64,000 nt of DNA from Bradyrhizobium diazoefficiens (GTDB lineage Bacteria; Pseudomonadota; Alphaproteobacteria; Rhizobiales; Xanthobacteraceae): contig NZ_CP067100.1 of assembly GCF_016616235.1 (NCBI RefSeq), positions 2,911,001 through 2,975,000 on the forward strand. The letters are read 5' to 3'. The first letter of the stretch is position 1. Each line of letters starts with the position of its first letter. Of this stretch, positions 1 through 64,000 are shown in pieces. The notes below the pieces were generated by a model that worked only from the letters and a program-made list of their open reading frames with translations, did no database searches and had not been told where the DNA came from. A program made the position numbers and the translations under genes.

Positions 1-21
1 GACATCTGGCCGACACCTCGT

Positions 22-1485
22 TCATCGCGCGTCCGCGACGTGGATGGCGGATTTGTGATAGTATCTGGCGATGCAGTCATTCGGCAATCTGTCGGCATTT
101 GCCGTCACGTCGGAGGTCATCAGCAGGGACGGCGTCCATCTGTGCCTGGGCACGGCGACCACCGGTGTGGTGCTCGTGGTCAGGAGGACGTGCCGGGCGA
201 CGCTTTCCTGGGAGTATGGGTAAAGATCCTGCCACTGTCCGCGGAGCAGCGACGCCGTCGAGCTGCAAGCGAGCGAGGCGATCAGGAGCAACGCAAGGCC
301 CGTCGGCAGCGCAACCGGGCCGAGCAGTCCGCTTGCCGAAAGCCGCTCGCGCAGCTGCCCGCGGTAAGCCCGGACCAGCAGCCTGACGCTCAGCATCAGT
401 CCGAACAGCAGCAGAATCAGCGCCTCGTTCTGTGCGCGTTCGACTAGCCGGAATCCTGTCGCATATTGATGCGCGAAATATTCGAAGTAGCAGCAGGCAA
501 GGCATGCGGCGATGATGCCGAGCGCCAGCATCTTGCCGTGGCGGGATATCGGCGCGGTCTCCGGCTCGACCAGCGCGACGGCGCCTGCGGCAAGAAGCGA
601 GACGATAATTGCGGGCTCGCGGAAGAACCGGCCGAGCCCGATCAGCGAATCCCGGAAGCCGTTCAACAGCGACGGCAACAGGTGACCGGCATTCGGGAGC
701 TGCTCCATGCGTGCGCTGTTGCCGCCGGCCGATACCACGACGACAAAGCCTACGGCGACGGCGAGGGCGATCAGGCCGTGATGCGCGATCTGGCGCGGCT
801 GACTGAACACGTGACGTGCAAGCAGGGATGCGGCGAGAATCAACAGAAGCCAGAGGCCGGTGAACTCGTTGCACAACGCCGCGAGGAGTCCGCCGAGAGC
901 CATGCCCGCAGTAAGCGGCCAGGAAAATCCTGTTTCGGTGTCGAGCGCCCGCGTGCACTCACCAAGCATCAGAATGGTGAGCAGCGCAGGCGGGACGTAG
1001 CAGGTCAGGCCCGCCAGCCAGTAGAGCAGTTCGCGCAGGCTCGGCGCGGCGCCGACCACGGCGCTTGCAAAAGCGAGGGTCAGGAGGGTCAATTGCAGCG
1101 CGCCGGCGCGCGGCCATGCGCGAACCGTCGCGACGGCCGACCCGAGCAGGAACACGCCGGCACTCACCGCCAGCGTCAGCGAATAGGCCGACAGCAGGTT
1201 GATCCCGGTCGCGCTCGTGATTGCCGGTGGGATCTGGGTCAGCAACAGGGGCAGAATCCGGCCCGACTGTGAATGGTAGAAGATCGAAACGGTCTCGATG
1301 AAGCCATGGCGTGCATACAGATCCGCGAAACAGAAGTCGTCGTGCTCGGGCGCGCCGAGCCATGTCAGCGCAAACAGGCCGAGCAGAAAGATTGCGGGAA
1401 ACAGGCTGCACAGCGTCCAGGCAAGGCTGGCTCTGCGCTCGGCGAGGGGGCGCGCCGCGAATGGCATAACATCTTGATTGTACAC
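22..1485 (-). CDS. Large multi-pass membrane protein, possible GT-C-type glycosyltransferase
   Basis: This is a 487-residue protein with about ten hydrophobic segments spread over its whole length. A short N-terminal cytoplasmic stretch and a first membrane helix (about residues 25-45) are followed at once by an HDDF motif in the first external loop. An acidic pair just after the first helix is typical of GT-C glycosyltransferases that use polyprenyl-phosphate sugars, so I infer a membrane transferase. No family is firmly recognised (DUF6056-like proteins have this layout). It is the last gene of the minus-strand polysaccharide locus. A second in-frame ATG six codons in (1467) could be the true start. 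Confidence 0.6.
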   Translation of the reverse strand: MYNQDVMPFAARPLAERRASLAWTLCSLFPAIFLLGLFALTWLGAPEHDDFCFADLYARHGFIETVSIFYHSQSGRILPLLLTQIPPAITSATGINLLSAYSLTLAVSAGVFLLGSAVATVRAWPRAGALQLTLLTLAFASAVVGAAPSLRELLYWLAGLTCYVPPALLTILMLGECTRALDTETGFSWPLTAGMALGGLLAALCNEFTGLWLLLILAASLLARHVFSQPRQIAHHGLIALAVAVGFVVVVSAGGNSARMEQLPNAGHLLPSLLNGFRDSLIGLGRFFREPAIIVSLLAAGAVALVEPETAPISRHGKMLALGIIAACLACCYFEYFAHQYATGFRLVERAQNEALILLLFGLMLSVRLLVRAYRGQLRERLSASGLLGPVALPTGLALLLIASLACSSTASLLRGQWQDLYPYSQESVARHVLLTTSTTPVVAVPRHRWTPSLLMTSDVTANADRLPNDCIARYYHKSAIHVADAR

Positions 1486-1580
1486 GCAAAGCCCCCTTCG
1501 ACCCGGTCAGACTAATGACAACTGAACGAGGTCGCAATGTTCATTCCCGGCCCTTGCCGGCGGCCGCGCCGCGCTCGCCT

Positions 1581-2330
1581 CTAAAACTCCCGGCGCTTCA
1601 GCCAGGCGCGCGCGCTCCAATGGCCGAAGCACCAGGCCGATTTGAGCAGCGGCAGCTGCTCGACATTGCGGTAGATGTTCCAGACCCATTTGGCGGAGCG
1701 CGCCGGGCGGCTGGAGACGGAGGAGCCCCTGACGCGATAGCGCGCCAGATCCTCGTTGAGGCCGTGGGCGACATGGCCGCGCCGCAGGATCGACAGCCAC
1801 AGGCAGAAATCGTCATAGCCCTCGTTCGTCATCGCGACCGGCCCCGAAATCTCGCGGTCGACCAGCGCCGTCAGCGTCGCGATCGACGTGTTCTTCAACA
1901 GCTGATCGTAGCTCAGCGATGCCGGCACCTCGATCAGCCGGCCGGACATGGTGTTGGCCTCATCGATGCGGCGGAACGCGGTGTAGCTCAGTGCGGCGCG
2001 CTTCTCGCGGGCAAAGGCGAGCTGGTGTTCGAGCTTGGTGGGCAGCCACAGATCGTCGCTGTCGAGGAAGGCGAGGTAGCGGCCCTGCGCCTGGTCGATC
2101 GCAGCCTGACGCGCCAGCGCCGGGCCGCCGTTCTTCGCCTGCCTGATCAGCTTGACGCGGGGGTCGCGCTCGCCGATCTCTGCGATGATCGCGGGCGTGC
2201 GATCCGTCGAGCAGTCGTCGGCGATCAGGAGCTCCCAGTCGCCGAACGTCTGCGCCTGCACCGAATCGATGGTTTCCTCGATGAAGCGTTCGACGTTCCA
2301 GGACGGCGTGATGATGGAGACGAGAGGCAT
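1581..2330 (-). CDS. Family 2 glycosyltransferase
   Basis: A 249-residue GT-A enzyme. The protein begins MPLVSIITPSWN, the classic first strand of GT2 enzymes. It continues with DDCSTD (sugar-nucleotide binding) near residue 40 and DSDD (the metal-binding DXD region) near residue 90. The frame stays open further upstream, but the family homology begins at the ATG at 2330, so I use that start. There is no membrane segment, so it should act on the cytoplasmic face, adding a sugar from a nucleotide donor to the lipid-linked repeat unit. It lies 11 bases after the KpsS-like gene stop, consistent with one operon. Donor and acceptor cannot be read from sequence. Confidence 0.85.
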   Translation of the reverse strand: MPLVSIITPSWNVERFIEETIDSVQAQTFGDWELLIADDCSTDRTPAIIAEIGERDPRVKLIRQAKNGGPALARQAAIDQAQGRYLAFLDSDDLWLPTKLEHQLAFAREKRAALSYTAFRRIDEANTMSGRLIEVPASLSYDQLLKNTSIATLTALVDREISGPVAMTNEGYDDFCLWLSILRRGHVAHGLNEDLARYRVRGSSVSSRPARSAKWVWNIYRNVEQLPLLKSAWCFGHWSARAWLKRREF

Positions 2331-2341
2331 CGCGTGATCCG

Positions 2342-3742
2342 TTAGTGAGCGGCCGCGGGCGCGGCGAGCGCGGCCTGCAAGGAGGCCGAGAACGTGTCGA
2401 GCAGCTTGGGATCGCTGATGTAGAGCTCGCCGGGAAACGAGCGCCGCCACGCGGCTTCGAAATAGGGCGCGCCTCTGGCGGGATCGAACGGCCCCGCACG
2501 CATTGCCTCGCGCAGGCGCTGCGGCACGTCGGCGAGCCGGTCGGCCGAATAGACCAGCGGGCAGGTGCGATAGAACGCATCGCCCATCACCACGACCGGC
2601 TTGCCGAGCAGCAGGGCCTCGGCGCCCGACTTGCTGTTGACCGAGATCACGGCGTCGGCCCGGTTCAGGACGGCGTAGTTGTTGGTCTGCGGCGGCAACA
2701 GGACGAGATTATCGAAGCGACGCGCGAGCTCGAACAGGCGATCCGCCGAGATCGCGCCGATCTGCGCCGGATGCTCCTTGACGACGAGCTGATGCGAATC
2801 CGGGATCGTCCGCAGCAGGAAGTCGACGGTCGCGACCTGGTCGAGATAGTCAGGCGCGCGCAGCGTGAGCGCCATATCCGCGGGGACGTGGAAGGGATAG
2901 TAGACGAACGGCGTCTCGGGGATCGGCCGGTAGAGCTTGCGCAGGCGCGCGGCGTTGACGGCCATCATCGCGTGCACCCTGGCGTGCCGCAGATTGTGTC
3001 CGAACTCCTGATGCTTGCCGAGCGCGAACTGGTCCCACAGCTTTTCGGCGAGGCGGCGCGAGTTGCGCAGGTTCACCACCTTCTTGAAGGCCGCGGAGTA
3101 GTGATGCGCGTCCTTCTTCGGGATCACGATCGCGCGCTGGTTCAGCGTGGCATCGAGATAGGATGTCACCTCCGACGACACGATGTCGGCCGGCTTGGCC
3201 ATCATCTCCGGCGCGGCAAAACTGTCGGGCGTGAAATACATTCGTCCGCGGAAGAACGACGGTTCGATGAACCAGTTGCGGATGCCGCGGCGGCGCGCGG
3301 CATAGAAGCTCGCGATCACGGAGAGGAAGCCGCCGAGCTCCTGTACCAGCTCGGCACGTTCGCCTTGGCTCTCCAGGCGGTCGAGCTGCGCCTCCATGGC
3401 GTTGGTGTAGATCATGAAGCGGCGGCGCAGCGCGGCCGTGTCGCGGATGCCGAAGGTGAACCGCTCGTGACTGAACAGCAAATTGCTGCCGTCAAGGCCG
3501 TAACTCGCGATGCGCGCGTCGAAAGCCTGCCGGTCGTCGGGCGCAGCGCCGGCCTTGAGACCCTCGCGGTACATGTTCATGACTGGCACGCCCGCGGCCT
3601 CGGACATCTCGGCGCTGCGGTCATCGAAGGCAAGCAGCTCGACGGCGTATCCCGCCGCGCGCAGCCGCAGCGCCACCGGAATCCAGAACCGGGTCTGATA
3701 TTCCGCGAGCGTCGTGATCAGGATCGTCTTGTCGGCGGCCAT
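2342..3742 (-). CDS. Capsule-polysaccharide (KpsS/KpsC-like) glycosyltransferase
   Basis: A 466-residue soluble protein with a GT-B layout. The C-terminal half matches the capsule synthesis family that contains the CMP-Kdo-dependent transferases KpsS and KpsC: YYPFHVPAD (281-289), KEHP (322-325), and a serine/asparagine-rich NSKSGAEALLLGKPVVVMG stretch (369-387) where the donor nucleotide normally binds. The N terminus (ILITTLAEYQTRFWIPVALR) looks like the usual first Rossmann strand and helix. Known members transfer Kdo, an eight-carbon acid, from CMP-Kdo. Because this locus makes CMP-nonulosonates, I infer it could transfer the locus acid. That donor assignment is unproven; the family call is fairly secure. 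Confidence 0.7.
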   Translation of the reverse strand: MAADKTILITTLAEYQTRFWIPVALRLRAAGYAVELLAFDDRSAEMSEAAGVPVMNMYREGLKAGAAPDDRQAFDARIASYGLDGSNLLFSHERFTFGIRDTAALRRRFMIYTNAMEAQLDRLESQGERAELVQELGGFLSVIASFYAARRRGIRNWFIEPSFFRGRMYFTPDSFAAPEMMAKPADIVSSEVTSYLDATLNQRAIVIPKKDAHHYSAAFKKVVNLRNSRRLAEKLWDQFALGKHQEFGHNLRHARVHAMMAVNAARLRKLYRPIPETPFVYYPFHVPADMALTLRAPDYLDQVATVDFLLRTIPDSHQLVVKEHPAQIGAISADRLFELARRFDNLVLLPPQTNNYAVLNRADAVISVNSKSGAEALLLGKPVVVMGDAFYRTCPLVYSADRLADVPQRLREAMRAGPFDPARGAPYFEAAWRRSFPGELYISDPKLLDTFSASLQAALAAPAAAH

Positions 3743-3917
3743 GGGGGCGGGGATGCTTCTGCGAGGTGGCGGGCGTCGGCGTCAGACGGTGCAGCGGATC
3801 GCGCCCCGGAACAAGCGGGCCAATATCGCAACTTGGGCCATACCACAACACTTGCGGTGGGCCGATTCCGCTCCGGAAAATGCGAGGGGGCCGGCCAGGC
3901 GCAAGTTCCGCTCTCCG

Positions 3918-5645
3918 TCAGCCGCGACAGCACGGCGCGGGACACGATTCCCCGGCCGGAGCTGTGCTGCGCTCGATCCGCACCAGTTCCGACGGGATCG
4001 GGGCGTGGCCGCCCGCGATCCGAAAGGCATCGCCGAGGATTTCGAGCGCGCCGGGGCGAGGCCGTGCCGAAACGAGGTTGACCGTCTCGATCTTGCCGTT
4101 CGGCACGAAGTCGGCGAAGCCGAACTGCGGATGCTGCCGGTGGGCCTCGCATAGTTTGACCAAGGCTTCGATCACGGCCGGCGTGACCGCAACCGGATAG
4201 GTCCCGGTGGACGGTTCTAGAATCTCGCGATTGGAGATGGCCATGCGCGAGAAGCCCAAGTCGCGCGAATTGACCAGATAGGACAATTCGTAGAACGGCA
4301 GGAACCGTCCCATGGTGCGATAGTCGCGGTCGTTCTCGCGCACGAACATCATCGTCCCCGGCGGCGACGGTTGCTGTTTGAACTGCGCGGATATCGCACG
4401 CGCTTCGATCGCATCGGCCAGCAGGCGGTGCGTGACCGACATATCGAGCACCAGGAAGCCCGCGCAGATCACGCCTGCCGCAACCGGCAGGAGGATGCGG
4501 GGCACGACCAGGCGCAAGGCGGCGACAATGACAAAGCCGCTCACCAGAATCAGCGTCGTCTGGTTGCGCGTTTCCCACAGACCGTTGAAGCGGGGCGGCT
4601 TGCCGACGAGAACATAGGGAAACAATGCGGAGATGACGAGCGCCACCGCGATGACGAGCATCAGCCCCTTGATCCACCAGCGCGAGCCGCCAGCCTCGTT
4701 ACGGGGCATGCGGAGCGGCAGGCGCCACAGCATTGCCAGCCCGCCAAGCAGCAGAATGGCCGCCGTGGCTTCGATGCAAAGCTGCGGCAGGTCGGCGCGC
4801 GGGGGCAGCAAATAATCGAAGTTCTCGAACTGCTCGAACACGACCCTGAAGGTCTTGATCAGCGCCGAAACCGGATCGAGCTCGAACTTGTTGTAGTTGG
4901 CATAGATGCCGTAGGTCGGTTCAAGGATCTTCTTCGCGGCCCAATAGACCGGCGGCAGCAGCAACAGCTCTGCCCGGCGTATCACGGCACGGATCATTGC
5001 ACCGAACCGCTGCGACAGCGTGAGGTCCGACCTTCGCCACGCATCGATCGCCACGATGACAGGCGGCAGCCATGCCAGTACGAGGAACGAATTGGTCGTG
5101 AAGGCCATCGCCATCAGCAGCGCGGACAGAGCGCGGCGTTTGAACGATGGCGCCTCGAGATCGCTGAGCAGCAGCACCAGCGCGAGTGCGAAGCAGAATG
5201 ACGAGCACGCATAGGTCAGCGTGACCAGGACGAAACGGGCCTGGTTGAGCGGCACCAGCGCCGTCAGCAGCGCCGCCCAGAACGCCTCCTGCGCCGACCA
5301 TTGCGTGGCACGGCGGATGATCGTGTAGATCAGTGGAGCCATGACGCAGAACAGCACCAGCTCCAGCGCGACGGTCGCGCGCGGCGGAGCGGTCGCGAAC
5401 CAGTTGAGCAGCGGAAACACCTCGCGGCTGCCGGCCTGCTTCGACAGCTCCCATAGCGTGCCGGCCTGCGCATGCGCACGGACGACCCAATCGTCCCAGA
5501 GCGTGTCGTTGATCAGGGCGAGCGGCCCATACGCAGCCACCACCGCGAGCACCAGCAGCACCGCATATTTCCAGTCGGAGGGAAGCGGGTGCGGATGCCG
5601 CGATGATCCGCCTGCGCCGCCGAGCTGGACCAGGGGCGCGTTCAT
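3918..5645 (-). CDS. Large multi-pass membrane protein, possible GT-C-type glycosyltransferase
   Basis: A 575-residue polytopic protein. Its first membrane helix (about 27-47) is followed by NDTLWDDWVVRAH, an acidic pair in the first outer loop like that of the proteins at 22, 28532 and 30007. About ten further hydrophobic segments follow to about residue 420. The C-terminal 150 residues are soluble and end in a cysteine-rich tail (SCPAPCCRG). I infer a GT-C-like membrane transferase but recognise no named family. Its start overlaps the stop of the upstream gene by four bases (ATGA), showing translational coupling with the putative surface carbohydrate transferase. Confidence 0.6.
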   Translation of the reverse strand: MNAPLVQLGGAGGSSRHPHPLPSDWKYAVLLVLAVVAAYGPLALINDTLWDDWVVRAHAQAGTLWELSKQAGSREVFPLLNWFATAPPRATVALELVLFCVMAPLIYTIIRRATQWSAQEAFWAALLTALVPLNQARFVLVTLTYACSSFCFALALVLLLSDLEAPSFKRRALSALLMAMAFTTNSFLVLAWLPPVIVAIDAWRRSDLTLSQRFGAMIRAVIRRAELLLLPPVYWAAKKILEPTYGIYANYNKFELDPVSALIKTFRVVFEQFENFDYLLPPRADLPQLCIEATAAILLLGGLAMLWRLPLRMPRNEAGGSRWWIKGLMLVIAVALVISALFPYVLVGKPPRFNGLWETRNQTTLILVSGFVIVAALRLVVPRILLPVAAGVICAGFLVLDMSVTHRLLADAIEARAISAQFKQQPSPPGTMMFVRENDRDYRTMGRFLPFYELSYLVNSRDLGFSRMAISNREILEPSTGTYPVAVTPAVIEALVKLCEAHRQHPQFGFADFVPNGKIETVNLVSARPRPGALEILGDAFRIAGGHAPIPSELVRIERSTAPAGESCPAPCCRG

Positions 5646-7036
5646 GCGCGTATCGGAAGTTTCTCGATTGCGATGCTGGCGAGCGGCAGGCCGGTGCTCG
5701 CGCAGCGGGCTCGCGCGGTTTTGAAGCCGGACGAAGTGGCCTGATCGTGCCGCGCGATGCGCCCCAAAAGACCAGCGACGGCGCCGAGCGCAATCCGCTT
5801 GTCGCGGCGCGCCGGATTGACGCGCGCGCGCAGGCTCTCCGTCACCGCCGATCCCAGCACCAGGCTGGCGGCGCCCTTTGCGATCTGGCCGAGGCTTGGA
5901 TTGGCGCGAGCGCCGGTCAGCGCGCTGGCAAGCGACACATAGCCGCGGCGTCCGCTTTGGCCGGCGAGCACCTCGGCTACGCGCTCAGCCGCGAGCCCGT
6001 CATTGCGGTGGAAGAACGCCTCGACATTGCCTGCATGCACGCCGGCGAAGTCGAAGGACTTGGTCTCCGCCTCGACATTGTCGAGCACCGCGAGCAGGGC
6101 ATCGAAGGACTCGACCGGGCGGCTCACGCGGGCCGGCAGCGAGGCGTGCCCGGCCGTCACCGGCGTGTTGAGATATTCGAGCTGAACCGGCAGCTTGCCG
6201 AGCATGACGGATTCAACCGCCGTGCCGCAGTTGAGATGGATGACGGCCGCGGCGTTGCGGATACGATCGAGCACGCTGCCGCTGCCGTCGACCACGACGT
6301 TGGCGTGACCGGCAACCGCGTCGCGATAGACCTGCTCGCTCTCGAAGGGGTGCGGCCGGATCAGGATGGCCCGGTCGGGGCGCGCCGCCGCGAGCTTGCG
6401 GATCGCCTCGAGATAGCCGGCGAAGACCTGCTTCAGGTCGGCGAGGAAGCGATCGATATAGGCGCCGTCCCAGCCCGCGCGCACCATGGCCTCGCGTTCG
6501 GCGCCCGGCTTGCTGGTGAAGCGTGAATTGACCAGCGGAAAGTTGGCGTTGACCAGCAGATAGCCGCGCGGCTCGCCATCGAGCAGCGCGCGCCAGCGCG
6601 GCGCGGCGAAATCGAAACGCGGACAGCCGGTGAGATGCAGTTGCTCCGGCTTCATGGCGCCCGCATCGCGGAACGCGTCGTGCAGGCGGCTGCCCCAGAA
6701 GAAATAGCCGGACAGGATGTCGGCATAGCCGCTGTTGCGGATATAGGCGGCCATCGCCGGCGGCGAATTGCCGCCACGGTCGGCGAGCACACCGCCTTCG
6801 GTGTCGAGCACGTAGAGCGAAAGGCCGGCCTTGGCGAAGCTGCGCATCAGATCGAGATTGGCGTCGCGCGCGTAGTTCACGACCAGCGCGTCGAGGCCGA
6901 GCCTCGGCACGTCTACCGCCTGCTCATACATTGGGACGATCACCACCGAGACCCCGCGCGAGGCGAGCTGATAGGCAAGCAGCACGGCCCCAGGCAGGTC
7001 GCGCTTGGGGTGGTCGACCACCAATCCGACACGCAT
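5642..7036 (-). CDS. Surface carbohydrate biosynthesis protein, GT-B-like
   Basis: A 464-residue soluble protein resembling the surface carbohydrate biosynthesis family found in O-antigen loci. It opens with a Rossmann-like strand (MRVGLVVDHP). It then has LTGCPRFDF (135-143), RPHPFE (227-232) and HLNCGTAVES (267-276), the last two resembling the donor-binding region of CMP-Kdo transferases. The last 130 residues are less conserved and basic. It is probably a glycosyltransferase of the lipid-linked repeat unit. It sits between a dioxygenase-like gene (24 bases upstream) and a membrane protein gene it overlaps by four bases. A CMP-nonulosonate donor is a plausible inference only. Confidence 0.6.
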   Translation of the reverse strand: MRVGLVVDHPKRDLPGAVLLAYQLASRGVSVVIVPMYEQAVDVPRLGLDALVVNYARDANLDLMRSFAKAGLSLYVLDTEGGVLADRGGNSPPAMAAYIRNSGYADILSGYFFWGSRLHDAFRDAGAMKPEQLHLTGCPRFDFAAPRWRALLDGEPRGYLLVNANFPLVNSRFTSKPGAEREAMVRAGWDGAYIDRFLADLKQVFAGYLEAIRKLAAARPDRAILIRPHPFESEQVYRDAVAGHANVVVDGSGSVLDRIRNAAAVIHLNCGTAVESVMLGKLPVQLEYLNTPVTAGHASLPARVSRPVESFDALLAVLDNVEAETKSFDFAGVHAGNVEAFFHRNDGLAAERVAEVLAGQSGRRGYVSLASALTGARANPSLGQIAKGAASLVLGSAVTESLRARVNPARRDKRIALGAVAGLLGRIARHDQATSSGFKTARARCASTGLPLASIAIEKLPIRA

Positions 7037-7060
7037 GATCGGCTTCCTGCCCCTAGCGGA

Positions 7061-7987
7061 TCAGAGGCGCATCACCGCCCGCTCGACGTCCGAGAGGGGG
7101 CCGCTCGCGCGGAAGCGCGGCGCCGGCTCGGGATACATGCGCGGCGGCTGGATATAGGTCGCGGTGTAGAGCAGGCGCGTGCGGTCCGACAGGATCCGGC
7201 TGCCCATGTGCAGGCAGCGCGCCGTGTTGACGATGAACGAGGTCAGCCGCGGGGCCACCAGCTCCTTCACGGCGGAGCGGTCCACCTTCGCAAACACCGT
7301 GTCGTCGCTCATATGGCTCTTGAGGGTGTTGCGGAACGAGCGCGACGGCGGCGCCGGGATGAAGGTGAACGGACCGTCGGCGGTGTCGCGCACGTCGGTG
7401 AGATAGATGAAAAGCTTGCAGACGCGCTTGTCGTCGTGATCGAGATGCCAGAGCTGCGAATAGCTCAGCGCCTTGTTCTCGGTCGGCCGCGACAGGGTCA
7501 GCAGCACGTCGGACAATTGCGGCAGGTCATGCATGTAGTCGCCGATGATGCGAAGCATGCCCGGTTGCAAGGCGTAGCGGACGAACGGATGGTCGGTCGC
7601 GAACGCGCCGTTGACGAGATCCTCGTCGAGCAGGCTGACCCAGAACGATTTGTGGCCCTGCTGCTGCTTGCCGCTGAGCTCATCGAGCCGCGCGACCTTG
7701 GACTGGCCGACATCGAGAACCGCCTGGGCGAGCGAGCGATCGACCAGCGAGGTGACGTCGACATAGCCGTCCTGGTCGAGCTGACGGCTTGCCGCGCTCC
7801 ATTCCGGTGCGGTCGGCAGCTTGTTGAGAACGGCGCGGCGCCTGGCGCGCGCGCCCGGCTGCATGCTCGCGATCGCGGTCTTGGTCACCCAGCCGAGATC
7901 GGTCCGATTGACGTGCCAGAGCAGGCGGCGGAACTGGCTCTGCTTCCGCTTCTTGGGCGTCTGGACACCGGCATCGATGGTCGTCAT
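7061..7987 (-). CDS. Phytanoyl-CoA dioxygenase-like Fe(II)/2-oxoglutarate oxygenase (copy 1)
   Basis: A 308-residue protein with a jelly-roll oxygenase signature: an HxD pair in WHLDHDDKR (H181, D183) and a distal histidine in CLHMGSR (H260) followed by arginines, the usual 2-His-1-carboxylate iron site and oxoglutarate-binding arginine. The start is set at the ATG at 7987; the frame is open for 15 more codons upstream. It lies between wzx and a transferase gene in the polysaccharide operon. A paralogue with the same layout is at 19309. Members of this superfamily hydroxylate or desaturate small molecules. The substrate here is unknown, and a lipid-linked sugar or nucleotide sugar is a guess. 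Confidence 0.65.
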   Translation of the reverse strand: MTTIDAGVQTPKKRKQSQFRRLLWHVNRTDLGWVTKTAIASMQPGARARRRAVLNKLPTAPEWSAASRQLDQDGYVDVTSLVDRSLAQAVLDVGQSKVARLDELSGKQQQGHKSFWVSLLDEDLVNGAFATDHPFVRYALQPGMLRIIGDYMHDLPQLSDVLLTLSRPTENKALSYSQLWHLDHDDKRVCKLFIYLTDVRDTADGPFTFIPAPPSRSFRNTLKSHMSDDTVFAKVDRSAVKELVAPRLTSFIVNTARCLHMGSRILSDRTRLLYTATYIQPPRMYPEPAPRFRASGPLSDVERAVMRL

Positions 7988-8050
7988 TAGGGCTCGCTCG
8001 ACAACGGGAAAACAAGGCCTCTTTAGCCCCAACTCATGGGCTTTTCTACC

Positions 8051-9586
8051 CTAAAGTGCCGCGGGCGAGACGCCCTTGTGGCCGAACAGCGATTGCTTCA
8101 AGCCGCTGATCTGTCTGCGCTGTTCCCGGGTGAGGACCAGGACGTACTGTGCCGCCCATGTGGCGGCGCAAAACACCGTCATCAACAGCGCGAGGGTGAT
8201 GAGGCCGGGCCCGGGCATGACGTGCAGGATTGCGGCGAGCAGTAGCGCTGCGACGAGAAGCACGGCCCAATGCACCGACAGGATGCGCCAGAACCGCTTC
8301 GAGTCGGCGCCAAGTTCCCGGATGAATGTCGAGATCTGCCAAGGCAGGACTGCGACGGTTCCAACCACCTGGCCGAGAATGAAGGCGCGCTCGGCGAACA
8401 GATGCGCCGTCACCGCCGTCACCGCAGCCCAGATCACGATGTGGATCATCAGCAGCAGGTTGAGGCGTGCCTGCGTCTTGGTCCGTGTCATGAACAGCGT
8501 GTTGCCGAAGATCAGGTACTGGACGCTCATCGTCACGATGAACATGATGCCCATCCAATGCGCGTAGGACATGACCTGCGCGCCGATCCAGAGCTGCATG
8601 ATCTCGCGCGACATCACCGCGGCCGCGACGAAAGGCGGCATGGTCACGATCGGGAGTAGAATGATTCCAGTCTCGCCGAAGCGGTTGAACTGCTTCGGGT
8701 CGTTGCGCTGATCTAGCCGGCTCACGACCGGCAGCAGCGCGGAGGTGAGCAGGCTTGCGACCACCTTGGCGAGGCGGGGAATGCGGACCAGCGTGTCGTA
8801 AATACCGACGCTTTGCGGACCGATATACATGCCGATCAGGAACGGCTGGATCGGCGCGATGATGCCGCCGACGAGCTTGCCCTGCATCACCAGGAGGCAG
8901 CGGGTCATGACCTCGCGGCTGACCGCGCGGGCCGGCAGCGACAGCTTGACCGAGGTGCGGCTGAGCGCAGCGATCGCGGCGCCGAACAGGATGAGAGCGC
9001 GCAGCAGATTGCTTGCGAGGAAATAGTAGGCGACGTTCTCGTAAGGCTGGCCGGAATGCGCGGCGTAGATCGTGGCGGCGACGTAGAGCACGGTGGTCAG
9101 GAATTCGCAGATCCGCAGCGAGCCGTAGCGTTCGAATCCCTTGACGACGCCTTCTGCGACCAGAGCGGGGAACAGCACCAGATTGCAGAGCGCGGTCGCG
9201 AGCAGCATGCTGGTGAAGCCGGTGACGTGAATAGGTTCGACCTTGAACTGCGCGACGATCAGGGGTGCCGTGAACCATATCGCAAGGCTCAGCACGCCGC
9301 CGAGGAGCAGCGAGACCAGCAGCAACAGCAGTATCTGGCTGCCGCCGAGCCTGAGGTCCCGATGCTCGCGCGCACGCGCCACGACCTGCGTCGTGACTTC
9401 GGACAAACCAAAGTCGATGACGCCGATCAGGCCCGACGCCAGGAACAGGCGCGTGAGCACGATCAGTCCGAATTCGGCAACGCCCCAGGTCCGGATGATG
9501 ACCGGAATCACGATCACGCCGAGGACCGCGACCAGCCCGAAGACGATCGCGGAGACCACGGTGTTGTGAAGGAGGCGCTTCAGCAT
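8051..9586 (-). CDS. wzx: Wzx-type polysaccharide repeat-unit flippase
   Basis: A 511-residue protein with 12-14 predicted membrane helices along its whole length and no soluble domain, the length and hydropathy of MATE-like Wzx flippases. The first helices read VVSAIVFGLVAVLGVIVIPV and WGVAEFGLIVLTRLFLASG, typical of the oligosaccharide flippase family, where an early helix pair carries EFG. It would turn the undecaprenyl-diphosphate-linked repeat unit across the inner membrane. It lies ten bases downstream of ptmA in the same operon and should work with the probable Wzy at 21169 and Wzz at 22680. Confidence 0.85.
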   Translation of the reverse strand: MLKRLLHNTVVSAIVFGLVAVLGVIVIPVIIRTWGVAEFGLIVLTRLFLASGLIGVIDFGLSEVTTQVVARAREHRDLRLGGSQILLLLLVSLLLGGVLSLAIWFTAPLIVAQFKVEPIHVTGFTSMLLATALCNLVLFPALVAEGVVKGFERYGSLRICEFLTTVLYVAATIYAAHSGQPYENVAYYFLASNLLRALILFGAAIAALSRTSVKLSLPARAVSREVMTRCLLVMQGKLVGGIIAPIQPFLIGMYIGPQSVGIYDTLVRIPRLAKVVASLLTSALLPVVSRLDQRNDPKQFNRFGETGIILLPIVTMPPFVAAAVMSREIMQLWIGAQVMSYAHWMGIMFIVTMSVQYLIFGNTLFMTRTKTQARLNLLLMIHIVIWAAVTAVTAHLFAERAFILGQVVGTVAVLPWQISTFIRELGADSKRFWRILSVHWAVLLVAALLLAAILHVMPGPGLITLALLMTVFCAATWAAQYVLVLTREQRRQISGLKQSLFGHKGVSPAAL

Positions 9587-9596
9587 CGCGGGCGGC

Positions 9597-10415
9597 TCAC
9601 CAGGCGCTCAAGCCGCCATCGACCGCGATGTTCTGACCCGTGACGTAGGAGGCCGCATCCGAAACCAGGAACAGCATGGCGCCAACCATCTCGTCTGCGC
9701 GCGCCATCCGCCCGAGCGGAACGCGATTGCCGTAGCGCTGCTTGAAGGTGTCGTTCTGCCCGCTCTCGACGCCGCCCGGCGTCAGCGTGTTGACGCGCAC
9801 GCCGCGGCCGGCCCAGTAGGTGGCGAGGTGCTTGGTCAGTCCGATCACGCCCGCTTTGGAAGCGGTGTAGACCGCCGGCGTGTTGATGGCGCGGCCGAGA
9901 TATTCGGAGCCCTCATAGATGCGCTGGTCGGGCGCCATCAGCCCATAGATCGAGGCGGTCTGCACGATGCTGCCATAGCCGCGCTCGGCCATCCGGCCGC
10001 CGAACACCTGCGCGACGGTGAACATGCCGTCGAGATTGACCGACATGATCTCGCGCCAGGTGTCCTGCGAGAATGTCTCGACTGGCGCGAAGAAGGCGTC
10101 GATGTCGCGGGTCTTGCTGGCGGCATTGTTGAGCAGGATCGACACGGCGCCGAGCCCGGCCTCGATCGCTTCGGCCGTGGCACGCACAGCATCAGGATCG
10201 GTGATGTCGCAGCCAAACCCGTTCGCGCGCACGGAATGGCGCGCGGCGAGCTCGCTCGCGACGCCATCCGCGGTCGCCTGATCGAGGTCGACGATGGCGA
10301 CATCGGCGCCGAATTCGGCAAGGCCGTCGGCGAAGCGGCGGCCGAGAATGCCGCAGCCGCCGGTGACGACGGCGGTGCGCCCCTTGAGGTCGAACAGCGC
10401 CTTGAAGCTCGTCAT
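9597..10415 (-). CDS. ptmA: PtmA-like short-chain dehydrogenase
   Basis: A 272-residue classical SDR. The NAD(P)-binding motif TGGCGILG is at 18-25, NNAAS near 96-100, catalytic S155 and the YTASK pair Y183/K187, ending in the usual VDGGLSAW tail. In Campylobacter the gene order ptmE-ptmF-legF(ptmB)-ptmA sits in the legionaminic acid region. The same order is found here, which supports the name. PtmA and PtmF are thought to act early, in supplying the amino-hexose precursor; the exact reaction is not shown by this sequence. The start overlaps the legF stop by four bases (ATGA), so the two are translationally coupled. Confidence 0.75.
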   Translation of the reverse strand: MTSFKALFDLKGRTAVVTGGCGILGRRFADGLAEFGADVAIVDLDQATADGVASELAARHSVRANGFGCDITDPDAVRATAEAIEAGLGAVSILLNNAASKTRDIDAFFAPVETFSQDTWREIMSVNLDGMFTVAQVFGGRMAERGYGSIVQTASIYGLMAPDQRIYEGSEYLGRAINTPAVYTASKAGVIGLTKHLATYWAGRGVRVNTLTPGGVESGQNDTFKQRYGNRVPLGRMARADEMVGAMLFLVSDAASYVTGQNIAVDGGLSAW

Positions 10416-11128
10416 GATGATGTCCCCCGGAGCTCCTGACGTTGACGGAAGAGGAGCTCGACCAGTGCGAAGTCGACCTCGGAATCGATGTCGACCGAAC
10501 GTTCCTCCGGCATCTCGAACAGGCGAGTGTCCGGATAGAACACCGCCGGCTTGTCGAGGAATGCAGCGACGCGCCAGACGTAGATCGAGGCGTTCATGTC
10601 GAAGCAGCGCGGGCTGTCCTGCCGCCGCACGATCGGCGGATCGGCGATCTTGGAGAGGCCGACGCTGCCGTCCTTGCGCTCCTCGACCAGATTGAAATAG
10701 GGCGAGCGGCGGGCGGGCGCGCCGGTGATGACGTTCGGCGCGCCGCTGTCGCGGAGCAGCGCGACGGCGCCGGTGACGTCGGAGGCAAGCCGCAGCGGCG
10801 AGGTGACGTCGAGATCGACGAAGATCTCGGGCGTGTGCCCGGTGCGCAGCATCGCCTGTTCGAGACAGTGGCGGATCGCGGGGATTTTCGGCGCAGCATC
10901 AGTCGCCATCTCGTCCGGGCGCTTGACCGCGATGTCGGCGCCGGAGCGCAGCGCTTCCTCGAGCAACGCATCGGAGTCGCTGCTGAACGCGATCGCCGTG
11001 AACAGGCCGGTCTGCCTGGCCTGCTCGATCGTCCAGGCCAGCAGCGGCCGGCCGAGGAGGGTGCGGCTGTTCTTGCCGACGACGCCCTTGGAGCCGCCGC
11101 GGGCGCATATGGTGCAGATCAGGCTCAT
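10412..11128 (-). CDS. legF: CMP-nonulosonate synthetase (LegF/NeuA family)
   Basis: A 238-residue acylneuraminate cytidylyltransferase. The CTP-binding motif ARGGSKGVVGKN lies at residues 9-20, DLDVTSPLR near 125-133 supplies acidic metal ligands, and DIDSEVDFALVE near the C terminus is the family signature that binds the sugar acid and metal. It activates a nonulosonic acid with CTP to CMP-nonulosonate and pyrophosphate, in the cytoplasm. It is coupled on both sides: its start overlaps the ptmF stop by four bases and its stop overlaps the ptmA start. A second, divergent synthetase is encoded at 25929. By position this one serves the LegI product. Confidence 0.88.
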   Translation of the reverse strand: MSLICTICARGGSKGVVGKNSRTLLGRPLLAWTIEQARQTGLFTAIAFSSDSDALLEEALRSGADIAVKRPDEMATDAAPKIPAIRHCLEQAMLRTGHTPEIFVDLDVTSPLRLASDVTGAVALLRDSGAPNVITGAPARRSPYFNLVEERKDGSVGLSKIADPPIVRRQDSPRCFDMNASIYVWRVAAFLDKPAVFYPDTRLFEMPEERSVDIDSEVDFALVELLFRQRQELRGTSS

Positions 11129-12033
11129 GCGAAAACCCAGCTCTTCGAATTCAGCGCGCGTTCGCTGGCCTCGATCAAATCCACCACGGCAAGGCCCTCG
11201 GTGAGCGAGCAGATCGGACCATCGCCGCTCAGCGCCGCCTGATGCATCGCCCGATAGCTCGTGTCGCGTTCGCTCGCAAAGTGTGTGGCGACGCCATTGA
11301 TGATCAGATTGCCGCCGGCGAGGTCGGCTTCGATCGTCTCGTCGGCGAGGTTGATGCGGATGCGGCGCAGGCCCGCGCGGTCGAGATAGTCGAGATGAAC
11401 CTGCACGACCTGCGCCCGCGCCATCTGCATCAGCAGCGCGAGGTGATCGTCAACCTCGAGATCGCGCGCGCCGGAGGCGCCGCCGAGCGCGGCGACGCGC
11501 TGCCATGGGCCGAACAGCCAGAGCAGATAGTCGAGCTCGTGGCTGAGGTCGCGCAGCACGCCGCCGCCAGCGGCAATGGTCGAGGAAGCGGTGGCGCGAT
11601 GATCGCGGCCGGGCCGCCAATCCCTGATGTCCTGTCCGACATAGGCCGAGACCGTGATCGCGGAGCGGCCGTCGAGGCGCGCTGCGAGCGCGGCCATCAC
11701 GGGATGGAAGCGCAGATTATAGGCGACGAGCAGCTGCGCAAACGGAAAGGCCGGCAGCGGCTCGGACCTTGCGAGCATCGGCTTTTCCACCAGAACGGTG
11801 CCGCGAAAACCTGCCTCTGCAAGCTCGCGCAACGCGCCAATGTGCTGCGCCGTCTCGGTCGCGATGACGACGTAATCGACCTGACGGCGCGACAGCGCTT
11901 CGCCAAGGCTGGTGTGATCACCGCCGCCGCGGCGGCTGACGGTCGTCACCGCAACGCCGAGCTCCGCGAGGATGCGGGCATGGCGGGTTCCGATCGACCC
12001 CAGGCCTGCGACCACAGCGGTGCGAGCGTTCAC
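11125..12033 (-). CDS. ptmF: PtmF-like Gfo/Idh/MocA oxidoreductase
   Basis: A 302-residue NAD(P)-dependent oxidoreductase. The Rossmann motif GLGSIG is at 10-15 and the family EKP motif (EKPM, 83-86) carries the catalytic-site lysine. The C-terminal half has the alpha/beta fold of this family (LSHELDYLLWLFG). I place the start at a GTG at 12033 because it overlaps the ptmE stop as GTGA, and because the 22 codons upstream would run inside ptmE. Together with ptmA it probably helps provide the amino-sugar phosphate feeding GDP-sugar synthesis. The exact substrate is not evident from sequence. Confidence 0.75.
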   Translation of the reverse strand: MNARTAVVAGLGSIGTRHARILAELGVAVTTVSRRGGGDHTSLGEALSRRQVDYVVIATETAQHIGALRELAEAGFRGTVLVEKPMLARSEPLPAFPFAQLLVAYNLRFHPVMAALAARLDGRSAITVSAYVGQDIRDWRPGRDHRATASSTIAAGGGVLRDLSHELDYLLWLFGPWQRVAALGGASGARDLEVDDHLALLMQMARAQVVQVHLDYLDRAGLRRIRINLADETIEADLAGGNLIINGVATHFASERDTSYRAMHQAALSGDGPICSLTEGLAVVDLIEASERALNSKSWVFA

Positions 12034-13076
12034 TGGAAGACCTCGTGAAACTCGGCATGCGCTTGCTCGAAATCTTCGACCCGGCCGATGTCGAGCCAAT
12101 ACTCCCGGATCGGATAGACTGCGACGCGGCCTTCGTTCGCCACGACGCGCTCCAGCACCGCCGGCATGTCGACCCTGACGCCGCGCTCGACGAGCCCGAA
12201 CACGTTGGGACCGATCACGTAGATACCGGCGCTCACGAACCAGCTCTCGGTCGGCTTCTCGCGGATGACCTGGAGGTATCCATCCGACGCGGTGACGACG
12301 CCGTAGGGAACGTGAACCTTGTGCTCGCGCACGGCCATCGTCGCTTCCGCGGGCGATGCATTGTGGAAATCGACCAGCGCGCCGTAATTGATGGTCGTGA
12401 GAATGTCGCCATTGGTCACGACGAGCGGCAGATCGGGCCTTGACGGAAACAGACCGAGCGCGCCGGCGGTGCCGAGGCGCTCGGTTTCGTGGATGTAGCG
12501 AATCGCTGCGCCGAACGCGGTGCCGTCGCCGAAATGATTCTGGATCAGCTCGGCCTTGTAGTTCACCGAGATGAAGATGTTGCGGAAGCCCTGCTGCACG
12601 AAATTGCGCACGATGGTCTCGATCAGCGGGCGGCCGCCGACGTGAAGCATCGGCTTCGGCATCTCGCGTGTCAGCGCGCCCAGGCGCTCACCGAGCCCGC
12701 CGGCCATGATCAGCACCGGATTTTCGTATTGCGGTGCTTCGATCAGCTCGTCGAAGGTTTCGACGCCGATCACCTTGCCGTTGGCATCGAGCAGCGGAAG
12801 CTGCTTGATCGACTTCTGCCGCATCAGGCCGAGGCGCTCGTCGCGCGGCAGGGTGGCGGAAGCCGACACCGGGGTCGAGTTCATCACGTCGATCGCGCGG
12901 CCGTTCAGCGCGATACCGCGGAGCAGTCCGCGCCGGATATCGCCGTCGGTGACGATGCCGGCGAGCTTGCCGTCGTCGAGGACCAGCGCGATCTGGATGC
13001 TGCCGCTTTCGATGGCGGCAATGGCCTCGCTCACCGTGGCTTCCGTTCCAACGATGGCTTTTTGCCAGGACTTCAT
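12030..13076 (-). CDS. ptmE: PtmE-like CBS-domain sugar-1-phosphate guanylyltransferase
   Basis: A 348-residue protein. Two CBS domains (about 7-54 and 62-112) precede a nucleotidyltransferase domain with AGGLGERLG (125-133) and the KPML motif (141-144). This architecture is that of Campylobacter PtmE, which makes the GDP-activated amino-hexose that starts legionaminic acid synthesis; a GDP rather than UDP or dTDP product is inferred from that resemblance. The CBS pair probably binds an adenine or other nucleotide and could tune pathway entry. It follows the formyltransferase gene after an 83-base gap and overlaps ptmF by four bases. Confidence 0.8.
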   Translation of the reverse strand: MKSWQKAIVGTEATVSEAIAAIESGSIQIALVLDDGKLAGIVTDGDIRRGLLRGIALNGRAIDVMNSTPVSASATLPRDERLGLMRQKSIKQLPLLDANGKVIGVETFDELIEAPQYENPVLIMAGGLGERLGALTREMPKPMLHVGGRPLIETIVRNFVQQGFRNIFISVNYKAELIQNHFGDGTAFGAAIRYIHETERLGTAGALGLFPSRPDLPLVVTNGDILTTINYGALVDFHNASPAEATMAVREHKVHVPYGVVTASDGYLQVIREKPTESWFVSAGIYVIGPNVFGLVERGVRVDMPAVLERVVANEGRVAVYPIREYWLDIGRVEDFEQAHAEFHEVFQ

Positions 13077-13159
13077 GGTGATCGACCTCGCGGACGTTCG
13101 CGCTGTACCGGCGCTCGCCCGATCAGAAAGCAGCTATATCGCGGCTGCGAAGGGGGACG

Positions 13160-14158
13160 TCAATCCCTGCGGCCGGGCTCCAGTTTGGCCTCCAGTGCCG
13201 CCAGTTTCGCCTCGGCCTTTGTCAGTTCGGCCCGGAGATTTCGGCCGAGCCGGCTGCCGCGCGTGGCGTCCGGAACGAGGGCTGCGCCGAGGGCGCCGTC
13301 GGTTCCGACCGCTGCCCAGCGCGTGATCCGGATGAAGGTGTCGCCGGTCTTGACCAGGATGCCGGCACTGTCTCTGCCGATCACCTCGCCGGGGGCGCCG
13401 ATATAGGATCTCGCGCCCGGAATCAGCTCGGCGGCAAGGACGGCGCAGGATTTATCTTTCCACATCGTGCGCGCGCCCGGGCCGGGCGGCACCAGCGCAC
13501 GGACGAAGCGCTCCAGCGCGGCGCTGCCGGAGCTCCAGTCGATTTCCTCGTCGCCCTCCCGGCGCCGGCAGCAGTAAAGGCCGACCGGATCGATCGTCGA
13601 CTGCACGATGCGCTTGTCGGTGCCGTGGTAGACGTCGGAGATCGCGTCGACCAGCGTGTCGGCGCACAGTGTCTCGGCCGTCTTGAGCAGCGTTGCATAA
13701 GTATCGGTCGCGGAGATCGGCACCTTGATCTGCCGTACGATGTCGCCGGTGTCGATGCCGAGATCGACCCAGTGGACCGTGATGCCGAATTCGGTCTCGC
13801 CGTTGATCAGCGCCCAGGTCAAGGGATTGCGGCCGCGGTAGAACGGCAGCGCGCCGGCATGGCAATTGAGCGTGCCGCGCGGCGGCAGTGCCAGGATCTG
13901 CTCGCGCAGAATCTGGTCGTAGGACATCGAGACGTGAAGCTCGGCCGCAAATGTCGCGATCTCGGCAAGGCTCTCGGGCGCGTTGACGGCTGCTGGCCGC
14001 AGCACCGGAATGTTTTTCGTTTCGGCCAGCGCCATCAGCGTCGCATCGGGGCGGGATGAGCGCACCGCGACAAAGGCGATGGTGTAGCGGGGATCGTCGA
14101 TCAGCCGGGCGAAGGCGCGTTGCGCCCAGACGCCGTCGCCGAAATAGCCGATCCTCAT
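13160..14158 (-). CDS. Sugar N-formyltransferase (Fmt-like, N10-formyl-THF dependent)
   Basis: A 332-residue formyltransferase. The catalytic triad Asn98-His100-Asp136 is visible in TLNCHAGALPFYRGRNP and GIDTGDIV, with the same N-x-H and 36-residue H-to-D spacing as methionyl-tRNA formyltransferase. A C-terminal Fmt_C-like domain (about 200-290) and a short coiled coil (about 305-325) follow. Sugar N-formyltransferases use N10-formyltetrahydrofolate to formylate 4-amino-4,6-dideoxy nucleotide sugars. Its start overlaps the legI stop by four bases, and no LegH-type N-acetyltransferase was seen in the window. I infer that it formylates the amine installed by LegC, giving a 7-formamido nonulosonate. 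A tRNA role is unlikely given this context. Confidence 0.8.
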   Translation of the reverse strand: MRIGYFGDGVWAQRAFARLIDDPRYTIAFVAVRSSRPDATLMALAETKNIPVLRPAAVNAPESLAEIATFAAELHVSMSYDQILREQILALPPRGTLNCHAGALPFYRGRNPLTWALINGETEFGITVHWVDLGIDTGDIVRQIKVPISATDTYATLLKTAETLCADTLVDAISDVYHGTDKRIVQSTIDPVGLYCCRRREGDEEIDWSSGSAALERFVRALVPPGPGARTMWKDKSCAVLAAELIPGARSYIGAPGEVIGRDSAGILVKTGDTFIRITRWAAVGTDGALGAALVPDATRGSRLGRNLRAELTKAEAKLAALEAKLEPGRRD

Positions 14159-15222
14159 AATGGGTCTTCCTCGTCATAGGGACGGGTGACCGTGGTGCCG
14201 ATCAGCGACCAATATTCGATCGGCGGACGGCCGGAGCCCGGCCGCTTGCAGGTGAGATCCTCAGGGCTCAGCACGTCGCCGGGCTTCAACGCGCGCGCAG
14301 CGACAATGCTCTTGCGGGCGATGTCGATGTTCTTGATCTCGGAATTCTTGGGCGTCTTGATGCCGTCGCCGCGCGCCTGCTCGATTTGGCGGATGGCGGT
14401 GACCATGCGCTTGAAATCGGCGGGCTCGAGCGAAGCCGCGTGATCCGGCCCTTCGGCGTTACGGTCGAGCGTGAGATGCTTCTCGATGATGGTGGCGCCC
14501 ATCGCCACGGCCGCGAGCGAGATCTCGATGCCGTCGGTGTGGTCGGAATAGCCGACCGGGAGCTGGAAGGCGGTCCGCATCGTCTGCATTGCGGCGAGGT
14601 TCACGTCGCCGGGCGGGCAGGGATATTCGGTCGTGCAGTGAAGCAGGCTGACGCGCTCGGCCAAGCGCGTGCGGGATTCGCTCTCGCGCCATGCGGCGCG
14701 GAAGGCGGCAACGCTCGGCGGCGTATTGCTGCGGCCATAGCCGTGCGCGAGCACGCCCAGCGCCTCCTCGACCTCGATCAGCGTCGCCATGCCGGTCGAC
14801 AGGATCAGCGGTATGTCCGCGCGCGCAACCGCATGCAGCAGCGGCGCATTGGTCAGATCGCCCGAGCCGATCTTGACCCGGGGCAGGCCGAGCGTGAGCA
14901 GGAAATTCAGCGATTGATGGTCGAATGGTGTCGACAGAAACTCGATGCCGCGCTCCTTGGCGCGCGCGATCAGCGGCGGATGCGCCGCATGCGGCAATTC
15001 GAGCCGCTTCAGCATCGCCTGCTGGCTCTCGGCGGCATCCGTGGTGCGCTGCTGGTAATCGGCCTTGCGCGCGCTCTTGCCGGCGAGCGAGTTGGCGTTG
15101 AAGGTCTGGAACTTGACGATGTCGGCGCCGGCATCGGCGGCCGCATCGACGAGGGCGAGGGCGGTGTCCAGGCTACCGGAATGATTGACGCCGGCTTCGG
15201 CGATGATGAGCGTGCGCGTCAT
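14155..15222 (-). CDS. legI: Nonulosonic acid synthase (LegI/NeuB family)
   Basis: A 355-residue NeuB-family enzyme that condenses a 6-carbon 2,4-diamino sugar with phosphoenolpyruvate to give a nine-carbon acid. The TIM barrel shows EAGVNHSG (9-16), KFQTF (37-41), KIGSGD (117-122), HCTTEYP (195-201), GYSDHT (224-229) and EKHLTLDRN (247-255), all family hallmarks. The C-terminal 60 residues form the SAF antifreeze-like domain that caps the neighbouring active site in the dimer. It overlaps legG upstream and the formyltransferase downstream by four bases each. The leg assignment comes from the neighbouring legB/legC/legG genes. NeuB for N-acetylneuraminate is less likely. Confidence 0.88.
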   Translation of the reverse strand: MTRTLIIAEAGVNHSGSLDTALALVDAAADAGADIVKFQTFNANSLAGKSARKADYQQRTTDAAESQQAMLKRLELPHAAHPPLIARAKERGIEFLSTPFDHQSLNFLLTLGLPRVKIGSGDLTNAPLLHAVARADIPLILSTGMATLIEVEEALGVLAHGYGRSNTPPSVAAFRAAWRESESRTRLAERVSLLHCTTEYPCPPGDVNLAAMQTMRTAFQLPVGYSDHTDGIEISLAAVAMGATIIEKHLTLDRNAEGPDHAASLEPADFKRMVTAIRQIEQARGDGIKTPKNSEIKNIDIARKSIVAARALKPGDVLSPEDLTCKRPGSGRPPIEYWSLIGTTVTRPYDEEDPL

Positions 15223-16382
15223 GTCGCGGCCTCGTAGAAGCCCTTCTTCAGCAGCGTGTTGAAATCCGGAATCGATGCGATCTTGTCGGCGACGCGGCGG
15301 CTGGTCTCGCCGTCGCCATAGGGGCTGACCGTCGGCTGCCGTCCGCGCGCGAGCGCGTCGGCGATCGCCTTCGAGATCGACGCGCGATCGGGCGCGGCGT
15401 GGAACACGGAGGCGGCGCGCTCGCGTCCCTTCTGTCGGTCGCCGATGTCGACGGTCGGGACGTTGAGCGAGGGCGCTTCATAGATGCCGCTCGACGAATT
15501 GCCGACGACGACGTCGGCCTGGTTCATCAGGCTGATGTAGCGCAGCTGTCCGAGCGAGGCGACCGCGATGGCGTTGGGCCTGCCGGCGACGAAGGCCTTG
15601 ATCCGTTCGTTGAGCGCGCGGCCTTCGGCATCGGCATTCGCGAGCGTGAAGAACAGGCTGAACTCCGGATCGAGCGCGGCGAGCGCTGCGAACAATTCAT
15701 CCAGCGCGCCGACCGAGCGGTCCATCTCGACCGTGACAGGGTGGAACGTCACCAGCACGTTGCGCTGGCCGAGCTTCATCCCGACCTCGCGGCCGATGGT
15801 TTCGCGATCCATCAGTTTGAGGCGCTTGATCGAGTCGATGCCGGGCGAGCCCACGGTGAAGACGCGTGCGGGATCCTCGCCGAGACGGGTCAGCCGCCGC
15901 GCCGAATCGGCGTTGGTGGCAAAATGCAGATGCGACATCTTGGTGATGGCGTGACGGATGGCTTCGTCGATCGCGCCTTCGGTGACGTCGCCGCCGAACA
16001 GATGCGCCATCGGCAGCCGCATGAACATGGCGGCCTGCGCCGCCGCAAAGGTCTCGTAGCGGTCGCCGAGTACGACGACGAGGTCCGGCTTGAGCCGGGC
16101 GAAGGCATCGGCAAATCCGATCACGCCAAGGCCGACCGACTTGGAGACGCCGACCCCGGAATCGCTCGAAAGCAGCGTCTCGACGCTTTCGTCGACCTCA
16201 AAACCTTCGTCGCGGATGTTGTCGATGGTGTAGCCGAACTCGGGCGACAGGTGCATGCCGGTGGCGATGAGCTGGAGCGTCAAGCCGGGCGTTTCGCGGA
16301 TCGCGCGCATCGGCCAGATGATGAGGCCGAAATCGGCGCGGCTGCCCGTGACGAAACAGATTTTGCGGTTTGGTTTACTCAT
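15219..16382 (-). CDS. legG: Hydrolysing NDP-sugar 2-epimerase (LegG/NeuC family)
   Basis: A 387-residue GT-B-fold epimerase. GSRADFG (13-19), GDRYETF (106-112), GGDVTEGAIDEAIRHAITK (130-148) and GNSSSGIYEAP define the hydrolysing branch of the UDP-GlcNAc 2-epimerase family. The enzyme inverts C2 and releases the nucleotide, giving the free manno-configured diamino sugar that LegI condenses. In the GDP pathway LegG acts on the GDP-linked diamino sugar, which I infer here from the ptmE neighbour. It overlaps legC by eight bases and legI by four, so stoichiometric translation with both is likely. Confidence 0.87.
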   Translation of the reverse strand: MSKPNRKICFVTGSRADFGLIIWPMRAIRETPGLTLQLIATGMHLSPEFGYTIDNIRDEGFEVDESVETLLSSDSGVGVSKSVGLGVIGFADAFARLKPDLVVVLGDRYETFAAAQAAMFMRLPMAHLFGGDVTEGAIDEAIRHAITKMSHLHFATNADSARRLTRLGEDPARVFTVGSPGIDSIKRLKLMDRETIGREVGMKLGQRNVLVTFHPVTVEMDRSVGALDELFAALAALDPEFSLFFTLANADAEGRALNERIKAFVAGRPNAIAVASLGQLRYISLMNQADVVVGNSSSGIYEAPSLNVPTVDIGDRQKGRERAASVFHAAPDRASISKAIADALARGRQPTVSPYGDGETSRRVADKIASIPDFNTLLKKGFYEAAT

Positions 16383-17634
16383 CGCGGGCCTGGATGCTGG
16401 CGCTGGAAGGAAGATTGATCAGGCGGCGCTCGATCGATTCGGCGGTCGCGAGATCGCCGCGCGGGTTTTGCGCGAACATCGGCAGCCGGTGCATCAACGT
16501 CCAGGCCGGACGCGCGCCGAAGCCGGCGTCGTTCAGCGCGGTGAGCACGTCGTCGCGCCGCTCCGCATGGGCCTCGTCGAGCAGGATCGCGTTCAGCCAG
16601 TAATTGCTCGTGGTGTTTTCCGGCTCGCGCGAGAAACGCACGCCGGGAACATCCGCGAAGACACGCTCATAGGCTGCCGCGAGCCGGCGCTTGCTGGCAA
16701 GAAAGCCGTCGAGCTGCTCGAGCTGCGCGCAGCCGAGCGCGGCGTTCAGATTGGGCAGGCGATAGTTGAAGCCGATCTCGTCATGCACGAAGGCCCATTT
16801 GTGCGGCAGCTTCGCGGTGGTGGTGAGATGCTTGGCGCGGCGTCCCAGTTCCTCGTCATTGGTGAGGATGGCGCCGCCGCCGCCGGTGGTGACGATCTTG
16901 TTGCCATTGAAGCTCAGCGCTGCAAGGCGCGCCTGGGACCCGACGGCGTGACCCTTGTAGGTCGAGCCCAGCGATTCCGCGGCGTCCTCCACCAGCGCAA
17001 TGCCCCAGTCGCGGGCGATCGCAGCGATCTCGTCGAGCTCCACGGGATGGCCGAATGTGTGCATCGGCGTGATCGCAGCGATGCGGCGTCCGGTCTCGCG
17101 ATTGATCGTGCCTTTGGCAGTGCGCTCGGCGATCGCCTCGAGTCGCGCGGCGAGGGCACGCGCGTCCATGCCGAGCGTGACGAGCGAGCTGTCGACGAAA
17201 TGCGGCACCGCTCCGCAATAGGCGATCGCATTCGTGGTCGCGATGAAGGTCAGCGCCGGCGACATCACCTCGTCGCCGGGCTCGACGCCGGCGAGGCGGA
17301 AGCAGGCGTGCAGCGCCGCGGTACCGTTGACGACGGCGACGGCGCGCCTGGCGCCCGTTACTTCCTCCAGCATGCGCTCGAAGCGGTCGACGAACGGGCC
17401 GACTGAGGAGACGAAGGTGCTCTTGATGCACTCTTCGAGGTAGGAAACCTCGTTGCCGGCGAAGACCGGCTCGTGCAGGCCGAGCACGCCGTTAGGCGTG
17501 CCCGCGGCGCGCCGGACGGCATCGACGACGGCCTTTGGATCGAAGGCCTTTGGATCAAAGGCCTTGGGGTCGAAGGCCTTGGGATCGAAGGCGGCGGATT
17601 CGGATATGGCGGCGGCCAGCTTTGCCTCAGACAT
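16375..17634 (-). CDS. legC: PLP aminotransferase (LegC, DegT family)
   Basis: A 419-residue DegT/DnrJ/EryC1-family aminotransferase that puts an amine at C4 of the 4-keto-6-deoxy sugar made by LegB. Visible sites are NGTAALH (103-109, phosphate cup), EDAAES (216-221, D218 pairing with the cofactor pyridine) and SFNGNK with the PLP-binding lysine K246. The first 40 residues are unusual: four perfect FDPKA units (16-35) encoded by a 15-bp tandem repeat separate the start from the conserved domain. Alternative starts after the repeat are not obvious. Its start overlaps the legB stop by eight bases. Confidence 0.87.
   Translation of the reverse strand: MSEAKLAAAISESAAFDPKAFDPKAFDPKAFDPKAVVDAVRRAAGTPNGVLGLHEPVFAGNEVSYLEECIKSTFVSSVGPFVDRFERMLEEVTGARRAVAVVNGTAALHACFRLAGVEPGDEVMSPALTFIATTNAIAYCGAVPHFVDSSLVTLGMDARALAARLEAIAERTAKGTINRETGRRIAAITPMHTFGHPVELDEIAAIARDWGIALVEDAAESLGSTYKGHAVGSQARLAALSFNGNKIVTTGGGGAILTNDEELGRRAKHLTTTAKLPHKWAFVHDEIGFNYRLPNLNAALGCAQLEQLDGFLASKRRLAAAYERVFADVPGVRFSREPENTTSNYWLNAILLDEAHAERRDDVLTALNDAGFGARPAWTLMHRLPMFAQNPRGDLATAESIERRLINLPSSASIQARDE
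17531..17590. repeat. 15-bp tandem repeat, four units, inside legC
   Basis: Four consecutive 15-base units fill this stretch, each a variant of GCCTTTGGATCGAAG on the plus strand with one to three changes between units. Read on the minus strand they encode FDPKA four times near the LegC N terminus. Because the unit is a multiple of three, gain or loss of units would alter linker length but not frame. The near identity suggests recent slipped-strand expansion. Confidence 0.9.
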
Positions 17635-18646
17635 TGTAGACGTCCGCCTTGTAGCGGCTGAGATTGGCCGGATTGGTGAACCAGTTCACCGTCTTCACGA
17701 TGCCGCGGCGCATGCCATCGAGGCCGCCGAACTCCGGCGCCCAGCCGAGTTGCTGGCGCGCCCTGGAATTGTCGGCCCAGAGCCGCTCGACCTCGCTGTT
17801 GGCCGGACGCAAGCGCGCCTCGTCGGTCTCGATGTCGATCTCGACGCCCATCACGTCGGCAATCATCTCGACGGTCGCACCGACCGAGATCTCGAAGCCG
17901 CTGCCGAGATTGATGGTCTGGCCCACGGTCTGCTCGCTTGGCGCCGTGAGCCCCGCGATCAGGCCGCGCGCGGTGTCGGTGGCGTAGGAGAAATCACGCG
18001 TCGGGCTGATCGCGCCGAGCCGGATCCTGCGCTTGCCGGTCGCGATCTGGCTGATGATGGTCGGGATGACGGCGCGTGCCGATTGCCGCGGGCCATAGGT
18101 GTTGAACGGCCTGATGACGACCACCGGCATGTCGAACGAGGCCTGGAACGACAGCGCCATCTGGTCGGATGCGATCTTCGAGGCCGAGTAGGGCGACTGA
18201 CCGACCAGCGGATGGTTCTCCTTGATTGGCACGCTCTGCGCGGTGCCGTAGACTTCGCTGGTCGAGGTCTGCACGAAGCGGCGGACGCCAGCCATGCGAG
18301 CGGCCTGGAGGACGTTCACCGTGCCGCGCACATTGGTCTCGACGTAGGAGTCAGGCGCGACATAGGAGAAGGGAATCGCGATCAGCGCGGCCAGATGCAG
18401 CACGTCGGTGCAGCCGCTGGCGGCCGCGATCATGAAATGCGGATCGCGGATATCGCCGGCCACCACCTCCACAGACGTCATGATGTCGGCGGGAACCGTA
18501 TCCAGCCAGCCCCAGGAATTGAAGGAGTTGTAATAGACGACCGCCTTGACGCGGGCCCCGGCTTTCACCAGCTCCTCGACGACATGCGAACCGATGAAGC
18601 CGTCGCTGCCGGTAACGAGGACGCGGGCGTCCTTCAGATCTGCCAT
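17627..18646 (-). CDS. legB: NAD-dependent NDP-sugar 4,6-dehydratase (LegB)
   Basis: A 339-residue extended SDR. The NAD motif GSDGFIG lies at 13-19. The SEVYGT stretch (about 130-135) and the YSASK pair (Y153, K157) form the catalytic site, and RPFNTYGPRQ near 180-190 is typical of dehydratases that make 4-keto-6-deoxy sugars. By context it acts on GDP-GlcNAc, the PtmE product. I use the ATG at 18646; an ATG four codons upstream (18658) is also possible. It is the first gene of the tightly overlapping leg block and has a 127-base gap in front of it that may hold a promoter. Confidence 0.85.
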   Translation of the reverse strand: MADLKDARVLVTGSDGFIGSHVVEELVKAGARVKAVVYYNSFNSWGWLDTVPADIMTSVEVVAGDIRDPHFMIAAASGCTDVLHLAALIAIPFSYVAPDSYVETNVRGTVNVLQAARMAGVRRFVQTSTSEVYGTAQSVPIKENHPLVGQSPYSASKIASDQMALSFQASFDMPVVVIRPFNTYGPRQSARAVIPTIISQIATGKRRIRLGAISPTRDFSYATDTARGLIAGLTAPSEQTVGQTINLGSGFEISVGATVEMIADVMGVEIDIETDEARLRPANSEVERLWADNSRARQQLGWAPEFGGLDGMRRGIVKTVNWFTNPANLSRYKADVYNV

Positions 18647-18691
18647 GCCGGACCCCAAAGGCGATTAGGCCAGTATTCGCAACGAGATGGC

Positions 18692-18719
18692 GCTATAGCA
18701 CACTGGCGCTTGCGTGCAA
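18692..18719 (-). promoter_or_regulatory. Weak candidate promoter before legB
   Basis: On the minus strand TTGCAC is followed 16 bases later by TATAGC, about 45 bases before the legB ATG. Only four of six bases fit the -10 consensus and three of six the -35. It is placed in the only sizeable gap (127 bases) between the phosphatase gene and legB. It is a weak match and might be chance. Confidence 0.22.
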
Positions 18720-18773
18720 CAGAACAGCGTCCGCATCCGCCAAATGCCGGGGATGCAGCGCTTTTGAGCACAT

Positions 18774-19328
18774 CTAGGCGTTCGCGGCCGGAGCCAGGCG
18801 CTGCCTTACGAACGTCTCCAGATTTCCACCTTCGAACAGATGGCCTGCGATGCCTGCGGCCCGCGCCGCCTCCATGTCGCTGTCCCTGTCTCCGATCACC
18901 ATGCTGCGCGTCATGTCGATCGGGAAGCGCCGCGCGAGGTCCGTGATCATGCCGGGCGCCGGCTTGCGCCGTTCGCTCACGCGGCAATAGCGCGCGACCG
19001 TACCGTCGGGATGGTCGGGACAATATTCGAATGCGTCGATATGCGCGCCGATCAGCGCCAGTTGCTCCGCCATCCAGAGGTGCAGCGCAACGACGTGATG
19101 CTCCTCGTAATAGCCGCGCGCGATACCGGATTGATTGGTGATGACGAAGGCGAAATAGCCGGCATCGTTGACCGCCTTCACCGCTTCGCGCGCGCCCTCG
19201 ATCCATTCGATCTTGTGCGCCTCGAAGGTGTAGCCCGAATCGTGGTTGAGCACGCCGTCGCGATCGAAGAAGACAGCCGGACGGCGCAGCGAGGACGCTG
19301 CTCCGCCCCTAGAACTGATATCCGACAT
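18774..19328 (-). CDS. GmhB-like HAD phosphatase
   Basis: A 184-residue HAD-superfamily phosphatase of the histidinol-phosphate/heptose-bisphosphate branch. FFDRDGVLN gives the nucleophile aspartate near residue 20, followed by TNQSGIARGYY, a CPDHP zinc-like loop, RRKPAPGM and IGDRDSDMEAA (metal site). GmhB removes the C7 phosphate of heptose 1,7-bisphosphate. No heptose kinase, isomerase or epimerase is seen nearby. It may act in a sugar-phosphate step of this locus, or be a housekeeping GmhB. The ATG at 19328 overlaps the upstream dioxygenase gene by 20 bases. Confidence 0.7.
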   Translation of the reverse strand: MSDISSRGGAASSLRRPAVFFDRDGVLNHDSGYTFEAHKIEWIEGAREAVKAVNDAGYFAFVITNQSGIARGYYEEHHVVALHLWMAEQLALIGAHIDAFEYCPDHPDGTVARYCRVSERRKPAPGMITDLARRFPIDMTRSMVIGDRDSDMEAARAAGIAGHLFEGGNLETFVRQRLAPAANA

Positions 19329-20202
19329 GCTCGGGCCGATCCCGGAACGGATCGATGCAGATCCCCGCATTCGTGCTCAGCAGGTTGCGGTTCCGCGCGA
19401 AATGCGGGCGCCAATGCATGTCCGAGGGAATCAGGACGAAGGTCACGACGTCGCGGTGGTCGCGCTTGGGCGAGGTCGCCTTGTGAATGCATCCGCCGTT
19501 CTCGAACAAGAGGCGGGTGCCGACGGGGCCCTCGAGCAACCGGGTCGAGCTCTTGTCGTCGAGCCGCGAGACGAACTGGTTGATGCGGCGGCGGTCGAAG
19601 AAACCTTCCTTGCGCAGTCCGGTGCTGAAGGGCTTGTCCTTGACACTGAGCGCGCCGGTCTCGGCGACGACGTCATCGAGATAGACCATCAACTTGATCT
19701 CCTGCCGCGGGCAATTGTCGAGATGCCACAGGAAGCTGGAGTCCGGCTTGTCCGGGGTCGGCCTGGTCCGGTAGAACGAGACCGCAAAGATCTTGAAATG
19801 GCTGCCGTAATAGTTCTCGACCGCAGTCTCCAGATCCTCGTCGATGAAGTCGATGATCTCCGGAATCAGCTCGAGGCCGTCCACCATGCGGTTCATGCCG
19901 TAATTGACGACGAAACCGTCGTTCTGCTCGGCGAACTTGCGATCCACCGTCGCCTTGATCTCCTGGAGCCGTTCGGGCGTCATCTTGGAGGGCGGCGGCA
20001 GTACGGCGAAGCCGTCCTGCTTGAAGCGGTTGGCGGTTGCGAGCTGCTCGGGGGTGGCCTTCGTGAACGGCTTCCAGCTCCGCTTTGCGCTGTTTGCGTA
20101 GGCCGCGTAGCGCAGATTGATGCCGAACGAATGATTGTTGCCGAACATCGCGACGCGGGTCTGAAGGCGTGCCCTCGAAGCGATCTTGCGAAGCGATTGC
20201 AT
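19309..20202 (-). CDS. Phytanoyl-CoA dioxygenase-like Fe(II)/2-oxoglutarate oxygenase (copy 2)
   Basis: A 297-residue paralogue of the protein at 7061. WHLDNCPRQEIK supplies the HxD pair (H160, D162), CIHKATSP the distal histidine (H240), and R247/R250 could bind the oxoglutarate carboxylate. The hydrophobic strand MVYLDDV after the HxD motif matches IYLTDV in copy 1. The N-terminal 40 residues are basic and not conserved. It is 21 bases downstream of a methyltransferase-like gene and overlaps the phosphatase gene, so it is cotranscribed with the locus. The substrate is unknown. Confidence 0.65.
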   Translation of the reverse strand: MQSLRKIASRARLQTRVAMFGNNHSFGINLRYAAYANSAKRSWKPFTKATPEQLATANRFKQDGFAVLPPPSKMTPERLQEIKATVDRKFAEQNDGFVVNYGMNRMVDGLELIPEIIDFIDEDLETAVENYYGSHFKIFAVSFYRTRPTPDKPDSSFLWHLDNCPRQEIKLMVYLDDVVAETGALSVKDKPFSTGLRKEGFFDRRRINQFVSRLDDKSSTRLLEGPVGTRLLFENGGCIHKATSPKRDHRDVVTFVLIPSDMHWRPHFARNRNLLSTNAGICIDPFRDRPEHVGYQF

Positions 20203-20223
20203 GTCCCGATCTCCCCCGGCCAG

Positions 20224-21039
20224 CTATCTGGCGGCGCTGCCGCACTTGTTGATGCGAAATATCACCGACGACGTGAAGCGGCCTTCGCTCTCGAAGTCCT
20301 CTTTCCAGTAAACGTGCCCCGCCTTGTCGCCGAAGATCTCGAGCAGGTCGTCGGGGCCATTGGCAAGGTTGTTCTTGCCGAACAAATTGCCCGCGCCCTT
20401 GGTGAGATGCTCGTAGGCGAAGATGATCAGTGCGCCGTCCTTTGCGACCCGGACGGTCTCGGCGACCGCCTTCGGGATGTCGTCGCTATAGGTGATGACG
20501 AAGGCGCTGTAGACGGCGTCGAACTGCTCGTCGCCGAACTTCAGATCGTGCATGTCCATCAGGCGCACGGTCGGGGCGTAGGAGAACAGGTCGATCGCCG
20601 TCAGCTTGGCCGGATCGAAGCCGTAGTCGGACAGCAGCATCAGCTCGGCTTCGTTGCGCGGACCGACCACCAGCGCGTTCAGCTTATGCAGCTTGAGGCC
20701 GCGAATCGAGCGGAGCAGGGCGATGACACGCTCGGTTCGGCCGCGGTTGATGATGTTGATGTTGCCGAGATTGTACGGCAGCACCTGCTCGGCGACGAAA
20801 CCGCTCTCGACGCCTTCGCCCTTGACCAGTTGCTTGAGGCCATGGCCGGTCAGCCGCCAATACAGTCGGCGGGAATGGAACCGTAATGCGAAAATCGGCG
20901 GCAGCAGGTTGAAATACCGCCACGGCGAGAGCAGCACCGGCGATCTCGGAATCAGGAACCGGCCGACAAACTCCCGCAATTTCCGTCCGCTGGATGCGTT
21001 CGCCGCGGCCGTCCCGGCGCCATTTACCGTCATGCTCAT
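20224..21039 (-). CDS. Methyltransferase-like protein of the polysaccharide locus
   Basis: A 271-residue protein with a SAM-methyltransferase-like fold. NALVVGPRNEAELMLLSDYG (about 122-141) stands where the glycine-rich SAM loop normally lies, TAIDLFSY ends with the acidic residue that would bind the ribose, and the DAVYSAFVITYSDD strand follows. The glycine motif is degenerate (VVGPRN in place of DxGxGxG), so activity is uncertain. The basic, hydrophobic N terminus (about 25-75) could contact the membrane. It is probably involved in O-methylation of a sugar, but this is inference. Confidence 0.55.
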   Translation of the reverse strand: MSMTVNGAGTAAANASSGRKLREFVGRFLIPRSPVLLSPWRYFNLLPPIFALRFHSRRLYWRLTGHGLKQLVKGEGVESGFVAEQVLPYNLGNINIINRGRTERVIALLRSIRGLKLHKLNALVVGPRNEAELMLLSDYGFDPAKLTAIDLFSYAPTVRLMDMHDLKFGDEQFDAVYSAFVITYSDDIPKAVAETVRVAKDGALIIFAYEHLTKGAGNLFGKNNLANGPDDLLEIFGDKAGHVYWKEDFESEGRFTSSVIFRINKCGSAAR

Positions 21040-21168
21040 CCTGTCGACCCGTAGGCCCGTTTTCCCGGTCTCTTACCGAGACTTAGCCCCCGTTGCAAGG
21101 CGTACAAGGTCCAGCCTCTATCTGCGGTTGTTCGTAGGCGATCGAGATCGCTGCGGCTTCGTTCGCAA

Positions 21169-22617
21169 CTATGCCTCAGCCGCCGGAACCCGCGCCCGGA
21201 GCCGGATTTTTTTCATTGGAAACAGCGCCCAGGGCAGCAATGGCAGGCCGGAGCGGGCGAGGCGGGTCTCGAGCAGCACGGCCAACAGAAGGGCTGTGAC
21301 CTTCATCCAATATGTGGAGACGGTGACGAAATTGAGCATGCCCCCGATGTACATGACGTAGAAACCGTACAGCACGTACATCGCGAAAAACGTCGAGGCA
21401 TAGCGGCCCTGGATCGTGCCCTTGACGATGAGGGCGGTCAGGCCCGCCGTGAGGAAGGCGGTTGCGGCAAGGAACGGCCAGGCAAGGACGGGCCCGAACA
21501 GCTCGAAGAATATTTCGGGGAACCCTCCGGCGAACTGGAATCCGTCGGTGATGTGCTCAAGCGTCCGCGGCTCGCCGATGGTGGTCAGCATGAGGTATTG
21601 CGGCGTCGTGTTCTTGTCGGGAGCGATCGGCCGCTGAAACAGGAAGTCGAACGCGCGATAGGGATTCCACTGTCCGAACTCGAACACGCGCTGATACGAC
21701 AGCCAGCCGAGCTCGCCCGGCTGCACCAGCGCGCGCTCGACGAACTGCGCCCTGACTTCGGAACCCTGATAGCCCCGGACGTTGGTGAGATTATTGTAGA
21801 TGCCGACGACCGCGACGGCGATCAGCAGCGCGGCGGTTGCGCCGAGGCCGATCAGCTCCCGCCGCCCGAGGAAGCGACGCAGATAGGCGAAGGCCAATTT
21901 CGAGCGCGGCCCGGCGACGACCGCGATGACCGCCGCGAGCGGCGTCAGGAAGAAGCTGCCAAAGCTGTAGAAGGCCGAGAAACGATTGCCGGTCACGAAC
22001 ATGTAGAGGACGAGCACGGCCAGCAGCGCGAGATAGCGCACGTCCAGCCTGCGGTTGCGCAGCCGCTCCGCCGCGAACATCACGCCCCACCAGAACGCCA
22101 GGAAGTTGCCGTACAGGATCAGCCAGCGATGCGCGAAGCCGGCATACTCCGCGGTGTAGACGAAGCGCTCCATGTGCGAGAGCAGCGGAATCGTGCCGTG
22201 GCGGATGAGGTCGGCGAACAGCCATAACAGGAAGAGGGCCGAGACGTAGAACGTCAGGTCCGAGAGGGTCAGCATGCCGGACGCGGCGGGACGTTGATCG
22301 GCTGCCTCCATCCAGGCCAGAACCGGGGAGGGCCGCAACAGCACGAAAAACGGCATCAGCGTGACGAAGTAGGTCAGCACGTGCACACCCGTGACCGTGC
22401 CCGGGCCGACATAGAGGAAGGTTTGAGATGAATAAATCGGCCCGGCGACGTCAATGAACATCATTGAGCATGTGCGCCACACCAGCGTGAAGATGATGAA
22501 GAGGAACGAGATGAAAATGATCGGCCGGTACGCCGCCAGGTATAGACAACAGAGCAGGAAGGCGAGCCCGCAGGCGATCACTCCAATCTGATCGGTCAAT
22601 GCCGCGGTCGCACTCAA
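21169..22617 (-). CDS. Probable Wzy-type O-antigen polymerase
   Basis: A 482-residue polytopic protein with about 11 hydrophobic helices and a large outer loop between about residues 270 and 365, the topology of Wzy polymerases, which are recognised more by shape than by sequence. Start TTG at 22617 follows a GGGAAGGG stretch; no in-frame ATG appears until residue 47. In a Wzx/Wzz-bearing locus it is the best candidate for the polymerase that joins repeat units at the periplasmic face. A membrane-bound acyl- or glycosyltransferase cannot be excluded. An AT-rich 62-base gap separates it from wzz. Confidence 0.6.
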   Translation of the reverse strand: MSATAALTDQIGVIACGLAFLLCCLYLAAYRPIIFISFLFIIFTLVWRTCSMMFIDVAGPIYSSQTFLYVGPGTVTGVHVLTYFVTLMPFFVLLRPSPVLAWMEAADQRPAASGMLTLSDLTFYVSALFLLWLFADLIRHGTIPLLSHMERFVYTAEYAGFAHRWLILYGNFLAFWWGVMFAAERLRNRRLDVRYLALLAVLVLYMFVTGNRFSAFYSFGSFFLTPLAAVIAVVAGPRSKLAFAYLRRFLGRRELIGLGATAALLIAVAVVGIYNNLTNVRGYQGSEVRAQFVERALVQPGELGWLSYQRVFEFGQWNPYRAFDFLFQRPIAPDKNTTPQYLMLTTIGEPRTLEHITDGFQFAGGFPEIFFELFGPVLAWPFLAATAFLTAGLTALIVKGTIQGRYASTFFAMYVLYGFYVMYIGGMLNFVTVSTYWMKVTALLLAVLLETRLARSGLPLLPWALFPMKKIRLRARVPAAEA

Positions 22618-22679
22618 AGGCCCTTCCCCCGGGCATAGAAGTAAAGAAAATGACAGAACTATCTATGATTCTTTCGTAT

Positions 22680-23558
22680 CTACTTCGGAAATCGTCGCGT
22701 CGGCGCGGTCACGATGACGAGAGTCACCATGGCCACCAGCATGGCGAGGCCGGTCAGGATCGCGGCACGCTCCGGTCCGATCGAACGTTCCGTCCGCGGG
22801 TAGCTGCCGGGTTCGACGTAGACGACCGTCTTTTCGGTGAGTTCGAGCAGGTTGGTATTGCGCTGAACGCGGTCCCTCAGCTTGCTCCAGAATTCGGCGG
22901 CCCCGGCGAGATTGGGGACCAGAACCGGCGGGCCGGACTGATCGCGTCCCTCGCGGCTCATGTTCAACATGCGCGGGCCGAGCTCGACGATGGATTTCTC
23001 GATGAAGTCCACCCTGCGCTGCATGTCCGTCAGATTGGCGCGCAGCGCATCGATCCGGCGCTGGCCGATCGCTTCATGGGCGGTATTGATCTCGTCGGCA
23101 AGCGAGCGGAACACCGCCTCGACGTCGGCGCTCGAGCCGGCTGATACCTCGACGGCGACGTTGCGGTCGCCTTCCAGCGCCACCGCCCGCAGGCTCGATG
23201 CGGCGAGCTTTCGCGAGAAAGCCGCCATCGCCGGCTCGAACTTCGCGCCGCCGAGGACCTTGGTCACGAAGGTCGGATCGGATATGCGGGCAACCAAGCT
23301 GCGATTTGACTCGATCGGCACGAGCGGCGCCCCGCTCTCCTGAAGCAGGTATTCGGCGCCGGGGACCATACCGATCTTGACAATCGTCTTTCCGGTCCAT
23401 GCCGGCACGTCGCCAGCGGATCGGAAAAGCATCAAGGTCAGGCCGGCGGCGAGCAGGCAGGCGATGCCGATCAGCCAACGCCACGGTCCGACCAGCGAGC
23501 CGACATACCTCAGGACGCCCGTTGCGTCCGGTGCGGTCGTTGGCGTCAGATTATCCAT
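22680..23558 (-). CDS. wzz: Wzz-like chain-length determinant
   Basis: A 292-residue protein with the polysaccharide co-polymerase layout: a short cytoplasmic start, a first membrane helix (about 26-44), a long periplasmic region that is largely helical (about 130-215), and a second membrane helix (about 262-283) ending in a short basic tail. There is no C-terminal tyrosine kinase domain, so it is the PCP-1 type that sets O-antigen length. The ATG at 23558 follows a GGGAAG stretch; a further ten codons upstream are open. Sequence is divergent, so the call rests on topology and on the neighbouring polymerase. Confidence 0.65.
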   Translation of the reverse strand: MDNLTPTTAPDATGVLRYVGSLVGPWRWLIGIACLLAAGLTLMLFRSAGDVPAWTGKTIVKIGMVPGAEYLLQESGAPLVPIESNRSLVARISDPTFVTKVLGGAKFEPAMAAFSRKLAASSLRAVALEGDRNVAVEVSAGSSADVEAVFRSLADEINTAHEAIGQRRIDALRANLTDMQRRVDFIEKSIVELGPRMLNMSREGRDQSGPPVLVPNLAGAAEFWSKLRDRVQRNTNLLELTEKTVVYVEPGSYPRTERSIGPERAAILTGLAMLVAMVTLVIVTAPTRRFPK

Positions 23559-23599
23559 CGAACTTCCCGTGCAAGCCCCGAGCGCCACCCGGCAACAGC

Positions 23600-23626
23600 A
23601 TTATGTCGTTCCAGTGGCGGGTGCAA
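23600..23626 (-). promoter_or_regulatory. Candidate promoter before wzz
   Basis: On the minus strand TTGCAC and CATAAT (five of six bases of the -10 consensus) are separated by 15 bases, about 40 bases upstream of the wzz ATG, in the 121-base gap after the NeuB fusion gene. The short spacer lowers confidence. Confidence 0.25.
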
Positions 23627-23648
23627 GTCGATCAAAGGCCTAGCGGCT

Positions 23649-23664
23649 CAGCATGAAAATGCTG
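23649..23664. other. Short hairpin after the NeuB fusion gene
   Basis: CAGCAT and ATGCTG flank a GAAA loop sixteen bases past the stop codon of the NeuB fusion on the minus strand. There is no following U-run, so it is a weak hairpin, perhaps mRNA-protecting rather than a terminator. Confidence 0.3.
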
Positions 23665-23679
23665 CGACAATCGCGAATT

Positions 23680-25932
23680 TCAGCGGTTCTCGAAAGCCGC
23701 GAGTCGTTGCAGCGCGATGCGGAATCCCTCGCCGTCGTTCTCGTGTCCCTGCCAGATTTCCGGGATGAACGAGGCCTGCGGCGCCTGCCGGTTCAGCACC
23801 CGGAAGACGTTGCCGAAGTCGATCTCGCCTTCGCCGATCTGGAGGCCCTCGCCGTCGACGCCGCGGGCGTCGGCCATGTGGACATGGGCGACGAACGAGC
23901 CGATCTCCTCCATGAACTCGTCGAACGACCAGCTGTTCTCGGTGCATGCGAGCTGGGAATGCGAGGTGTCGAAGCAGATGCGGACCCCGAGCTCGCGGCA
24001 GCTGCGCGCGATGTCGGCGCTGGAGACGAACAGATTGTGATAGCGCTGGCCGCCGAAATGCCATGGGTAGGGCGGCATGGTCTGCGGCCAGAGCTCGACC
24101 GCGGGATCGGCGAGCTCGCGGACGCTGGCACGCAGATGAGCCTCGCGCACGGCCCGTTCTTCCGCGGTCAGGAACCGCGTTGACGAGAAGCCGCCGACAT
24201 TGCAGATGATGCCGACCGGGCCGTCATTGCGAAAACGCTGCGCCAGCGCCTTGGTCTTGGCGATGACGCGCTTCATCTCCGCGATCGAGCGGGTGCGATA
24301 GGCATCGTCCGGTATCGTCAGATCGAGCACGTGGTCGCCCTCGAACAGCTCCGGCGCATGCACGATCAACCCGCACGGATAGCTGGCGGCGAGGAAGTCA
24401 GCATCGTTGATGCCGAGGTCGCGGTAGCTCAGATGAAACTCGACGAAGTCAGGGGCGATCGCCGCGATCAGCTTGTCGGCGTCGCGATGGCGCACCGGGA
24501 CGCCCCAGGGGCGGCGGAAGCTGATCTTTCCACCGGCCGCGAGCCCGCCGAGCTCCGAAATGTCTGATGGATAGAGCGGCGTCTGTGCCGGGATCGCGCG
24601 CGGCGCCTTCCGGCCGATCACCTCGTCGATGCGGTTCGGCGACAGGCCCTGGCCCGGGCTGCGGATCTCGATCATCTCCCGCGTGATCGTCGCGCCGGCT
24701 GCGATGGCATCGACGGCGAAGATCGATTTGCCGAGGCTAATGCGGTTGGCCTTCTCACCCTGGCTGAGGATGCGCGGCAGGACGCTGCCGAGGGAGTCCT
24801 CGACCTGGCGCACACCTTCGACCATGCGCTTGAACTCGTGCGGCAGCAGGCTAACCTTGTGGTCGTTGCCTTCCTGGTCGCGCGACAGCGTGAAATGCTT
24901 CTCGATCAGGCGCCCGCCCATCGCCACCGCCGCGACCGACACGAAGACGTCGCGCTCGTGCCCGGAATAGCCGACCACGCTCTCGCACAGCTCCTGCAGG
25001 CGCAGCATGTATTTCAGGTTGATGTCGCGGAATGGCGCTGGATAGGTCGAGTTGCAGTGGAGCATGACGTACTCCGCGCCGGACGTCTGGAACAGCTTCA
25101 CGGTCTCGCGGATCTCGTCCTCGGTCGACATGCCGGTCGAGCAGATGATGGGAATCCTTTGGTCGACGATATGCCTTAGCAGCTCGTGATTGGTCAGGTC
25201 GGCGGACGCGGTCTTGATCGCCTTCAAGCCGTAGGCGCGGCACTTGTCCGCGCTGTTGACGTCGAAGGCGGTGCAGAGCGGCTCCATGCCGAGCGAGGCC
25301 GAATAGTCGAAGCAGCGATAGAGGTCCTCGTCGCTGAGCTGGAAGCGGTCGAGCAGGTCGAGCACGTATTCGGTGCCGAGGTCCTCGCTCTGTCCCTTGG
25401 TGCGCTTGCCGTAGAGGCCGGCCATGTCGCGCATCTGGAATTTGGCGGCGTCGGCGCCGGCCTCCGCGGCCGCCTTGATCAGGGCAAAGGCGGCCTCCAG
25501 GCTGCCATTGTGGTTGTTGCCGATCTCCGCGATCAGGAAGGTCGGATTCTCTTCCGCGATGGTGCGGCTGCCGATGCTGATGCCTTCGCCGGGATGGCGC
25601 TGGCGGGCGACGCCAACGACGTGGCGCTCGGCGTCGACCAGCGGCACGTAGAGCACCTCGCGGAGCAGGCGATTGGCGGTCTCGCGGTCACCGGCGACGG
25701 CGCTGCGGACGCGCCGGTTGCAGAGATCGCCGACGGCGGCCTGCACGCCGGACGCGGCGCCCGCGCCGATCCAGCGGATGATGTCGCCGTTCGAAAGGCT
25801 GCCGAGCAGCCGGCCGCTGCCGTCGACGCAGAACACGATCTCGCGCCGGTTCGCCGCAACCTTGCTCGCCGCCTCCTGGATGGAGGCGTCCTCGTGCACC
25901 AGATAGCTCTGAAGATCTCTGTCGATGATCAT
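23680..25932 (-). CDS. CBS-NeuB-SAF-TIM-barrel fusion, second nonulosonate synthase
   Basis: A 750-residue, four-part protein. Residues 8-113 form a CBS pair. Residues 130-395 form a NeuB barrel with AEIGNNHNG (135-143), KFQMR (164-168), KTASAD (240-245), HCNSTYP (292-298), GYSGHE (321-326) and EKHFTLSRDQEGNDH (344-358). A SAF domain spans about 398-460. Residues 470-750 form a xylose-isomerase/AP-endonuclease-type barrel with metal-site motifs VEFH (497-500), FDTSHS (654-659), HVHMAD (683-688) and EIWQGHENDGEGF (725-737). NeuB enzymes condense PEP with an aldose. The added barrel suggests an aldose-ketose isomerase or epimerase making or modifying the substrate. Its start overlaps the second CMP synthetase by four bases. 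The product is unknown. Confidence 0.85.
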   Translation of the reverse strand: MIIDRDLQSYLVHEDASIQEAASKVAANRREIVFCVDGSGRLLGSLSNGDIIRWIGAGAASGVQAAVGDLCNRRVRSAVAGDRETANRLLREVLYVPLVDAERHVVGVARQRHPGEGISIGSRTIAEENPTFLIAEIGNNHNGSLEAAFALIKAAAEAGADAAKFQMRDMAGLYGKRTKGQSEDLGTEYVLDLLDRFQLSDEDLYRCFDYSASLGMEPLCTAFDVNSADKCRAYGLKAIKTASADLTNHELLRHIVDQRIPIICSTGMSTEDEIRETVKLFQTSGAEYVMLHCNSTYPAPFRDINLKYMLRLQELCESVVGYSGHERDVFVSVAAVAMGGRLIEKHFTLSRDQEGNDHKVSLLPHEFKRMVEGVRQVEDSLGSVLPRILSQGEKANRISLGKSIFAVDAIAAGATITREMIEIRSPGQGLSPNRIDEVIGRKAPRAIPAQTPLYPSDISELGGLAAGGKISFRRPWGVPVRHRDADKLIAAIAPDFVEFHLSYRDLGINDADFLAASYPCGLIVHAPELFEGDHVLDLTIPDDAYRTRSIAEMKRVIAKTKALAQRFRNDGPVGIICNVGGFSSTRFLTAEERAVREAHLRASVRELADPAVELWPQTMPPYPWHFGGQRYHNLFVSSADIARSCRELGVRICFDTSHSQLACTENSWSFDEFMEEIGSFVAHVHMADARGVDGEGLQIGEGEIDFGNVFRVLNRQAPQASFIPEIWQGHENDGEGFRIALQRLAAFENR

Positions 25933-26618
25933 CCTGCGATGTTCCTGCGGAACGTGGCTTCGAGCGCCTCCCAGTCGGAGAGCTCGTCGAGCTCGATGCT
26001 CGTGCTCTCATCCATCTCATGGACGGCGATCTTGCCGTGAAGGCGCGCGCTGCCATGACGCAGCCGGTCCACGGTCGAAATGTAGAATGCGCCGTTCTCC
26101 ATCAGCGTGCCTTTCCACTGCTGGCGCAGCGGGCGCCTCGCCGGATCGTAGTTGATCGGCGTGCCGTCGTCATTCCAGAAGAACCGCCGGGTCCTGACGC
26201 AGGTGACGAGCGAATCCGCGCCGCTCGCCGCCAGATGGGAGATCGCCGCCGAAACGTCCCGATGCGTTGTCTGCGGGCTCGTCGCCTGCGCGGTGAGGAG
26301 ATATTTTTCCGTGATGTCGCAGGCGCCGATCAGGTCGTAGATCGCTTCTTCGGTCGTGGAGCTGTCGGCCGCCAGATGGGCTGGGCGGGGGTGGATGAGA
26401 ATCCGGGAATCGATCGACCTCACCACTGCGGCGATCTCCTCGCTGTCGGTCGACACGAAGACGCGCGAGACCATGTCGCAGTCGAGCAGCGCCCGCAGCG
26501 TCCAGGCGCAGAGCGGCGCGCCGCAAAACGGTCTGATGTTCTTGCCGGGGATGGATTTCGAGCCGCCGCGCAGCGGAACCACTGCGGCAAAGCTCGGTTT
26601 GCCAGGTGGGGCGCTCAT
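25929..26618 (-). CDS. Second CMP-nonulosonate synthetase-like cytidylyltransferase
   Basis: A 229-residue cytidylyltransferase. The CTP motif is VPLRGGSKSIPGKN (about 14-27), in which LRGGSK replaces the usual ARGGSK, with STDSEEIA near 57-64 and TAQATSPQTTHRD near 107-119. The C terminus holds MDESTSIELDELSDWEALE, the acidic motif that binds sugar acid and metal. I use the ATG at 26618; the frame is open for 34 more codons into the divergent intergenic region. It is translationally coupled (4-base overlap) to the NeuB fusion, so it should activate that enzyme's product. It is clearly different in sequence from the LegF at 10412. Confidence 0.8.
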   Translation of the reverse strand: MSAPPGKPSFAAVVPLRGGSKSIPGKNIRPFCGAPLCAWTLRALLDCDMVSRVFVSTDSEEIAAVVRSIDSRILIHPRPAHLAADSSTTEEAIYDLIGACDITEKYLLTAQATSPQTTHRDVSAAISHLAASGADSLVTCVRTRRFFWNDDGTPINYDPARRPLRQQWKGTLMENGAFYISTVDRLRHGSARLHGKIAVHEMDESTSIELDELSDWEALEATFRRNIAG

Positions 26619-26690
26619 GGAATCAATGCCAGTTGACCGGTCCGAAACCGGAGGTATTTGGTGCCCTTGATATCCGCGGAGAGCCGTCCG

Positions 26691-26708
26691 GCCAATGTTG
26701 CCATTGGC
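26691..26708. promoter_or_regulatory. Perfect palindrome in the divergent intergenic region
   Basis: GCCAATG and CATTGGC form a perfect 7-bp inverted repeat with a TTGC centre. It lies 73 bases before the minus-strand cytidylyltransferase start and 178 bases before the carbamoyltransferase start. In the 268-base gap it could be an operator controlling both arms of the locus. No confident promoter was found here: a TATAGA at 26857-26862 has TTTACA only 14 bases before it. Function is inferred from symmetry and place alone. Confidence 0.4.
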
Positions 26709-26886
26709 AGGGCATAACATCGTGGCCTGCCCGGAAGCAAGGCGGGGCGCTCCCGCAAAATGCCGCCGGATCGAGGCCGTTCCGCTTCGGGAAAACGGGC
26801 CGGTCTTGGCCCCGAGAAGGAGCGGGCCGCGCGCGATTTACATTGCCCTCAGTTCCTATAGAAGGCTCCCAAGGGGTCTACACGAC

Positions 26887-28530
26887 ATGTATGTGATCGG
26901 AATCAGTTCGGGGATCAAGCACGGCCATCATGATGGCGCGGCGGTGCTGTTGCGCGACGGCGAGTTGATTGCCGCCGCCGAGGAGGAGCGCTTCACGCTG
27001 GCCAAGCATGCGCGCGGCGAGCTGCCGCGCGGGGCGATCGGCTTCTGCCTGAAGCAGGCCGGCATGACGATGCGCGACGTCGACTGGATCTGCTCGCCGC
27101 TGAAGACCTATACGAACTACACGCAGCGTCTCACCGAATATTTCAAGTACCAGTTCGGCCACAGCCCGAAGATCGAGCTTTACGACCATCATCTCTGTCA
27201 TACCGCGAGCTCATTCTACGGCTCCGGTTTTGCCGAGGCGACGGTGGCCTGCTTCGACTTCTCGGGCGATTCCAGCTCCGGCCTCGTCGCCCATGCACGC
27301 GGCAACGATTTTCGCGTGCTGACACGGTTCGGCCGCCACAACAGTCTCGGTCTCTATTACGGGATGCTGACGCAGTATCTCGGCTATCAGATGACCAATG
27401 ACGAGTACAAGGTCATGGGACTGTCCTCCTATGGCAGCCCCGAATATCTCGACAAGTTCGCCAGGCTCTTGCGGCCCAACGGCCTCAACTACGAGCTCGA
27501 TCCCGAGCTCGACAAGCGCCGGCGCGATGCCGAGATCTTCACCAGTGATTTCTCGACGCGGCAGGAGCGCATCTTCACCGAGAAGATGGAGGAGATTCTG
27601 GGGCCGCGGCGGCTGCGCGGCGCGCCGCTTGATCAGCGTCTGACCAACATAGCCGCCAGCGGCCAGAAGCAGCTCGAGATCGTCGCCACCGAGGTGATCC
27701 GCTCCGCGATTGCCGAGACCGGCTGCGGCGATGTCTGCATCGCCGGCGGCGTCGGATTGAACTGCAAGATGAACATGGAGATCGCGGCCGAGCCGTCGGT
27801 GAAGCGTCTCTACGTTCCGCCAGTGCCGCACGATGCGGGTGTGGCGCTGGGCGCAGCGATGATGAAATGCGCCGAGGCGGGCTACGCGATCGCGCCGCTG
27901 ACCCATGCCTATTGGGGACCGGAATATTCCAACGACACGATCCGGGAGACGCTGGACAAGATCGGCGCGAAGTTCGAGCTGCTCGATGATCCCGTGTCGC
28001 GCTGCGTCAGCGACCTCACGGATCAGAAGACGGTCGGCTGGTTCCAGGGACGGATGGAGTACGGCCCGCGTGCGCTCGGCAACCGCTCGATCCTGGCCGA
28101 TCCGCGCCATGCCGGCATGAAGGACCGCATCAACGTCACGATCAAATATCGCGAGGAGTTCCGTCCGTTCTGCCCGTCGGTGCTGTACGAGCGCCAGGCC
28201 GAGTATTTCGAGGACACGTTCGACGCGCCCTTCATGGTGGTGACGTTTCCGGTCAACGAGAAGGTCGCGGAAACCATGCCGGCAGTGGTCCATGTCGACA
28301 ACACCGCGCGTATCCAGAGCGTCCATGCCGACAGCAACCCGCTCTACAGCCGCCTGATCGGCGAGTTCGAGAAAGCGACCTCGCTGCCGGTGCTGATCAA
28401 CACCAGCCTCAACATCAACGAGCAGCCGACGGTGAACGCGCCGCTGGAGGCGCTGCATACCTATTTTTGCTCGGGTTTGGACGTGCTCTATCTCGGCAAT
28501 TATCGGCTGTCGAAATCAGCCGGGACCTGA
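26887..28530 (+). CDS. NodU/CmcH-family O-carbamoyltransferase
   Basis: A 547-residue carbamoyltransferase that moves a carbamoyl group from carbamoyl phosphate, by way of an adenylate, to a sugar hydroxyl. Motifs are HHDGAAVLL (14-22), EEERF (32-36), DHHLCHTASSFY (100-111) and DFSGDSSSG (124-132) of the Kae1-like half, then the GRMEYGPRALGNRSILADPR block near 385-405 of the YrdC-like half. The start ATG has AAGGGG ten bases upstream. NodU carbamoylates Nod factors, but no nod genes are nearby. In this O-antigen locus it is more likely to carbamoylate a sugar of the repeat unit. It begins the plus-strand block. Confidence 0.88.
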   Translation: MYVIGISSGIKHGHHDGAAVLLRDGELIAAAEEERFTLAKHARGELPRGAIGFCLKQAGMTMRDVDWICSPLKTYTNYTQRLTEYFKYQFGHSPKIELYDHHLCHTASSFYGSGFAEATVACFDFSGDSSSGLVAHARGNDFRVLTRFGRHNSLGLYYGMLTQYLGYQMTNDEYKVMGLSSYGSPEYLDKFARLLRPNGLNYELDPELDKRRRDAEIFTSDFSTRQERIFTEKMEEILGPRRLRGAPLDQRLTNIAASGQKQLEIVATEVIRSAIAETGCGDVCIAGGVGLNCKMNMEIAAEPSVKRLYVPPVPHDAGVALGAAMMKCAEAGYAIAPLTHAYWGPEYSNDTIRETLDKIGAKFELLDDPVSRCVSDLTDQKTVGWFQGRMEYGPRALGNRSILADPRHAGMKDRINVTIKYREEFRPFCPSVLYERQAEYFEDTFDAPFMVVTFPVNEKVAETMPAVVHVDNTARIQSVHADSNPLYSRLIGEFEKATSLPVLINTSLNINEQPTVNAPLEALHTYFCSGLDVLYLGNYRLSKSAGT

Positions 28531-28531
28531 C

Positions 28532-29830
28532 GTGTCGGCACTCGGTCTCGACGTCACGGATCGCAAGTGGTCGTCGCTCACGCCCTGGCTCAGGTTTGCA
28601 ATGGGCGCAGGCACCGTCCTGCTGCTGGCGCTGCTTTTCGCGATCCTGCTGCGCCAGCCGTTCGAGGCGATCGACGATCTGATCTGGCTCAACAAGCTGC
28701 GCGGCGACAGCTTTTCCAGCCTGCTGCTGTCACCCGCGTGGATGCTCAAGAGCAGCTTCTATCGTCCGGCCGCCGAAATCGTTCTCAAGATCCAGTACGT
28801 GTTTTTCGGTCTCGATCCGCGTCCGTACCGCTACGTTCAGTTCGCAATCGTGCTTCTCCTGCTCTGGCTGTCGTTGCGGCTGATGCGTCAGCTCAAGCTT
28901 CGCCTGGAGACGATCTTCCTTCTGTCGGTCTTTGTGATCGGCTCGCCGTTCATAACCGGTTCGATGGCGTGGCTCAGTGAGCTTCCGCACGTGATCGTTC
29001 TCGTCTGCTTCGTGGTCGGGCTGATCGCGATCACGTCGGCGCTGACCGAGAACCGGAAGCTCGCCATCTGCACGCTGGCCTTCGCGGTCGCGCTCCTGTC
29101 GAAGGAGAACGGATTGGCGCTGACCGCCTTCCTGATCTACTTCGTCCGGTCGCTGCCGGTGAGATCGGCACTGGCGTTTGCGGCCGTCATCGCAGGCTAC
29201 TTCGCGATGCGCGCGCTGGTGCTGGGACCGTCGATGGGCCTTTCGGCCTTCGACGAGGATGGTGGCTATTTCTTCAGCTTCCTGACGGGCGCCGAGAGGC
29301 GCCAGATGTTTTCGGGCGCCGTCTATCAGCTTTATGCCTATGACATCCTGGCGCAGGTGGCCGCGATTCTGTTCCGGGCCACCGCGTGGGGACAGATCGT
29401 CGGCGGCATCAACCGCGAAGTCGTCATCGAGGCGGCGTCCACGCTCGTCATCTTCGCCGGAGCCGCGGCGGCCTATCGCAGGCACGGTGCCGTCTTCGTC
29501 ATCCTCGCTATCGTCGCCATCGGGGGAACCGTCTTCTCCTACGCCTATGCACGCGACCGGCATCTGGCGCTTCCCGCGCTGGCCTATGGCTTCCTTCTGG
29601 TCATGGCAACAGACGAGCTGTGCAGGCGGTTTGCGGCGATGCCCATAGTGCCGCTGTTCTGCCTGTGGCTGGCCTGGGCCGCTCAAGCAGGTCTTGCCCT
29701 GCGCGCGATCGATCACCTTTCGACGCAGACGATCGAGGAGGTCTATCGTCCCAACGCCAGTCCGCTCAATCCGAACTTGCCGAGCGAGGTCTGGACCGCG
29801 GCGCGAGAGCGGGCCTTGAGCCTGCGCTAG
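28532..29830 (+). CDS. Multi-pass membrane protein, possible GT-C-type glycosyltransferase
   Basis: A 432-residue polytopic protein with about ten helices. A GTG start lies one base past the carbamoyltransferase stop, so it is probably coupled; an ATG at about 28601 is an alternative. After the first helix (about 25-45) come AIDDLIWLNKLRGDSF and a short loop, the acidic pair expected of GT-C enzymes. A DUF2079/PMT-like hydropathy is possible, but no family is firmly recognised. The adjacent GtrB-like gene would supply a polyprenyl-phosphate sugar, so a periplasmic sugar-addition role is likely but unproven. Confidence 0.55.
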   Translation: MSALGLDVTDRKWSSLTPWLRFAMGAGTVLLLALLFAILLRQPFEAIDDLIWLNKLRGDSFSSLLLSPAWMLKSSFYRPAAEIVLKIQYVFFGLDPRPYRYVQFAIVLLLLWLSLRLMRQLKLRLETIFLLSVFVIGSPFITGSMAWLSELPHVIVLVCFVVGLIAITSALTENRKLAICTLAFAVALLSKENGLALTAFLIYFVRSLPVRSALAFAAVIAGYFAMRALVLGPSMGLSAFDEDGGYFFSFLTGAERRQMFSGAVYQLYAYDILAQVAAILFRATAWGQIVGGINREVVIEAASTLVIFAGAAAAYRRHGAVFVILAIVAIGGTVFSYAYARDRHLALPALAYGFLLVMATDELCRRFAAMPIVPLFCLWLAWAAQAGLALRAIDHLSTQTIEEVYRPNASPLNPNLPSEVWTAARERALSLR

Positions 29831-29937
29831 CCCGCGTCGCGCTGCCGGCTGCATGGCGATGCGCCGCAGTTGTCGGCAATATCGGCTTCGCGCTCCGCGT
29901 CGGTTCCTGGCCGTGTTTGCACGCGAAAGAATGTCAG

Positions 29938-29966
29938 TTGAATGTGCGGGAGAGCGTCGATATTGT
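29938..29966 (+). promoter_or_regulatory. Candidate sigma-70 promoter before 30007
   Basis: TTGAAT and TATTGT are separated by 17 bases, 40 bases upstream of the ATG of the membrane protein at 30007. Each box fits the consensus in four of six positions. It lies in the 176-base gap between two membrane protein genes and could give that gene and the downstream ones a separate promoter. Confidence 0.35.
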
Positions 29967-30006
29967 CGCGCCCGCAACTAAGGCGAGAGGGACGTCGGCG
30001 CGCACA

Positions 30007-31524
30007 ATGATGGCAGATGCAGTGGCTTCAACGCGGCGATTCACGCTCGCTTCCCTGATCGCGGTGTTGTTGTCCCTGGTGGTCTGGACCGGGATCAACG
30101 GGCGCATCGGTGAGAGCGGCATCCGCTTCGACAAGGATCTCCTGTATCTTTATCTGTGCGGGGCCGAGCAGGCCGGGCAGGTCTCGCATGACCAGCAGGA
30201 CAAGCTAGTCGAGCACCTCATCGCGGCCGCGGCCAACGACCACTACGTCTATCGCGCCAGGATGCGCGCCGCTTATTGCAACAATTATCCGTTCACCTCG
30301 CTCTCGATCTACTACGCCGGGAAGGTGCAGCAATCGCTCGGCATGACCGATCCGGCGCGGGATTTTCCCGAGTTTCTGTTCACTGCGCTGCGCTGGGGCA
30401 TGGTGCTCTCAGGCGCGGCTCTCGGCTGTCTGTGCCTGCTCATCGTGTTCTGGGCGGGCAGGGGACCGCTGGTGCTGCCGCTGTTCGGCGCCATCGCAAT
30501 CGCTGCGCTGTTCTATATGGCCGTGCCGCCGCCCAACATTTCGTGGTCGCTGTATCAGCAGACGCCGGCGCCGCCGGCGCCGCTCGTCACCCTGCATCGT
30601 ACGTTCTGGCTCGGCCTCTATACCTGGATAAACCCGACAGGGGCGTTCTCGCCTTTCTCGGTTTTCCCCCGCTGCCTCTGCGCCATGATCGCCTTCGCCG
30701 CATATGCGCTGCGCTGGTCGGGACGCGGCGGGGCGGCCTATTGGGCGCCGATCGCCGTGAGCTTCGTGCATCAGAGTGAAGCACCGATCCTGCTCGGCGT
30801 GATGATCGCCTGCGATCTCGTCTCGCGGCCGAGGGAGCTCCTGCGTCCGGCCTGCATGGTCCCGATCCTGCTCGCGGTCATCCTCACCGCCCTGCGCGAG
30901 CGCATGCTGTCGATCATGGGATTCTCCTGGGTGGAGATCGCCATGATCCTGGCCGTGCCACTCGCGCTTGCGGTCCTGGTTTTTGCCATGCCGAAACTGC
31001 GTTCGGTGGTCGCCTCGCTCTGGTCGATCGTCGATCGCTTCAGGGCGCGCTGGTTCGATCGTCTGTCCCTTCCGGTGGCGGATACCGTCGTCATCCTGCT
31101 CGGTTGGGTGGCGGTGGTGATCCTCTGCTTCGTCGTTGCGCGGAACGACCAGGTTTTCCGCGTCATCTATCTCTGGTCGGAACTCTTTCCGCGCTACGTC
31201 GGATTGTTCCAGTTGCCGGTCTTCGCCGGCTTGATCTACGCGGCCTCGCCCTGGGTCCTGGCGAAGCGGCCGACCGCGACGCGCGAGGCGCTGGTGGCGG
31301 TGTCCTGCCTCATGCTCGTGCTCGGGATCATCAAGTGGAAGGGTCCGTGGACCCCGACGGCTGCCGTCGTGGCCGAAGCTCGGGTGTTCGAGAAGGTGCT
31401 GGATCAGCACTATGCGCCGGACGAGGGGTCGTTCTCCAAGACCGAGACTCCGTGGTACTATCTGATGCTCAGGCGGGCATATCTCGGAGGCAAGGGCCTT
31501 GACGAGTATTTCTCCAAGGGCTGA
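30007..31524 (+). CDS. Multi-pass membrane protein, possible GT-C-type glycosyltransferase
   Basis: A 505-residue polytopic protein. Translation is placed at the ATG at 30007 (a second ATG follows directly), since the open frame upstream runs antisense-like through the preceding gene. After the first helix (about 14-30) the loop reads IRFDKDLLYLYLCG, with acidic residues where GT-C enzymes have theirs. Roughly ten helices follow. The C-terminal 80 residues are soluble (HYAPDEGSFSKTETPWYYL). It is 64 bases before the GtrB-like gene. It is best seen as a partner transferase, without firm family evidence. Confidence 0.55.
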   Translation: MMADAVASTRRFTLASLIAVLLSLVVWTGINGRIGESGIRFDKDLLYLYLCGAEQAGQVSHDQQDKLVEHLIAAAANDHYVYRARMRAAYCNNYPFTSLSIYYAGKVQQSLGMTDPARDFPEFLFTALRWGMVLSGAALGCLCLLIVFWAGRGPLVLPLFGAIAIAALFYMAVPPPNISWSLYQQTPAPPAPLVTLHRTFWLGLYTWINPTGAFSPFSVFPRCLCAMIAFAAYALRWSGRGGAAYWAPIAVSFVHQSEAPILLGVMIACDLVSRPRELLRPACMVPILLAVILTALRERMLSIMGFSWVEIAMILAVPLALAVLVFAMPKLRSVVASLWSIVDRFRARWFDRLSLPVADTVVILLGWVAVVILCFVVARNDQVFRVIYLWSELFPRYVGLFQLPVFAGLIYAASPWVLAKRPTATREALVAVSCLMLVLGIIKWKGPWTPTAAVVAEARVFEKVLDQHYAPDEGSFSKTETPWYYLMLRRAYLGGKGLDEYFSKG

Positions 31525-31588
31525 CGTCATCGCCGCTGCCGCGCCGTTTCACCGTCGCGGAGCAGGAACAGGTTGGGCGCGATAGGCT

Positions 31589-32587
31589 ATGACTCAACAA
31601 ACTCCCCCGGGCCTTTCCGTCATCGTGCCCGTCTACAACGAGGAACAGTCGCTTCCCATCCTCGTGGAGAAGCTGATGGCCGTTCTGCGGCCGCTTCCCA
31701 ACCGCTTCGAGATCGTCCTCATCAATGACGGCAGCCAGGATGGCTCGCTTGCGCTGCTGCGTTCGCTGTCGCAGGCGCATCCCGAGATCAAGGTCGTTGA
31801 TTTCCGGAGGAACTATGGCCAGACCGCCGCGCTGATGGCGGGCATCGATCACGTCTCGAACGACATCGTGGTCATGATCGACGCCGATCTCCAGAATGAT
31901 CCCGCCGACATTCCGCGGCTGCTGGCCAAGCTCGACGAGGGCTTCGACGTCGTCTCCGGCTGGCGCAAGGAGCGCAAGGATTCCGAGCTCAAGCGCAATT
32001 GGGTCAGCCGGGTTGCCAACCGCTTCATCTCGGGCGTCTCGGGGGTCAAGCTCCATGACTATGGCTGCACGCTGAAGGTCTACCGCCGCAGCGTCGTGAG
32101 CGATGTTCGTCTCTACGGCGAGATGCACCGCTTCATCCCGATCTATGCGGAGTGGCAGGGTGCGCGCATCACGGAACTTCCCGTCGCCCATCACGCGCGG
32201 CAGTTCGGCGCCTCCAATTACGGCCTGGAGCGCATCTTCAAGGTCGTGCTCGATCTTCTCGTCGTAATGTTCCTGCGGCGCTATTTCGCCAAGCCGATCT
32301 ATCTGTTCGGCGGTTTCGGGCTGATCTCGATCATCGCCGCCTTCGCGACCATCGCGCTCGCGATCCTGCTGCGTTTCGTCGCCCATATCTCGCTGATCCA
32401 GACGCCGCTGCCGCTGCTCGCTGCGCTGCTGTTCCTGGTCGGGATGATCAGCATTCTGCTCGGCCTCGTCGCCGAGATGCTGGTGCGCACCTATTACGAA
32501 TCGCAAGGCGCGCGGGCCTATCTCGTGCGCGAGCTGATCAATTTCAAGGGCGAGGCGGCAACAAGCACCGGTCAACGGGATATCTGA
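31589..32587 (+). CDS. GtrB/DPMS-like polyprenyl-phosphate glycosyltransferase
   Basis: A 332-residue GT2 enzyme of the dolichol-phosphate-mannose-synthase/GtrB/ArnC group. VPVYNEEQSLP, INDGSQDGS, MIDADLQNDP (DXD) and HHARQFGASNYGLER lie in the catalytic domain (1-225), and two C-terminal membrane helices (about 235-265 and 275-300) anchor it. Such enzymes transfer a sugar from a nucleotide donor to undecaprenyl phosphate, making the donor used by GT-C enzymes after flipping. This fits the two membrane proteins immediately upstream. Which sugar is carried cannot be told. No GtrA-type small flippase was seen in the window. Confidence 0.82.
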   Translation: MTQQTPPGLSVIVPVYNEEQSLPILVEKLMAVLRPLPNRFEIVLINDGSQDGSLALLRSLSQAHPEIKVVDFRRNYGQTAALMAGIDHVSNDIVVMIDADLQNDPADIPRLLAKLDEGFDVVSGWRKERKDSELKRNWVSRVANRFISGVSGVKLHDYGCTLKVYRRSVVSDVRLYGEMHRFIPIYAEWQGARITELPVAHHARQFGASNYGLERIFKVVLDLLVVMFLRRYFAKPIYLFGGFGLISIIAAFATIALAILLRFVAHISLIQTPLPLLAALLFLVGMISILLGLVAEMLVRTYYESQGARAYLVRELINFKGEAATSTGQRDI

Positions 32588-32591
32588 CGAG

Positions 32592-34457
32592 ATGTGCGGC
32601 ATAGCAGGATTCTGCGGTGCGGGAGATATCGGCGACATCCGCGCGATGACGGACGCGCTCGCGCATCGCGGGCCTGATGGGGCCGGCTACCACGCCGACG
32701 AGACCCATCGCGTCTTCCTCGGGCACAGGCGGCTCGCCGTCATCGATATCGCCGGCGGCGCGCAGCCGATGTGGAACGAGACCGCGACGGTCGCAGTCAT
32801 CTTCAACGGCGAGATCTACAATCACGTCGAGCTTCGCGCCGAGTTGATCCGGTGCGGCCACCGCTTTGCTTCCGATCATTCGGATACGGAAGTTCTCGTG
32901 CACGGCTATGAGGAGTGGGGCCACGACCTGCCGCGGCGGCTGAACGGCATGTTCGCCTTCGCGATTTGGGACAGCGAGAAGTCCCAGCTGTTTCTGGCGC
33001 GCGACCGGTTCGGCGAGAAGCCGCTGTTCTATGCCAGGGGTGCGAACTTCTTCGCCTTCTCCAGTGAGCTGCGATCGCTCGCAAGCCACCCTGACTTCGA
33101 CGCCGCGCTCGACATCCGCTCCTTGCAGAAGCTGTTCGCCTACGGCTTCTTCCCGGCGCCGCGGACGCCCTATCGCCACGCGACGAAGCTGCCCGGCGGC
33201 TCCTGGCTGTGCTTCGATCTCCGCTCCGGCAATGTCACCACGCAGCGATACTGGCAGTTTGCGCTCGCGCCCGACGAGGGGATGTCGTCGCGCAAGGAGG
33301 AGGATCTCGTCGACGAGCTCGATCATCTCGTCACACAGGCGGTGCGTCGCCGGCTGATCAGCGACGTGCCGCTCGGCGTGTTCCTCAGCGGCGGCATCGA
33401 TTCGAGCGCGGTGCTGGCCGCCGCAACCGACATTGTTGGCAAGGGTCGGCTCGAGACATTCACGATCGGCTTCAACGAGCGCTCTTTCGACGAGTCCGCG
33501 CATGCAAGCCGGGTCGCCGGAATATTCGAGTCCCTGCATAACGAGCAGAAGCTCGATTTGGAACAGGCGCGCGACATCATCCCGGCGTTGCTGGACAAGG
33601 CCGGCGAGCCGCTCGGCGATTCGTCGTTGCTGCCGACCTATTTGCTGTGCAAGTTTGCGCGCCGGAATGTGACGGTGGCACTGTCCGGTGACGGTGCCGA
33701 CGAGCTGTTTGCGGGTTACGATCCGTTCCATGCCTTGCGCCCGGCATCGATCTACAAGGGCAGCGTTCCCGGCGTTCTGCACGGCATCATCCGGGGCGTA
33801 GCGGGCAGGCTGCCGGTATCGACCCGGAACATGAGCTTGGATTTCAAGCTCAAGCGCACGCTGACCGGGCTGTCCTACGGTCCGGAATTGTGGAACCCGA
33901 CTTGGCTCGGTCCGCTCGCCCCGCCGGAGATCGAGCGGCTGTTCGGCGAGAGAATCCAGACCGAGGAGCTTTACGAGGAGGCGCTGGCGCTGTGGAACGC
34001 GTCTCCCGGCCTCGGCCTTGTCGAGAAGACGCTGGAATTTTACACCCAGTTCTATCTGCAGGACGGTATTCTGACCAAGGTCGATCGGGCCGCGATGATG
34101 AATGCGCTGGAGACCCGCGCGATCTTCCTCGATAACGACTTGGTCGATTTCAGCGCGCGGCTGCCGACCGCGTACAAATATCGCAACGGCGTCGGAAAAT
34201 ACCTGTTGAAGAAGGTGCTGGCGCGCAAGATGCCGGCCGATCTGGTGTCCCGGCCCAAGAAGGGGTTCGGCATCCCGCTTGCTGCCTGGCTCCGGGAAAT
34301 TCCTCAGCGCATTCCGCTGGAGAAAATTGCCGGCATCGACCTCGCAGAGGTCTCCGATTTGTGGCAACAACACCGCAACAGGCGTTCGAACCATGCCATC
34401 GCCCTGTGGGTCTGGCTCGGCCTCCAGGCCTTTCGCCACCCTGTAGCCACGGGATAG
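32592..34457 (+). CDS. AsnB-type glutamine-dependent amidotransferase
   Basis: A 621-residue protein with the full asparagine synthase layout. The N-terminal nucleophile Cys2 is followed by HRGPDGAGYH, HRRLAVIDIAGG and FNGEIYNH (glutaminase domain, 1-190). The synthetase domain has the PP-loop SGGIDSS (266-272) and GDGADELFAGYD (about 366-377). In polysaccharide loci AsnB-like enzymes amidate uronic or other sugar acids rather than aspartate. That role fits an acid-rich glycan, but true asparagine synthesis is not excluded. It starts four bases past the GtrB stop and precedes three methyltransferase genes in tight order. Confidence 0.8.
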   Translation: MCGIAGFCGAGDIGDIRAMTDALAHRGPDGAGYHADETHRVFLGHRRLAVIDIAGGAQPMWNETATVAVIFNGEIYNHVELRAELIRCGHRFASDHSDTEVLVHGYEEWGHDLPRRLNGMFAFAIWDSEKSQLFLARDRFGEKPLFYARGANFFAFSSELRSLASHPDFDAALDIRSLQKLFAYGFFPAPRTPYRHATKLPGGSWLCFDLRSGNVTTQRYWQFALAPDEGMSSRKEEDLVDELDHLVTQAVRRRLISDVPLGVFLSGGIDSSAVLAAATDIVGKGRLETFTIGFNERSFDESAHASRVAGIFESLHNEQKLDLEQARDIIPALLDKAGEPLGDSSLLPTYLLCKFARRNVTVALSGDGADELFAGYDPFHALRPASIYKGSVPGVLHGIIRGVAGRLPVSTRNMSLDFKLKRTLTGLSYGPELWNPTWLGPLAPPEIERLFGERIQTEELYEEALALWNASPGLGLVEKTLEFYTQFYLQDGILTKVDRAAMMNALETRAIFLDNDLVDFSARLPTAYKYRNGVGKYLLKKVLARKMPADLVSRPKKGFGIPLAAWLREIPQRIPLEKIAGIDLAEVSDLWQQHRNRRSNHAIALWVWLGLQAFRHPVATG

Positions 34458-34463
34458 GACCGG

Positions 34464-35066
34464 ATGTTGCGGAAAGCGCTGGAGCGGGTTCTGGAGCTGC
34501 CCGCCGTCTACGATCTCAACCAGTTCATCGGCCAGCCGACCGTGCGCCGGTATACGCAGTTGCTCGTCGAGGAAGTGCCGTTGAGCGCAGAGACAAAGAT
34601 CCTCGATCTTGGTTGCGGCACCGGCGCGACGCGGAAACTCATTCCCGGAAACTATGTCGGCATCGACATCAATCCCGACTACATCGCTTCCGCAAGGCGG
34701 ATTCGCGCCGGCGGCGAGTTCATCGCGATGGACGCGACAAAACTCTCGTTCCCGGATGCCTCGTTCGACCAGGTCATCTCGGTCGCGACCACGCATCATC
34801 TCGACGGCGAGCAGCTCCGGGCGATGGCGCTGGAGGCATTGCGCGTGGCGAGGCCGGGCGGCGCGTTTCACATCATCGACGCCATTCTGCCGGTCGATCC
34901 GCGCGATCGTGCCAAGGAGATGTTCTTCCGCATGGATCGCGGCCGGTTTCCGCGCAAGCTGGAGGACCTCGTCGCGACCGTGTCGCGCGCTGCGAGCGTC
35001 GCGCGCACCCGGGTGTTGAAAGGGCCGATGCACGACGTCGCTTATCTGAAGGTGGTCGGTGCATGA
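34464..35066 (+). CDS. SAM-dependent methyltransferase 1
   Basis: A 200-residue class I methyltransferase. The SAM loop DLGCGTG is at 48-54, GIDINPDYIASA gives the ribose-binding acidic position, and SVATTHHLDGEQ follows the usual strand 4. The length is typical of small Methyltransf_11-type enzymes. It is six bases after asnB and overlaps the next methyltransferase by four bases (ATGA), so the three act from one transcript. Sugar O-methylation of the surface polysaccharide is inferred from place. Confidence 0.75.
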   Translation: MLRKALERVLELPAVYDLNQFIGQPTVRRYTQLLVEEVPLSAETKILDLGCGTGATRKLIPGNYVGIDINPDYIASARRIRAGGEFIAMDATKLSFPDASFDQVISVATTHHLDGEQLRAMALEALRVARPGGAFHIIDAILPVDPRDRAKEMFFRMDRGRFPRKLEDLVATVSRAASVARTRVLKGPMHDVAYLKVVGA

Positions 35067-35824
35067 CGGAGAAAGCCACGCAGCGCCAGTACGACGAGAA
35101 GTTCATGGACTACGCGTCCGTGTCGTCGCACTACGCCGCCTCCGAGATCATTCCGCTGCTGCTCCGCGCCTTGCCGATTGCAAGCGTGGCCGACATCGGC
35201 TGCGCCGGCGGCGGCTGGCTGAGCGTCTGGCATGCATCCGGCGTCGCCGACATCAGGGGCGTCGATGGCGACTACGTCAATCAGGACGATCTCGAGATTC
35301 CGCGCGAGCTGTTCACGCCGGCCGACCTGTCGCGGCCGCTGGATCTGTCCCGCCGCTTCGATCTGGTGCAATCGCTCGAAGTTGCCGAGCACGTCCAGGC
35401 GCAGTTCGCCGACCAGTTTGTGCAGAACCTCGTGACGCATGCCGACAAATATCTGTTGTTCTCCGCGGCGGTGCCGGGGCAGGGCGGCGAATATCACGTC
35501 AACGAGCAGCCGCTCGATTTCTGGCGCGAGCGGCTGGCGCAGCATGGCTTCGACCCTTACGATTTCGTCCGGCCGCAGGTCATGAGCGATCACCGCATCT
35601 CGTTCTGGTATCGCTACAACATTGTCCTCTATGTCCGCCGCGAGCATCAGGCCGCGCTCGACCCGGCGATCCGCGCCACACGCGTGCCTGACAGCGTTGC
35701 GATTGCCGATCTGTCGCCGTCCTGGTTCCGCCTGCGCAAGCGCGTCGTCCGTGCGTTACCGCCCGCAATCCGCGACAGCCTGGCGCGGCTGAAGGCGCAC
35801 GTTGCCCCAACCGGAAGATTCTGA
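35063..35824 (+). CDS. SAM-dependent methyltransferase 2
   Basis: A 253-residue class I methyltransferase. DIGCAGGG (44-51) is the SAM loop, RGVDGDYVNQDDL the second motif and QSLEVAEHVQAQF the EVxEH strand 4 signature found in FkbM-unrelated sugar methyltransferases. The start is the ATG at 35063, which overlaps the previous stop; the open frame upstream lies inside the asnB and methyltransferase 1 genes in another frame. Its C-terminal 50 residues are basic. The likely target is a sugar hydroxyl or carboxyl of the glycan. Confidence 0.72.
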   Translation: MTEKATQRQYDEKFMDYASVSSHYAASEIIPLLLRALPIASVADIGCAGGGWLSVWHASGVADIRGVDGDYVNQDDLEIPRELFTPADLSRPLDLSRRFDLVQSLEVAEHVQAQFADQFVQNLVTHADKYLLFSAAVPGQGGEYHVNEQPLDFWRERLAQHGFDPYDFVRPQVMSDHRISFWYRYNIVLYVRREHQAALDPAIRATRVPDSVAIADLSPSWFRLRKRVVRALPPAIRDSLARLKAHVAPTGRF

Positions 35825-36618
35825 TGAGCGAGAACAGCACCGGCATGAGCAAGCCGACCGGCTCGTCCGAGCGCTTCGGCTACGAATGGAGCCATTACAA
35901 CGAGATCCGTGCCGACTACGAGACGCAGTTCCGCAAATGGACGCCGTTCCTCGGACCGGACGACTGGAAGGGGATGAGCACGCTCGACGTCGGCTGCGGC
36001 ACCGGGCGCAATTCGTTGTGGCCGCTGAAATACGGCGCGCGCGAAGCCACTGCGATCGACATCGATGACGGCTCGCTCGCGGTCGCGCGCGATAACCTCG
36101 CGCCATATCCCAACGCGACCGTGCTGAAGCAGAGTGCATTCGACATCGGCTTCGAGGACCGCTTCGACATCGCATTCTCGATCGGCGTCATTCATCATCT
36201 CGAGAGCCCGGAGCTGGCGCTGCGGCAGATGGTGAAGGCGGCCAAGCCCGGCGGCCGCGTGCTGATCTGGGTCTACGGCTACGAGAACAATGAATGGATC
36301 GTCCGCTTCGCCGATCCCGTGCGCAAAGCGCTGTTCTCGCGCCTGCCGATCGGGCTCGTGCACCATCTCTCGCTCTATCCGGCCGCCGTGCTGTGGCTGC
36401 TGCTCCGCCTCGGCGTCGGGCGGCTGGCCTATTTCGACCTGCTGCGGACGTTCTCGTTCCGGCACATCCGCTCGATCGTGTTCGACCAGATGCTGCCGCG
36501 CATCGCGCATTACTGGCGCCGCGAGACGGTCCAAAGCCTGATGGAAGGGGCCGGGCTGAAGAACGTGCGGACCGAATGGGTCAACCAGATGTCATGGGCG
36601 GCGATCGGCACCAAATAG
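35824..36618 (+). CDS. SAM-dependent methyltransferase 3
   Basis: A 264-residue class I methyltransferase. DVGCGTG (55-61) is the SAM loop, AIDIDDGSLAVA the second motif, and SIGVIHHLESPELAL follows strand 4 (HH in the usual place). A hydrophobic stretch near residues 178-205 may lie on the membrane, as in enzymes acting on lipid-linked sugars. The ATG shares its first base with the last base of the previous stop. The gene ends 17 bases before the convergent PaaK-like gene and is the last of the plus-strand block. Confidence 0.75.
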   Translation: MSENSTGMSKPTGSSERFGYEWSHYNEIRADYETQFRKWTPFLGPDDWKGMSTLDVGCGTGRNSLWPLKYGAREATAIDIDDGSLAVARDNLAPYPNATVLKQSAFDIGFEDRFDIAFSIGVIHHLESPELALRQMVKAAKPGGRVLIWVYGYENNEWIVRFADPVRKALFSRLPIGLVHHLSLYPAAVLWLLLRLGVGRLAYFDLLRTFSFRHIRSIVFDQMLPRIAHYWRRETVQSLMEGAGLKNVRTEWVNQMSWAAIGTK

Positions 36619-36635
36619 CGGCCTCGGCTCGATCT

Positions 36636-37859
36636 TCAGCGCTCGTCCGCGATCAGCTTGCCGTCGTTCGGCAGCGCGCCCGGGCTAACCAGCTCGACAT
36701 TTCCGCCGAGTTTGGTCACCGCGCGCAAGGTGCCGGCGATCTCCTCGCGCAAGGCATCGCTCGCGGCCGACGTTTCCGCTTTCAACGTCATCGCGTCGGT
36801 CTCGTCCTGGCGCGTGACGACGAGGCGCAGGCGGCCGAGCGCGGAATGGCGCTTGCCGATCTCGGCGATCTGCTCGGGGCGGACGAACATGCCCTTGATC
36901 TTGGTGGTCTGGTCGGCGCGGCCCATCCAGCCCTTGATGCGCATGTTGGTGCGGCCGCATTTGCTCGGGCCCGGCAGCGCGGCGGTGAGGTCGCCGAGCG
37001 CGAGGCGAATCCAGGGATGGTGCGGGTCGAGCGAGGTCACGACGATCTCGCCGACGTCGCCGTCCGCGACGGGGTCGCCGGTACCGGGCTTGACGATCTC
37101 CAGGATCAGATCCTCGTTCACGACCATGCCGTCGCGTGCCTCGGTCTCGAAGGCGATGAGACCGAGATCGGCAGTGCCGAACGCCTGATAGGCGTCGATG
37201 CCGCGGGCCTTGATCTCGGCCTGGAGCGAGGGCGGGAAGGCCGCGCCCGAGACCAGCGCGCGCTTGATCGAGGAGACGTCGCGGCCCGCAGCCGCTGCGG
37301 CGTCGAGCAGGATCTTCAAAAAGTCCGGCGTGCCGCTGTAGCCGACGGGACGGTAGGCCTCGATCAGCTCGAATTGCTGCTCAGTGTTGCCGGGGCCCGC
37401 CGGGATCACCGCGCAGCCGAGCGCGCGCGCCGACGCATCGAAGATGAAGCCGCCGGGAGTGAGGTGATAGCTGAAGGTGTTGAGCACGACGTCATCAGGA
37501 CGGAACCCGGCTGCGAACAGCGCTCGGGCGCCGCGCCAGGGGTCGGCCTGCCGACCCTCCGGTTCGAAGATCGGCCCCGGCGAGGTGAAAAGACGGGCGA
37601 ACGAACCCGGCCTCGCCGCAACGAAGCCGCCGAACGGCTGGGAGGCCTTGTGCAGGGCCGGCAATTCCGATTTGCGCAGCACGGGCAGGCCGGCCAGCGC
37701 CGCCCGGGAGGTCACGGCGGCGGGATCTGTGCCTTTCAGCCGCTCGGCATAGGCCGGCGCGGCCATCGCACTGCGCAGCACCTCCGGCAGGCGGGCGAAC
37801 AGCTCGGCCTCGCGCGCAGCCGGTTCGCGCGTCTCGCGGGCGTCGTAATGGGCGGTCAT
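36636..37859 (-). CDS. PaaK-like AMP-forming CoA ligase
   Basis: A 407-residue protein resembling phenylacetate-CoA ligase (PaaK). The N-terminal region has FTSPGPIFEPEG (about 91-102), a variant of the TSGTTG phosphate loop in which the threonine pair is replaced. YQAFGTADLG (about 226-235) is the AMP-binding motif, and the C-terminal subdomain has MRIKGWMGRADQTTKIKGMFV with the hinge aspartate and catalytic lysine. PaaK activates aryl acetates as CoA thioesters. The loop is atypical, so the substrate is open. It is on the same strand as the liv operon but separated by the AGE gene. Confidence 0.72.
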   Translation of the reverse strand: MTAHYDARETREPAAREAELFARLPEVLRSAMAAPAYAERLKGTDPAAVTSRAALAGLPVLRKSELPALHKASQPFGGFVAARPGSFARLFTSPGPIFEPEGRQADPWRGARALFAAGFRPDDVVLNTFSYHLTPGGFIFDASARALGCAVIPAGPGNTEQQFELIEAYRPVGYSGTPDFLKILLDAAAAAGRDVSSIKRALVSGAAFPPSLQAEIKARGIDAYQAFGTADLGLIAFETEARDGMVVNEDLILEIVKPGTGDPVADGDVGEIVVTSLDPHHPWIRLALGDLTAALPGPSKCGRTNMRIKGWMGRADQTTKIKGMFVRPEQIAEIGKRHSALGRLRLVVTRQDETDAMTLKAETSAASDALREEIAGTLRAVTKLGGNVELVSPGALPNDGKLIADER

Positions 37860-37945
37860 GGCTGGTCTTTCCGGGTTGGCATCCGTTGCGCGCCGCCGCC
37901 GGCATGGGTATCAGACGGCGATTGGCTCGGCCTAGAGAGGACGCG

Positions 37946-39085
37946 ATGGCGGACGAGGGAATGATTGCGGCGGATGTCGTCGCGCGCCTGAAGCGCCGCA
38001 TGATCGAGGATGCGCTGCCGCTGTGGTCGACCGTCGGCTGGGACCATGCCGCAGGCGGCTTCATCGACCGGTTGCACCGCGACGGCACGGCTGATAGCGC
38101 CGCGCCGCGGCGTGTGTTCGTGCAGGCCCGCCAAATCTGGTGCTACGCCAAGGCGGCGCAGATGGGCTGGTACCCCGAAGGGCGCGCCATCGCGCTGAAG
38201 GGGCTGGAGCACCTGCTCAGCAAAGCCAAGGCGCCCGACGGCAAGCCCGGCTATGTGCACCGTCTGACGCCGGAAGGAGCGGTGCTGGATGCGCGGCGCG
38301 ATGCCTACGATCACGCCTTCATCCTGTTTGCGCTGGCGGCCGTCTATGCGCTCGACCAGGACGCGCAGGTTCGCGCCGAGATCGATGCGCTGCTCGCCTT
38401 CCTCGACGGCCATCTGCGCTCGCCGCATGGCGGCGTTCACGAAGGTCTTCCGGTGTCGCTGCCGCGCCGGCAGAATCCGCAGATGCATCTGTTCGAGGCG
38501 ATGATCGCCTGTTTTGACGCGACCCACGATCTGCCGTTCCAGAACCGTGCCGGCGAGTTCTTCGCGCTGTTCCTCGCCAATCTCTATGACAAGCAGAAGC
38601 GCATTTTGACGGAGTATTTCGAGGAAGACTGGTCGAAGATCGAGCCGGTCAGCGTCGAGGCGGGCCATCAGGCGGAGTGGGTGTGGCTGCTGAAAGGTTT
38701 TGAGCGCATCACGGGATGCCCGACCGGGCAGCGGCGCGCCGAGTTGCTGGCGACCGCGCTGCGCTATCGCGACGAGGCGACCGGCTGCCTGGTCGACGAG
38801 GGCGATGCCGCCGGCGACATTCGCCGCGACACGCGACGGCTGTGGCCGCAGACCGAGATGGCGAAGGCGTGGATCGCGCAGGCCGAATCCGGCGAGGCGG
38901 GCGCGGCGGATGAGGCGCGCGCGGCGCTGGTGCGGCTCGAACGGCATTATCTCAGCCATCCCGTGAGGGGCGGCTGGTACGACCAGTTCGATCGCGACGG
39001 CAAATCGCTGGTCGACACCATTCCTGCGTCGTCGTTCTATCATGTTCTCTGCGCAGTCACGGAAGCGGAGCAGGTATTGGCTTAG
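37946..39085 (+). CDS. AGE-family isomerase/epimerase
   Basis: A 379-residue (alpha/alpha)6-barrel protein of the N-acylglucosamine 2-epimerase/mannose isomerase family. Conserved stretches are FVQARQIWCYAKA (about 57-69), RRDAYDHAFILF (about 114-125), RQNPQMHLFEA (about 172-182), EAGHQAEWVWLL (about 239-250) and ASSFYH near the end, with the catalytic histidines. The ATG at 37946 has AGAGAGG upstream. It could interconvert mannose and fructose (with or without phosphate) or epimerise N-acylglucosamine, and so might feed nonulosonate synthesis. Its stop overlaps the convergent livF stop by four bases. Confidence 0.78.
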   Translation: MADEGMIAADVVARLKRRMIEDALPLWSTVGWDHAAGGFIDRLHRDGTADSAAPRRVFVQARQIWCYAKAAQMGWYPEGRAIALKGLEHLLSKAKAPDGKPGYVHRLTPEGAVLDARRDAYDHAFILFALAAVYALDQDAQVRAEIDALLAFLDGHLRSPHGGVHEGLPVSLPRRQNPQMHLFEAMIACFDATHDLPFQNRAGEFFALFLANLYDKQKRILTEYFEEDWSKIEPVSVEAGHQAEWVWLLKGFERITGCPTGQRRAELLATALRYRDEATGCLVDEGDAAGDIRRDTRRLWPQTEMAKAWIAQAESGEAGAADEARAALVRLERHYLSHPVRGGWYDQFDRDGKSLVDTIPASSFYHVLCAVTEAEQVLA

Positions 39086-39921
39086 AGCCAGCGCTTGCGC
39101 CGCTTGAAGCTCTTGAGGTTCTTGAAGCTCTTGCGCTGGTCGCCGGCGCCGCCGAGATAGAATTCCTTGACGTCCTCGTTGTCGCGCAATTCGTCCGCGG
39201 TGCCGTCGAGCACGACCTTGCCCTGCTCCATGATGTAGCCGTGGCTCGCCACCGACAGCGCGGCGCGCGCGTTCTGCTCGACCAAGAGGATGGTGACGCC
39301 AAGATCGCGGTTGATCTTCTGGATGATAGAAAACACCTCTTTCACCAGCAGCGGCGACAAGCCCATCGACGGTTCGTCCATCAGGATCATCTTCGGACGC
39401 GCCATCAGCGCGCGGCCGATCGCCAGCATCTGCTGCTCGCCGCCGGAGAGATAGCCGGCGAGACCGGTGCGCTCCTTCAGGCGCGGGAAATAGTTGAAGA
39501 CCATGTCGAGGTCGGTATCGACCTCGCGGTCCCTGCGGGTGAAGGCGCCGAGCCTGAGGTTCTCCAGCGAGGTCATGTCGGCGACGATGCGCCGGCCTTC
39601 CATCACCTGGAAGATGCCGCGGCGGACGATCTTGTCGGGATCGATGCCGGCGATTGCGGAGCCCTCGAACAGGATCTCGCCGCGCGTGACTTCGCCGTCC
39701 TCGGTCTTGAGCAGCCCCGAGATCGCCTTCAGCGTGGTCGACTTTCCGGCGCCGTTGGCGCCCAAGAGCGCCACGATCGCCCCCTTGGGCACGTCGAGGC
39801 TGAGCCCGCGCAGCACCAGGATGACGTCGTCATAGACCACCTCGATGTTGCGCACGGCGAGGAGGGGCGGCGCGGGGACGGCGGTGGGGGAGGGACGAAC
39901 GGCTTCGGCGGCTTCGATCAT
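39082..39921 (-). CDS. livF: Branched-chain amino acid-type ABC transporter ATPase LivF (system 1)
   Basis: A 279-residue ABC ATPase. The Walker A motif GANGAGKS is at 54-61, the signature LSGGEQQML near 157-165, and ILMDEPSMGLSP is Walker B. LivF differs from LivG by its shorter insert and the SMGL/TEGL motif. An N-terminal proline-rich extension of about 20 residues and a basic lysine-rich tail are unusual for the family. It pairs with LivG at 45499 to power uptake by LivHM. It is last in its operon, separated from livK by a palindromic element, so its expression may be lower. Confidence 0.88.
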   Translation of the reverse strand: MIEAAEAVRPSPTAVPAPPLLAVRNIEVVYDDVILVLRGLSLDVPKGAIVALLGANGAGKSTTLKAISGLLKTEDGEVTRGEILFEGSAIAGIDPDKIVRRGIFQVMEGRRIVADMTSLENLRLGAFTRRDREVDTDLDMVFNYFPRLKERTGLAGYLSGGEQQMLAIGRALMARPKMILMDEPSMGLSPLLVKEVFSIIQKINRDLGVTILLVEQNARAALSVASHGYIMEQGKVVLDGTADELRDNEDVKEFYLGGAGDQRKSFKNLKSFKRRKRWL

Positions 39922-39937
39922 GCTTTATAACTCCGCT

Positions 39938-40039
39938 GTCGTCGCCCGGCTTGACCGGACGACCCAGTATTCCAGAGGCGCCGGAGATTCAGCGAGAAGC
40001 TGCGGCGTACTGGATCCCCCGCTTTCGCGGGGGATGACG
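39938..40039. repeat. Palindromic intergenic element between livK and livF
   Basis: About 100 bases with two inverted repeats. The first (39940-39964) has GTCG and CGAC arms around a GCCCGG-type centre. The second is a clean stem, ATCCCCCGC and GCGGGGGAT around TTTC (40014-40035). The arrangement is one I recognise as a widespread Bradyrhizobium element. It lies inside an operon and may act as an mRNA stabiliser or attenuator. Confidence 0.6.
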
Positions 40040-40064
40040 GTTGTGCGTGAGGTGAGCGCCGGGC

Positions 40065-41348
40065 TCACCAGCCCAGCAGCTCCGGCTTGCGCGGCAGCTC
40101 GATGGTCTTGACCTTCTCGAGCTTGATCGTGCCTTTGGCCATGAGATCGTTGAGGTCACCGTCGGTCGCGCCCGCGACCTTGGTGCGATAGAGATCGACC
40201 TTCAACGTGCCGCGGTGGTCCTTGGCGGTCCAGGTCGAGGGATTGCAGACGCCTTCCATGCCTGCCGGGACCCAGTCCTTCTTCTGGTAGAAGCCCTTGG
40301 CGACGTTCTCGCCGGTGGCGCCGCCGTTCTTGGCAGCCCAATCGATCGCCTCCTTCATGTACAGCGCCGAGCAGACGGCGGCGACGTAATGCACCGGGCG
40401 ATAGACCTTTCCGCTGGCGTCGGACATCTTCGAGATCTCCATCACGGTCTTCATGCCGGGCGCATCGCCGCCCCAGCTCACCGCCGTGCGCAAGGGGAAG
40501 ATCACGCCGTTGGCGGCATCGCCCGCCGTCTTGGCCGCGTTCTCGTCCATGCCCCAGACATTGCCGAGGAACTGGATGTCGACGCCGGCGGTCTTGCAGG
40601 CCTTCATCACGGAGATGTTGGAGGCCGCGGTGTTGCCGAGATAGGCGTAGTTGGCGCCTGACGACTTCAGGCTCAGACACTGCGCGCTGTAGTCGCCCGG
40701 CGTGAGCGCGAACACCAGCGGCGGCAGCACCTCGAAGCCGAGCTCCTGCGCCATGGCCTCGCCCGCGGCCTTCGGCGCGTTCGGATAGGGATGGTTGGCT
40801 CCCATGTGCACGAATTTCGGCTTGCCGGACTTGCCCTTGGCCTTCCAGTCCTCGGCCGCCCACATCAGCATCGCGCGCAGCGAGTCCGAGTAGCTCGGGC
40901 CGTAGAAGAAATTGTAAGGAGCGGGCTTGGCCTTGCCGCTGGTGCCTTCCGGGTCGGTCAGCGCCGCGGCATAGGAGCCGGACATATCAGGGATCTTGTC
41001 CTGGGCGAGGAAGCCGGTCAGCGCTTCGGTATCGGCGGTGCCCCAGCCCATGATCGCCGCGACCTTGCTGTCGGGCGCCGACCACTTCTTGTAGAGAGCG
41101 ATCGCGCGCGGCACCTGATAGCCATAGTCGTTGGTGTCGACGTTGAGCTGCTTGCCGCCGACGCCGCCGTTCTTGTTGACCCAGGCGAAGGTGTCGGCGA
41201 CGGCCTGGCCGTAGGGCGTGCCGACGTCGGAGGTGCCGCCGGAATAATCGGCGAGGTGGCCGATTGCGATCTGCGCCTGCGCGCTCGCCGAAAAGGCTGC
41301 GATCGCCAGCGCGAGCGATGCGGTGCTCAAAAGGGATTTTGTCTTCAT
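40065..41348 (-). CDS. livK: ABC transporter substrate-binding protein LivK (system 1)
   Basis: A 427-residue periplasmic binding protein of the branched-chain amino acid family. The N terminus MKTKSLLSTASLALAIAAFSASAQA is a signal peptide with a likely cleavage after AQA. The mature protein opens IAIGHLADYSGGTSDVGTPYGQ, the usual ligand-binding loop, and has two lobes. A strong AGGAGG ribosome-binding site is about eight bases upstream of the ATG at 41348; the frame open upstream is not used. Members bind leucine-type amino acids, but many bind aromatic acids, amides or urea. The neighbouring CoA ligase hints at a carboxylic acid. Confidence 0.85.
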   Translation of the reverse strand: MKTKSLLSTASLALAIAAFSASAQAQIAIGHLADYSGGTSDVGTPYGQAVADTFAWVNKNGGVGGKQLNVDTNDYGYQVPRAIALYKKWSAPDSKVAAIMGWGTADTEALTGFLAQDKIPDMSGSYAAALTDPEGTSGKAKPAPYNFFYGPSYSDSLRAMLMWAAEDWKAKGKSGKPKFVHMGANHPYPNAPKAAGEAMAQELGFEVLPPLVFALTPGDYSAQCLSLKSSGANYAYLGNTAASNISVMKACKTAGVDIQFLGNVWGMDENAAKTAGDAANGVIFPLRTAVSWGGDAPGMKTVMEISKMSDASGKVYRPVHYVAAVCSALYMKEAIDWAAKNGGATGENVAKGFYQKKDWVPAGMEGVCNPSTWTAKDHRGTLKVDLYRTKVAGATDGDLNDLMAKGTIKLEKVKTIELPRKPELLGW

Positions 41349-41392
41349 GGGTTGCCTCCTCCTGTTGTTCATTGGTTCGAGAGTTGCCGCGC

Positions 41393-42466
41393 TCAATGCG
41401 AGAACGGGTAGAGTTTCCAGTACGCCTTGATCTGCCGCCAGCGATGCGCGAGCCCGTCAGGCTCGAACATCAAAAATGCGATGATGATCACCCCGATCGC
41501 GATCTCGCGCAGGAAGGTGATGTTGTTGTTGAGCGACAGAGCCTTGTCGATGGCGCCGCCTTTCAAATAGAGGCTGATGAACTCCATCGTTTCAGGCAGC
41601 AGCACCACAAAGGCGGTGCCCATCAGTGTGCCCATGATCGAGCCGGTGCCGCCGATGATGATCATGGCCAGGAACAGGATCGAGCGCTCGATCCCGAATC
41701 CTTCCTGCGACACCACGAGCTGATAGTGGGCATACAGCGCGCCGGCGATGCCGGCGAAGAACGCGGCAAGGCCGAACGACAGCGTGCGGTATTTGGTGAG
41801 GTTGATGCCCATGATCTCGGCGGAGAGATAATGGTCGCGGATCGCCACCAGCGCGCGGCCGTCGCGCGTGCGCATCAGATTGGTGACGAGGATGTAGCTC
41901 GCCAGCACATAGGCCAGCACGACGTAGAAATATTGCTTATCCCCGCGCAGCGTGTAGCCGAAGATTGAGAACGGATTGGCGCTTGCGGGCACCGATCCGC
42001 CGGAGAACCATTCGGCGCGCGAGAAGAAGTCGAGCAGGATGTATTGCGCCGCCAGCGTCGCGATGACGAGGTAGAGTCCCTTCAGCCGTGCCGCCGGGAT
42101 GCCGAAGATCAGTCCGACCAAGGCGGTGACGACGCCCGCCAGCGGGATCGCGAAGAACACCGGGATCGGCGCATTGTTGGAGATGTAGGCCGAGGTGAAG
42201 GCGCCGAGCAGGAAGAAGGCGGCGTGCCCGATCGAGATCTGGCCGGTGAAGCCGACCAGGATGTTCAGCCCGAGAGCCGCGATCGAGAAGATGCCGATCT
42301 GGATCAGGATGCTGAGCCAGTAGCCGCTGAAGAGCTGCGGCGCGAGGCACAGCAGCGCAACGCCCGCTATCGCAAAATTGCGGCTGGTCGTCGTCGGGAA
42401 GACCGTGGTGTCGGCCGCGTAGGAGGTGCGGAAATCACCAGCGGGGATGAGGGCAGGGCCGGCCAT
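41393..42466 (-). CDS. livM: ABC transporter permease LivM (system 1)
   Basis: A 357-residue inner membrane permease with eight to ten helices. GLNILVGFTGQISIGHAAFF (about 80-99) is the family signature, and the conserved EAA-like loop is near 230-250 (AIRDHYLSAEIMG). The ATG at 42466 follows the livH stop by two bases. LivM forms the channel with LivH and docks LivG and LivF. Extra residues at the N terminus (about 1-30) precede the first helix. Confidence 0.87.
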   Translation of the reverse strand: MAGPALIPAGDFRTSYAADTTVFPTTTSRNFAIAGVALLCLAPQLFSGYWLSILIQIGIFSIAALGLNILVGFTGQISIGHAAFFLLGAFTSAYISNNAPIPVFFAIPLAGVVTALVGLIFGIPAARLKGLYLVIATLAAQYILLDFFSRAEWFSGGSVPASANPFSIFGYTLRGDKQYFYVVLAYVLASYILVTNLMRTRDGRALVAIRDHYLSAEIMGINLTKYRTLSFGLAAFFAGIAGALYAHYQLVVSQEGFGIERSILFLAMIIIGGTGSIMGTLMGTAFVVLLPETMEFISLYLKGGAIDKALSLNNNITFLREIAIGVIIIAFLMFEPDGLAHRWRQIKAYWKLYPFSH

Positions 42467-42468
42467 GG

Positions 42469-43362
42469 TCAGATCCGCTCGATGTCGTGGGTGCCGAACA
42501 GGCCGTAGGGCTTGATCATCAGCACGATGATGAGGACGTAGAACGGCGCGATCTCGTAGAGATTGCCCCAGTGCAGATACTCGCTGTCGACGTATTGCGC
42601 GACGTTCTCGAGCAGCCCGATGATGATGCCGCCGAGCACCGCGCCGCCGACGGAATCGAGCCCGCCGAGAATTGCCGCGGGAAACACCTTGATCCCGTAG
42701 CCGGCGAGGCCCGAGGAGACGCCGTTCACCACGGCGACGACGACGCCCGCAACCGCCGACACCGTCGCCGAGATCGCCCAGGCCATCGCGAATACGCTTT
42801 TCACGGAAATGCCGAGCGATTGCGCCACCTGCTGGTTGAATGCCGTGGCGCGCATCGCAAGGCCGTATTTGGAAGCTCGGAAGAACCAGGCCATGCCGAT
42901 CATCATCGCGAGCGAGACCACGAGGCTCATGACGTAGACGGTCTGGATCTGGAGCCCGAACAGGCTCACCGACTGGCTCTCGAACACGCGCGGGAACGGT
43001 TGCGGGTTGACGCCGAACATCCATTTCAGCGTCGCCTGGAGCACGGTGGAGAGACCGATCGTGATCATGATCACCGAGATGATGGGCTCGCCGATCATCG
43101 GCCGCAGGATCAGCACCTGGATCGCGATGCCGAACACGAACATGAACACCAGCGTCAAGGGCATGCCGATCCAGAACGGCACCTGGTATTTCGCCAGCAA
43201 CGCCCAGCACACCCAGGCGCCGACCAGCAGCAACTCGCCTTGCGCGAAATTGACGACCTGCGTCGCCTTGTAGATCAGCACGAACGACATCGCGACGACG
43301 CCATAGAGCGTGCCGACCACGAGGCCGTTGACCAGGAGCTGAATGAGGAAGGCGGTGTTCAT
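42469..43362 (-). CDS. livH: ABC transporter permease LivH (system 1)
   Basis: A 297-residue permease with eight or so helices. QLLVNGLVVGTLYGVVAMS, YKATQVVNFAQGELLLVGAW and the cytoplasmic loop ASKYGLAMRATAFNQQVAQS are typical of LivH. I use MNTAFLI at 43362; an ATG at 43380, six codons upstream, is an alternative start. It forms the translocation path with LivM. A 190-base gap containing palindromic repeats separates it from the acyl-CoA synthetase gene. Confidence 0.86.
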   Translation of the reverse strand: MNTAFLIQLLVNGLVVGTLYGVVAMSFVLIYKATQVVNFAQGELLLVGAWVCWALLAKYQVPFWIGMPLTLVFMFVFGIAIQVLILRPMIGEPIISVIMITIGLSTVLQATLKWMFGVNPQPFPRVFESQSVSLFGLQIQTVYVMSLVVSLAMMIGMAWFFRASKYGLAMRATAFNQQVAQSLGISVKSVFAMAWAISATVSAVAGVVVAVVNGVSSGLAGYGIKVFPAAILGGLDSVGGAVLGGIIIGLLENVAQYVDSEYLHWGNLYEIAPFYVLIIVLMIKPYGLFGTHDIERI

Positions 43363-43397
43363 GCCATGATGCTCGCTCACAAATCCGGCGCGGTCGT

Positions 43398-43540
43398 CCC
43401 CTCTCCCCTTGTGGGAGAGGGTGGCTTCGCGAGGCGAAGACGGGTGAGGGGATGTCTCGGCAGCGAAGGTACGGAGAGAGGACCCCTCACCCGGATCGCT
43501 GACGCGCTCCGGCCTCTCCCCGCAAGCGGGGAGAGGCGAA
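43398..43540. repeat. Paired palindromic repeats between the synthetase gene and livH
   Basis: Two inverted repeats of the same sort enclose about 90 bases. The left is CCCTCTCCC/GGGAGAGGG around CTTGT (43399-43421). The right is GCCTCTCCCCGC/GCGGGGAGAGGC around AA (43512-43537). The pair resembles the element at 58520-58637, and a half-copy is at 56490. They are REP-like and common in Rhizobiales intergenic DNA. Confidence 0.7.
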
Positions 43541-43570
43541 GGGCAGCGGCGTTCGGCGCGCTAGATTGCT

Positions 43571-45502
43571 TCACTCCGCCGCCTCCGCCAAATGCCCAGG
43601 CCCGCCCAGATCCACCACCCGCAGCGTCGTGCGCACCCTCTGCGTGGTGCCGTCCTGGAAGCGGATTACGGTGTCGACGGGGATGTCGGCGACGCCGCGG
43701 TAGATGGCGTCGATGATCCCAGCGTATTTCTCGTTGATGACGCTGCGGCGCACCTTTCGGGTGCGGGTCAGCTCGCCGTCGTCGGCGTCGAGCTCCTTGT
43801 AGAGCAGGAGGAAGCGCGAGATGCGCTGCGCCGGCGGCAAGGTGGCGTTCACCGTCTCGACTTCCTTGCGCAGCAGCGCATAGACCTCGGATCGCGAGGC
43901 GAGGTCGCTGTAGGTGGTGAAGGAGAGCCGGTTCTTCTCCGCCCATTTCGAGATGATGGAGTAGCGGATGCAGATCATCGCCGCGAGCGCGTCGCGGCCG
44001 GCCCCGAGCACCACGGCTTCGGCAATATAAGGCGAGAACTTCAGCTTGTTTTCGATGAATTGCGGCGAGAACCGCTCGCCGCGCGAGGTTTCGGCGAGGT
44101 CCTTGATGCGGTCGATGACCACGAGTTGCTTGTTGTCGTTGAAGTAGCCAGCGTCACCCGACAGCATCCAGCCGTCCCTGATGTCGGCGACGCTCGCCTC
44201 CGGGTTCTTGTAGTAGCCTAAGAACATGTTGGGGTGCCGCACCACGATCTCGCCGACGCCGTGGACGTCGGGATTGTCGATGCGGATTTCGACGCTGTCG
44301 GCCATCGGCACGCCTGTCGTATCAGGGTCGACCTTGCCCTTGGGATGCAGCGTGTAGGCCCCTAACAGCTCGGTCTGGCCGTAGAGCGTGCGCAGCGGCA
44401 GGCCCATGGCCTGGAAGAACTTGAAGGTATCAGGGCCGAGCGCAGCGCCGCCGGTCGCGGCCGAACGCAGGCGGGTGAAGCCGAGACGGTCGCGCAATGC
44501 ACGGAACAGGATCGCGTCGGCAAAGCCAGAGCGCTTGCCCTGCTCGAGCGCGGCGAGACCCGACTTCATGCCGAGGTCGAACAGGCGCTGCTTGAAAGGC
44601 GTCGCGTCCATCACCTTGGCGCGGACGTCGGCGGCGATCGATTCCCAGACGCGTGGGGCAAAGAGCACGAACGTCGGCGCGATCTCGCGCAGATCGTTCA
44701 TCATGGTATCAGGCTCTTCGACGAAGTTGATCTTCATCCGGCACAACAGGCCTTTGCCGAGCACATAGACCTGTTCCATGATCCAGGGCAGCGGCAGCAC
44801 CGAGACGTATTCGTCGTCCGGTCCCTTCGGATCGAAAGCGAGATAGGTCGCGCAATGGCCGAGCACGCGGCCGGCCGCGAGCATCGCGAGCTTGGGATGC
44901 GAGGTGGTGCCCGACGTCGTGCAGAGGATCGCAACATCTTCGCCGCGTGTCTCATCGACCAGCTTATCGTAAAGCTCCGGCTCGCGCGCCGCGCGGGTGC
45001 GGCCGAGCTCGGCGAATTTCTCCGCCGACATCAGCCGCGGATCGTCATATTTCCGCATGCCGCGCGGATCGGAATAGATGATGTGCTTCAGCCTGGGCAC
45101 GCGGTCGGCGAGGGTGAGCAGCTTGTCGACCTGCTCCTCGTCCTCGGCGAAGACCAGCTGGGCCTCGCCATAGTTGAGGAGATAGGAGGCCTCATCATCC
45201 AGCACGTCGCGATAGAGCCCGAGGCTCAATCCGCCGATCGCGTGCGTCGCCACTTCCGCCGCGACCCAGTCCGGCCGGTTGTCGCCGATGATGCCGATGA
45301 CGTCGCCTCGGCCGAGCCCCAGCTCGACGAGACCGAGCGCGAAGTCGCGCACCCGGGTCTGGTAGTCGTTCCAGGTGAAGATGCGCCATAGGCCGAGATC
45401 CTTCTCGCGCAACGCGATCTCGCTGCCGTACTCCCTGGCGTTGAGGCGGAGCATCTTTGGATAGGTGTCGGCCTGCGCGACGCGGCCTGCGTAATCCATC
45501 AT
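43571..45502 (-). CDS. AMP-dependent acyl-CoA synthetase (FadD-like)
   Basis: A 643-residue member of the acyl-adenylate-forming family. The phosphate loop TSGTTSHPK (196-204) differs from the usual TSGTTG at one place. YGQTELLGAY (about 368-377) is the AMP-binding motif, and DGWMLSGDAGYFNDN (about 442-456) and DRIKDL carry the hinge. Large synthetases of this kind activate long-chain or aromatic acids. Its start overlaps livG's stop by four bases, so it is expressed with the transporter, and I infer that it activates the imported acid. The substrate is not known. Confidence 0.85.
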   Translation of the reverse strand: MMDYAGRVAQADTYPKMLRLNAREYGSEIALREKDLGLWRIFTWNDYQTRVRDFALGLVELGLGRGDVIGIIGDNRPDWVAAEVATHAIGGLSLGLYRDVLDDEASYLLNYGEAQLVFAEDEEQVDKLLTLADRVPRLKHIIYSDPRGMRKYDDPRLMSAEKFAELGRTRAAREPELYDKLVDETRGEDVAILCTTSGTTSHPKLAMLAAGRVLGHCATYLAFDPKGPDDEYVSVLPLPWIMEQVYVLGKGLLCRMKINFVEEPDTMMNDLREIAPTFVLFAPRVWESIAADVRAKVMDATPFKQRLFDLGMKSGLAALEQGKRSGFADAILFRALRDRLGFTRLRSAATGGAALGPDTFKFFQAMGLPLRTLYGQTELLGAYTLHPKGKVDPDTTGVPMADSVEIRIDNPDVHGVGEIVVRHPNMFLGYYKNPEASVADIRDGWMLSGDAGYFNDNKQLVVIDRIKDLAETSRGERFSPQFIENKLKFSPYIAEAVVLGAGRDALAAMICIRYSIISKWAEKNRLSFTTYSDLASRSEVYALLRKEVETVNATLPPAQRISRFLLLYKELDADDGELTRTRKVRRSVINEKYAGIIDAIYRGVADIPVDTVIRFQDGTTQRVRTTLRVVDLGGPGHLAEAAE

Positions 45503-46320
45503 GCCGCGCTCTCCTGCGCCGGCGGCGCATCGTCGGGATCGACCAGCACCTCGTCCTCCTCGCCGAGATAGGCGCGCCTGACGTGGGGATCGGCGAGGAC
45601 TGCGGCGGGATCGCCCTCGGCGATCTTGCGGCCGAAATCCAGCACCGTGACGCGGTGGGAGATGTCCATGACCACGCCCATGTCGTGCTCGATCATCACC
45701 ACCGTCATGCCGAACTCCTCGTTGAGGTCGACGATGTAGCGGGCCATGTCCTCCTTCTCCTCGAAGTTCATGCCGGCCATCGGCTCGTCGAGGAGAATCA
45801 GGCGCGGCTCCAGCGCCATGGCGCGGGCGAGCTCGACGCGCTTACGCAGGCCATAGGAGAGGGTGCCGGCTGTCGCCTTGCGCACCGACTGGAGATCGAG
45901 GAAGTCGATGATCTCCTCGACCTTGCGGCGGTGCGCGAGCTCTTCCTTGCGTGCGCCGGTGAGCCAGTACAGTGAGCCGGTGAGGAAGTTGTTCTTCAGC
46001 AGATGATGGCGCCCGACCATGATGTTGTCGAGAACGCTCATGTGGTGGAACAGCGCCAGATTCTGGAAGGTGCGGCCGATGCCGAGGGTGGGACGCGCAT
46101 TCGGCGTCAGGCCGGTGATGTCGCGGCCGTGGTAGAACAGCTGGCCCTCGGTCGGCTTGTAGCGGCCGGAAATGCAGTTCACGATCGAGGTCTTGCCGGC
46201 CCCGTTAGGGCCGATGATCGAGAACAGTTCGCCCTCCCTGATGGCGAAGCTGACATCGGTCAGCGCGCGTACGCCGCCGAATCGCAAGGACACGCCGCGC
46301 ACTTCGAGACTGGTAGCCAC
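45499..46320 (-). CDS. livG: ABC transporter ATPase LivG (system 1)
   Basis: A 273-residue ABC ATPase. Walker A GPNGAGKT (37-44), LSYGLRKRVELARAM as the signature region, ILLDEPMAGM as Walker B, and a HHLLKNNF insert typical of LivG. The GTG start at 46320 is preceded by a GGGAGGG site ten bases upstream; the frame extends 52 codons further, but with no family match. The C-terminal tail is acidic (EEDEVLVDPDDAPPAQESAA). It is the first gene of the operon. Walker A loops of LivG and LivF are alike, so the G assignment rests on the insert. Confidence 0.87.
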   Translation of the reverse strand: MATSLEVRGVSLRFGGVRALTDVSFAIREGELFSIIGPNGAGKTSIVNCISGRYKPTEGQLFYHGRDITGLTPNARPTLGIGRTFQNLALFHHMSVLDNIMVGRHHLLKNNFLTGSLYWLTGARKEELAHRRKVEEIIDFLDLQSVRKATAGTLSYGLRKRVELARAMALEPRLILLDEPMAGMNFEEKEDMARYIVDLNEEFGMTVVMIEHDMGVVMDISHRVTVLDFGRKIAEGDPAAVLADPHVRRAYLGEEDEVLVDPDDAPPAQESAA

Positions 46321-46659
46321 CAAACGAAACCCTCCCGGTGATGGCGCTTTCAGTGGCGCTCTTCGTCCGTTCCTCTCAGGCGATCCTAGTACGGCCGCGC
46401 CGGTGAGGCCATGCAGCAGATGGCCTTCACCGGAAGCCGCGCTACTCCCGTTCCCGTTTGGGATCAAAAGCCGCATCGTCCGTTGTGGCCCTCAATAAGA
46501 GAAAGCGCTATTTTGAAATGTCTCCCGCCTGACAATTCTGCGAGAAAGTTTTTTCGGGGAGGATCGGCCTTCATCTTTCGTCGGATGAGGGGCCGAAACC
46601 ATCATGCTGCATTGCGGCAAAAGGCGGAGTGACGAAACGGTGCGGTTGGCTTCGGGATC
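46321..46659. other. Divergent intergenic region between livG and the Crp/Fnr gene
   Basis: This 339-base stretch must hold promoters for both the minus-strand liv operon and the plus-strand regulator. A ribosome-binding GGGAGGG for livG lies at its left edge. I looked for TTGAT-N4-ATCAA (Fnr/FixK) boxes and for strong -35/-10 pairs and found neither. A T-rich run (TTTTTT near 46550) is the only AT-rich landmark. Nothing else is supported. Confidence 0.5.
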
Positions 46660-47334
46660 ATGATTTCAGAGGATCATCTGAAGCGCGTCGCCGCCTGGTC
46701 GCGCGAGCTTTCGCCAGCAGAGATCGAGGTCGCCCGCGCCGGGATCACGGAGCGGTCCTACGGCACCGGCGAGACCGTGTTCATGCGCGGCGACACGTTT
46801 GCCTATTGGGCCGGCATGGTGAGCGGCCTTGCCCGCATGGGCGGGGTCTCGCGCGACGGCAAGGAGACCAGCCTCGCCGGGCTCACCGCCGGGGCCTGGT
46901 TTGGCGAGGGCAGCGTGCTCAAGAACGAGCCGCGCCGCTACGATGTGGTCGCGCTGCGCGACAGCCGCGTTGCGCTGATGGAACGCAGCGCCTTCATGTG
47001 GCTGTTCGAGAACAGCGTCGGCTTCAACCGCTTCCTGGTGCGCCAGCTCAACGAGCGGCTCGGCCAGTTCATCGGCATGCTCGAGGTCAACCGCACGCTC
47101 GATGCCACGGCGCGTCTCGCCCGCAGCATCGCCTCGCTGTTCAACCCGATCCTCTATCCGGAATCGACGGCCCATCTGGAGATCACCCAGGAGGAGATCG
47201 GCGCGCTCTCCGGCATGTCGCGCCAGAATGCCAATCGCGCATTGAACCGGCTGGAGAAGGAGGGGCTGTTGCGGCTGGAGTACGGCGGGGTCACCATCCT
47301 CGATATCGAGCGCCTGCGCGGTTACGGGGATTAG
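46660..47334 (+). CDS. Crp/Fnr-family transcriptional regulator
   Basis: A 224-residue regulator. Residues 10-120 form a cyclic-nucleotide-binding jelly roll (GTGETVFMRGD near 36-46; GAWFGEGSVL near 78-87), followed by a long dimer helix (about 125-150). The C-terminal winged helix has ITQEEIGALSGMSRQNANRALNR, the recognition helix. It lacks the N-terminal cysteines of Fnr, so a direct [4Fe-4S] sensor is unlikely; no ligand can be named. It is divergent from the liv operon and could regulate it, and it stands near two cyclase genes, so a cNMP ligand is possible. Confidence 0.82.
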   Translation: MISEDHLKRVAAWSRELSPAEIEVARAGITERSYGTGETVFMRGDTFAYWAGMVSGLARMGGVSRDGKETSLAGLTAGAWFGEGSVLKNEPRRYDVVALRDSRVALMERSAFMWLFENSVGFNRFLVRQLNERLGQFIGMLEVNRTLDATARLARSIASLFNPILYPESTAHLEITQEEIGALSGMSRQNANRALNRLEKEGLLRLEYGGVTILDIERLRGYGD

Positions 47335-47429
47335 AGCGTTTCCGAGCGAAGTGGAGACCGGTTCGCGAAGAAAACGCGTCAAGCAAGAATCTAGAGGCCC
47401 GTTCCGATTCCATCGGAACGGGGCTCTAG
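47333..47429. repeat. Palindromic element, probable two-way terminator
   Basis: A GCGAAGTGGAGACCGG-type segment followed by an 18-base inverted repeat with one mismatch: CTAGAGGCCCGTTCCGAT and its partner (47391-47408 and 47412-47429) around a TCC loop. It begins at the regulator stop and runs into the stop codon of the convergent MFS gene. I recognise the unit as a common intergenic repeat in Bradyrhizobium-like genomes. It should fold in RNA from either strand. Confidence 0.65.
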
Positions 47430-48688
47430 CGCGCATTGGCGGGGGCGTGCACGGGCCAGAGGTCGGCGCGCCAGCGCACCGCGATCGCCAGCATCGCGAC
47501 AAACCCCGAGGCAGCATAGAGCGAACCCGTCGCGGAATAGCCGATGACGTCGATCAGGCTGCCGGCCGCGAGCAATCCGAGCGGCAGGCCGTAGATCACC
47601 ATCATGCGCACGCCCATGACGCGGCCGCGCAGGTGCGCGCTGGCCGTGCGCATCAGGATCACGGCAGCCGAGATCATCGACATGCTCTGGGCGATGCCGG
47701 CGAGCACGAGGCAGGCCATCGCCACCGGCATGGTCCTGATCTCGACGAACACCAGCAGCATGGCGTACCAGGCCAGCGTCGCACCGATCAGCAGCCGGGC
47801 GATGCGCAAGCCGCTGACGAGGCTGAGCGTGATCGAGCCGATCAGCGAGCCGACCGCGAAGCTCGCCGAGAGATAACCGAGGCCGGTCTGGTCGGTGTGA
47901 AAGATCTCCCGCGCGATGTAGGGCAACAGTCCGCCGGTGAAGGGAAACGCGGTGAGATTGGCCAGGAAGGCGACGCACAGTGCTGCACGCATGCCCGGGC
48001 CATTCCAGGCGTAGACGATCCCTTCCTTCAGATCGCCAAGCAATCGCGAAACAGCGTGGCTGTTCACCGGAAGATCGCTCGTGACGACGGACTTTTTTGG
48101 CCGGGTCAGGCACATCATGAGAAGGGCGGCTGCGAGGTAGAGACAGGCGATCGCGACATAAACGAGTCCGATGCCGAGCAGGGCGAACAGCCCGGCGCCC
48201 GTCAAAGCGCCGGCGATGCGCGCGCTGTCCTGGGTCGTGCGCGCAACGCTGATGGCGCCCACCAGCTGCTCGGCCGGCATGATGTCGGCGAGCAGCGCGC
48301 CGCGGACGCCAAGATCCGAAGGGCGGATCAGTCCCATGAGCGCGACGATGACCATGACGCTCAGCGGTGACAAATGACCGGTCAGCGCCAGAACCATGAT
48401 GGTCGAGGAGAGCACCGTATAGGCAAGACGCATCACGACCAGGAGATCGCGATGACCGATGCGGTCGCCGATCATGCCGAACACCGGCGCGACCAGCGTC
48501 CCGACGAACTGGAGCGAGGCAAGGACGGTGAGCAGAAGCACCGAGCCGGTCTCGACCATGATGTACCAGCCGAGCACCAGCGTCTCGACCTCGAATGCCC
48601 AGGAGGTGAGCAGGTCGGAGGGCCACTGGAAGCGATAGTTGCGGATGCGAAACGGCGCGAGCGCGGAACGCTGTTCGGCTGCGCTCAC
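47426..48688 (-). CDS. Major facilitator superfamily exporter
   Basis: A 420-residue permease with about 11-12 helices. The MFS_3-like motif GMIGDRIGHRDLLV (about 65-78) lies in the loop between helices 2 and 3, with a matching GLRIARLLIG region in the second half. I use a GTG at 48688 because homology starts there and the frame upstream is shared with the cyclase region on the other strand. It is an enterobactin exporter-type (EntS-like) transporter by shape, substrate unknown. Its start lies 315 bases from the divergent cyclase gene, with a strong -35 box in the gap. Confidence 0.8.
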   Translation of the reverse strand: MSAAEQRSALAPFRIRNYRFQWPSDLLTSWAFEVETLVLGWYIMVETGSVLLLTVLASLQFVGTLVAPVFGMIGDRIGHRDLLVVMRLAYTVLSSTIMVLALTGHLSPLSVMVIVALMGLIRPSDLGVRGALLADIMPAEQLVGAISVARTTQDSARIAGALTGAGLFALLGIGLVYVAIACLYLAAALLMMCLTRPKKSVVTSDLPVNSHAVSRLLGDLKEGIVYAWNGPGMRAALCVAFLANLTAFPFTGGLLPYIAREIFHTDQTGLGYLSASFAVGSLIGSITLSLVSGLRIARLLIGATLAWYAMLLVFVEIRTMPVAMACLVLAGIAQSMSMISAAVILMRTASAHLRGRVMGVRMMVIYGLPLGLLAAGSLIDVIGYSATGSLYAASGFVAMLAIAVRWRADLWPVHAPANAR

Positions 48689-49003
48689 AGCGCGATGACT
48701 CGACTCACGGCGATTCCTGCCCTTGTTGTTTGTCCTGCTCGGTAGGGTAGCGGTGATGCTGCTTGTGTCAATTGGCGCTATCGCATGCGGACATGTGGCC
48801 ACCGCGTGCGGGTCGGCGCGCAGCAGCTGCCTTTCGATTCGCCAGCGCATCCGCAACATCGCCTCGCCGTGCGGGCTCGCTACGGGGGAGTAGACCGGCC
48901 GCACTTGCTCTTCCAGCGCGCCGAGCCCATTGTGCTCCATATCCCGGGCCCATTGGATGGGTCCAGCAGATCGCGGATCACGGCTTCCGGAAGGTTTGGG
49001 GCC
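48689..49003. other. Divergent intergenic region between MFS and cyclase genes
   Basis: This 315-base stretch separates two divergent genes. Besides a candidate promoter for the MFS gene (48744-48771) and a GGAAGG ribosome-binding site just before the cyclase ATG, I see no conserved gene. The reading frame of the cyclase is open through much of it but lacks family homology, so it is treated as leader. Confidence 0.5.
48744..48771 (-). promoter_or_regulatory. Candidate promoter for the MFS exporter gene
   Basis: On the minus strand a perfect TTGACA is followed, after 16 bases, by TACCCT (three of six positions), about 55 bases upstream of the GTG. The -35 is excellent and the -10 poor. Confidence 0.4.
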
Positions 49004-52000
49004 ATGACGTGCTCGGGTTGCGGTTCTGAGGTTCAGAAAGGCTTTGCCTTCTGCCCGAAGTGCGGCACGAAGCAGCCGCGCGCGTGCGCTGGCTGCGGCT
49101 TTCCATGCGCACCGGATTTCGTCTACTGCCCGAAATGCGGCGCGCTTGTCGGTGAGGCCCTCCAGGGTGGCGAGCAGGCATTGCAGCGGACAAACTCGAT
49201 GACGGTTCCGATCAGGTCGTCGTCCTCTCCACCGCTCCTGCCGGCGTCCGAGACTCAACACGAATTTCGACTGCAGGCGGATAAAATCGATAACGAAGCC
49301 AACCGCCGCACCATCACCGTGCTGTTTGCCGATCTCAGCGGCTTCACTGCGATGAGCGAACGCCTCGACCCCGAGGTCATGCAAACCGTTCAGAACGAGT
49401 TGTTCCAGGAGTTGACGGCGGCCGTGCAAGGCTTTGGCGGCTTCGTGGACAAGTTCATCGGCGACGCGCTGCTGGCGCTGTTCGGTGCGCCGGCTGCGCA
49501 CGAGGACGATCCGGAGCGGGCGGTCCGGGCTGCCATCGACATGATCAAACGGACGGCGCAGCTCAGCGAGCGGGTGATGGCATTTGCCGGGTCACCCCTG
49601 CGGCTCCATATCGGTATCAACACCGGGCACGTGGTCGCGGGCGGACTGGGCGTGGGCGTTGCCAAATCCTACTCGGTGACCGGTGACACGGTGAATACGG
49701 CTCAGCGATTGCAGTCGATGGCGCCACCGGAGGAGGTGCTGGTCGGGCCGTTGACCTACCGTCTGACCCGGCATGCATTCGCGTATGAATCGCTTGGCGA
49801 GGTCTCGCTCAAGGGCAAGACGGGCAGTGTCCTGGTCCACCGTCTCAAGGGGCTGCTCGACGTGCCGCGCGCGGCACGAGGCCTCGACACGCTGGGCCTC
49901 AGTGCGCCCCTGGTCGGCCGCGACGCCGAGCTTGCTCGCGTGATCGACAGCCTCGATCGCGCGTGCGGCGGCGCGGCGCAACTGGTGCGGCTGGTCGGTG
50001 AAGCGGGCATCGGCAAAACGCGGCTGGTGAACGAATTGATAGCCCATATCCGCGACGAAGGGCGCTTCGAAGGTGTGGCGATCCGGCAGGCCGTCTGCTC
50101 GCCACTCGGCGAACAGTCCTACGGCACGCTCGCCGCAGTGCTGCGCAGCGCCTACGGCATCGCGCAGAAGGCAAGCGCCGCGGAGGCTGAGGCCAGGCTG
50201 GCCGAAGCTCTGTCAGAGCTTGGCCTTGCGGCTGAGGAGACCGAGCGGTTGATGCCGCTCTATGTCCACGTTCTTGGTCTCGGCGGCGCGGACGCCGTAT
50301 TGCAGCATGTCGAGCCCGAACAGCTCCGGCGGCAGATATTCTTTGCGATCCGGACCGTCTTCGAACGGCGTCTGGCCTTGTCGCCGCTTCTGATCATTGT
50401 CGAGGATCTGCACTGGGCCGATGCCGTGTCTCTCGAAGCGCTGCGATTCCTGATGGACCGGTTGGAGCGCGCGCGGCTGATGCTGTTGCTTACGCATCGG
50501 CCAATGCTGGAGCTGGATCAATTCGGCTCGGCTCGGATCAGCCACACGACCCTTCGATTGCCTCCGCTCGGTGACGTTGACGGACAGAAGCTGCTCGCGG
50601 CCTATTTCAGTCACGGTTGGCAAGAGCCGCCGGGAGATCTGTTCACCCGAATCCTGGAGCGCGCCAGCGGCAATCCGCTTTTCCTCGAGGAAATCATCCG
50701 CGGTCTCATCGAAGCTGGCGCCCTGAAGCGTGACGGCTCGCATTGGCGCATCAAGTCGGATGAAGCCGCCGCCGATATCCCGGCAAGCATTCAGGCTCTG
50801 TTGCTGGCGCGCCTGGATCGGCTGCCGCATGAGGTGCGCCGGCTGGCGCAGGAGGCCGCGGTGATCGGCCCGCGCTTCGATGTGGCTCTCCTCGGTGCGA
50901 CAGCAACCGAGCGGGCGAAGGTGGAGGCAGGGCTCGAACTTCTGTGCGACGCCGAGATCGTCGAGGAGGTCGCGGGCGCCAATTCGATTTCGCTGCGATC
51001 GTACCGTTTCACGCAGACTATGCTTCAGGACGTGATCTATCAAAACCTGCTCTTGCAGCGGCGGATCGAGCTTCATGGACGTATTGGTGTCGCGCTGGAG
51101 CAGCTTTACGGTAAGGAGCCCGAACGACTCGAAGACCTCGTCCTGCTCGGACATCACTTCAGCCTCAGCGCGCGCAAGCCGAAAGGCGCGCGTTATCTGC
51201 GCGCCGCCGGCGATCGCGCACGCGCGACCTACGCCAATGACGATGCCATCCGTCTCTACCAACAGGCTCTCGCAGTGCTGTTGACCGAGGGCGAATGCGA
51301 CCCGGAGCGGCTGGTCCTGTACGAGCGGATCGCGGACCTCTGTGGCGCGGCCGGCCGCCGCAACACGGCCGAAGAGCACTACCAGAGCGCGCTGGAAGGC
51401 CACCGTGCAGCAGGGGACTGCATTGGCGAGGCGCGAATTCTTCGCAAGCTTGGCCGGTTGCTGTGGGACGCCGGCAAGCGGATCAAGGCCGAGACGCATT
51501 ACGCCGAGGCGGCTAAACGGCTTGGAGAGGCCGAAGCGCCCATCGAGTGGGCGCACCTCTCGCAGGAGCGAGGCCGTCTCGCCTTTCGCATGGGCGATCA
51601 TATGGCCGCCGCGAGATGGGCTGACGAGGCGCTTGGCTATGCCCGATCCGCGCCGGCGGCCGCGGACGAACAGGCCCGACTCGAGGCGGCGCGCGCCATT
51701 GCGGAGGCCCTCAACACCAAGGCGGTTGCACTGGCGCGGCTTGGACGAAACCAGGATGCGGTGCGCGAGGTGGAGCAAAGTGTCGCGGCAGCCGAAGCCG
51801 CCGGCCTTTTCAACGTGGCCTGCCGCGGCTACACCAATCTCGCGGTGCTCTACACGATTGTCGACCCGGCGCAAGCCATGGAGGTTTGTCGGCGGGGGCT
51901 GGATCTCGCGCATCGTATTGGCGATCTCGGGTTCCAGGCGCGCCTTCTTGCCAATTTTGCCGTTGCCTGTTGCACCTTCACGGACAAATGCACCGATCAA

Positions 52001-52330
52001 GGTGTGCCCGCTGCCGAAAGGGCGATCGAGATCGACCGTGCGCTCGATCAGCGCGAGCACCTCCCGGTGCCCCTGATCGTGCTCGGGCAAATCCATCAAT
52101 GCCATTTCCGGCCCGATGAGGCCGCCCGCTGCTATAATGAGGCCATCGAGGTCGCGAGCGAAACCGGCGAGCCGCAGCAGCTCTTTCCATGCTATGATGG
52201 TCTGGCGACGCTGAACCTTGATCGAGGTGACATGCCCGAGGCCGAGCGGTATTTCGCGCTGGCCCATGACGTCTGTGCCCGGCACGGGCTTGATCCCGCA
52301 GGGCTGATCGTACTGCCATTTCTCGACTAA
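49004..52330 (+). CDS. Zinc-ribbon / class III cyclase / AAA ATPase / TPR regulator
   Basis: A 1108-residue multidomain protein. Residues 3-45 hold two zinc ribbons (CxxC pairs C3-C6 with C17-C20, and C28-C31 with C42-C45). A linker leads to a class III nucleotide cyclase (about 100-275) with FADLSGFTAM and DKFIGDALLALFG for the metal aspartates and GDTVNTAQRL for the purine and transition-state site. An STAND/AAA-type ATPase follows: Walker A GEAGIGKT near 327-334 and Walker B IIVEDLHWAD near 464-473. The C-terminal 350 residues are TPR-like helical repeats (about 740-1108). The domains suggest a large signal-responsive cyclase or scaffold. The ligand is unknown. The ATG at 49004 has a GGAAGG site. 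Confidence 0.85.
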   Translation: MTCSGCGSEVQKGFAFCPKCGTKQPRACAGCGFPCAPDFVYCPKCGALVGEALQGGEQALQRTNSMTVPIRSSSSPPLLPASETQHEFRLQADKIDNEANRRTITVLFADLSGFTAMSERLDPEVMQTVQNELFQELTAAVQGFGGFVDKFIGDALLALFGAPAAHEDDPERAVRAAIDMIKRTAQLSERVMAFAGSPLRLHIGINTGHVVAGGLGVGVAKSYSVTGDTVNTAQRLQSMAPPEEVLVGPLTYRLTRHAFAYESLGEVSLKGKTGSVLVHRLKGLLDVPRAARGLDTLGLSAPLVGRDAELARVIDSLDRACGGAAQLVRLVGEAGIGKTRLVNELIAHIRDEGRFEGVAIRQAVCSPLGEQSYGTLAAVLRSAYGIAQKASAAEAEARLAEALSELGLAAEETERLMPLYVHVLGLGGADAVLQHVEPEQLRRQIFFAIRTVFERRLALSPLLIIVEDLHWADAVSLEALRFLMDRLERARLMLLLTHRPMLELDQFGSARISHTTLRLPPLGDVDGQKLLAAYFSHGWQEPPGDLFTRILERASGNPLFLEEIIRGLIEAGALKRDGSHWRIKSDEAAADIPASIQALLLARLDRLPHEVRRLAQEAAVIGPRFDVALLGATATERAKVEAGLELLCDAEIVEEVAGANSISLRSYRFTQTMLQDVIYQNLLLQRRIELHGRIGVALEQLYGKEPERLEDLVLLGHHFSLSARKPKGARYLRAAGDRARATYANDDAIRLYQQALAVLLTEGECDPERLVLYERIADLCGAAGRRNTAEEHYQSALEGHRAAGDCIGEARILRKLGRLLWDAGKRIKAETHYAEAAKRLGEAEAPIEWAHLSQERGRLAFRMGDHMAAARWADEALGYARSAPAAADEQARLEAARAIAEALNTKAVALARLGRNQDAVREVEQSVAAAEAAGLFNVACRGYTNLAVLYTIVDPAQAMEVCRRGLDLAHRIGDLGFQARLLANFAVACCTFTDKCTDQGVPAAERAIEIDRALDQREHLPVPLIVLGQIHQCHFRPDEAARCYNEAIEVASETGEPQQLFPCYDGLATLNLDRGDMPEAERYFALAHDVCARHGLDPAGLIVLPFLD

Positions 52331-52351
52331 TCAGTGTGAAGGAGTTCAATC

Positions 52352-53032
52352 ATGTCAGAACGTCATGTCGATGGACCGCTTCAACCGGGCGACCGCGCGC
52401 CGAATATTGTGCTGGACGCGATCACGCGCGAAGGGAAGATCGCACTTGAGGATTTTCGCGGGCAAAGCCCGATATTGGTCGGCCTGTTTCGAGGCCTGCA
52501 CTGCCCGTTCTGTCGCCGCCATATCGCGGCACAGGCGCAGCTTGATGCGGCTCTGCGTGACAAGGGCGTCGAAAGTCTGACGGTCGTCAATACGCCGATC
52601 GAACGCGCGCGGCTCTACTTCCGCTATCACCCGTTGCCCAATCTGCTCGCCGCGTCCGATCCCGAGCGGGTCTCGCACCGCGCGTTCGGCCTGCCCAATC
52701 TCGAGTTCACCGAGAAAGAAACCGAGTGGCCGCGCAAGGTAGGCATGGATGTGGTCATGAGCATGCAAGTGGACATTCCCGGAGAACTGCCCGGGCCGAT
52801 GAATCGTTTGGCGGCTGCCGGGCAACTCAACAAGAAGGATGGCTACGAGATGATGGAAGCCGACCAGCGTATGGCGGCAACGGGCCAGGGCCAGCTATTC
52901 GGCCAATTCCTGCTCGATCGGGAAGGGGTCGTGCGCTGGAGCTTTACCGAAGTGCCCGAAGGCGGCCAGCGCATGTTCGGGATGCCGAGCCCGGGTGAGT
53001 TGATGTCGGCCGCTTCGCAGGTGGCAGGCTAG
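52352..53032 (+). CDS. Peroxiredoxin-like (AhpC/TSA) protein
   Basis: A 226-residue thioredoxin-fold protein. The active-site stretch GLHCPFCRRH shows a CPFC pair (C51, C54) rather than the PxxxTxxC of true peroxiredoxins, so it may be an oxidoreductase or a redoxin-like protein. The following region (KKDGYEMMEADQRM) is charged. The ATG at 52352 has an AAGGAG site and follows the cyclase gene by 21 bases, so it may be cotranscribed. Redox partner and substrate are unknown. Confidence 0.72.
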   Translation: MSERHVDGPLQPGDRAPNIVLDAITREGKIALEDFRGQSPILVGLFRGLHCPFCRRHIAAQAQLDAALRDKGVESLTVVNTPIERARLYFRYHPLPNLLAASDPERVSHRAFGLPNLEFTEKETEWPRKVGMDVVMSMQVDIPGELPGPMNRLAAAGQLNKKDGYEMMEADQRMAATGQGQLFGQFLLDREGVVRWSFTEVPEGGQRMFGMPSPGELMSAASQVAG

Positions 53033-53152
53033 GCATCCCGGCTGATTGGCGTGTTGCCCTTGCCGCGGCGGCATGCGCCCGCGCGCTTGGATTGCTGTCG
53101 CCGCTTTTCCGATCGTGCCTGCACATGACGAACATAATGACCTGGGCGTGCA

Positions 53153-54607
53153 ATGACTCACATTCAGGAAACGCTCCTCGAAAGCAAGATGACCGAGATC
53201 GAGCAGGCCCGATCCTGGAGCCCCCGCGTGATCTCCAAATTCGAAACGCTCATCAGGGGCGGTGACGATCTATCGCTCTACCGGGTCAATCCTCTAGCAT
53301 TCGCGCGCGACCGCGCCATAGCAGAGCCGGAAAGCATAGACCTGTTTCTCTACGCGACGAGATGCGGGCTATTCGAGATGAGCTGGGACGTTGTTTGTCC
53401 CCAATCCGGCATGGTGCTCGAGAGCTTCGGCGCCTTGCGCACGCTCAAGACCCACTATGTTTGCGGTTTGTGCGACGTCACTGGCGACACTGATCTCGAC
53501 GACTTCATAGAGGTCACGTTTACGGTGTCGCCGCAACTCCGGCGGCTTCCTTTTCATGATCCCGCCTCCCTTTCGGTCGAGGATTTTCATTGGAAGCTTC
53601 GATTTCTGAATGACGCGCGGATACCAGGCCAGCAAATCCGATTTCTCGACTATTTGCATGCGCTCGTTCGCGGCCTTTCGTTCTTGCCGCCAGGTTCCGC
53701 CACGACCATTCGTTGCGAGCTCGGTCCCGGCGCTCTGGCGGGGGTCAATGTTCAAACCCAGTCAGCGTTCGTCGTTGCTGTGGCCGGCGAGCCGACGACC
53801 ACGCCGACGATCTTGCGAATTGGATATGATGGGCAGCGCTTTTCTTCTTCGCTGGCCGCCGTACCGCCCGGTCCCGTCATCGTCGAGGTGGAGAACACCG
53901 GAGCGATGCGAGGCTCCTTGCTCCTGATCAATTGGCCGCCTGAAGTTCTGGCCCAAACGATCAAACCGCCGCTTGAGTTCGATCCCTACATGTCTGGTGG
54001 GATGTTGCTTGCGCGACAGACATTTCGCCGCCTGTTCCGGTCAGAACGCGTGGACGAAAGGGAGGGCCTGGGTATCCGGCAGGTGACCTTGCTGTTCACG
54101 GATATCAAGGGTTCGACCGCCATGTACGAACGACTCGGCGATCTCAATGCCTATGCGCTGGTCCGCGAACATTTTGCCCTGCTCGGAGCGACCGTCCAGG
54201 AACATTCCGGAGCCATCGTCAAGACGATTGGGGACGCGGTGATGGCTGTCTTCTCTCGTCCAACGGACGCGGTTTCGGCGGCGCTCCACATGCTGGGGGA
54301 AATTGAACGCCACAACTCCGAGCATGGCGATCCGAGCATCATCCTGAAGATTGGAGCCCATTGCGGCCCTTCCATCGCCGTAACGCTGAACGACAATTTG
54401 GATTATTTCGGTCAGACCGTGAATGTTGCCGCGCGTGTGCAGTCGCTGGCGGACGCGGGCGAGATTTGTATCTCGGAGGCGCTGTATTCAGCGCCAGGAG
54501 TGAGCGATCTCCTTTCCGGGCATTCAATCGCCGAGTTTGATGCACCTCTTCGCGGCGTTGAAGGAAGCGCCAGCGTGTATCGTGTCATGCGCGGTCATGC
54601 TTCCTGA
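53153..54607 (+). CDS. DUF5939-type adenylate/guanylate cyclase
   Basis: A 484-residue protein. The N-terminal 280 residues match the DUF5939 region often found before class III cyclases, with cysteines in CPQSG and CGLCD (a possible metal-binding pair). The C-terminal cyclase (about 308-484) has LLFTDIKGSTAMYERLGDL with the first metal aspartate near 317, KTIGDAVMAVFSRPTDA with the second, and GQTVNVAARVQSL for the substrate end. It makes cAMP or cGMP; specificity residues do not decide. No membrane segment is visible. It follows the redoxin gene by 120 bases and faces the HemD-like gene convergently. Confidence 0.82.
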   Translation: MTHIQETLLESKMTEIEQARSWSPRVISKFETLIRGGDDLSLYRVNPLAFARDRAIAEPESIDLFLYATRCGLFEMSWDVVCPQSGMVLESFGALRTLKTHYVCGLCDVTGDTDLDDFIEVTFTVSPQLRRLPFHDPASLSVEDFHWKLRFLNDARIPGQQIRFLDYLHALVRGLSFLPPGSATTIRCELGPGALAGVNVQTQSAFVVAVAGEPTTTPTILRIGYDGQRFSSSLAAVPPGPVIVEVENTGAMRGSLLLINWPPEVLAQTIKPPLEFDPYMSGGMLLARQTFRRLFRSERVDEREGLGIRQVTLLFTDIKGSTAMYERLGDLNAYALVREHFALLGATVQEHSGAIVKTIGDAVMAVFSRPTDAVSAALHMLGEIERHNSEHGDPSIILKIGAHCGPSIAVTLNDNLDYFGQTVNVAARVQSLADAGEICISEALYSAPGVSDLLSGHSIAEFDAPLRGVEGSASVYRVMRGHAS

Positions 54608-54622
54608 CGACCCAGGCGGAAT

Positions 54623-55465
54623 TTATTTCGCCGCCACCCTTGGCTTCCTCTCCCTCAGCGCTGCGGCCATCGCCGAGATCAGCGGACGCATGAAATAGGC
54701 TTCATCCGCCGGCAAGACATCGGTGCGCAGGCCATGCGCGGCGAGCTCGCCGGAGACTGCCGGTCCGACCGAGGCGATCAGCGTGCGGTCCAGCCCCGCG
54801 CGCAGCTTCGCCTCGCTGCCATGGGCTTTCGCGGCTTCGATCAGGCGACGCACCTGGCCGAGATTGGTCAGCGCGATGGAATCGATTCCCCCCTCGGCCA
54901 TATCGTCGATGGCGGCGACGATGCTGGCATCCGCGGCCTTTGAGTCGTAAGCGTAGGGCAGCACGCTATCGACCTCGGCGCCTTGCGCGGTCAGCGCGCC
55001 GGTCAGCGCGCTGTGGTCCTTGTCGGGATAGAGCTGGAGGCCGAGGCGTCGTCCCTTCAGGTCGAGCTTGCCCAGCATCGCGATGACGCCGTCGGTGGTC
55101 GGCTTGTCCGTGGTCTGCTGTGCCTCGAGACCGAGCTCGCGCAGCGCCTTGCCAGGCTTCGGGCCGCGGGTGAATTTGCGCGATCTGGCCAGCGCCGCCA
55201 CCAGCGCCTGGTCGAGCCGGCGGGCGCGCGCGAGCTTCATCAATCGCCGCAGGCCTTCGCCGGTCATCAGCACGAGATCGTCGAACGGCCTGTCGATGGC
55301 GCGGCGGATCCAGGCCTCGACCGGTGCAGGGTCCGGCGCATCCTCGATCGTGAACATCGGGCATTGCACGACCTCGGCACCTTGCTCGGCAAGGAGTTTT
55401 GAAAACTGCGCCTCCTCGCGCGTTTCCAGGATCAGGATGCGGGTGCCGTTCAAGCGGTCGGCCAT
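54623..55465 (-). CDS. Uroporphyrinogen-III synthase (HemD)-like protein
   Basis: A 280-residue two-domain protein of the HemD fold. MADRLNGTRILILETREEAQFSKLLAEQG opens the first domain, DLVLMTGEGLRRL lies near 65-77, LQLYPDKDHSAL and VLPYAYDSKAAD are in the second, and GIDSIALTNLGQVRRL and DRTLIASVGPAVSGELAAHG are the conserved Ile/Val-Thr-Asn and Ile-Gly-x-x-T-like stretches. HemD closes and inverts hydroxymethylbilane to uroporphyrinogen III. Here the usual FTSxNGV motif is changed to LTNLGQV, so it might be a HemD-like regulator or nitrate-related protein. The ATG at 55465 is used. Confidence 0.7.
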   Translation of the reverse strand: MADRLNGTRILILETREEAQFSKLLAEQGAEVVQCPMFTIEDAPDPAPVEAWIRRAIDRPFDDLVLMTGEGLRRLMKLARARRLDQALVAALARSRKFTRGPKPGKALRELGLEAQQTTDKPTTDGVIAMLGKLDLKGRRLGLQLYPDKDHSALTGALTAQGAEVDSVLPYAYDSKAADASIVAAIDDMAEGGIDSIALTNLGQVRRLIEAAKAHGSEAKLRAGLDRTLIASVGPAVSGELAAHGLRTDVLPADEAYFMRPLISAMAAALRERKPRVAAK

Positions 55466-55614
55466 GGGCGTGCTCCGGTCAGAAATCGTCTGTTCATCCT
55501 GACTCCGCGGTCGGGATTGGCGCAAGGCTGGGGTCGGTGCTAGAGCAGGCGGAAATCGCAGAGGCCCCGTGAGCCTTTGCCCAACCTTCATCAAGAGTCA
55601 TTTCTTCAACAGCC

Positions 55615-56478
55615 ATGCCCAATCATCAATATGTCCTGACCCTGTCCTGCCCGGATCGCCCCGGCATCGTCTCGGCGGTGTCAACCTTTTTGGCCCACAA
55701 CGGACAGAACATTCTCGACGCCCAGCAGTTCGACGACGTCGAGACCAGGAAATTCTTCATGCGCGTGGTGTTCACCGCGGCCGATCTCGCCGTGGAACTA
55801 TCGGCGCTCCAGACCGGCTTTGCCGCGATCGCTGAGCGCTTTGGCATGGAGTGGCAGATGCGCGACCGCGCCGCGCATCGCAAGGTGATGCTGCTGGTGT
55901 CGAAGTCCGACCATTGCCTGGTCGACATCCTCTATCGCTGGCGCACCGGCGAATTGCCGATGGTCCCGACCGCGATCGTCTCCAACCACCCGCGCGAGGT
56001 CTATGCCGGGCTCGATTTAGGCGGCATCCCGTTCCACCATCTGCCTGTCGCCAAGGAGACCAAGCGCGAGCAGGAAGCGCAGATCATCGATCTCGTCGCC
56101 AGGACCGGCACCGATCTCGTCGTGCTCGCCCGCTACATGCAGATTCTATCCGACGATCTCTCGGCCAAGCTGTCGGGGCGCTGCATCAACATCCATCATT
56201 CGTTTTTGCCGGGCTTCAAGGGCGCAAAACCCTATCACCAGGCCCATGAGCGCGGGGTGAAGCTGATCGGTGCCACCGCGCATTACGTCACGCGCGACCT
56301 CGACGAGGGCCCGATCATCGACCAGGACGTCGAGCGGATCAGCCATCGCGACACGCCGGAAGATCTCGTCCGCAAGGGCCGCGACATCGAACGCCGCGTT
56401 CTTGCCCGCGCGATCCGTTACCACCTTGACGACCGTGTGATCCTCAACGGTCGCAAGACCGTGGTGTTCGTGGATTGA
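55615..56478 (+). CDS. purU: Formyltetrahydrofolate deformylase
   Basis: A 287-residue protein. An N-terminal ACT domain (about 5-85; [17 protein letters not shown]) precedes the formyltransferase-fold domain (90-287) with [19 protein letters not shown] (hydrolase form of the HPSLLP motif) and [10 protein letters not shown], carrying the catalytic aspartate. PurU hydrolyses 10-formyltetrahydrofolate to formate and THF, balancing the one-carbon pool. It has its own 149-base upstream region. It is far from the sugar formyltransferase at 13160; a regulatory link is not implied. Confidence 0.9.
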
Positions 56479-56489
56479 TCTGGTTTACC

Positions 56490-56516
56490 TCTGCCCGCAA
56501 GCGGGGCGAGGGAGCA
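56490..56516. repeat. Half-copy of the palindromic repeat
   Basis: CTGCCCGCAAGCGGGGCGAG-like sequence after the purU stop has the GCCCGC-AA-GCGGGG core of the elements at 43512 and 58614 but only one half and mismatched arms. It stands between convergent purU and the lipoprotein gene and may end transcription. Confidence 0.5.
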
Positions 56517-56522
56517 CACTGT

Positions 56523-56807
56523 CTAGTGCACCGCGCCGGCCGACGTGGACCCCGTCGCCCCCTTCTGCGCCTGCTCCTCCTTCTCACGATCAGCCGCCGG
56601 TAGCAGCCGCTTGCGCTCGCGTTCCTTCATGTAAGCCTCGTATTGCGGCGTGCCCGGCCGCGGCGGAGCATCCGCCGGCAGGCCGCCGGCCCATTGCGGG
56701 ATGTAGTCGCCCATGCCGGCCGAGAGCTTCTCGTTGACGGTGCCGCAGCCGCACAGCCCCGCAGCGAGCGCGACGAGGGTGAGGACGGAGCGGAAAGACT
56801 TGGGCAT
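56523..56807 (-). CDS. Small putative lipoprotein
   Basis: A 94-residue protein with a short basic start and a hydrophobic stretch ending in LCGC at 18-21, an acceptable lipobox with C21 as the likely lipidated residue. The mature part is proline-rich (PADAPPRPGTPQYEAYMKERERKRLL) and then charged, ending in a low-complexity tail. The function is unknown. Such small lipoproteins occur widely in Rhizobiales. It is convergent with purU. Confidence 0.65.
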   Translation of the reverse strand: MPKSFRSVLTLVALAAGLCGCGTVNEKLSAGMGDYIPQWAGGLPADAPPRPGTPQYEAYMKERERKRLLPAADREKEEQAQKGATGSTSAGAVH

Positions 56808-57052
56808 CGTGGGAGCGCGGGTCCTGTCGTTTGTGCGCCAGCTCAGGCCGGCATCGGAGAATAGCCTTCAACAAGGTAAAATAGTCTTATTCGAGATAGG
56901 TACCGAATTACCTAGTTGCGTCGCCGAGACCTGCCTGTTGTCCGAATTCTGCAAAAGAAGGACGAATTCCTCCATCCTCCTGGCCGCTGGCGTTCCTAAA
57001 GTGCGGCATCAGGCTCGCGACAAACCGGCTTGCCGGATGCGGGGCTTTTTCG

Positions 57053-57079
57053 TTGACAGGTCCATTTTATTTGTACATT
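57053..57079 (+). promoter_or_regulatory. Candidate promoter of the second liv operon
   Basis: A perfect TTGACA (57053-57058) is followed by 15 bases and TACATT (57074-57079; four of six positions). The palindrome at 57070 overlaps the -10 box, which would let a bound repressor block polymerase. Transcription from here would give an approximately 240-base leader. Confidence 0.45.
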
Positions 57080-57087
57080 CGTACAAA
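57070..57087. promoter_or_regulatory. Perfect palindromic operator TTTGTACATTCGTACAAA
   Basis: Two 7-base arms (TTTGTAC and GTACAAA) around ATTC make a perfect inverted repeat on top of the putative -10 box. Size and placement suit a dimeric repressor of the GntR, TetR or similar type. The regulator is not encoded immediately beside it, so its identity is unknown. Confidence 0.6.
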
Positions 57088-57114
57088 TGATGGCGGATAA
57101 GATCCGGATGCTCG

Positions 57115-57132
57115 GGTTACCCCGGTGTAACC
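57115..57132 (+). other. Leader hairpin 1
   Basis: GGTTAC and GTAACC pair around a CCCGGT loop in the long leader of the second liv operon. The loop is not a known riboswitch signature. Confidence 0.35.
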
Positions 57133-57271
57133 GCGGCACCGCTCTGCGCTCTCAGTCATCGGAACGCGCGACTTGCGCCGAATGGTCGCCAAACGTCCGA
57201 TTGACAATGAGGGCGTGAAATATGCCATGTGACAGGCGACATCGTGCGTGCGTGAGCTAAGCCTAAGGCAA

Positions 57272-57289
57272 GGACCGGGCACTCGGTCC
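57272..57289 (+). other. Leader hairpin 2
   Basis: GGACCG and CGGTCC pair around GGCACT about 40 bases before the livK ATG. It might shape translation of livK. No riboswitch family is recognised. Confidence 0.35.
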
Positions 57290-57328
57290 GGCGCACAAGA
57301 GGTCGGGAATGAAGGGGAGGGACATCTG

Positions 57329-58507
57329 ATGTTCGAACGCAAGATTTTCTCAACGACCGCAGCAGCGGCTGCCATCGCGAGCCTCGCGGCCGTCATGCCG
57401 GCGAGGGCCGAGGACACCGTCAAGGTCGGCCTGATCCTGCCGATGACCGGCGGCCAGGCTTCGACCGGCAAGCAGATCGAGAACGCGATCAAGCTCTACA
57501 TGCAGCAGAAGGGCGACACCGTCGCCGGCAAGAAGGTCGAGATCATCGTCAAGGACGATGCGGCCATTCCGGACAAGACCAAGACCGCCGCGCAGGAGCT
57601 GATCGTCAACGATAAGGTCAATTTCATCGCGGGCTTCGGCGTGACGCCGGCCGCGCTCGCCGCCGCGCCGCTCGCGACCCAGGCCAAGATTCCGGAAGTC
57701 GTGATGGCGGCCGGCACCTCGATCATCACCGAGCGTTCGCCCTACATCGTGCGCACCAGCTTCACGCTGGCGCAGTCCTCCACGATCATCGGCGACTGGG
57801 CGGTGAAGAACGGCATCAAGAAGGTGGCGACGCTCACCTCGGACTACGCGCCAGGCAATGATGCGCTCAACTTCTTCAAGCAGAACTTCACCGCTGGCGG
57901 CGGCGAAGTAGTTGAAGAGGTCAAGGTGCCCTTGCAAAATCCCGACTTCGCGCCGTTCCTGCAGCGCATGAAGGACGCCAAGCCCGACGCGATCTTCGTG
58001 TTCGTGCCGGCCGGCCAGGGCGGCAACTTCATGAAGCAATATGCCGAGCGCGGCCTCGACAAGGCCGGCATCAAGGTCATTGGACCCGGCGACGTCACCG
58101 ATGACGACCTGCTCAACAACATGGGCGACGCCGTGCTCGGCACCGTCACCGCGCATCTCTATTCGGCGGCGCATCCCTCGCAGATGAACAAGGACTTCGT
58201 CGCGGCCTACAAGAAGGCGTTCGGCAGCCGACCCGGCTTCATGGCGGTGAGCGGCTATGACGGCATCCACCTGATCTACGAGGCGCTGAAGAAGACGGGT
58301 GGCGACACCGACGGCACCAAGCTGGTCGAGGCCATGAAGGGCCAGAAGTGGGAGAGCCCGCGCGGCCCGATCTCGATCGATCCCGAGACGCGCGATATCG
58401 TGCAGAACATCTATATCCGCAAGGTCGAGAAGGTCGACGGCGAGCTCTACAACGTCGAGTTCGCGACCTTCGAAGCCGTCAAGGATCTCGGCAAGACCAA
58501 GAAGTGA
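57329..58507 (+). CDS. livK: ABC transporter substrate-binding protein LivK (system 2)
   Basis: A 392-residue periplasmic binding protein. The N terminus has a signal peptide ending PARAED (cleavage after ARA, about residue 27), then VKVGLILPMTGGQASTGKQ as the ligand-loop start of the family. GFGVTPAALAAAPLATQ and MAAGTSIITERSPYIVRTSF are typical of the LivK fold. A strong AGGGGAGGG ribosome-binding site precedes the ATG at 57329. It does not resemble the first-system binding protein closely, so it should have another ligand. It is the first gene of a complete operon. Confidence 0.88.
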   Translation: MFERKIFSTTAAAAAIASLAAVMPARAEDTVKVGLILPMTGGQASTGKQIENAIKLYMQQKGDTVAGKKVEIIVKDDAAIPDKTKTAAQELIVNDKVNFIAGFGVTPAALAAAPLATQAKIPEVVMAAGTSIITERSPYIVRTSFTLAQSSTIIGDWAVKNGIKKVATLTSDYAPGNDALNFFKQNFTAGGGEVVEEVKVPLQNPDFAPFLQRMKDAKPDAIFVFVPAGQGGNFMKQYAERGLDKAGIKVIGPGDVTDDDLLNNMGDAVLGTVTAHLYSAAHPSQMNKDFVAAYKKAFGSRPGFMAVSGYDGIHLIYEALKKTGGDTDGTKLVEAMKGQKWESPRGPISIDPETRDIVQNIYIRKVEKVDGELYNVEFATFEAVKDLGKTKK

Positions 58508-58519
58508 CGCGCTCGCTCA

Positions 58520-58637
58520 CCTCTCCCGCTTGCGGGAGAGGTCGACGCGAAGCGTCGGGTGAGGGCTCTTTCGACCAAGGGATTGTCCCTTTGCGGAGAC
58601 ACCCTCTCCCCACCCCTCTCCCGCAAGCGGGAGAGGG
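58520..58637. repeat. Paired palindromic repeats between livK and livH
   Basis: CCTCTCCCGC/GCGGGAGAGG around TT (58520-58541), and CCCTCTCCCGC/GCGGGAGAGGG around AA (58614-58637), enclose about 72 bases. They match the pair at 43399-43537 in form. In the 187-base livK-livH gap they may protect the livK transcript. Confidence 0.75.
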
Positions 58638-58694
58638 AGCGCAGCAGCGGACTCCGCCAAACCTCCTGTCTTCTCGATAGCGATCCACGCCTCG

Positions 58695-59564
58695 ATGACC
58701 TCAATCCTCACCAACCTGTTCGATGGCGTCGCCTACGGCATGCTGCTGTTCGTGCTGGCCTGCGGGCTCGCGGTCACGCTCGGCCTGATGAACTTCGTCA
58801 ACCTCGCCCACGGCGCCTTTGCCATGGCCGGCGGCTATGTCTGCATGGTGCTGGTCAACCGGACGGGCTGGCCGTTCTTCGCCGCGCTGCCGCTCGCCTT
58901 CGTCTCGTCGGCTGCAATCGGTATCCTGCTCGAGCGCACGCTCTACCGGCACCTCTATGCGCGCAGCCATCTCGACCAGGTGCTGTTCACCATCGGCCTG
59001 ACCTTCATGTCGGTTGCGGCCGTGGACTACATCCAGGGCTCCTCGCGCGTCTTCATCAACCTGCCGGCCGCGCTCCAGGGCCAGTTCGACCTGTTCGGCG
59101 TCGGCATCGGCCGCTACCGGTTGATGATCATCGTGATCTGCGGCCTGCTCACCATCGCTCTCCAGATGGTATTGGCGAAGACCCGTTTCGGCAGCCGCTT
59201 GCGGGCCGCGGTCGATGATCCGCGGGCGGCAAGCGGCCTCGGCATCAACGTGCCGCAGGTGTTCGCCTTCACCTTCGCATTCGGATGCGGCCTCGCCGGC
59301 CTCGGCGGTGCGCTCAGCGCTGAGATCCTCGGCCTCGATCCGTATTTTCCGCTCAAGTTCATGATCTACTTCCTGATCGTGGTCACGGTCGGCGGCTCTT
59401 CCTCCATCACCGGCCCGTTCCTGGCCTCGCTCCTGCTCGGCATCGGCGACGTCGCCGGCAAATATTACGTGCCGAAGATGGGCCCCTTCGTGATCTACAC
59501 CATGATGATCGTGATTCTGATCTGGCGCCCGAACGGCCTGTTCGGCCGCACCGCCGCGCGTTGA
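58695..59564 (+). CDS. livH: ABC transporter permease LivH (system 2)
   Basis: A 289-residue permease with about eight helices. LFDGVAYGMLLFVLACGLAVTLGLMNFVNLAHGAFAMAGGY is the standard LivH start, and TRFGSRLRAAVDDPRAASGLG is the conserved cytoplasmic loop. It forms the path with LivM and works with the ATPases downstream. It is eight bases before livM. Confidence 0.88.
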   Translation: MTSILTNLFDGVAYGMLLFVLACGLAVTLGLMNFVNLAHGAFAMAGGYVCMVLVNRTGWPFFAALPLAFVSSAAIGILLERTLYRHLYARSHLDQVLFTIGLTFMSVAAVDYIQGSSRVFINLPAALQGQFDLFGVGIGRYRLMIIVICGLLTIALQMVLAKTRFGSRLRAAVDDPRAASGLGINVPQVFAFTFAFGCGLAGLGGALSAEILGLDPYFPLKFMIYFLIVVTVGGSSSITGPFLASLLLGIGDVAGKYYVPKMGPFVIYTMMIVILIWRPNGLFGRTAAR

Positions 59565-59572
59565 GTTCGCCG

Positions 59573-60601
59573 ATGAGCGCTGCCTCCGACGTCGGTTATC
59601 ATGCCCAGCGCCAGGCGCGCTGGCACTATGGTGAAGTCGCCTTCTGGCTGATCGTGCTGGCCTGCGGGTTTCTGTTCCCCACCCGCTATCTGATCATGAC
59701 CGACATCCTGCGCTTGGCGCTGTTCACGATGTCGCTCGACCTGATCCTCGGCTACGCCGGCATCGTCTCGCTCGGCCATGCCGCCTTCTTCGGCGTCGGC
59801 GCCTATGCCGCGGGGCTGCTCGCCTTGCACGGGATCGTCAACGAGCCCGTGCTGGCCCTCATCGTTGCCGGGCTCGCGGCGATGGTGCTCGGTTTTGCCA
59901 CCAGCTTCCTGGTGATCCGCGGTGTCGACTTGACCCGGCTGATGGTCACGCTCGGCATCGCGCTGCTGCTGGAGGCGCTGGCCGAGCGTTTCTCCAACGT
60001 CACCGGCGGCACCGACGGCTTGCAAGGGATCGAGATGCAGCCGATCTTCGGCGAAATCCCGTTCGACATGTTCGGCAAGGCCGGCTTCTTCTATTCGCTG
60101 ACTGTCCTGTTTCTGCTGTTCCTGCTCGCCCGCCGTATCGTGCATTCGCCGTTCGGCCTGTCGCTGCGCGCGATCAAGAATAATCCGCTGCGGGCCGCTG
60201 CGATCGGCATCCCCGTCAACCGCCGCCTGATCGCGATCTACACGTTGGCTGCGTTCTATGCTGGCGTCGCAGGCGCGCTGTTCACCCAGACCACCGCGAT
60301 CGCCTCGCTCGACGTGTTCGCCTTCGAACGCTCCGCCGACCTGATGCTGGTGCTGGTGATCGGCGGCACCGGCTATCTCTATGGCGGCCTGATCGGCGCG
60401 GTGATCTTCCGCATGCTCCAGGAAGTGTTCTCCACCATCACCCCGCAATACTGGCAGTTCTGGATCGGCCTCGTGCTGGTCGTGATCGTGCTGGTCGGCC
60501 GCCAGCGCCTGCATCGCTGGGTGCTGTATGTCCCGAACCTCGTGATCAAGCAGGTGGCCGGGCGCAAGGCCGTCGTCGCTGTGCCGGAGAGCGACGCATG
60601 A
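59573..60601 (+). CDS. livM: ABC transporter permease LivM (system 2)
   Basis: A 342-residue permease with about nine helices. LILGYAGIVSLGHAAFFGVGAYAAG is the family signature, and SPFGLSLRAIKNNPLRAAAIGIP the loop that meets the ATPase. I use the ATG at 59573; a TTG four codons earlier would overlap the livH stop. The stop overlaps the livG start by four bases. Confidence 0.87.
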   Translation: MSAASDVGYHAQRQARWHYGEVAFWLIVLACGFLFPTRYLIMTDILRLALFTMSLDLILGYAGIVSLGHAAFFGVGAYAAGLLALHGIVNEPVLALIVAGLAAMVLGFATSFLVIRGVDLTRLMVTLGIALLLEALAERFSNVTGGTDGLQGIEMQPIFGEIPFDMFGKAGFFYSLTVLFLLFLLARRIVHSPFGLSLRAIKNNPLRAAAIGIPVNRRLIAIYTLAAFYAGVAGALFTQTTAIASLDVFAFERSADLMLVLVIGGTGYLYGGLIGAVIFRMLQEVFSTITPQYWQFWIGLVLVVIVLVGRQRLHRWVLYVPNLVIKQVAGRKAVVAVPESDA

Positions 60602-61353
60602 CCATCGCGCTCGAAACCCAAAATCTCGAAAAGACCTTTGGCGGCCTGCGTGTCACTCGCGATCTGTCGCTCAGGATCGAGCAGGGCGCCCGTCACGCGC
60701 TGATCGGCCCGAACGGCGCCGGCAAGACCACGGTCATCAACCAGCTCACCGGCGTGCTGAAGCCGAACTCCGGCCGCATCCTGCTCGAAGGCCAGGACAT
60801 CACCGATTTGCCCGTGCACAAGCGCGTGCTGCGCGGCCTGTCGCGCACCTTTCAGATCAACCAGCTCTATCCGGACCTGAGCCCGCTCGAAACCATCGGC
60901 CTTGCCGTGTCCGAACGTCTCGGCCATGGCGGCGACTGGTGGCGGCGGATGGGCACGCGCAGCGACGTCAATGACGAGATCGCCGATCTCTTGGCGCGCT
61001 TCCATCTGCTCGACGTCATGAACGAGCAGACGGTGACCTTGCCTTACGGCAAGCAGCGCCTGCTCGAGATCGCGGTCGCGATCGCCGCCAAGCCGCGCGT
61101 GCTGCTGCTTGACGAGCCCGCAGCCGGCGTCCCCGAGAGCGAGCGCCACGACATTCTCGCCGTCGTAGGCAGCCTGCCGCGCGACGTCACGGTGCTGCTG
61201 ATCGAGCACGACATGGACCTCGTCTTCTCCTTCGCCGACCGCATCTCGGTGCTGGTCTCCGGCGCGCTGCTCACCGAAGGCCCGCCCGACCAGGTCGCGC
61301 GCGATCCGCAGGTGAAGGCGGTCTATCTCGGCGAGGAGGCGGTCAATGTCTGA
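60598..61353 (+). CDS. livG: ABC transporter ATPase LivG (system 2)
   Basis: A 251-residue ABC ATPase. Walker A GPNGAGKT is at 37-44, Walker B LLLDEPAAGV near 165-174, and VLLIEHDMDLV the H-loop. In place of the usual LSGGQ the signature reads LPYGKQRLLEIA, a change often seen in LivG. It overlaps livM by four bases and livF by eight, so all are produced together. Confidence 0.88.
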   Translation: MTIALETQNLEKTFGGLRVTRDLSLRIEQGARHALIGPNGAGKTTVINQLTGVLKPNSGRILLEGQDITDLPVHKRVLRGLSRTFQINQLYPDLSPLETIGLAVSERLGHGGDWWRRMGTRSDVNDEIADLLARFHLLDVMNEQTVTLPYGKQRLLEIAVAIAAKPRVLLLDEPAAGVPESERHDILAVVGSLPRDVTVLLIEHDMDLVFSFADRISVLVSGALLTEGPPDQVARDPQVKAVYLGEEAVNV

Positions 61354-62062
61354 CCTGCTCGCGATCGATAGCTTGCGCGCCGGTTACGGCGAGGCGGTGG
61401 TGCTGCCCAACATGTCCCTGCGCCTCGCCGAGGGGCAGGTGTTGGCGCTCTTGGGCCGCAACGGCACCGGCAAGACCACGCTGATCAACTCCATCGTCGG
61501 CGTCACCCGCCGTTTCTCCGGCACCGTCGGATTGGCCGGCACCGACGTCACAGGTTTGCGGCCCGACCAGCGGGCGCGCGCCGGGATCGGCTGGGTGCCG
61601 CAGGAGCGCAACATCTTCCGCTCGCTCACGGTGGAAGAGAACATGACCGCGGTGGCGCAGCCCGGCCCCTGGACCGTCGAGAAGGTCTACGAGATGTTCC
61701 CGCGGCTGAAGGAGCGGCGGAGCAATTTCGGCAACCAGCTCTCCGGCGGCGAGCAGCAGATGCTGGCGATCGGCCGCGCGCTGACCCTCAACCCCAAGGT
61801 CCTGCTGCTGGACGAGCCGACCGAGGGGCTGGCCCCCATCATCGTCGAGGAGCTCTTGAAGGCGATCGGGGCCATCACCCGGGCGGGCGGCATCTGCTCG
61901 ATCATTGTCGAGCAGAACGCCCAAAAGATTCTGGGGCTGGCCGACCGCGTTGTGATATTGGAGCGCGGAACGATCGTCCACGACGCTCCGAGCGCCGCGC
62001 TGAAGGCCGACCCGTCGGTCCTCGAGCGCCACCTCGGCGTCGCAGGGGCGGCGGCCCACTAA
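61346..62062 (+). CDS. livF: ABC transporter ATPase LivF (system 2)
   Basis: A 238-residue ABC ATPase. Walker A GRNGTGKT (37-44), signature LSGGEQQMLAIGRAL near 130-144 and LLLDEPTEGLAP near 151-162, the TEGL form typical of LivF. The start overlaps livG by eight bases. It is the last transporter gene, 19 bases before the MetE-like gene. Confidence 0.88.
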   Translation: MSDLLAIDSLRAGYGEAVVLPNMSLRLAEGQVLALLGRNGTGKTTLINSIVGVTRRFSGTVGLAGTDVTGLRPDQRARAGIGWVPQERNIFRSLTVEENMTAVAQPGPWTVEKVYEMFPRLKERRSNFGNQLSGGEQQMLAIGRALTLNPKVLLLDEPTEGLAPIIVEELLKAIGAITRAGGICSIIVEQNAQKILGLADRVVILERGTIVHDAPSAALKADPSVLERHLGVAGAAAH

Positions 62063-62081
62063 AATATCTCGGGAGTAAATA

Positions 62082-63200
62082 ATGCAGCGAACCAAAGCCC
62101 CCTTCCGTGCCGACGAAGTCGGCAGCCTCCTGCGCCCCGCCAAGATCAAGGACGCCCGTGCCAAGCTCGAGAAGGGCGAGATCTCGGCCGACGATCTGCG
62201 CAAGATCGAGGACATGGAGATCGAGAAGGTCGTGCACAAGCAGGCTTCGATCGGGCTGAAGCTCGCGACCGACGGCGAATTCCGCCGCTCCTGGTGGCAT
62301 TTCGATTTTCTGGCCAAGCTCACCGGTTGCGAGATGTTCCATCCCGACACCGGCATCCAGTTCGCGGGCGTTGAGACCCGGCATGATGCGGTGCGCGTGA
62401 TCGGCAGGCTCGACTTCCCCGATGAGCATCCCATGCTGGACCACTTCCGCTTCCTGAAGAAGGTCGCCGACCAGGCCCACGTCACGGCCAAGATGACGAT
62501 CCCGTCGCCCGCGGTGCTGCACTTCCGCGGCGGTCGCAAGTCGATCTCCAAGGACGTCTATCCCGACCTCGACGCCTTCTACGAGGATCTCGGCAAGACC
62601 TACCGCAAGGCCGTGAAGGCGTTCTACGACGCCGGCTGCCGCTATCTGCAATTCGACGACACCGTGTGGGCCTATCTCTGCTCGCAGGACGAGTTGCAGA
62701 AGGCGCGCGAGCGTGGCGACAATCCGGACGGCCTGCAGCAGATCTATGCCCGCATCATCAACTACGCGCTGGCCGAGAAGCCCGCCGACATGGTGGTGAC
62801 GACGCATGTCTGCCGCGGCAATTTCCGCTCGACCTGGATTTCCTCGGGCGGCTACGAGCCGGTAGCCGAGACCATGCTCGCCGGCACCAATTACGACGGC
62901 TATTTCCTCGAATACGACAGTGATCGCGCCGGCGGCTTCGAGCCGCTGCGCTTCCTGCCCAAGGGCAACAAGGTGGTCGTGGTCGGCGTCATCACCTCGA
63001 AGTTCGGCGAGCTCGAGAAGAAGGACGACATCAAGCGCCGTCTGGAAGAAGCCGCCAAGTTCGCCCCGCTGGAGCAACTCGCGCTCTCGCCGCAGTGCGG
63101 CTTTGCTTCGACCGAAGAGGGCAACATCCTCTCCGAGGAGGAGCAGTGGGCCAAGCTCAGCCTCGCGGTCGAGATCGCGAAGGAAGTGTGGGGCAACTGA
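62082..63200 (+). CDS. MetE-like cobalamin-independent methyltransferase (single domain)
   Basis: A 372-residue protein of the UROD/MetE superfamily with the C-terminal-type barrel of MetE. Zinc-site residues are visible in TTHVCRGNF, LEYDSDR and SPQCGFAS. MetE proper is about 750 residues with two barrels; this has one only, so it is not a full methionine synthase. Members of this size act on methylated thiols or related small molecules. It follows the second liv operon by 19 bases and may act on the imported compound. The substrate is unknown. Confidence 0.78.
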   Translation: MQRTKAPFRADEVGSLLRPAKIKDARAKLEKGEISADDLRKIEDMEIEKVVHKQASIGLKLATDGEFRRSWWHFDFLAKLTGCEMFHPDTGIQFAGVETRHDAVRVIGRLDFPDEHPMLDHFRFLKKVADQAHVTAKMTIPSPAVLHFRGGRKSISKDVYPDLDAFYEDLGKTYRKAVKAFYDAGCRYLQFDDTVWAYLCSQDELQKARERGDNPDGLQQIYARIINYALAEKPADMVVTTHVCRGNFRSTWISSGGYEPVAETMLAGTNYDGYFLEYDSDRAGGFEPLRFLPKGNKVVVVGVITSKFGELEKKDDIKRRLEEAAKFAPLEQLALSPQCGFASTEEGNILSEEEQWAKLSLAVEIAKEVWGN

Positions 63201-63220
63201 GCCTCGCAGCTAGCCTCGCT

Positions 63221-63360
63221 CGTGTCCCGGACGCGCGTGCAACGCTCTTGCGTTGCTGCGCAGAGCCGGGACCCATGCTGCTAGACTTGCTCTTCGATGA
63301 TATAGGCCCCGGCTCGGCAGCGCACCGCTGAAGAAGCGCTGCGCTGCCTCCGGGGCACGA
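63221..63360. repeat. Intergenic palindromic element
   Basis: About 140 bases between the convergent MetE-like and caspase-like genes. A GTCCCGG and CCGGGAC pair (63224 and 63266 region) is followed by a second GGCCCCGG and CCGGGGC pair (63305 and 63351 region). The arrangement is one I recognise from Bradyrhizobium intergenic repeats and may end transcription in both directions. Confidence 0.55.
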
Positions 63361-63367
63361 GACCAAC

Positions 63368-64000
63368 TCACTTCTCCGCCAGATAGACCTCGCCCAGCAG
63401 CGACGAGTTCGACCACGGCACCTGCTTGTTCTTCGTGCTCGACACCACTTCGGCCCGAACCCGCGTCAGCATCTGCTGCACCTCCAGCCCCGGCGTGCCG
63501 ATGTGGCGCGAGAGCGCGGCGGAGAACGGCGAGTTGGCGCCTTCGCCGTCGAGCGCGACCTGGCCGGGCGCGGTGGCGAAGGCGATCAGCGTGCCGGCGC
63601 CGAGCGTCGCGCCGGCACCCAGGCTCGTCGGCGCTGCAAGGCCCGATGCCCCCTCGATAGCCCGATTGGTGCCGGCGCTCGCCATCTGCTGCGCCATCGG
63701 ATTGTTGCGGCAGGCGTCGAAGATCAAGATGTTGGTGCGGACTTGGTCGTCGAGGCCGGCCATGATCGTGTCCATATCGATCATCGCTTCCGTCATGCTC
63801 GCGCCCGGCTTGAGCTCGACGTCAACGGGAACGAGATAGTTGCGGCCGTCGACCTGCACGCCGTGCCCGGCATAGTAGACCAATGCGACCTGCGCCCGTG
63901 CCGCATCGCGCAGGAAATCGCGCGTCATCTTCTGCATCGTGGCGCGGTCGAGGTCGACGCCCTCGGCCACCGTGAAGCCGATGTCGCGCAGGCTCCTGGC
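63368..64000 (-). CDS. Caspase-like (peptidase C14) protein, 5' end cut by the window
   Basis: The last 210 residues of a larger protein; the frame stays open to the window edge. It has the caspase p20 hallmarks: LVYYAGHGVQ with the catalytic histidine, and ILIFDACRNNPM with the catalytic cysteine. SALTRHIGTP-type sequence and a basic tail follow. Bacterial homologues (metacaspase- or paracaspase-like) usually have an N-terminal signal or repeats, which are not in the window. Its role is not known. Confidence 0.85.
   Translation of the reverse strand, partial: ARSLRDIGFTVAEGVDLDRATMQKMTRDFLRDAARAQVALVYYAGHGVQVDGRNYLVPVDVELKPGASMTEAMIDMDTIMAGLDDQVRTNILIFDACRNNPMAQQMASAGTNRAIEGASGLAAPTSLGAGATLGAGTLIAFATAPGQVALDGEGANSPFSAALSRHIGTPGLEVQQMLTRVRAEVVSSTKNKQVPWSNSSLLGEVYLAEK

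Follow-up and report, generated by a model that had tools for sequence, protein, structure and literature searches.

The nearest experimental precedent for the protein described here is the neuB product of the Serratia marcescens KL1 and KL2 capsule loci, whose 2241 bp gene lies beside neuA and encodes a PF03102 domain together with a COG1082 domain (PMC9000132). Loss of this neuB lowered sialic acid fourfold and abolished the capsule, whose acid was KDN, checked against a purified standard, accompanied by about one twentieth as much Neu5Ac (PMC9000132). The authors took the extra domain to suggest additional functional properties, and the sections of the paper covered here assign none (PMC9000132). 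KDN is also made by way of Kdn-9-P synthases, as in Bacteroides thetaiotaomicron and Prymnesium parvum; the substrate of the known KDN synthases is Man-6-P, so that they depend on a separate phosphatase, and the Prymnesium enzyme refuses mannose (PMC6200933). In the synthases of the Neu, Leg and Pse pathways, the residue at 'position 132', Gly for Neu and Leg and Phe for Pse, seems to govern the fit of the C2 N-acetyl group (PMC7371886).

Here we analyzed a 64,000-nucleotide stretch of Bradyrhizobium diazoefficiens DNA (the window), in which a NeuB-family synthase is fused to a CBS region, a SAF domain and a TIM barrel (Table 1). Like the Serratia KL1/KL2 protein, it joins NeuB to a COG1082/AP_endonuc_2 domain in about 746-750 residues and has a cytidylyltransferase gene alongside; unlike it, it sits beside a legionaminate gene set in Bradyrhizobium and not in an enterobacterial capsule locus (PMC9000132). 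This likeness is by published domain description, and the sections of PMC9000132 covered here do not mention a CBS region. By sequence, Klebsiella P0276, one of the 746-residue Klebsiella fusions, shows 47% identity with the window protein along its full length.

Table 1. Features of the fusion locus and its surroundings, in window positions.
Feature	Position	Strand	Evidence
CBS region - NeuB - SAF - xylose-isomerase-like TIM barrel fusion, 750 aa; probable KDN-type nonulosonate synthase	23680..25932	-	ORF, Pfam, alignment, tree
CBS region, residues about 5-113; probable regulatory module	25594..25920	-	Pfam CBS 12-55; alignment with PtmE-like N-terminus
NeuB domain, residues about 128-385; catalytic and metal residues kept where compared; Ala244 at Gly/Phe specificity position	24778..25551	-	Pfam, alignments
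SAF (antifreeze-like) domain, residues 403-458; Ser425 at nmNeuB Arg314 position	24559..24726	-	Pfam, alignments
C-terminal TIM barrel, residues 473-744, ketose-3-epimerase/isomerase fold; Gln617, Asp655, His658, His685, Glu725	23701..24516	-	Pfam, predicted structure, conservation, fold matches
CMP-sugar synthetase (CTP_transf_3)	25929..26720	-	Pfam; likely start Met35, base 26618
Second CMP-sugar synthetase, legionaminate branch	10412..11128	-	profile and structure-relative comparison
CBS + nucleotidyltransferase, PtmE-like	12030..13076	-	Pfam
Stand-alone NeuB-family synthase, legionaminate branch (LegI)	14155..15222	-	TIGR03569, 469.1 bits over 399.65; alignment, tree
Hydrolysing 2-epimerase, NeuC/LegG type	15219..16382	-	TIGR03568, 449.1 bits over 235.9
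LegC-family aminotransferase	16375..17634	-	TIGR04181, 529.6 bits over 420
LegB 4,6-dehydratase	17627..18658	-	TIGR04180, 498.9 bits over 475
HAD phosphatase, GmhB-like, under GmhB cut-offs; in same gene string	18774..19370	-	Pfam, NCBIfam

All four domains of the fusion exceed their curated Pfam cut-offs: NeuB at residues 151-383 (E 3e-73, 246.5 bits), SAF at 403-458 (2e-9, 38.3 bits), AP_endonuc_2 at 490-744 (8e-23) and CBS at 12-55 (7e-6). The layout is not a chance effect, because full-length homologues with the same domain order are numerous: a whole-protein search gave 7,567 matches among 8,000 candidates scored, and most of the best 120 of these are about 750 residues long and carry the models for NeuB, SAF and the barrel; the CBS model, which is weaker, is called in some of them. 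The 7.67-Mb genome holds two NeuB-family genes, the fusion and the stand-alone synthase. Like NeuB, LegI and PseI, the fusion combines NeuB with SAF and has the same catalytic residues; unlike them, it falls below the equivalog cut-offs for NeuB (TIGR03569, 291.6 bits against 399.65) and PseI (TIGR03586, 226.6 against 340.25), forms its own clade, has other residues in the C2 pocket and carries the additional CBS and barrel parts. The motifs HCNSTYP and GYSGHE of the fusion differ from HCTTEYP and GYSDHT of LegI just as a sequence-only reading of this DNA had stated.

We compiled 314 family rows, namely the window protein, the best 80 fusion loci from a genome collection and 233 of 360 returned proteins (those of 700-800 residues; the other 127 were dropped), with near copies kept. 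The fusion keeps the catalytic Lys, the Ser, the metal His and the PEP-binding residues of nmNeuB, and the catalytic, PEP and metal positions compared, mapped via the nmNeuB alignment, are invariant in all 314 rows except H215 (313); the residue roles follow the nmNeuB literature, a part of them being given in PMC7371886. Residue 244 (nm G133), which by count on the nmNeuB alignment we equate with 'position 132' of PMC7371886, is Ala in 314/314 rows. Residue 425, at the nmNeuB R314 position in the SAF domain, is Ser, Gly, Ala or Cys in every row and Arg in none. Arg is found there in 7/7 references (annotated or cut-off-named proteins, not all of them studied in the laboratory) and in 27 of 29 further PF03102 rows, which are the best-scoring ones and hence biased to NeuB/Leg types; the remaining two have Gly and a gap, and at position 244 the 29 rows have Gly (26), Phe (2) or Met (1). 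Arg314 of nmNeuB presumably contacts the N-acetyl group of the substrate. Two more sugar-site positions are unlike nmNeuB (E134 to Asp, N184 to Ser or Ala) and are not telling. Judged from these alignments, Ala244 and the loss of the R314 Arg, both near the sugar C2, are diagnostic in setting the fusion family apart from Neu, Leg and Pse synthases, and the altered pocket fits KDN, an acid with no acetamido group.

In a tree built from 64 NeuB-SAF rows, a single branch (support 100/100, present in all 200 bootstrap trees) divides all 28 fusion rows from the rest. The fusion rows have a long stem and stand apart from NeuB, LegI and PseI, and Klebsiella P0276 sits with the window protein in a clade of 26 rows. 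These 26 diverse rows, with the window protein and two Klebsiella proteins among them, share 65 invariant NeuB-SAF positions. The fusion is a well-defined member of the NeuB kind, a distinct clade with a fused isomerase that is loosely labelled in databases: the names given at NCBI/JGI, where there are any, are N-acetylneuraminate synthase, SpsE/sugar phosphate isomerase/epimerase and TIM barrel protein. The first two of these labels stand against the C2-pocket residues and one genetic study, which point to a deaminated acid.

The gene content of fusion-bearing genomes was examined in 49 genomes from the 80 loci, mostly isolates of unstated completeness. In keeping with a KDN product, a NeuC over cut-off is absent in 43/49, 30 of which have a weaker, probably WecB-type match; an AGE-family gene is absent in 29/49, and both are absent in 24/49. 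Other routes coexist in some genomes, since 6/49 do have a NeuC over cut-off. Given the C2-pocket residues and the Serratia genetic precedent, the product of the fusion here is most likely KDN (PMC9000132). The final product would then probably be CMP-KDN, as in the Kdn-9-P route, which likewise has a CMP-synthetase partner; unlike in that route, the synthase is fused to an isomerase, a feature that the sections of PMC6200933 covered here do not mention. The novel acid that the sequence-only reading had offered as one option is not favoured, as KDN, the acid of the closest case studied by experiment, was already known (PMC9000132).

The C-terminal barrel is predicted to be intact (pLDDT 90), with a xylose-isomerase-like fold that spans the whole domain. 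Asp655, His658, Glu695 and Glu725 are found in 314/314 family rows and His685 in 313/314. At beta-5, where the ligand is normally Glu, 314/314 rows have Gln (Gln617). For the 80 loci this is partly so by construction, since VGYSGHER and PQTMPP[YF]P served as the patterns for collecting them; positions 244, 425, 655, 685 and 725 fall outside these patterns. Gln617 is also kept in two fusions, G084 and G208, that were found by another route. Three of the four canonical metal ligands (Glu-Asp/Glu-His/Asp-Glu/Asp) would thereby be matched, the first appearing as Gln617, as placed without superposition from predicted strands and from D-tagatose 3-epimerase numbering. The 'intact metal-site motifs' first ascribed to the barrel therefore hold for Asp655, His658, His685 and Glu725 and apparently not for the beta-5 Glu. 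The best fold matches are sugar epimerases, the closest being ketose 3-epimerases: in structural alignments, the barrel is 13-19% identical to D-tagatose, D-allulose and L-ketose 3-epimerases and 9-14% to xylose isomerases, and it differs from both in the Gln at one ligand position and in its fusion to a PEP-dependent synthase. Assignment as L-ribulose-5-phosphate 3-epimerase, CbiR or fructoselysine 3-epimerase was rejected, the NCBIfam matches being weak and far below cut-off. Among the best 120 of 1061 barrel matches, which are mostly partial fusion copies and a few stand-alone barrels (e.g. P0144, P0186), there was no stand-alone barrel of known function and no informative name. In the open-licence literature, which was the scope of our survey, we recognised nothing on the barrel reaction or the CBS region, and the sections of PMC12077157 covered here hold no barrel biochemistry.

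We infer the barrel reaction, the hand-over, the phosphorylation state, the CBS role and the product in Bradyrhizobium as follows. The barrel would act as a metal-dependent sugar isomerase that turns fructose or fructose-6-phosphate into a D-manno aldose and hands it on. The NeuB-SAF part would condense PEP with this D-manno aldohexose, which carries a C2 hydroxyl and not an acetamido group (mannose or mannose-6-phosphate), to give KDN or KDN-9-phosphate. The phosphorylated form is a live alternative because the known KDN synthases use Man-6-P (PMC6200933). CMP-KDN would then be formed by the enzyme that the overlapping synthetase gene encodes. The CBS region at the N-terminus may be a regulatory add-on, and the neighbouring Leg genes would make a second, different acid. 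Taken whole, a KDN-type synthase whose barrel supplies the D-manno aldose, with a partner giving CMP-KDN, a regulating CBS part and Leg genes for a separate acid has in our judgement an even chance of being right. That the substrate is prepared by the fusion's own isomerase domain, as had been proposed from the letters of the sequence, seems plausible. A self-feeding and self-regulated two-gene pathway, in which fructose or fructose-6-phosphate becomes the mannose form and, with PEP, KDN under CBS control and then CMP-KDN, is a tentative proposal that we judge less likely than not.

Several other explanations were weighed against this KDN reading. The barrel might instead epimerise a hexose, for example at C3, so that the synthase starts from an unusual aldose and makes another 5-hydroxy nonulosonate. 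Ketose 3-epimerases are indeed the closest folds, the window protein is no more than 47% identical to the Klebsiella member, and two Bradyrhizobium CBS-less fusions deviate at four positions otherwise invariant in 26 rows; we nevertheless regard this as unlikely, since the 65 invariant NeuB-SAF positions in those diverse rows point to one substrate and the Serratia KDN was checked against a purified standard (PMC9000132).

Distinctly unlikely, in our view, is a barrel that serves as a metal-dependent phosphatase rather than an isomerase, with KDN-9-phosphate made from metabolic mannose-6-phosphate. This would answer the need of the known KDN synthases, which use Man-6-P, for a phosphatase (PMC6200933). 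It would also suit the neighbour census, which covered 148 of 159 near neighbours (60-900 residues, two genes each side) at 38 of 80 loci and found no regular phosphatase: HAD families were not among the 25 commonest of 103 Pfam families, none exceeding 3/148, and a HAD phosphatase like the window's occurs in 4/83 loci, by which we rejected it as an obligate fusion partner. The superfamily of the barrel includes EndoIV and CbiR, and His525 (314/314 rows) and Asp693 (305/314) could hold extra metals. However, the extra EndoIV ligands are not aligned one to one, the best fold matches are sugar epimerases, and sugar phosphatases are functionally redundant, so that a nearby gene is unnecessary (PMC6200933).

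A catalytically dead barrel, with a role in assembly or regulation alone, is improbable: Gln617 does occupy the canonical metal-ligand Glu position throughout, but the other putative ligands and Glu695 are kept in at least 313 of 314 rows, and the constraint on the barrel comes close to that on NeuB (in the 314 rows, 29/272 against 33/258 invariant positions and a mean pair identity of 0.55 against 0.64). That the protein is an ordinary synthase for Neu5Ac or Leg/Pse, its fusion being decorative, is very improbable, as the roughly 1 part Neu5Ac to 20 KDN of the Serratia enzyme (PMC9000132) is outweighed by scores under both NCBIfam cut-offs, the separate long-stem clade (100/100), Ala244, the lost R314 Arg and the lack of a NeuC over cut-off in 43/49 genomes.

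The gene for the partner synthetase ends in a 4 bp overlap with the start of the fusion gene, and its likely start at base 26618 agrees with the sequence-only reading, which had coupled the fusion to a CTP-dependent synthetase of its own. Its closest solved relative is PpNeuA (9t4z, 1.3e-44), in which we take 'Pp' to be Prymnesium parvum, and its paralogue in the legionaminate branch is closest to other NeuA proteins. A synthetase of the same cluster occurs in 59/81 loci, the window's own included (52 within two genes, 41 adjacent); the 22 loci without one include several truncated loci, six with long flanks and at least three with a synthetase nearer the Leg-branch type. The legionaminate genes, the PtmE-like CBS-nucleotidyltransferase and the second CMP-synthetase share their strand with the fusion, as do an SDR, a GFO/IDH oxidoreductase and a formyltransferase. 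Gene content thus supports two branches in one locus, a putative full legionaminate core set and the fusion with its own synthetase. The sequence-only reading had suggested two acids here, and as far as sequence can tell it is borne out: the Leg genes exceed their NCBIfam cut-offs, and the fusion scores below those for NeuB and PseI, has its own synthetase and falls in its own clade, not nested within ordinary NeuB, with a confidently predicted barrel. Two acids from one locus may bear on the surface polysaccharide and, if the strain is a symbiont, on symbiosis.

The 750-residue CBS, NeuB, SAF and barrel architecture first read from the sequence stands in its ORF, length and Pfam domains; of the CBS pair, Pfam calls one repeat (12-55). 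The first ~110 residues align over 107 columns with the N-terminus of the PtmE-like protein (30%, 6e-8), and on this alignment the fusion N-terminus is probably a CBS pair. The CBS part is an optional module. Among the matches listed in 117 same-genus genomes, counted by eye, a CBS-bearing fusion occurs in 4 (own included; 93-100% identical), while in 30 the fusion matches from about residue 95-118 on (46-47% identical) and appears, by this measure, to be CBS-less. No genome among these matches has both forms, and in 32 of the 34 fusion-bearing ones the contig has a second NeuB-family gene no more than 30 kb away. Of the 30 genomes with the apparently CBS-less fusion, at least 29 have a match to the CBS region in another ORF, some 1-2 kb upstream. 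The ORF of this kind in G084 encodes a CBS-GHMP-kinase, and the G084 fusion itself has no CBS by Pfam. The CBS-less fusions of G084 and G208 keep Ala244 and Ser425. They depart from the window protein at four positions that are otherwise constant across 26 fusion rows, and they may accordingly make another product.

This domain layout is not unique, and it has been described in part. To call it an 'undescribed system', as the sequence-only reading did, is partly wrong, since the fusion is widespread and one member has been studied genetically (PMC9000132). One group's published genetics already points to KDN (PMC9000132), and the interesting part is the reaction of the barrel. If the KDN reading is true, KDN would be the acid of many bacteria, cyanobacteria among them, that are now annotated as making 'sialic acid', and two alignment positions would predict this; KDN would be among the commoner bacterial nonulosonates, made by a synthase class distinct in specificity from NeuB, LegI and PseI, and the feeding of a PEP-condensing synthase by an isomerase fused to it would be a pathway carried on one chain, which is unusual.

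The genome collection holds at least 572 confirmed fusion stretches, and the best 80 kept span ten phyla: Pseudomonadota, Cyanobacteriota, Bacillota, Actinomycetota, Chloroflexota, Verrucomicrobiota, Bacteroidota, Thermodesulfobacteriota, Campylobacterota and Spirochaetales. In view of this spread, we dropped the idea of a link with bradyrhizose, a Bradyrhizobium sugar. Several of the 80 loci are metagenome bins. Close Bradyrhizobium relatives of the fusion protein are 86-95% identical, and one of 72,556 plasmid records, from Ensifer canadensis and without gene annotation, carries at least 80% of it.

Three distinct enzymes encoded at these loci carry a CBS region (table below), as if it behaved like a movable regulatory part: besides the NeuB fusion, these are a nucleotidyltransferase and a GHMP kinase. 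Among the matches listed, a separate ORF matching the CBS region was present in at least 29 of the 30 same-genus genomes with the apparently CBS-less fusion. The gene string around this fusion in one such genome, G084, is possibly a pathway to another acid. Besides the CBS-GHMP-kinase, this larger string encodes a methyltransferase, SDRs and a CMP-synthetase. A second AP_endonuc_2 protein also lies there, for which BLAST returned no significant match to the fusion barrel.

The carbamoyltransferase adjoining the window fusion scores far under the NodU cut-off, and has close copies (90-96%) in three Bradyrhizobium loci with one or other fusion type (L004, L119 and L120). Elsewhere, DUF6716 putative glycosyltransferases and sulfotransferases, named from the annotation of one member per cluster, lie near the fusion in 9 to 10 loci (L031, L032, L042, L045, L049, L057 and others), the named ones being picocyanobacterial for the most part. 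In other Pseudomonadota (L122 and L124), we observed a different NeuB fusion of ~800 aa, whose N-terminal domain, judged by eye, resembles NAD/FAD oxidoreductases of the amine-oxidase/UGM type.

Coordinates of the features discussed
Feature	Location	Strand
Nucleotidyltransferase with CBS region	window 12030-13076	-
NeuB fusion with CBS region	window 23680-25932	-
Divergent NodU-like carbamoyltransferase, adjoining fusion	window 26695-28530	+
GHMP kinase with CBS region	L120:1892-3409	
CBS-less NeuB-SAF-barrel fusion and gene string (G084, same genus as window)	L120:1892-10119	
Locus L122 (with ~800-aa NeuB fusion)	G134:C141:51114-51833	
Locus L124 (with ~800-aa NeuB fusion)	G141:C5:9636-10358
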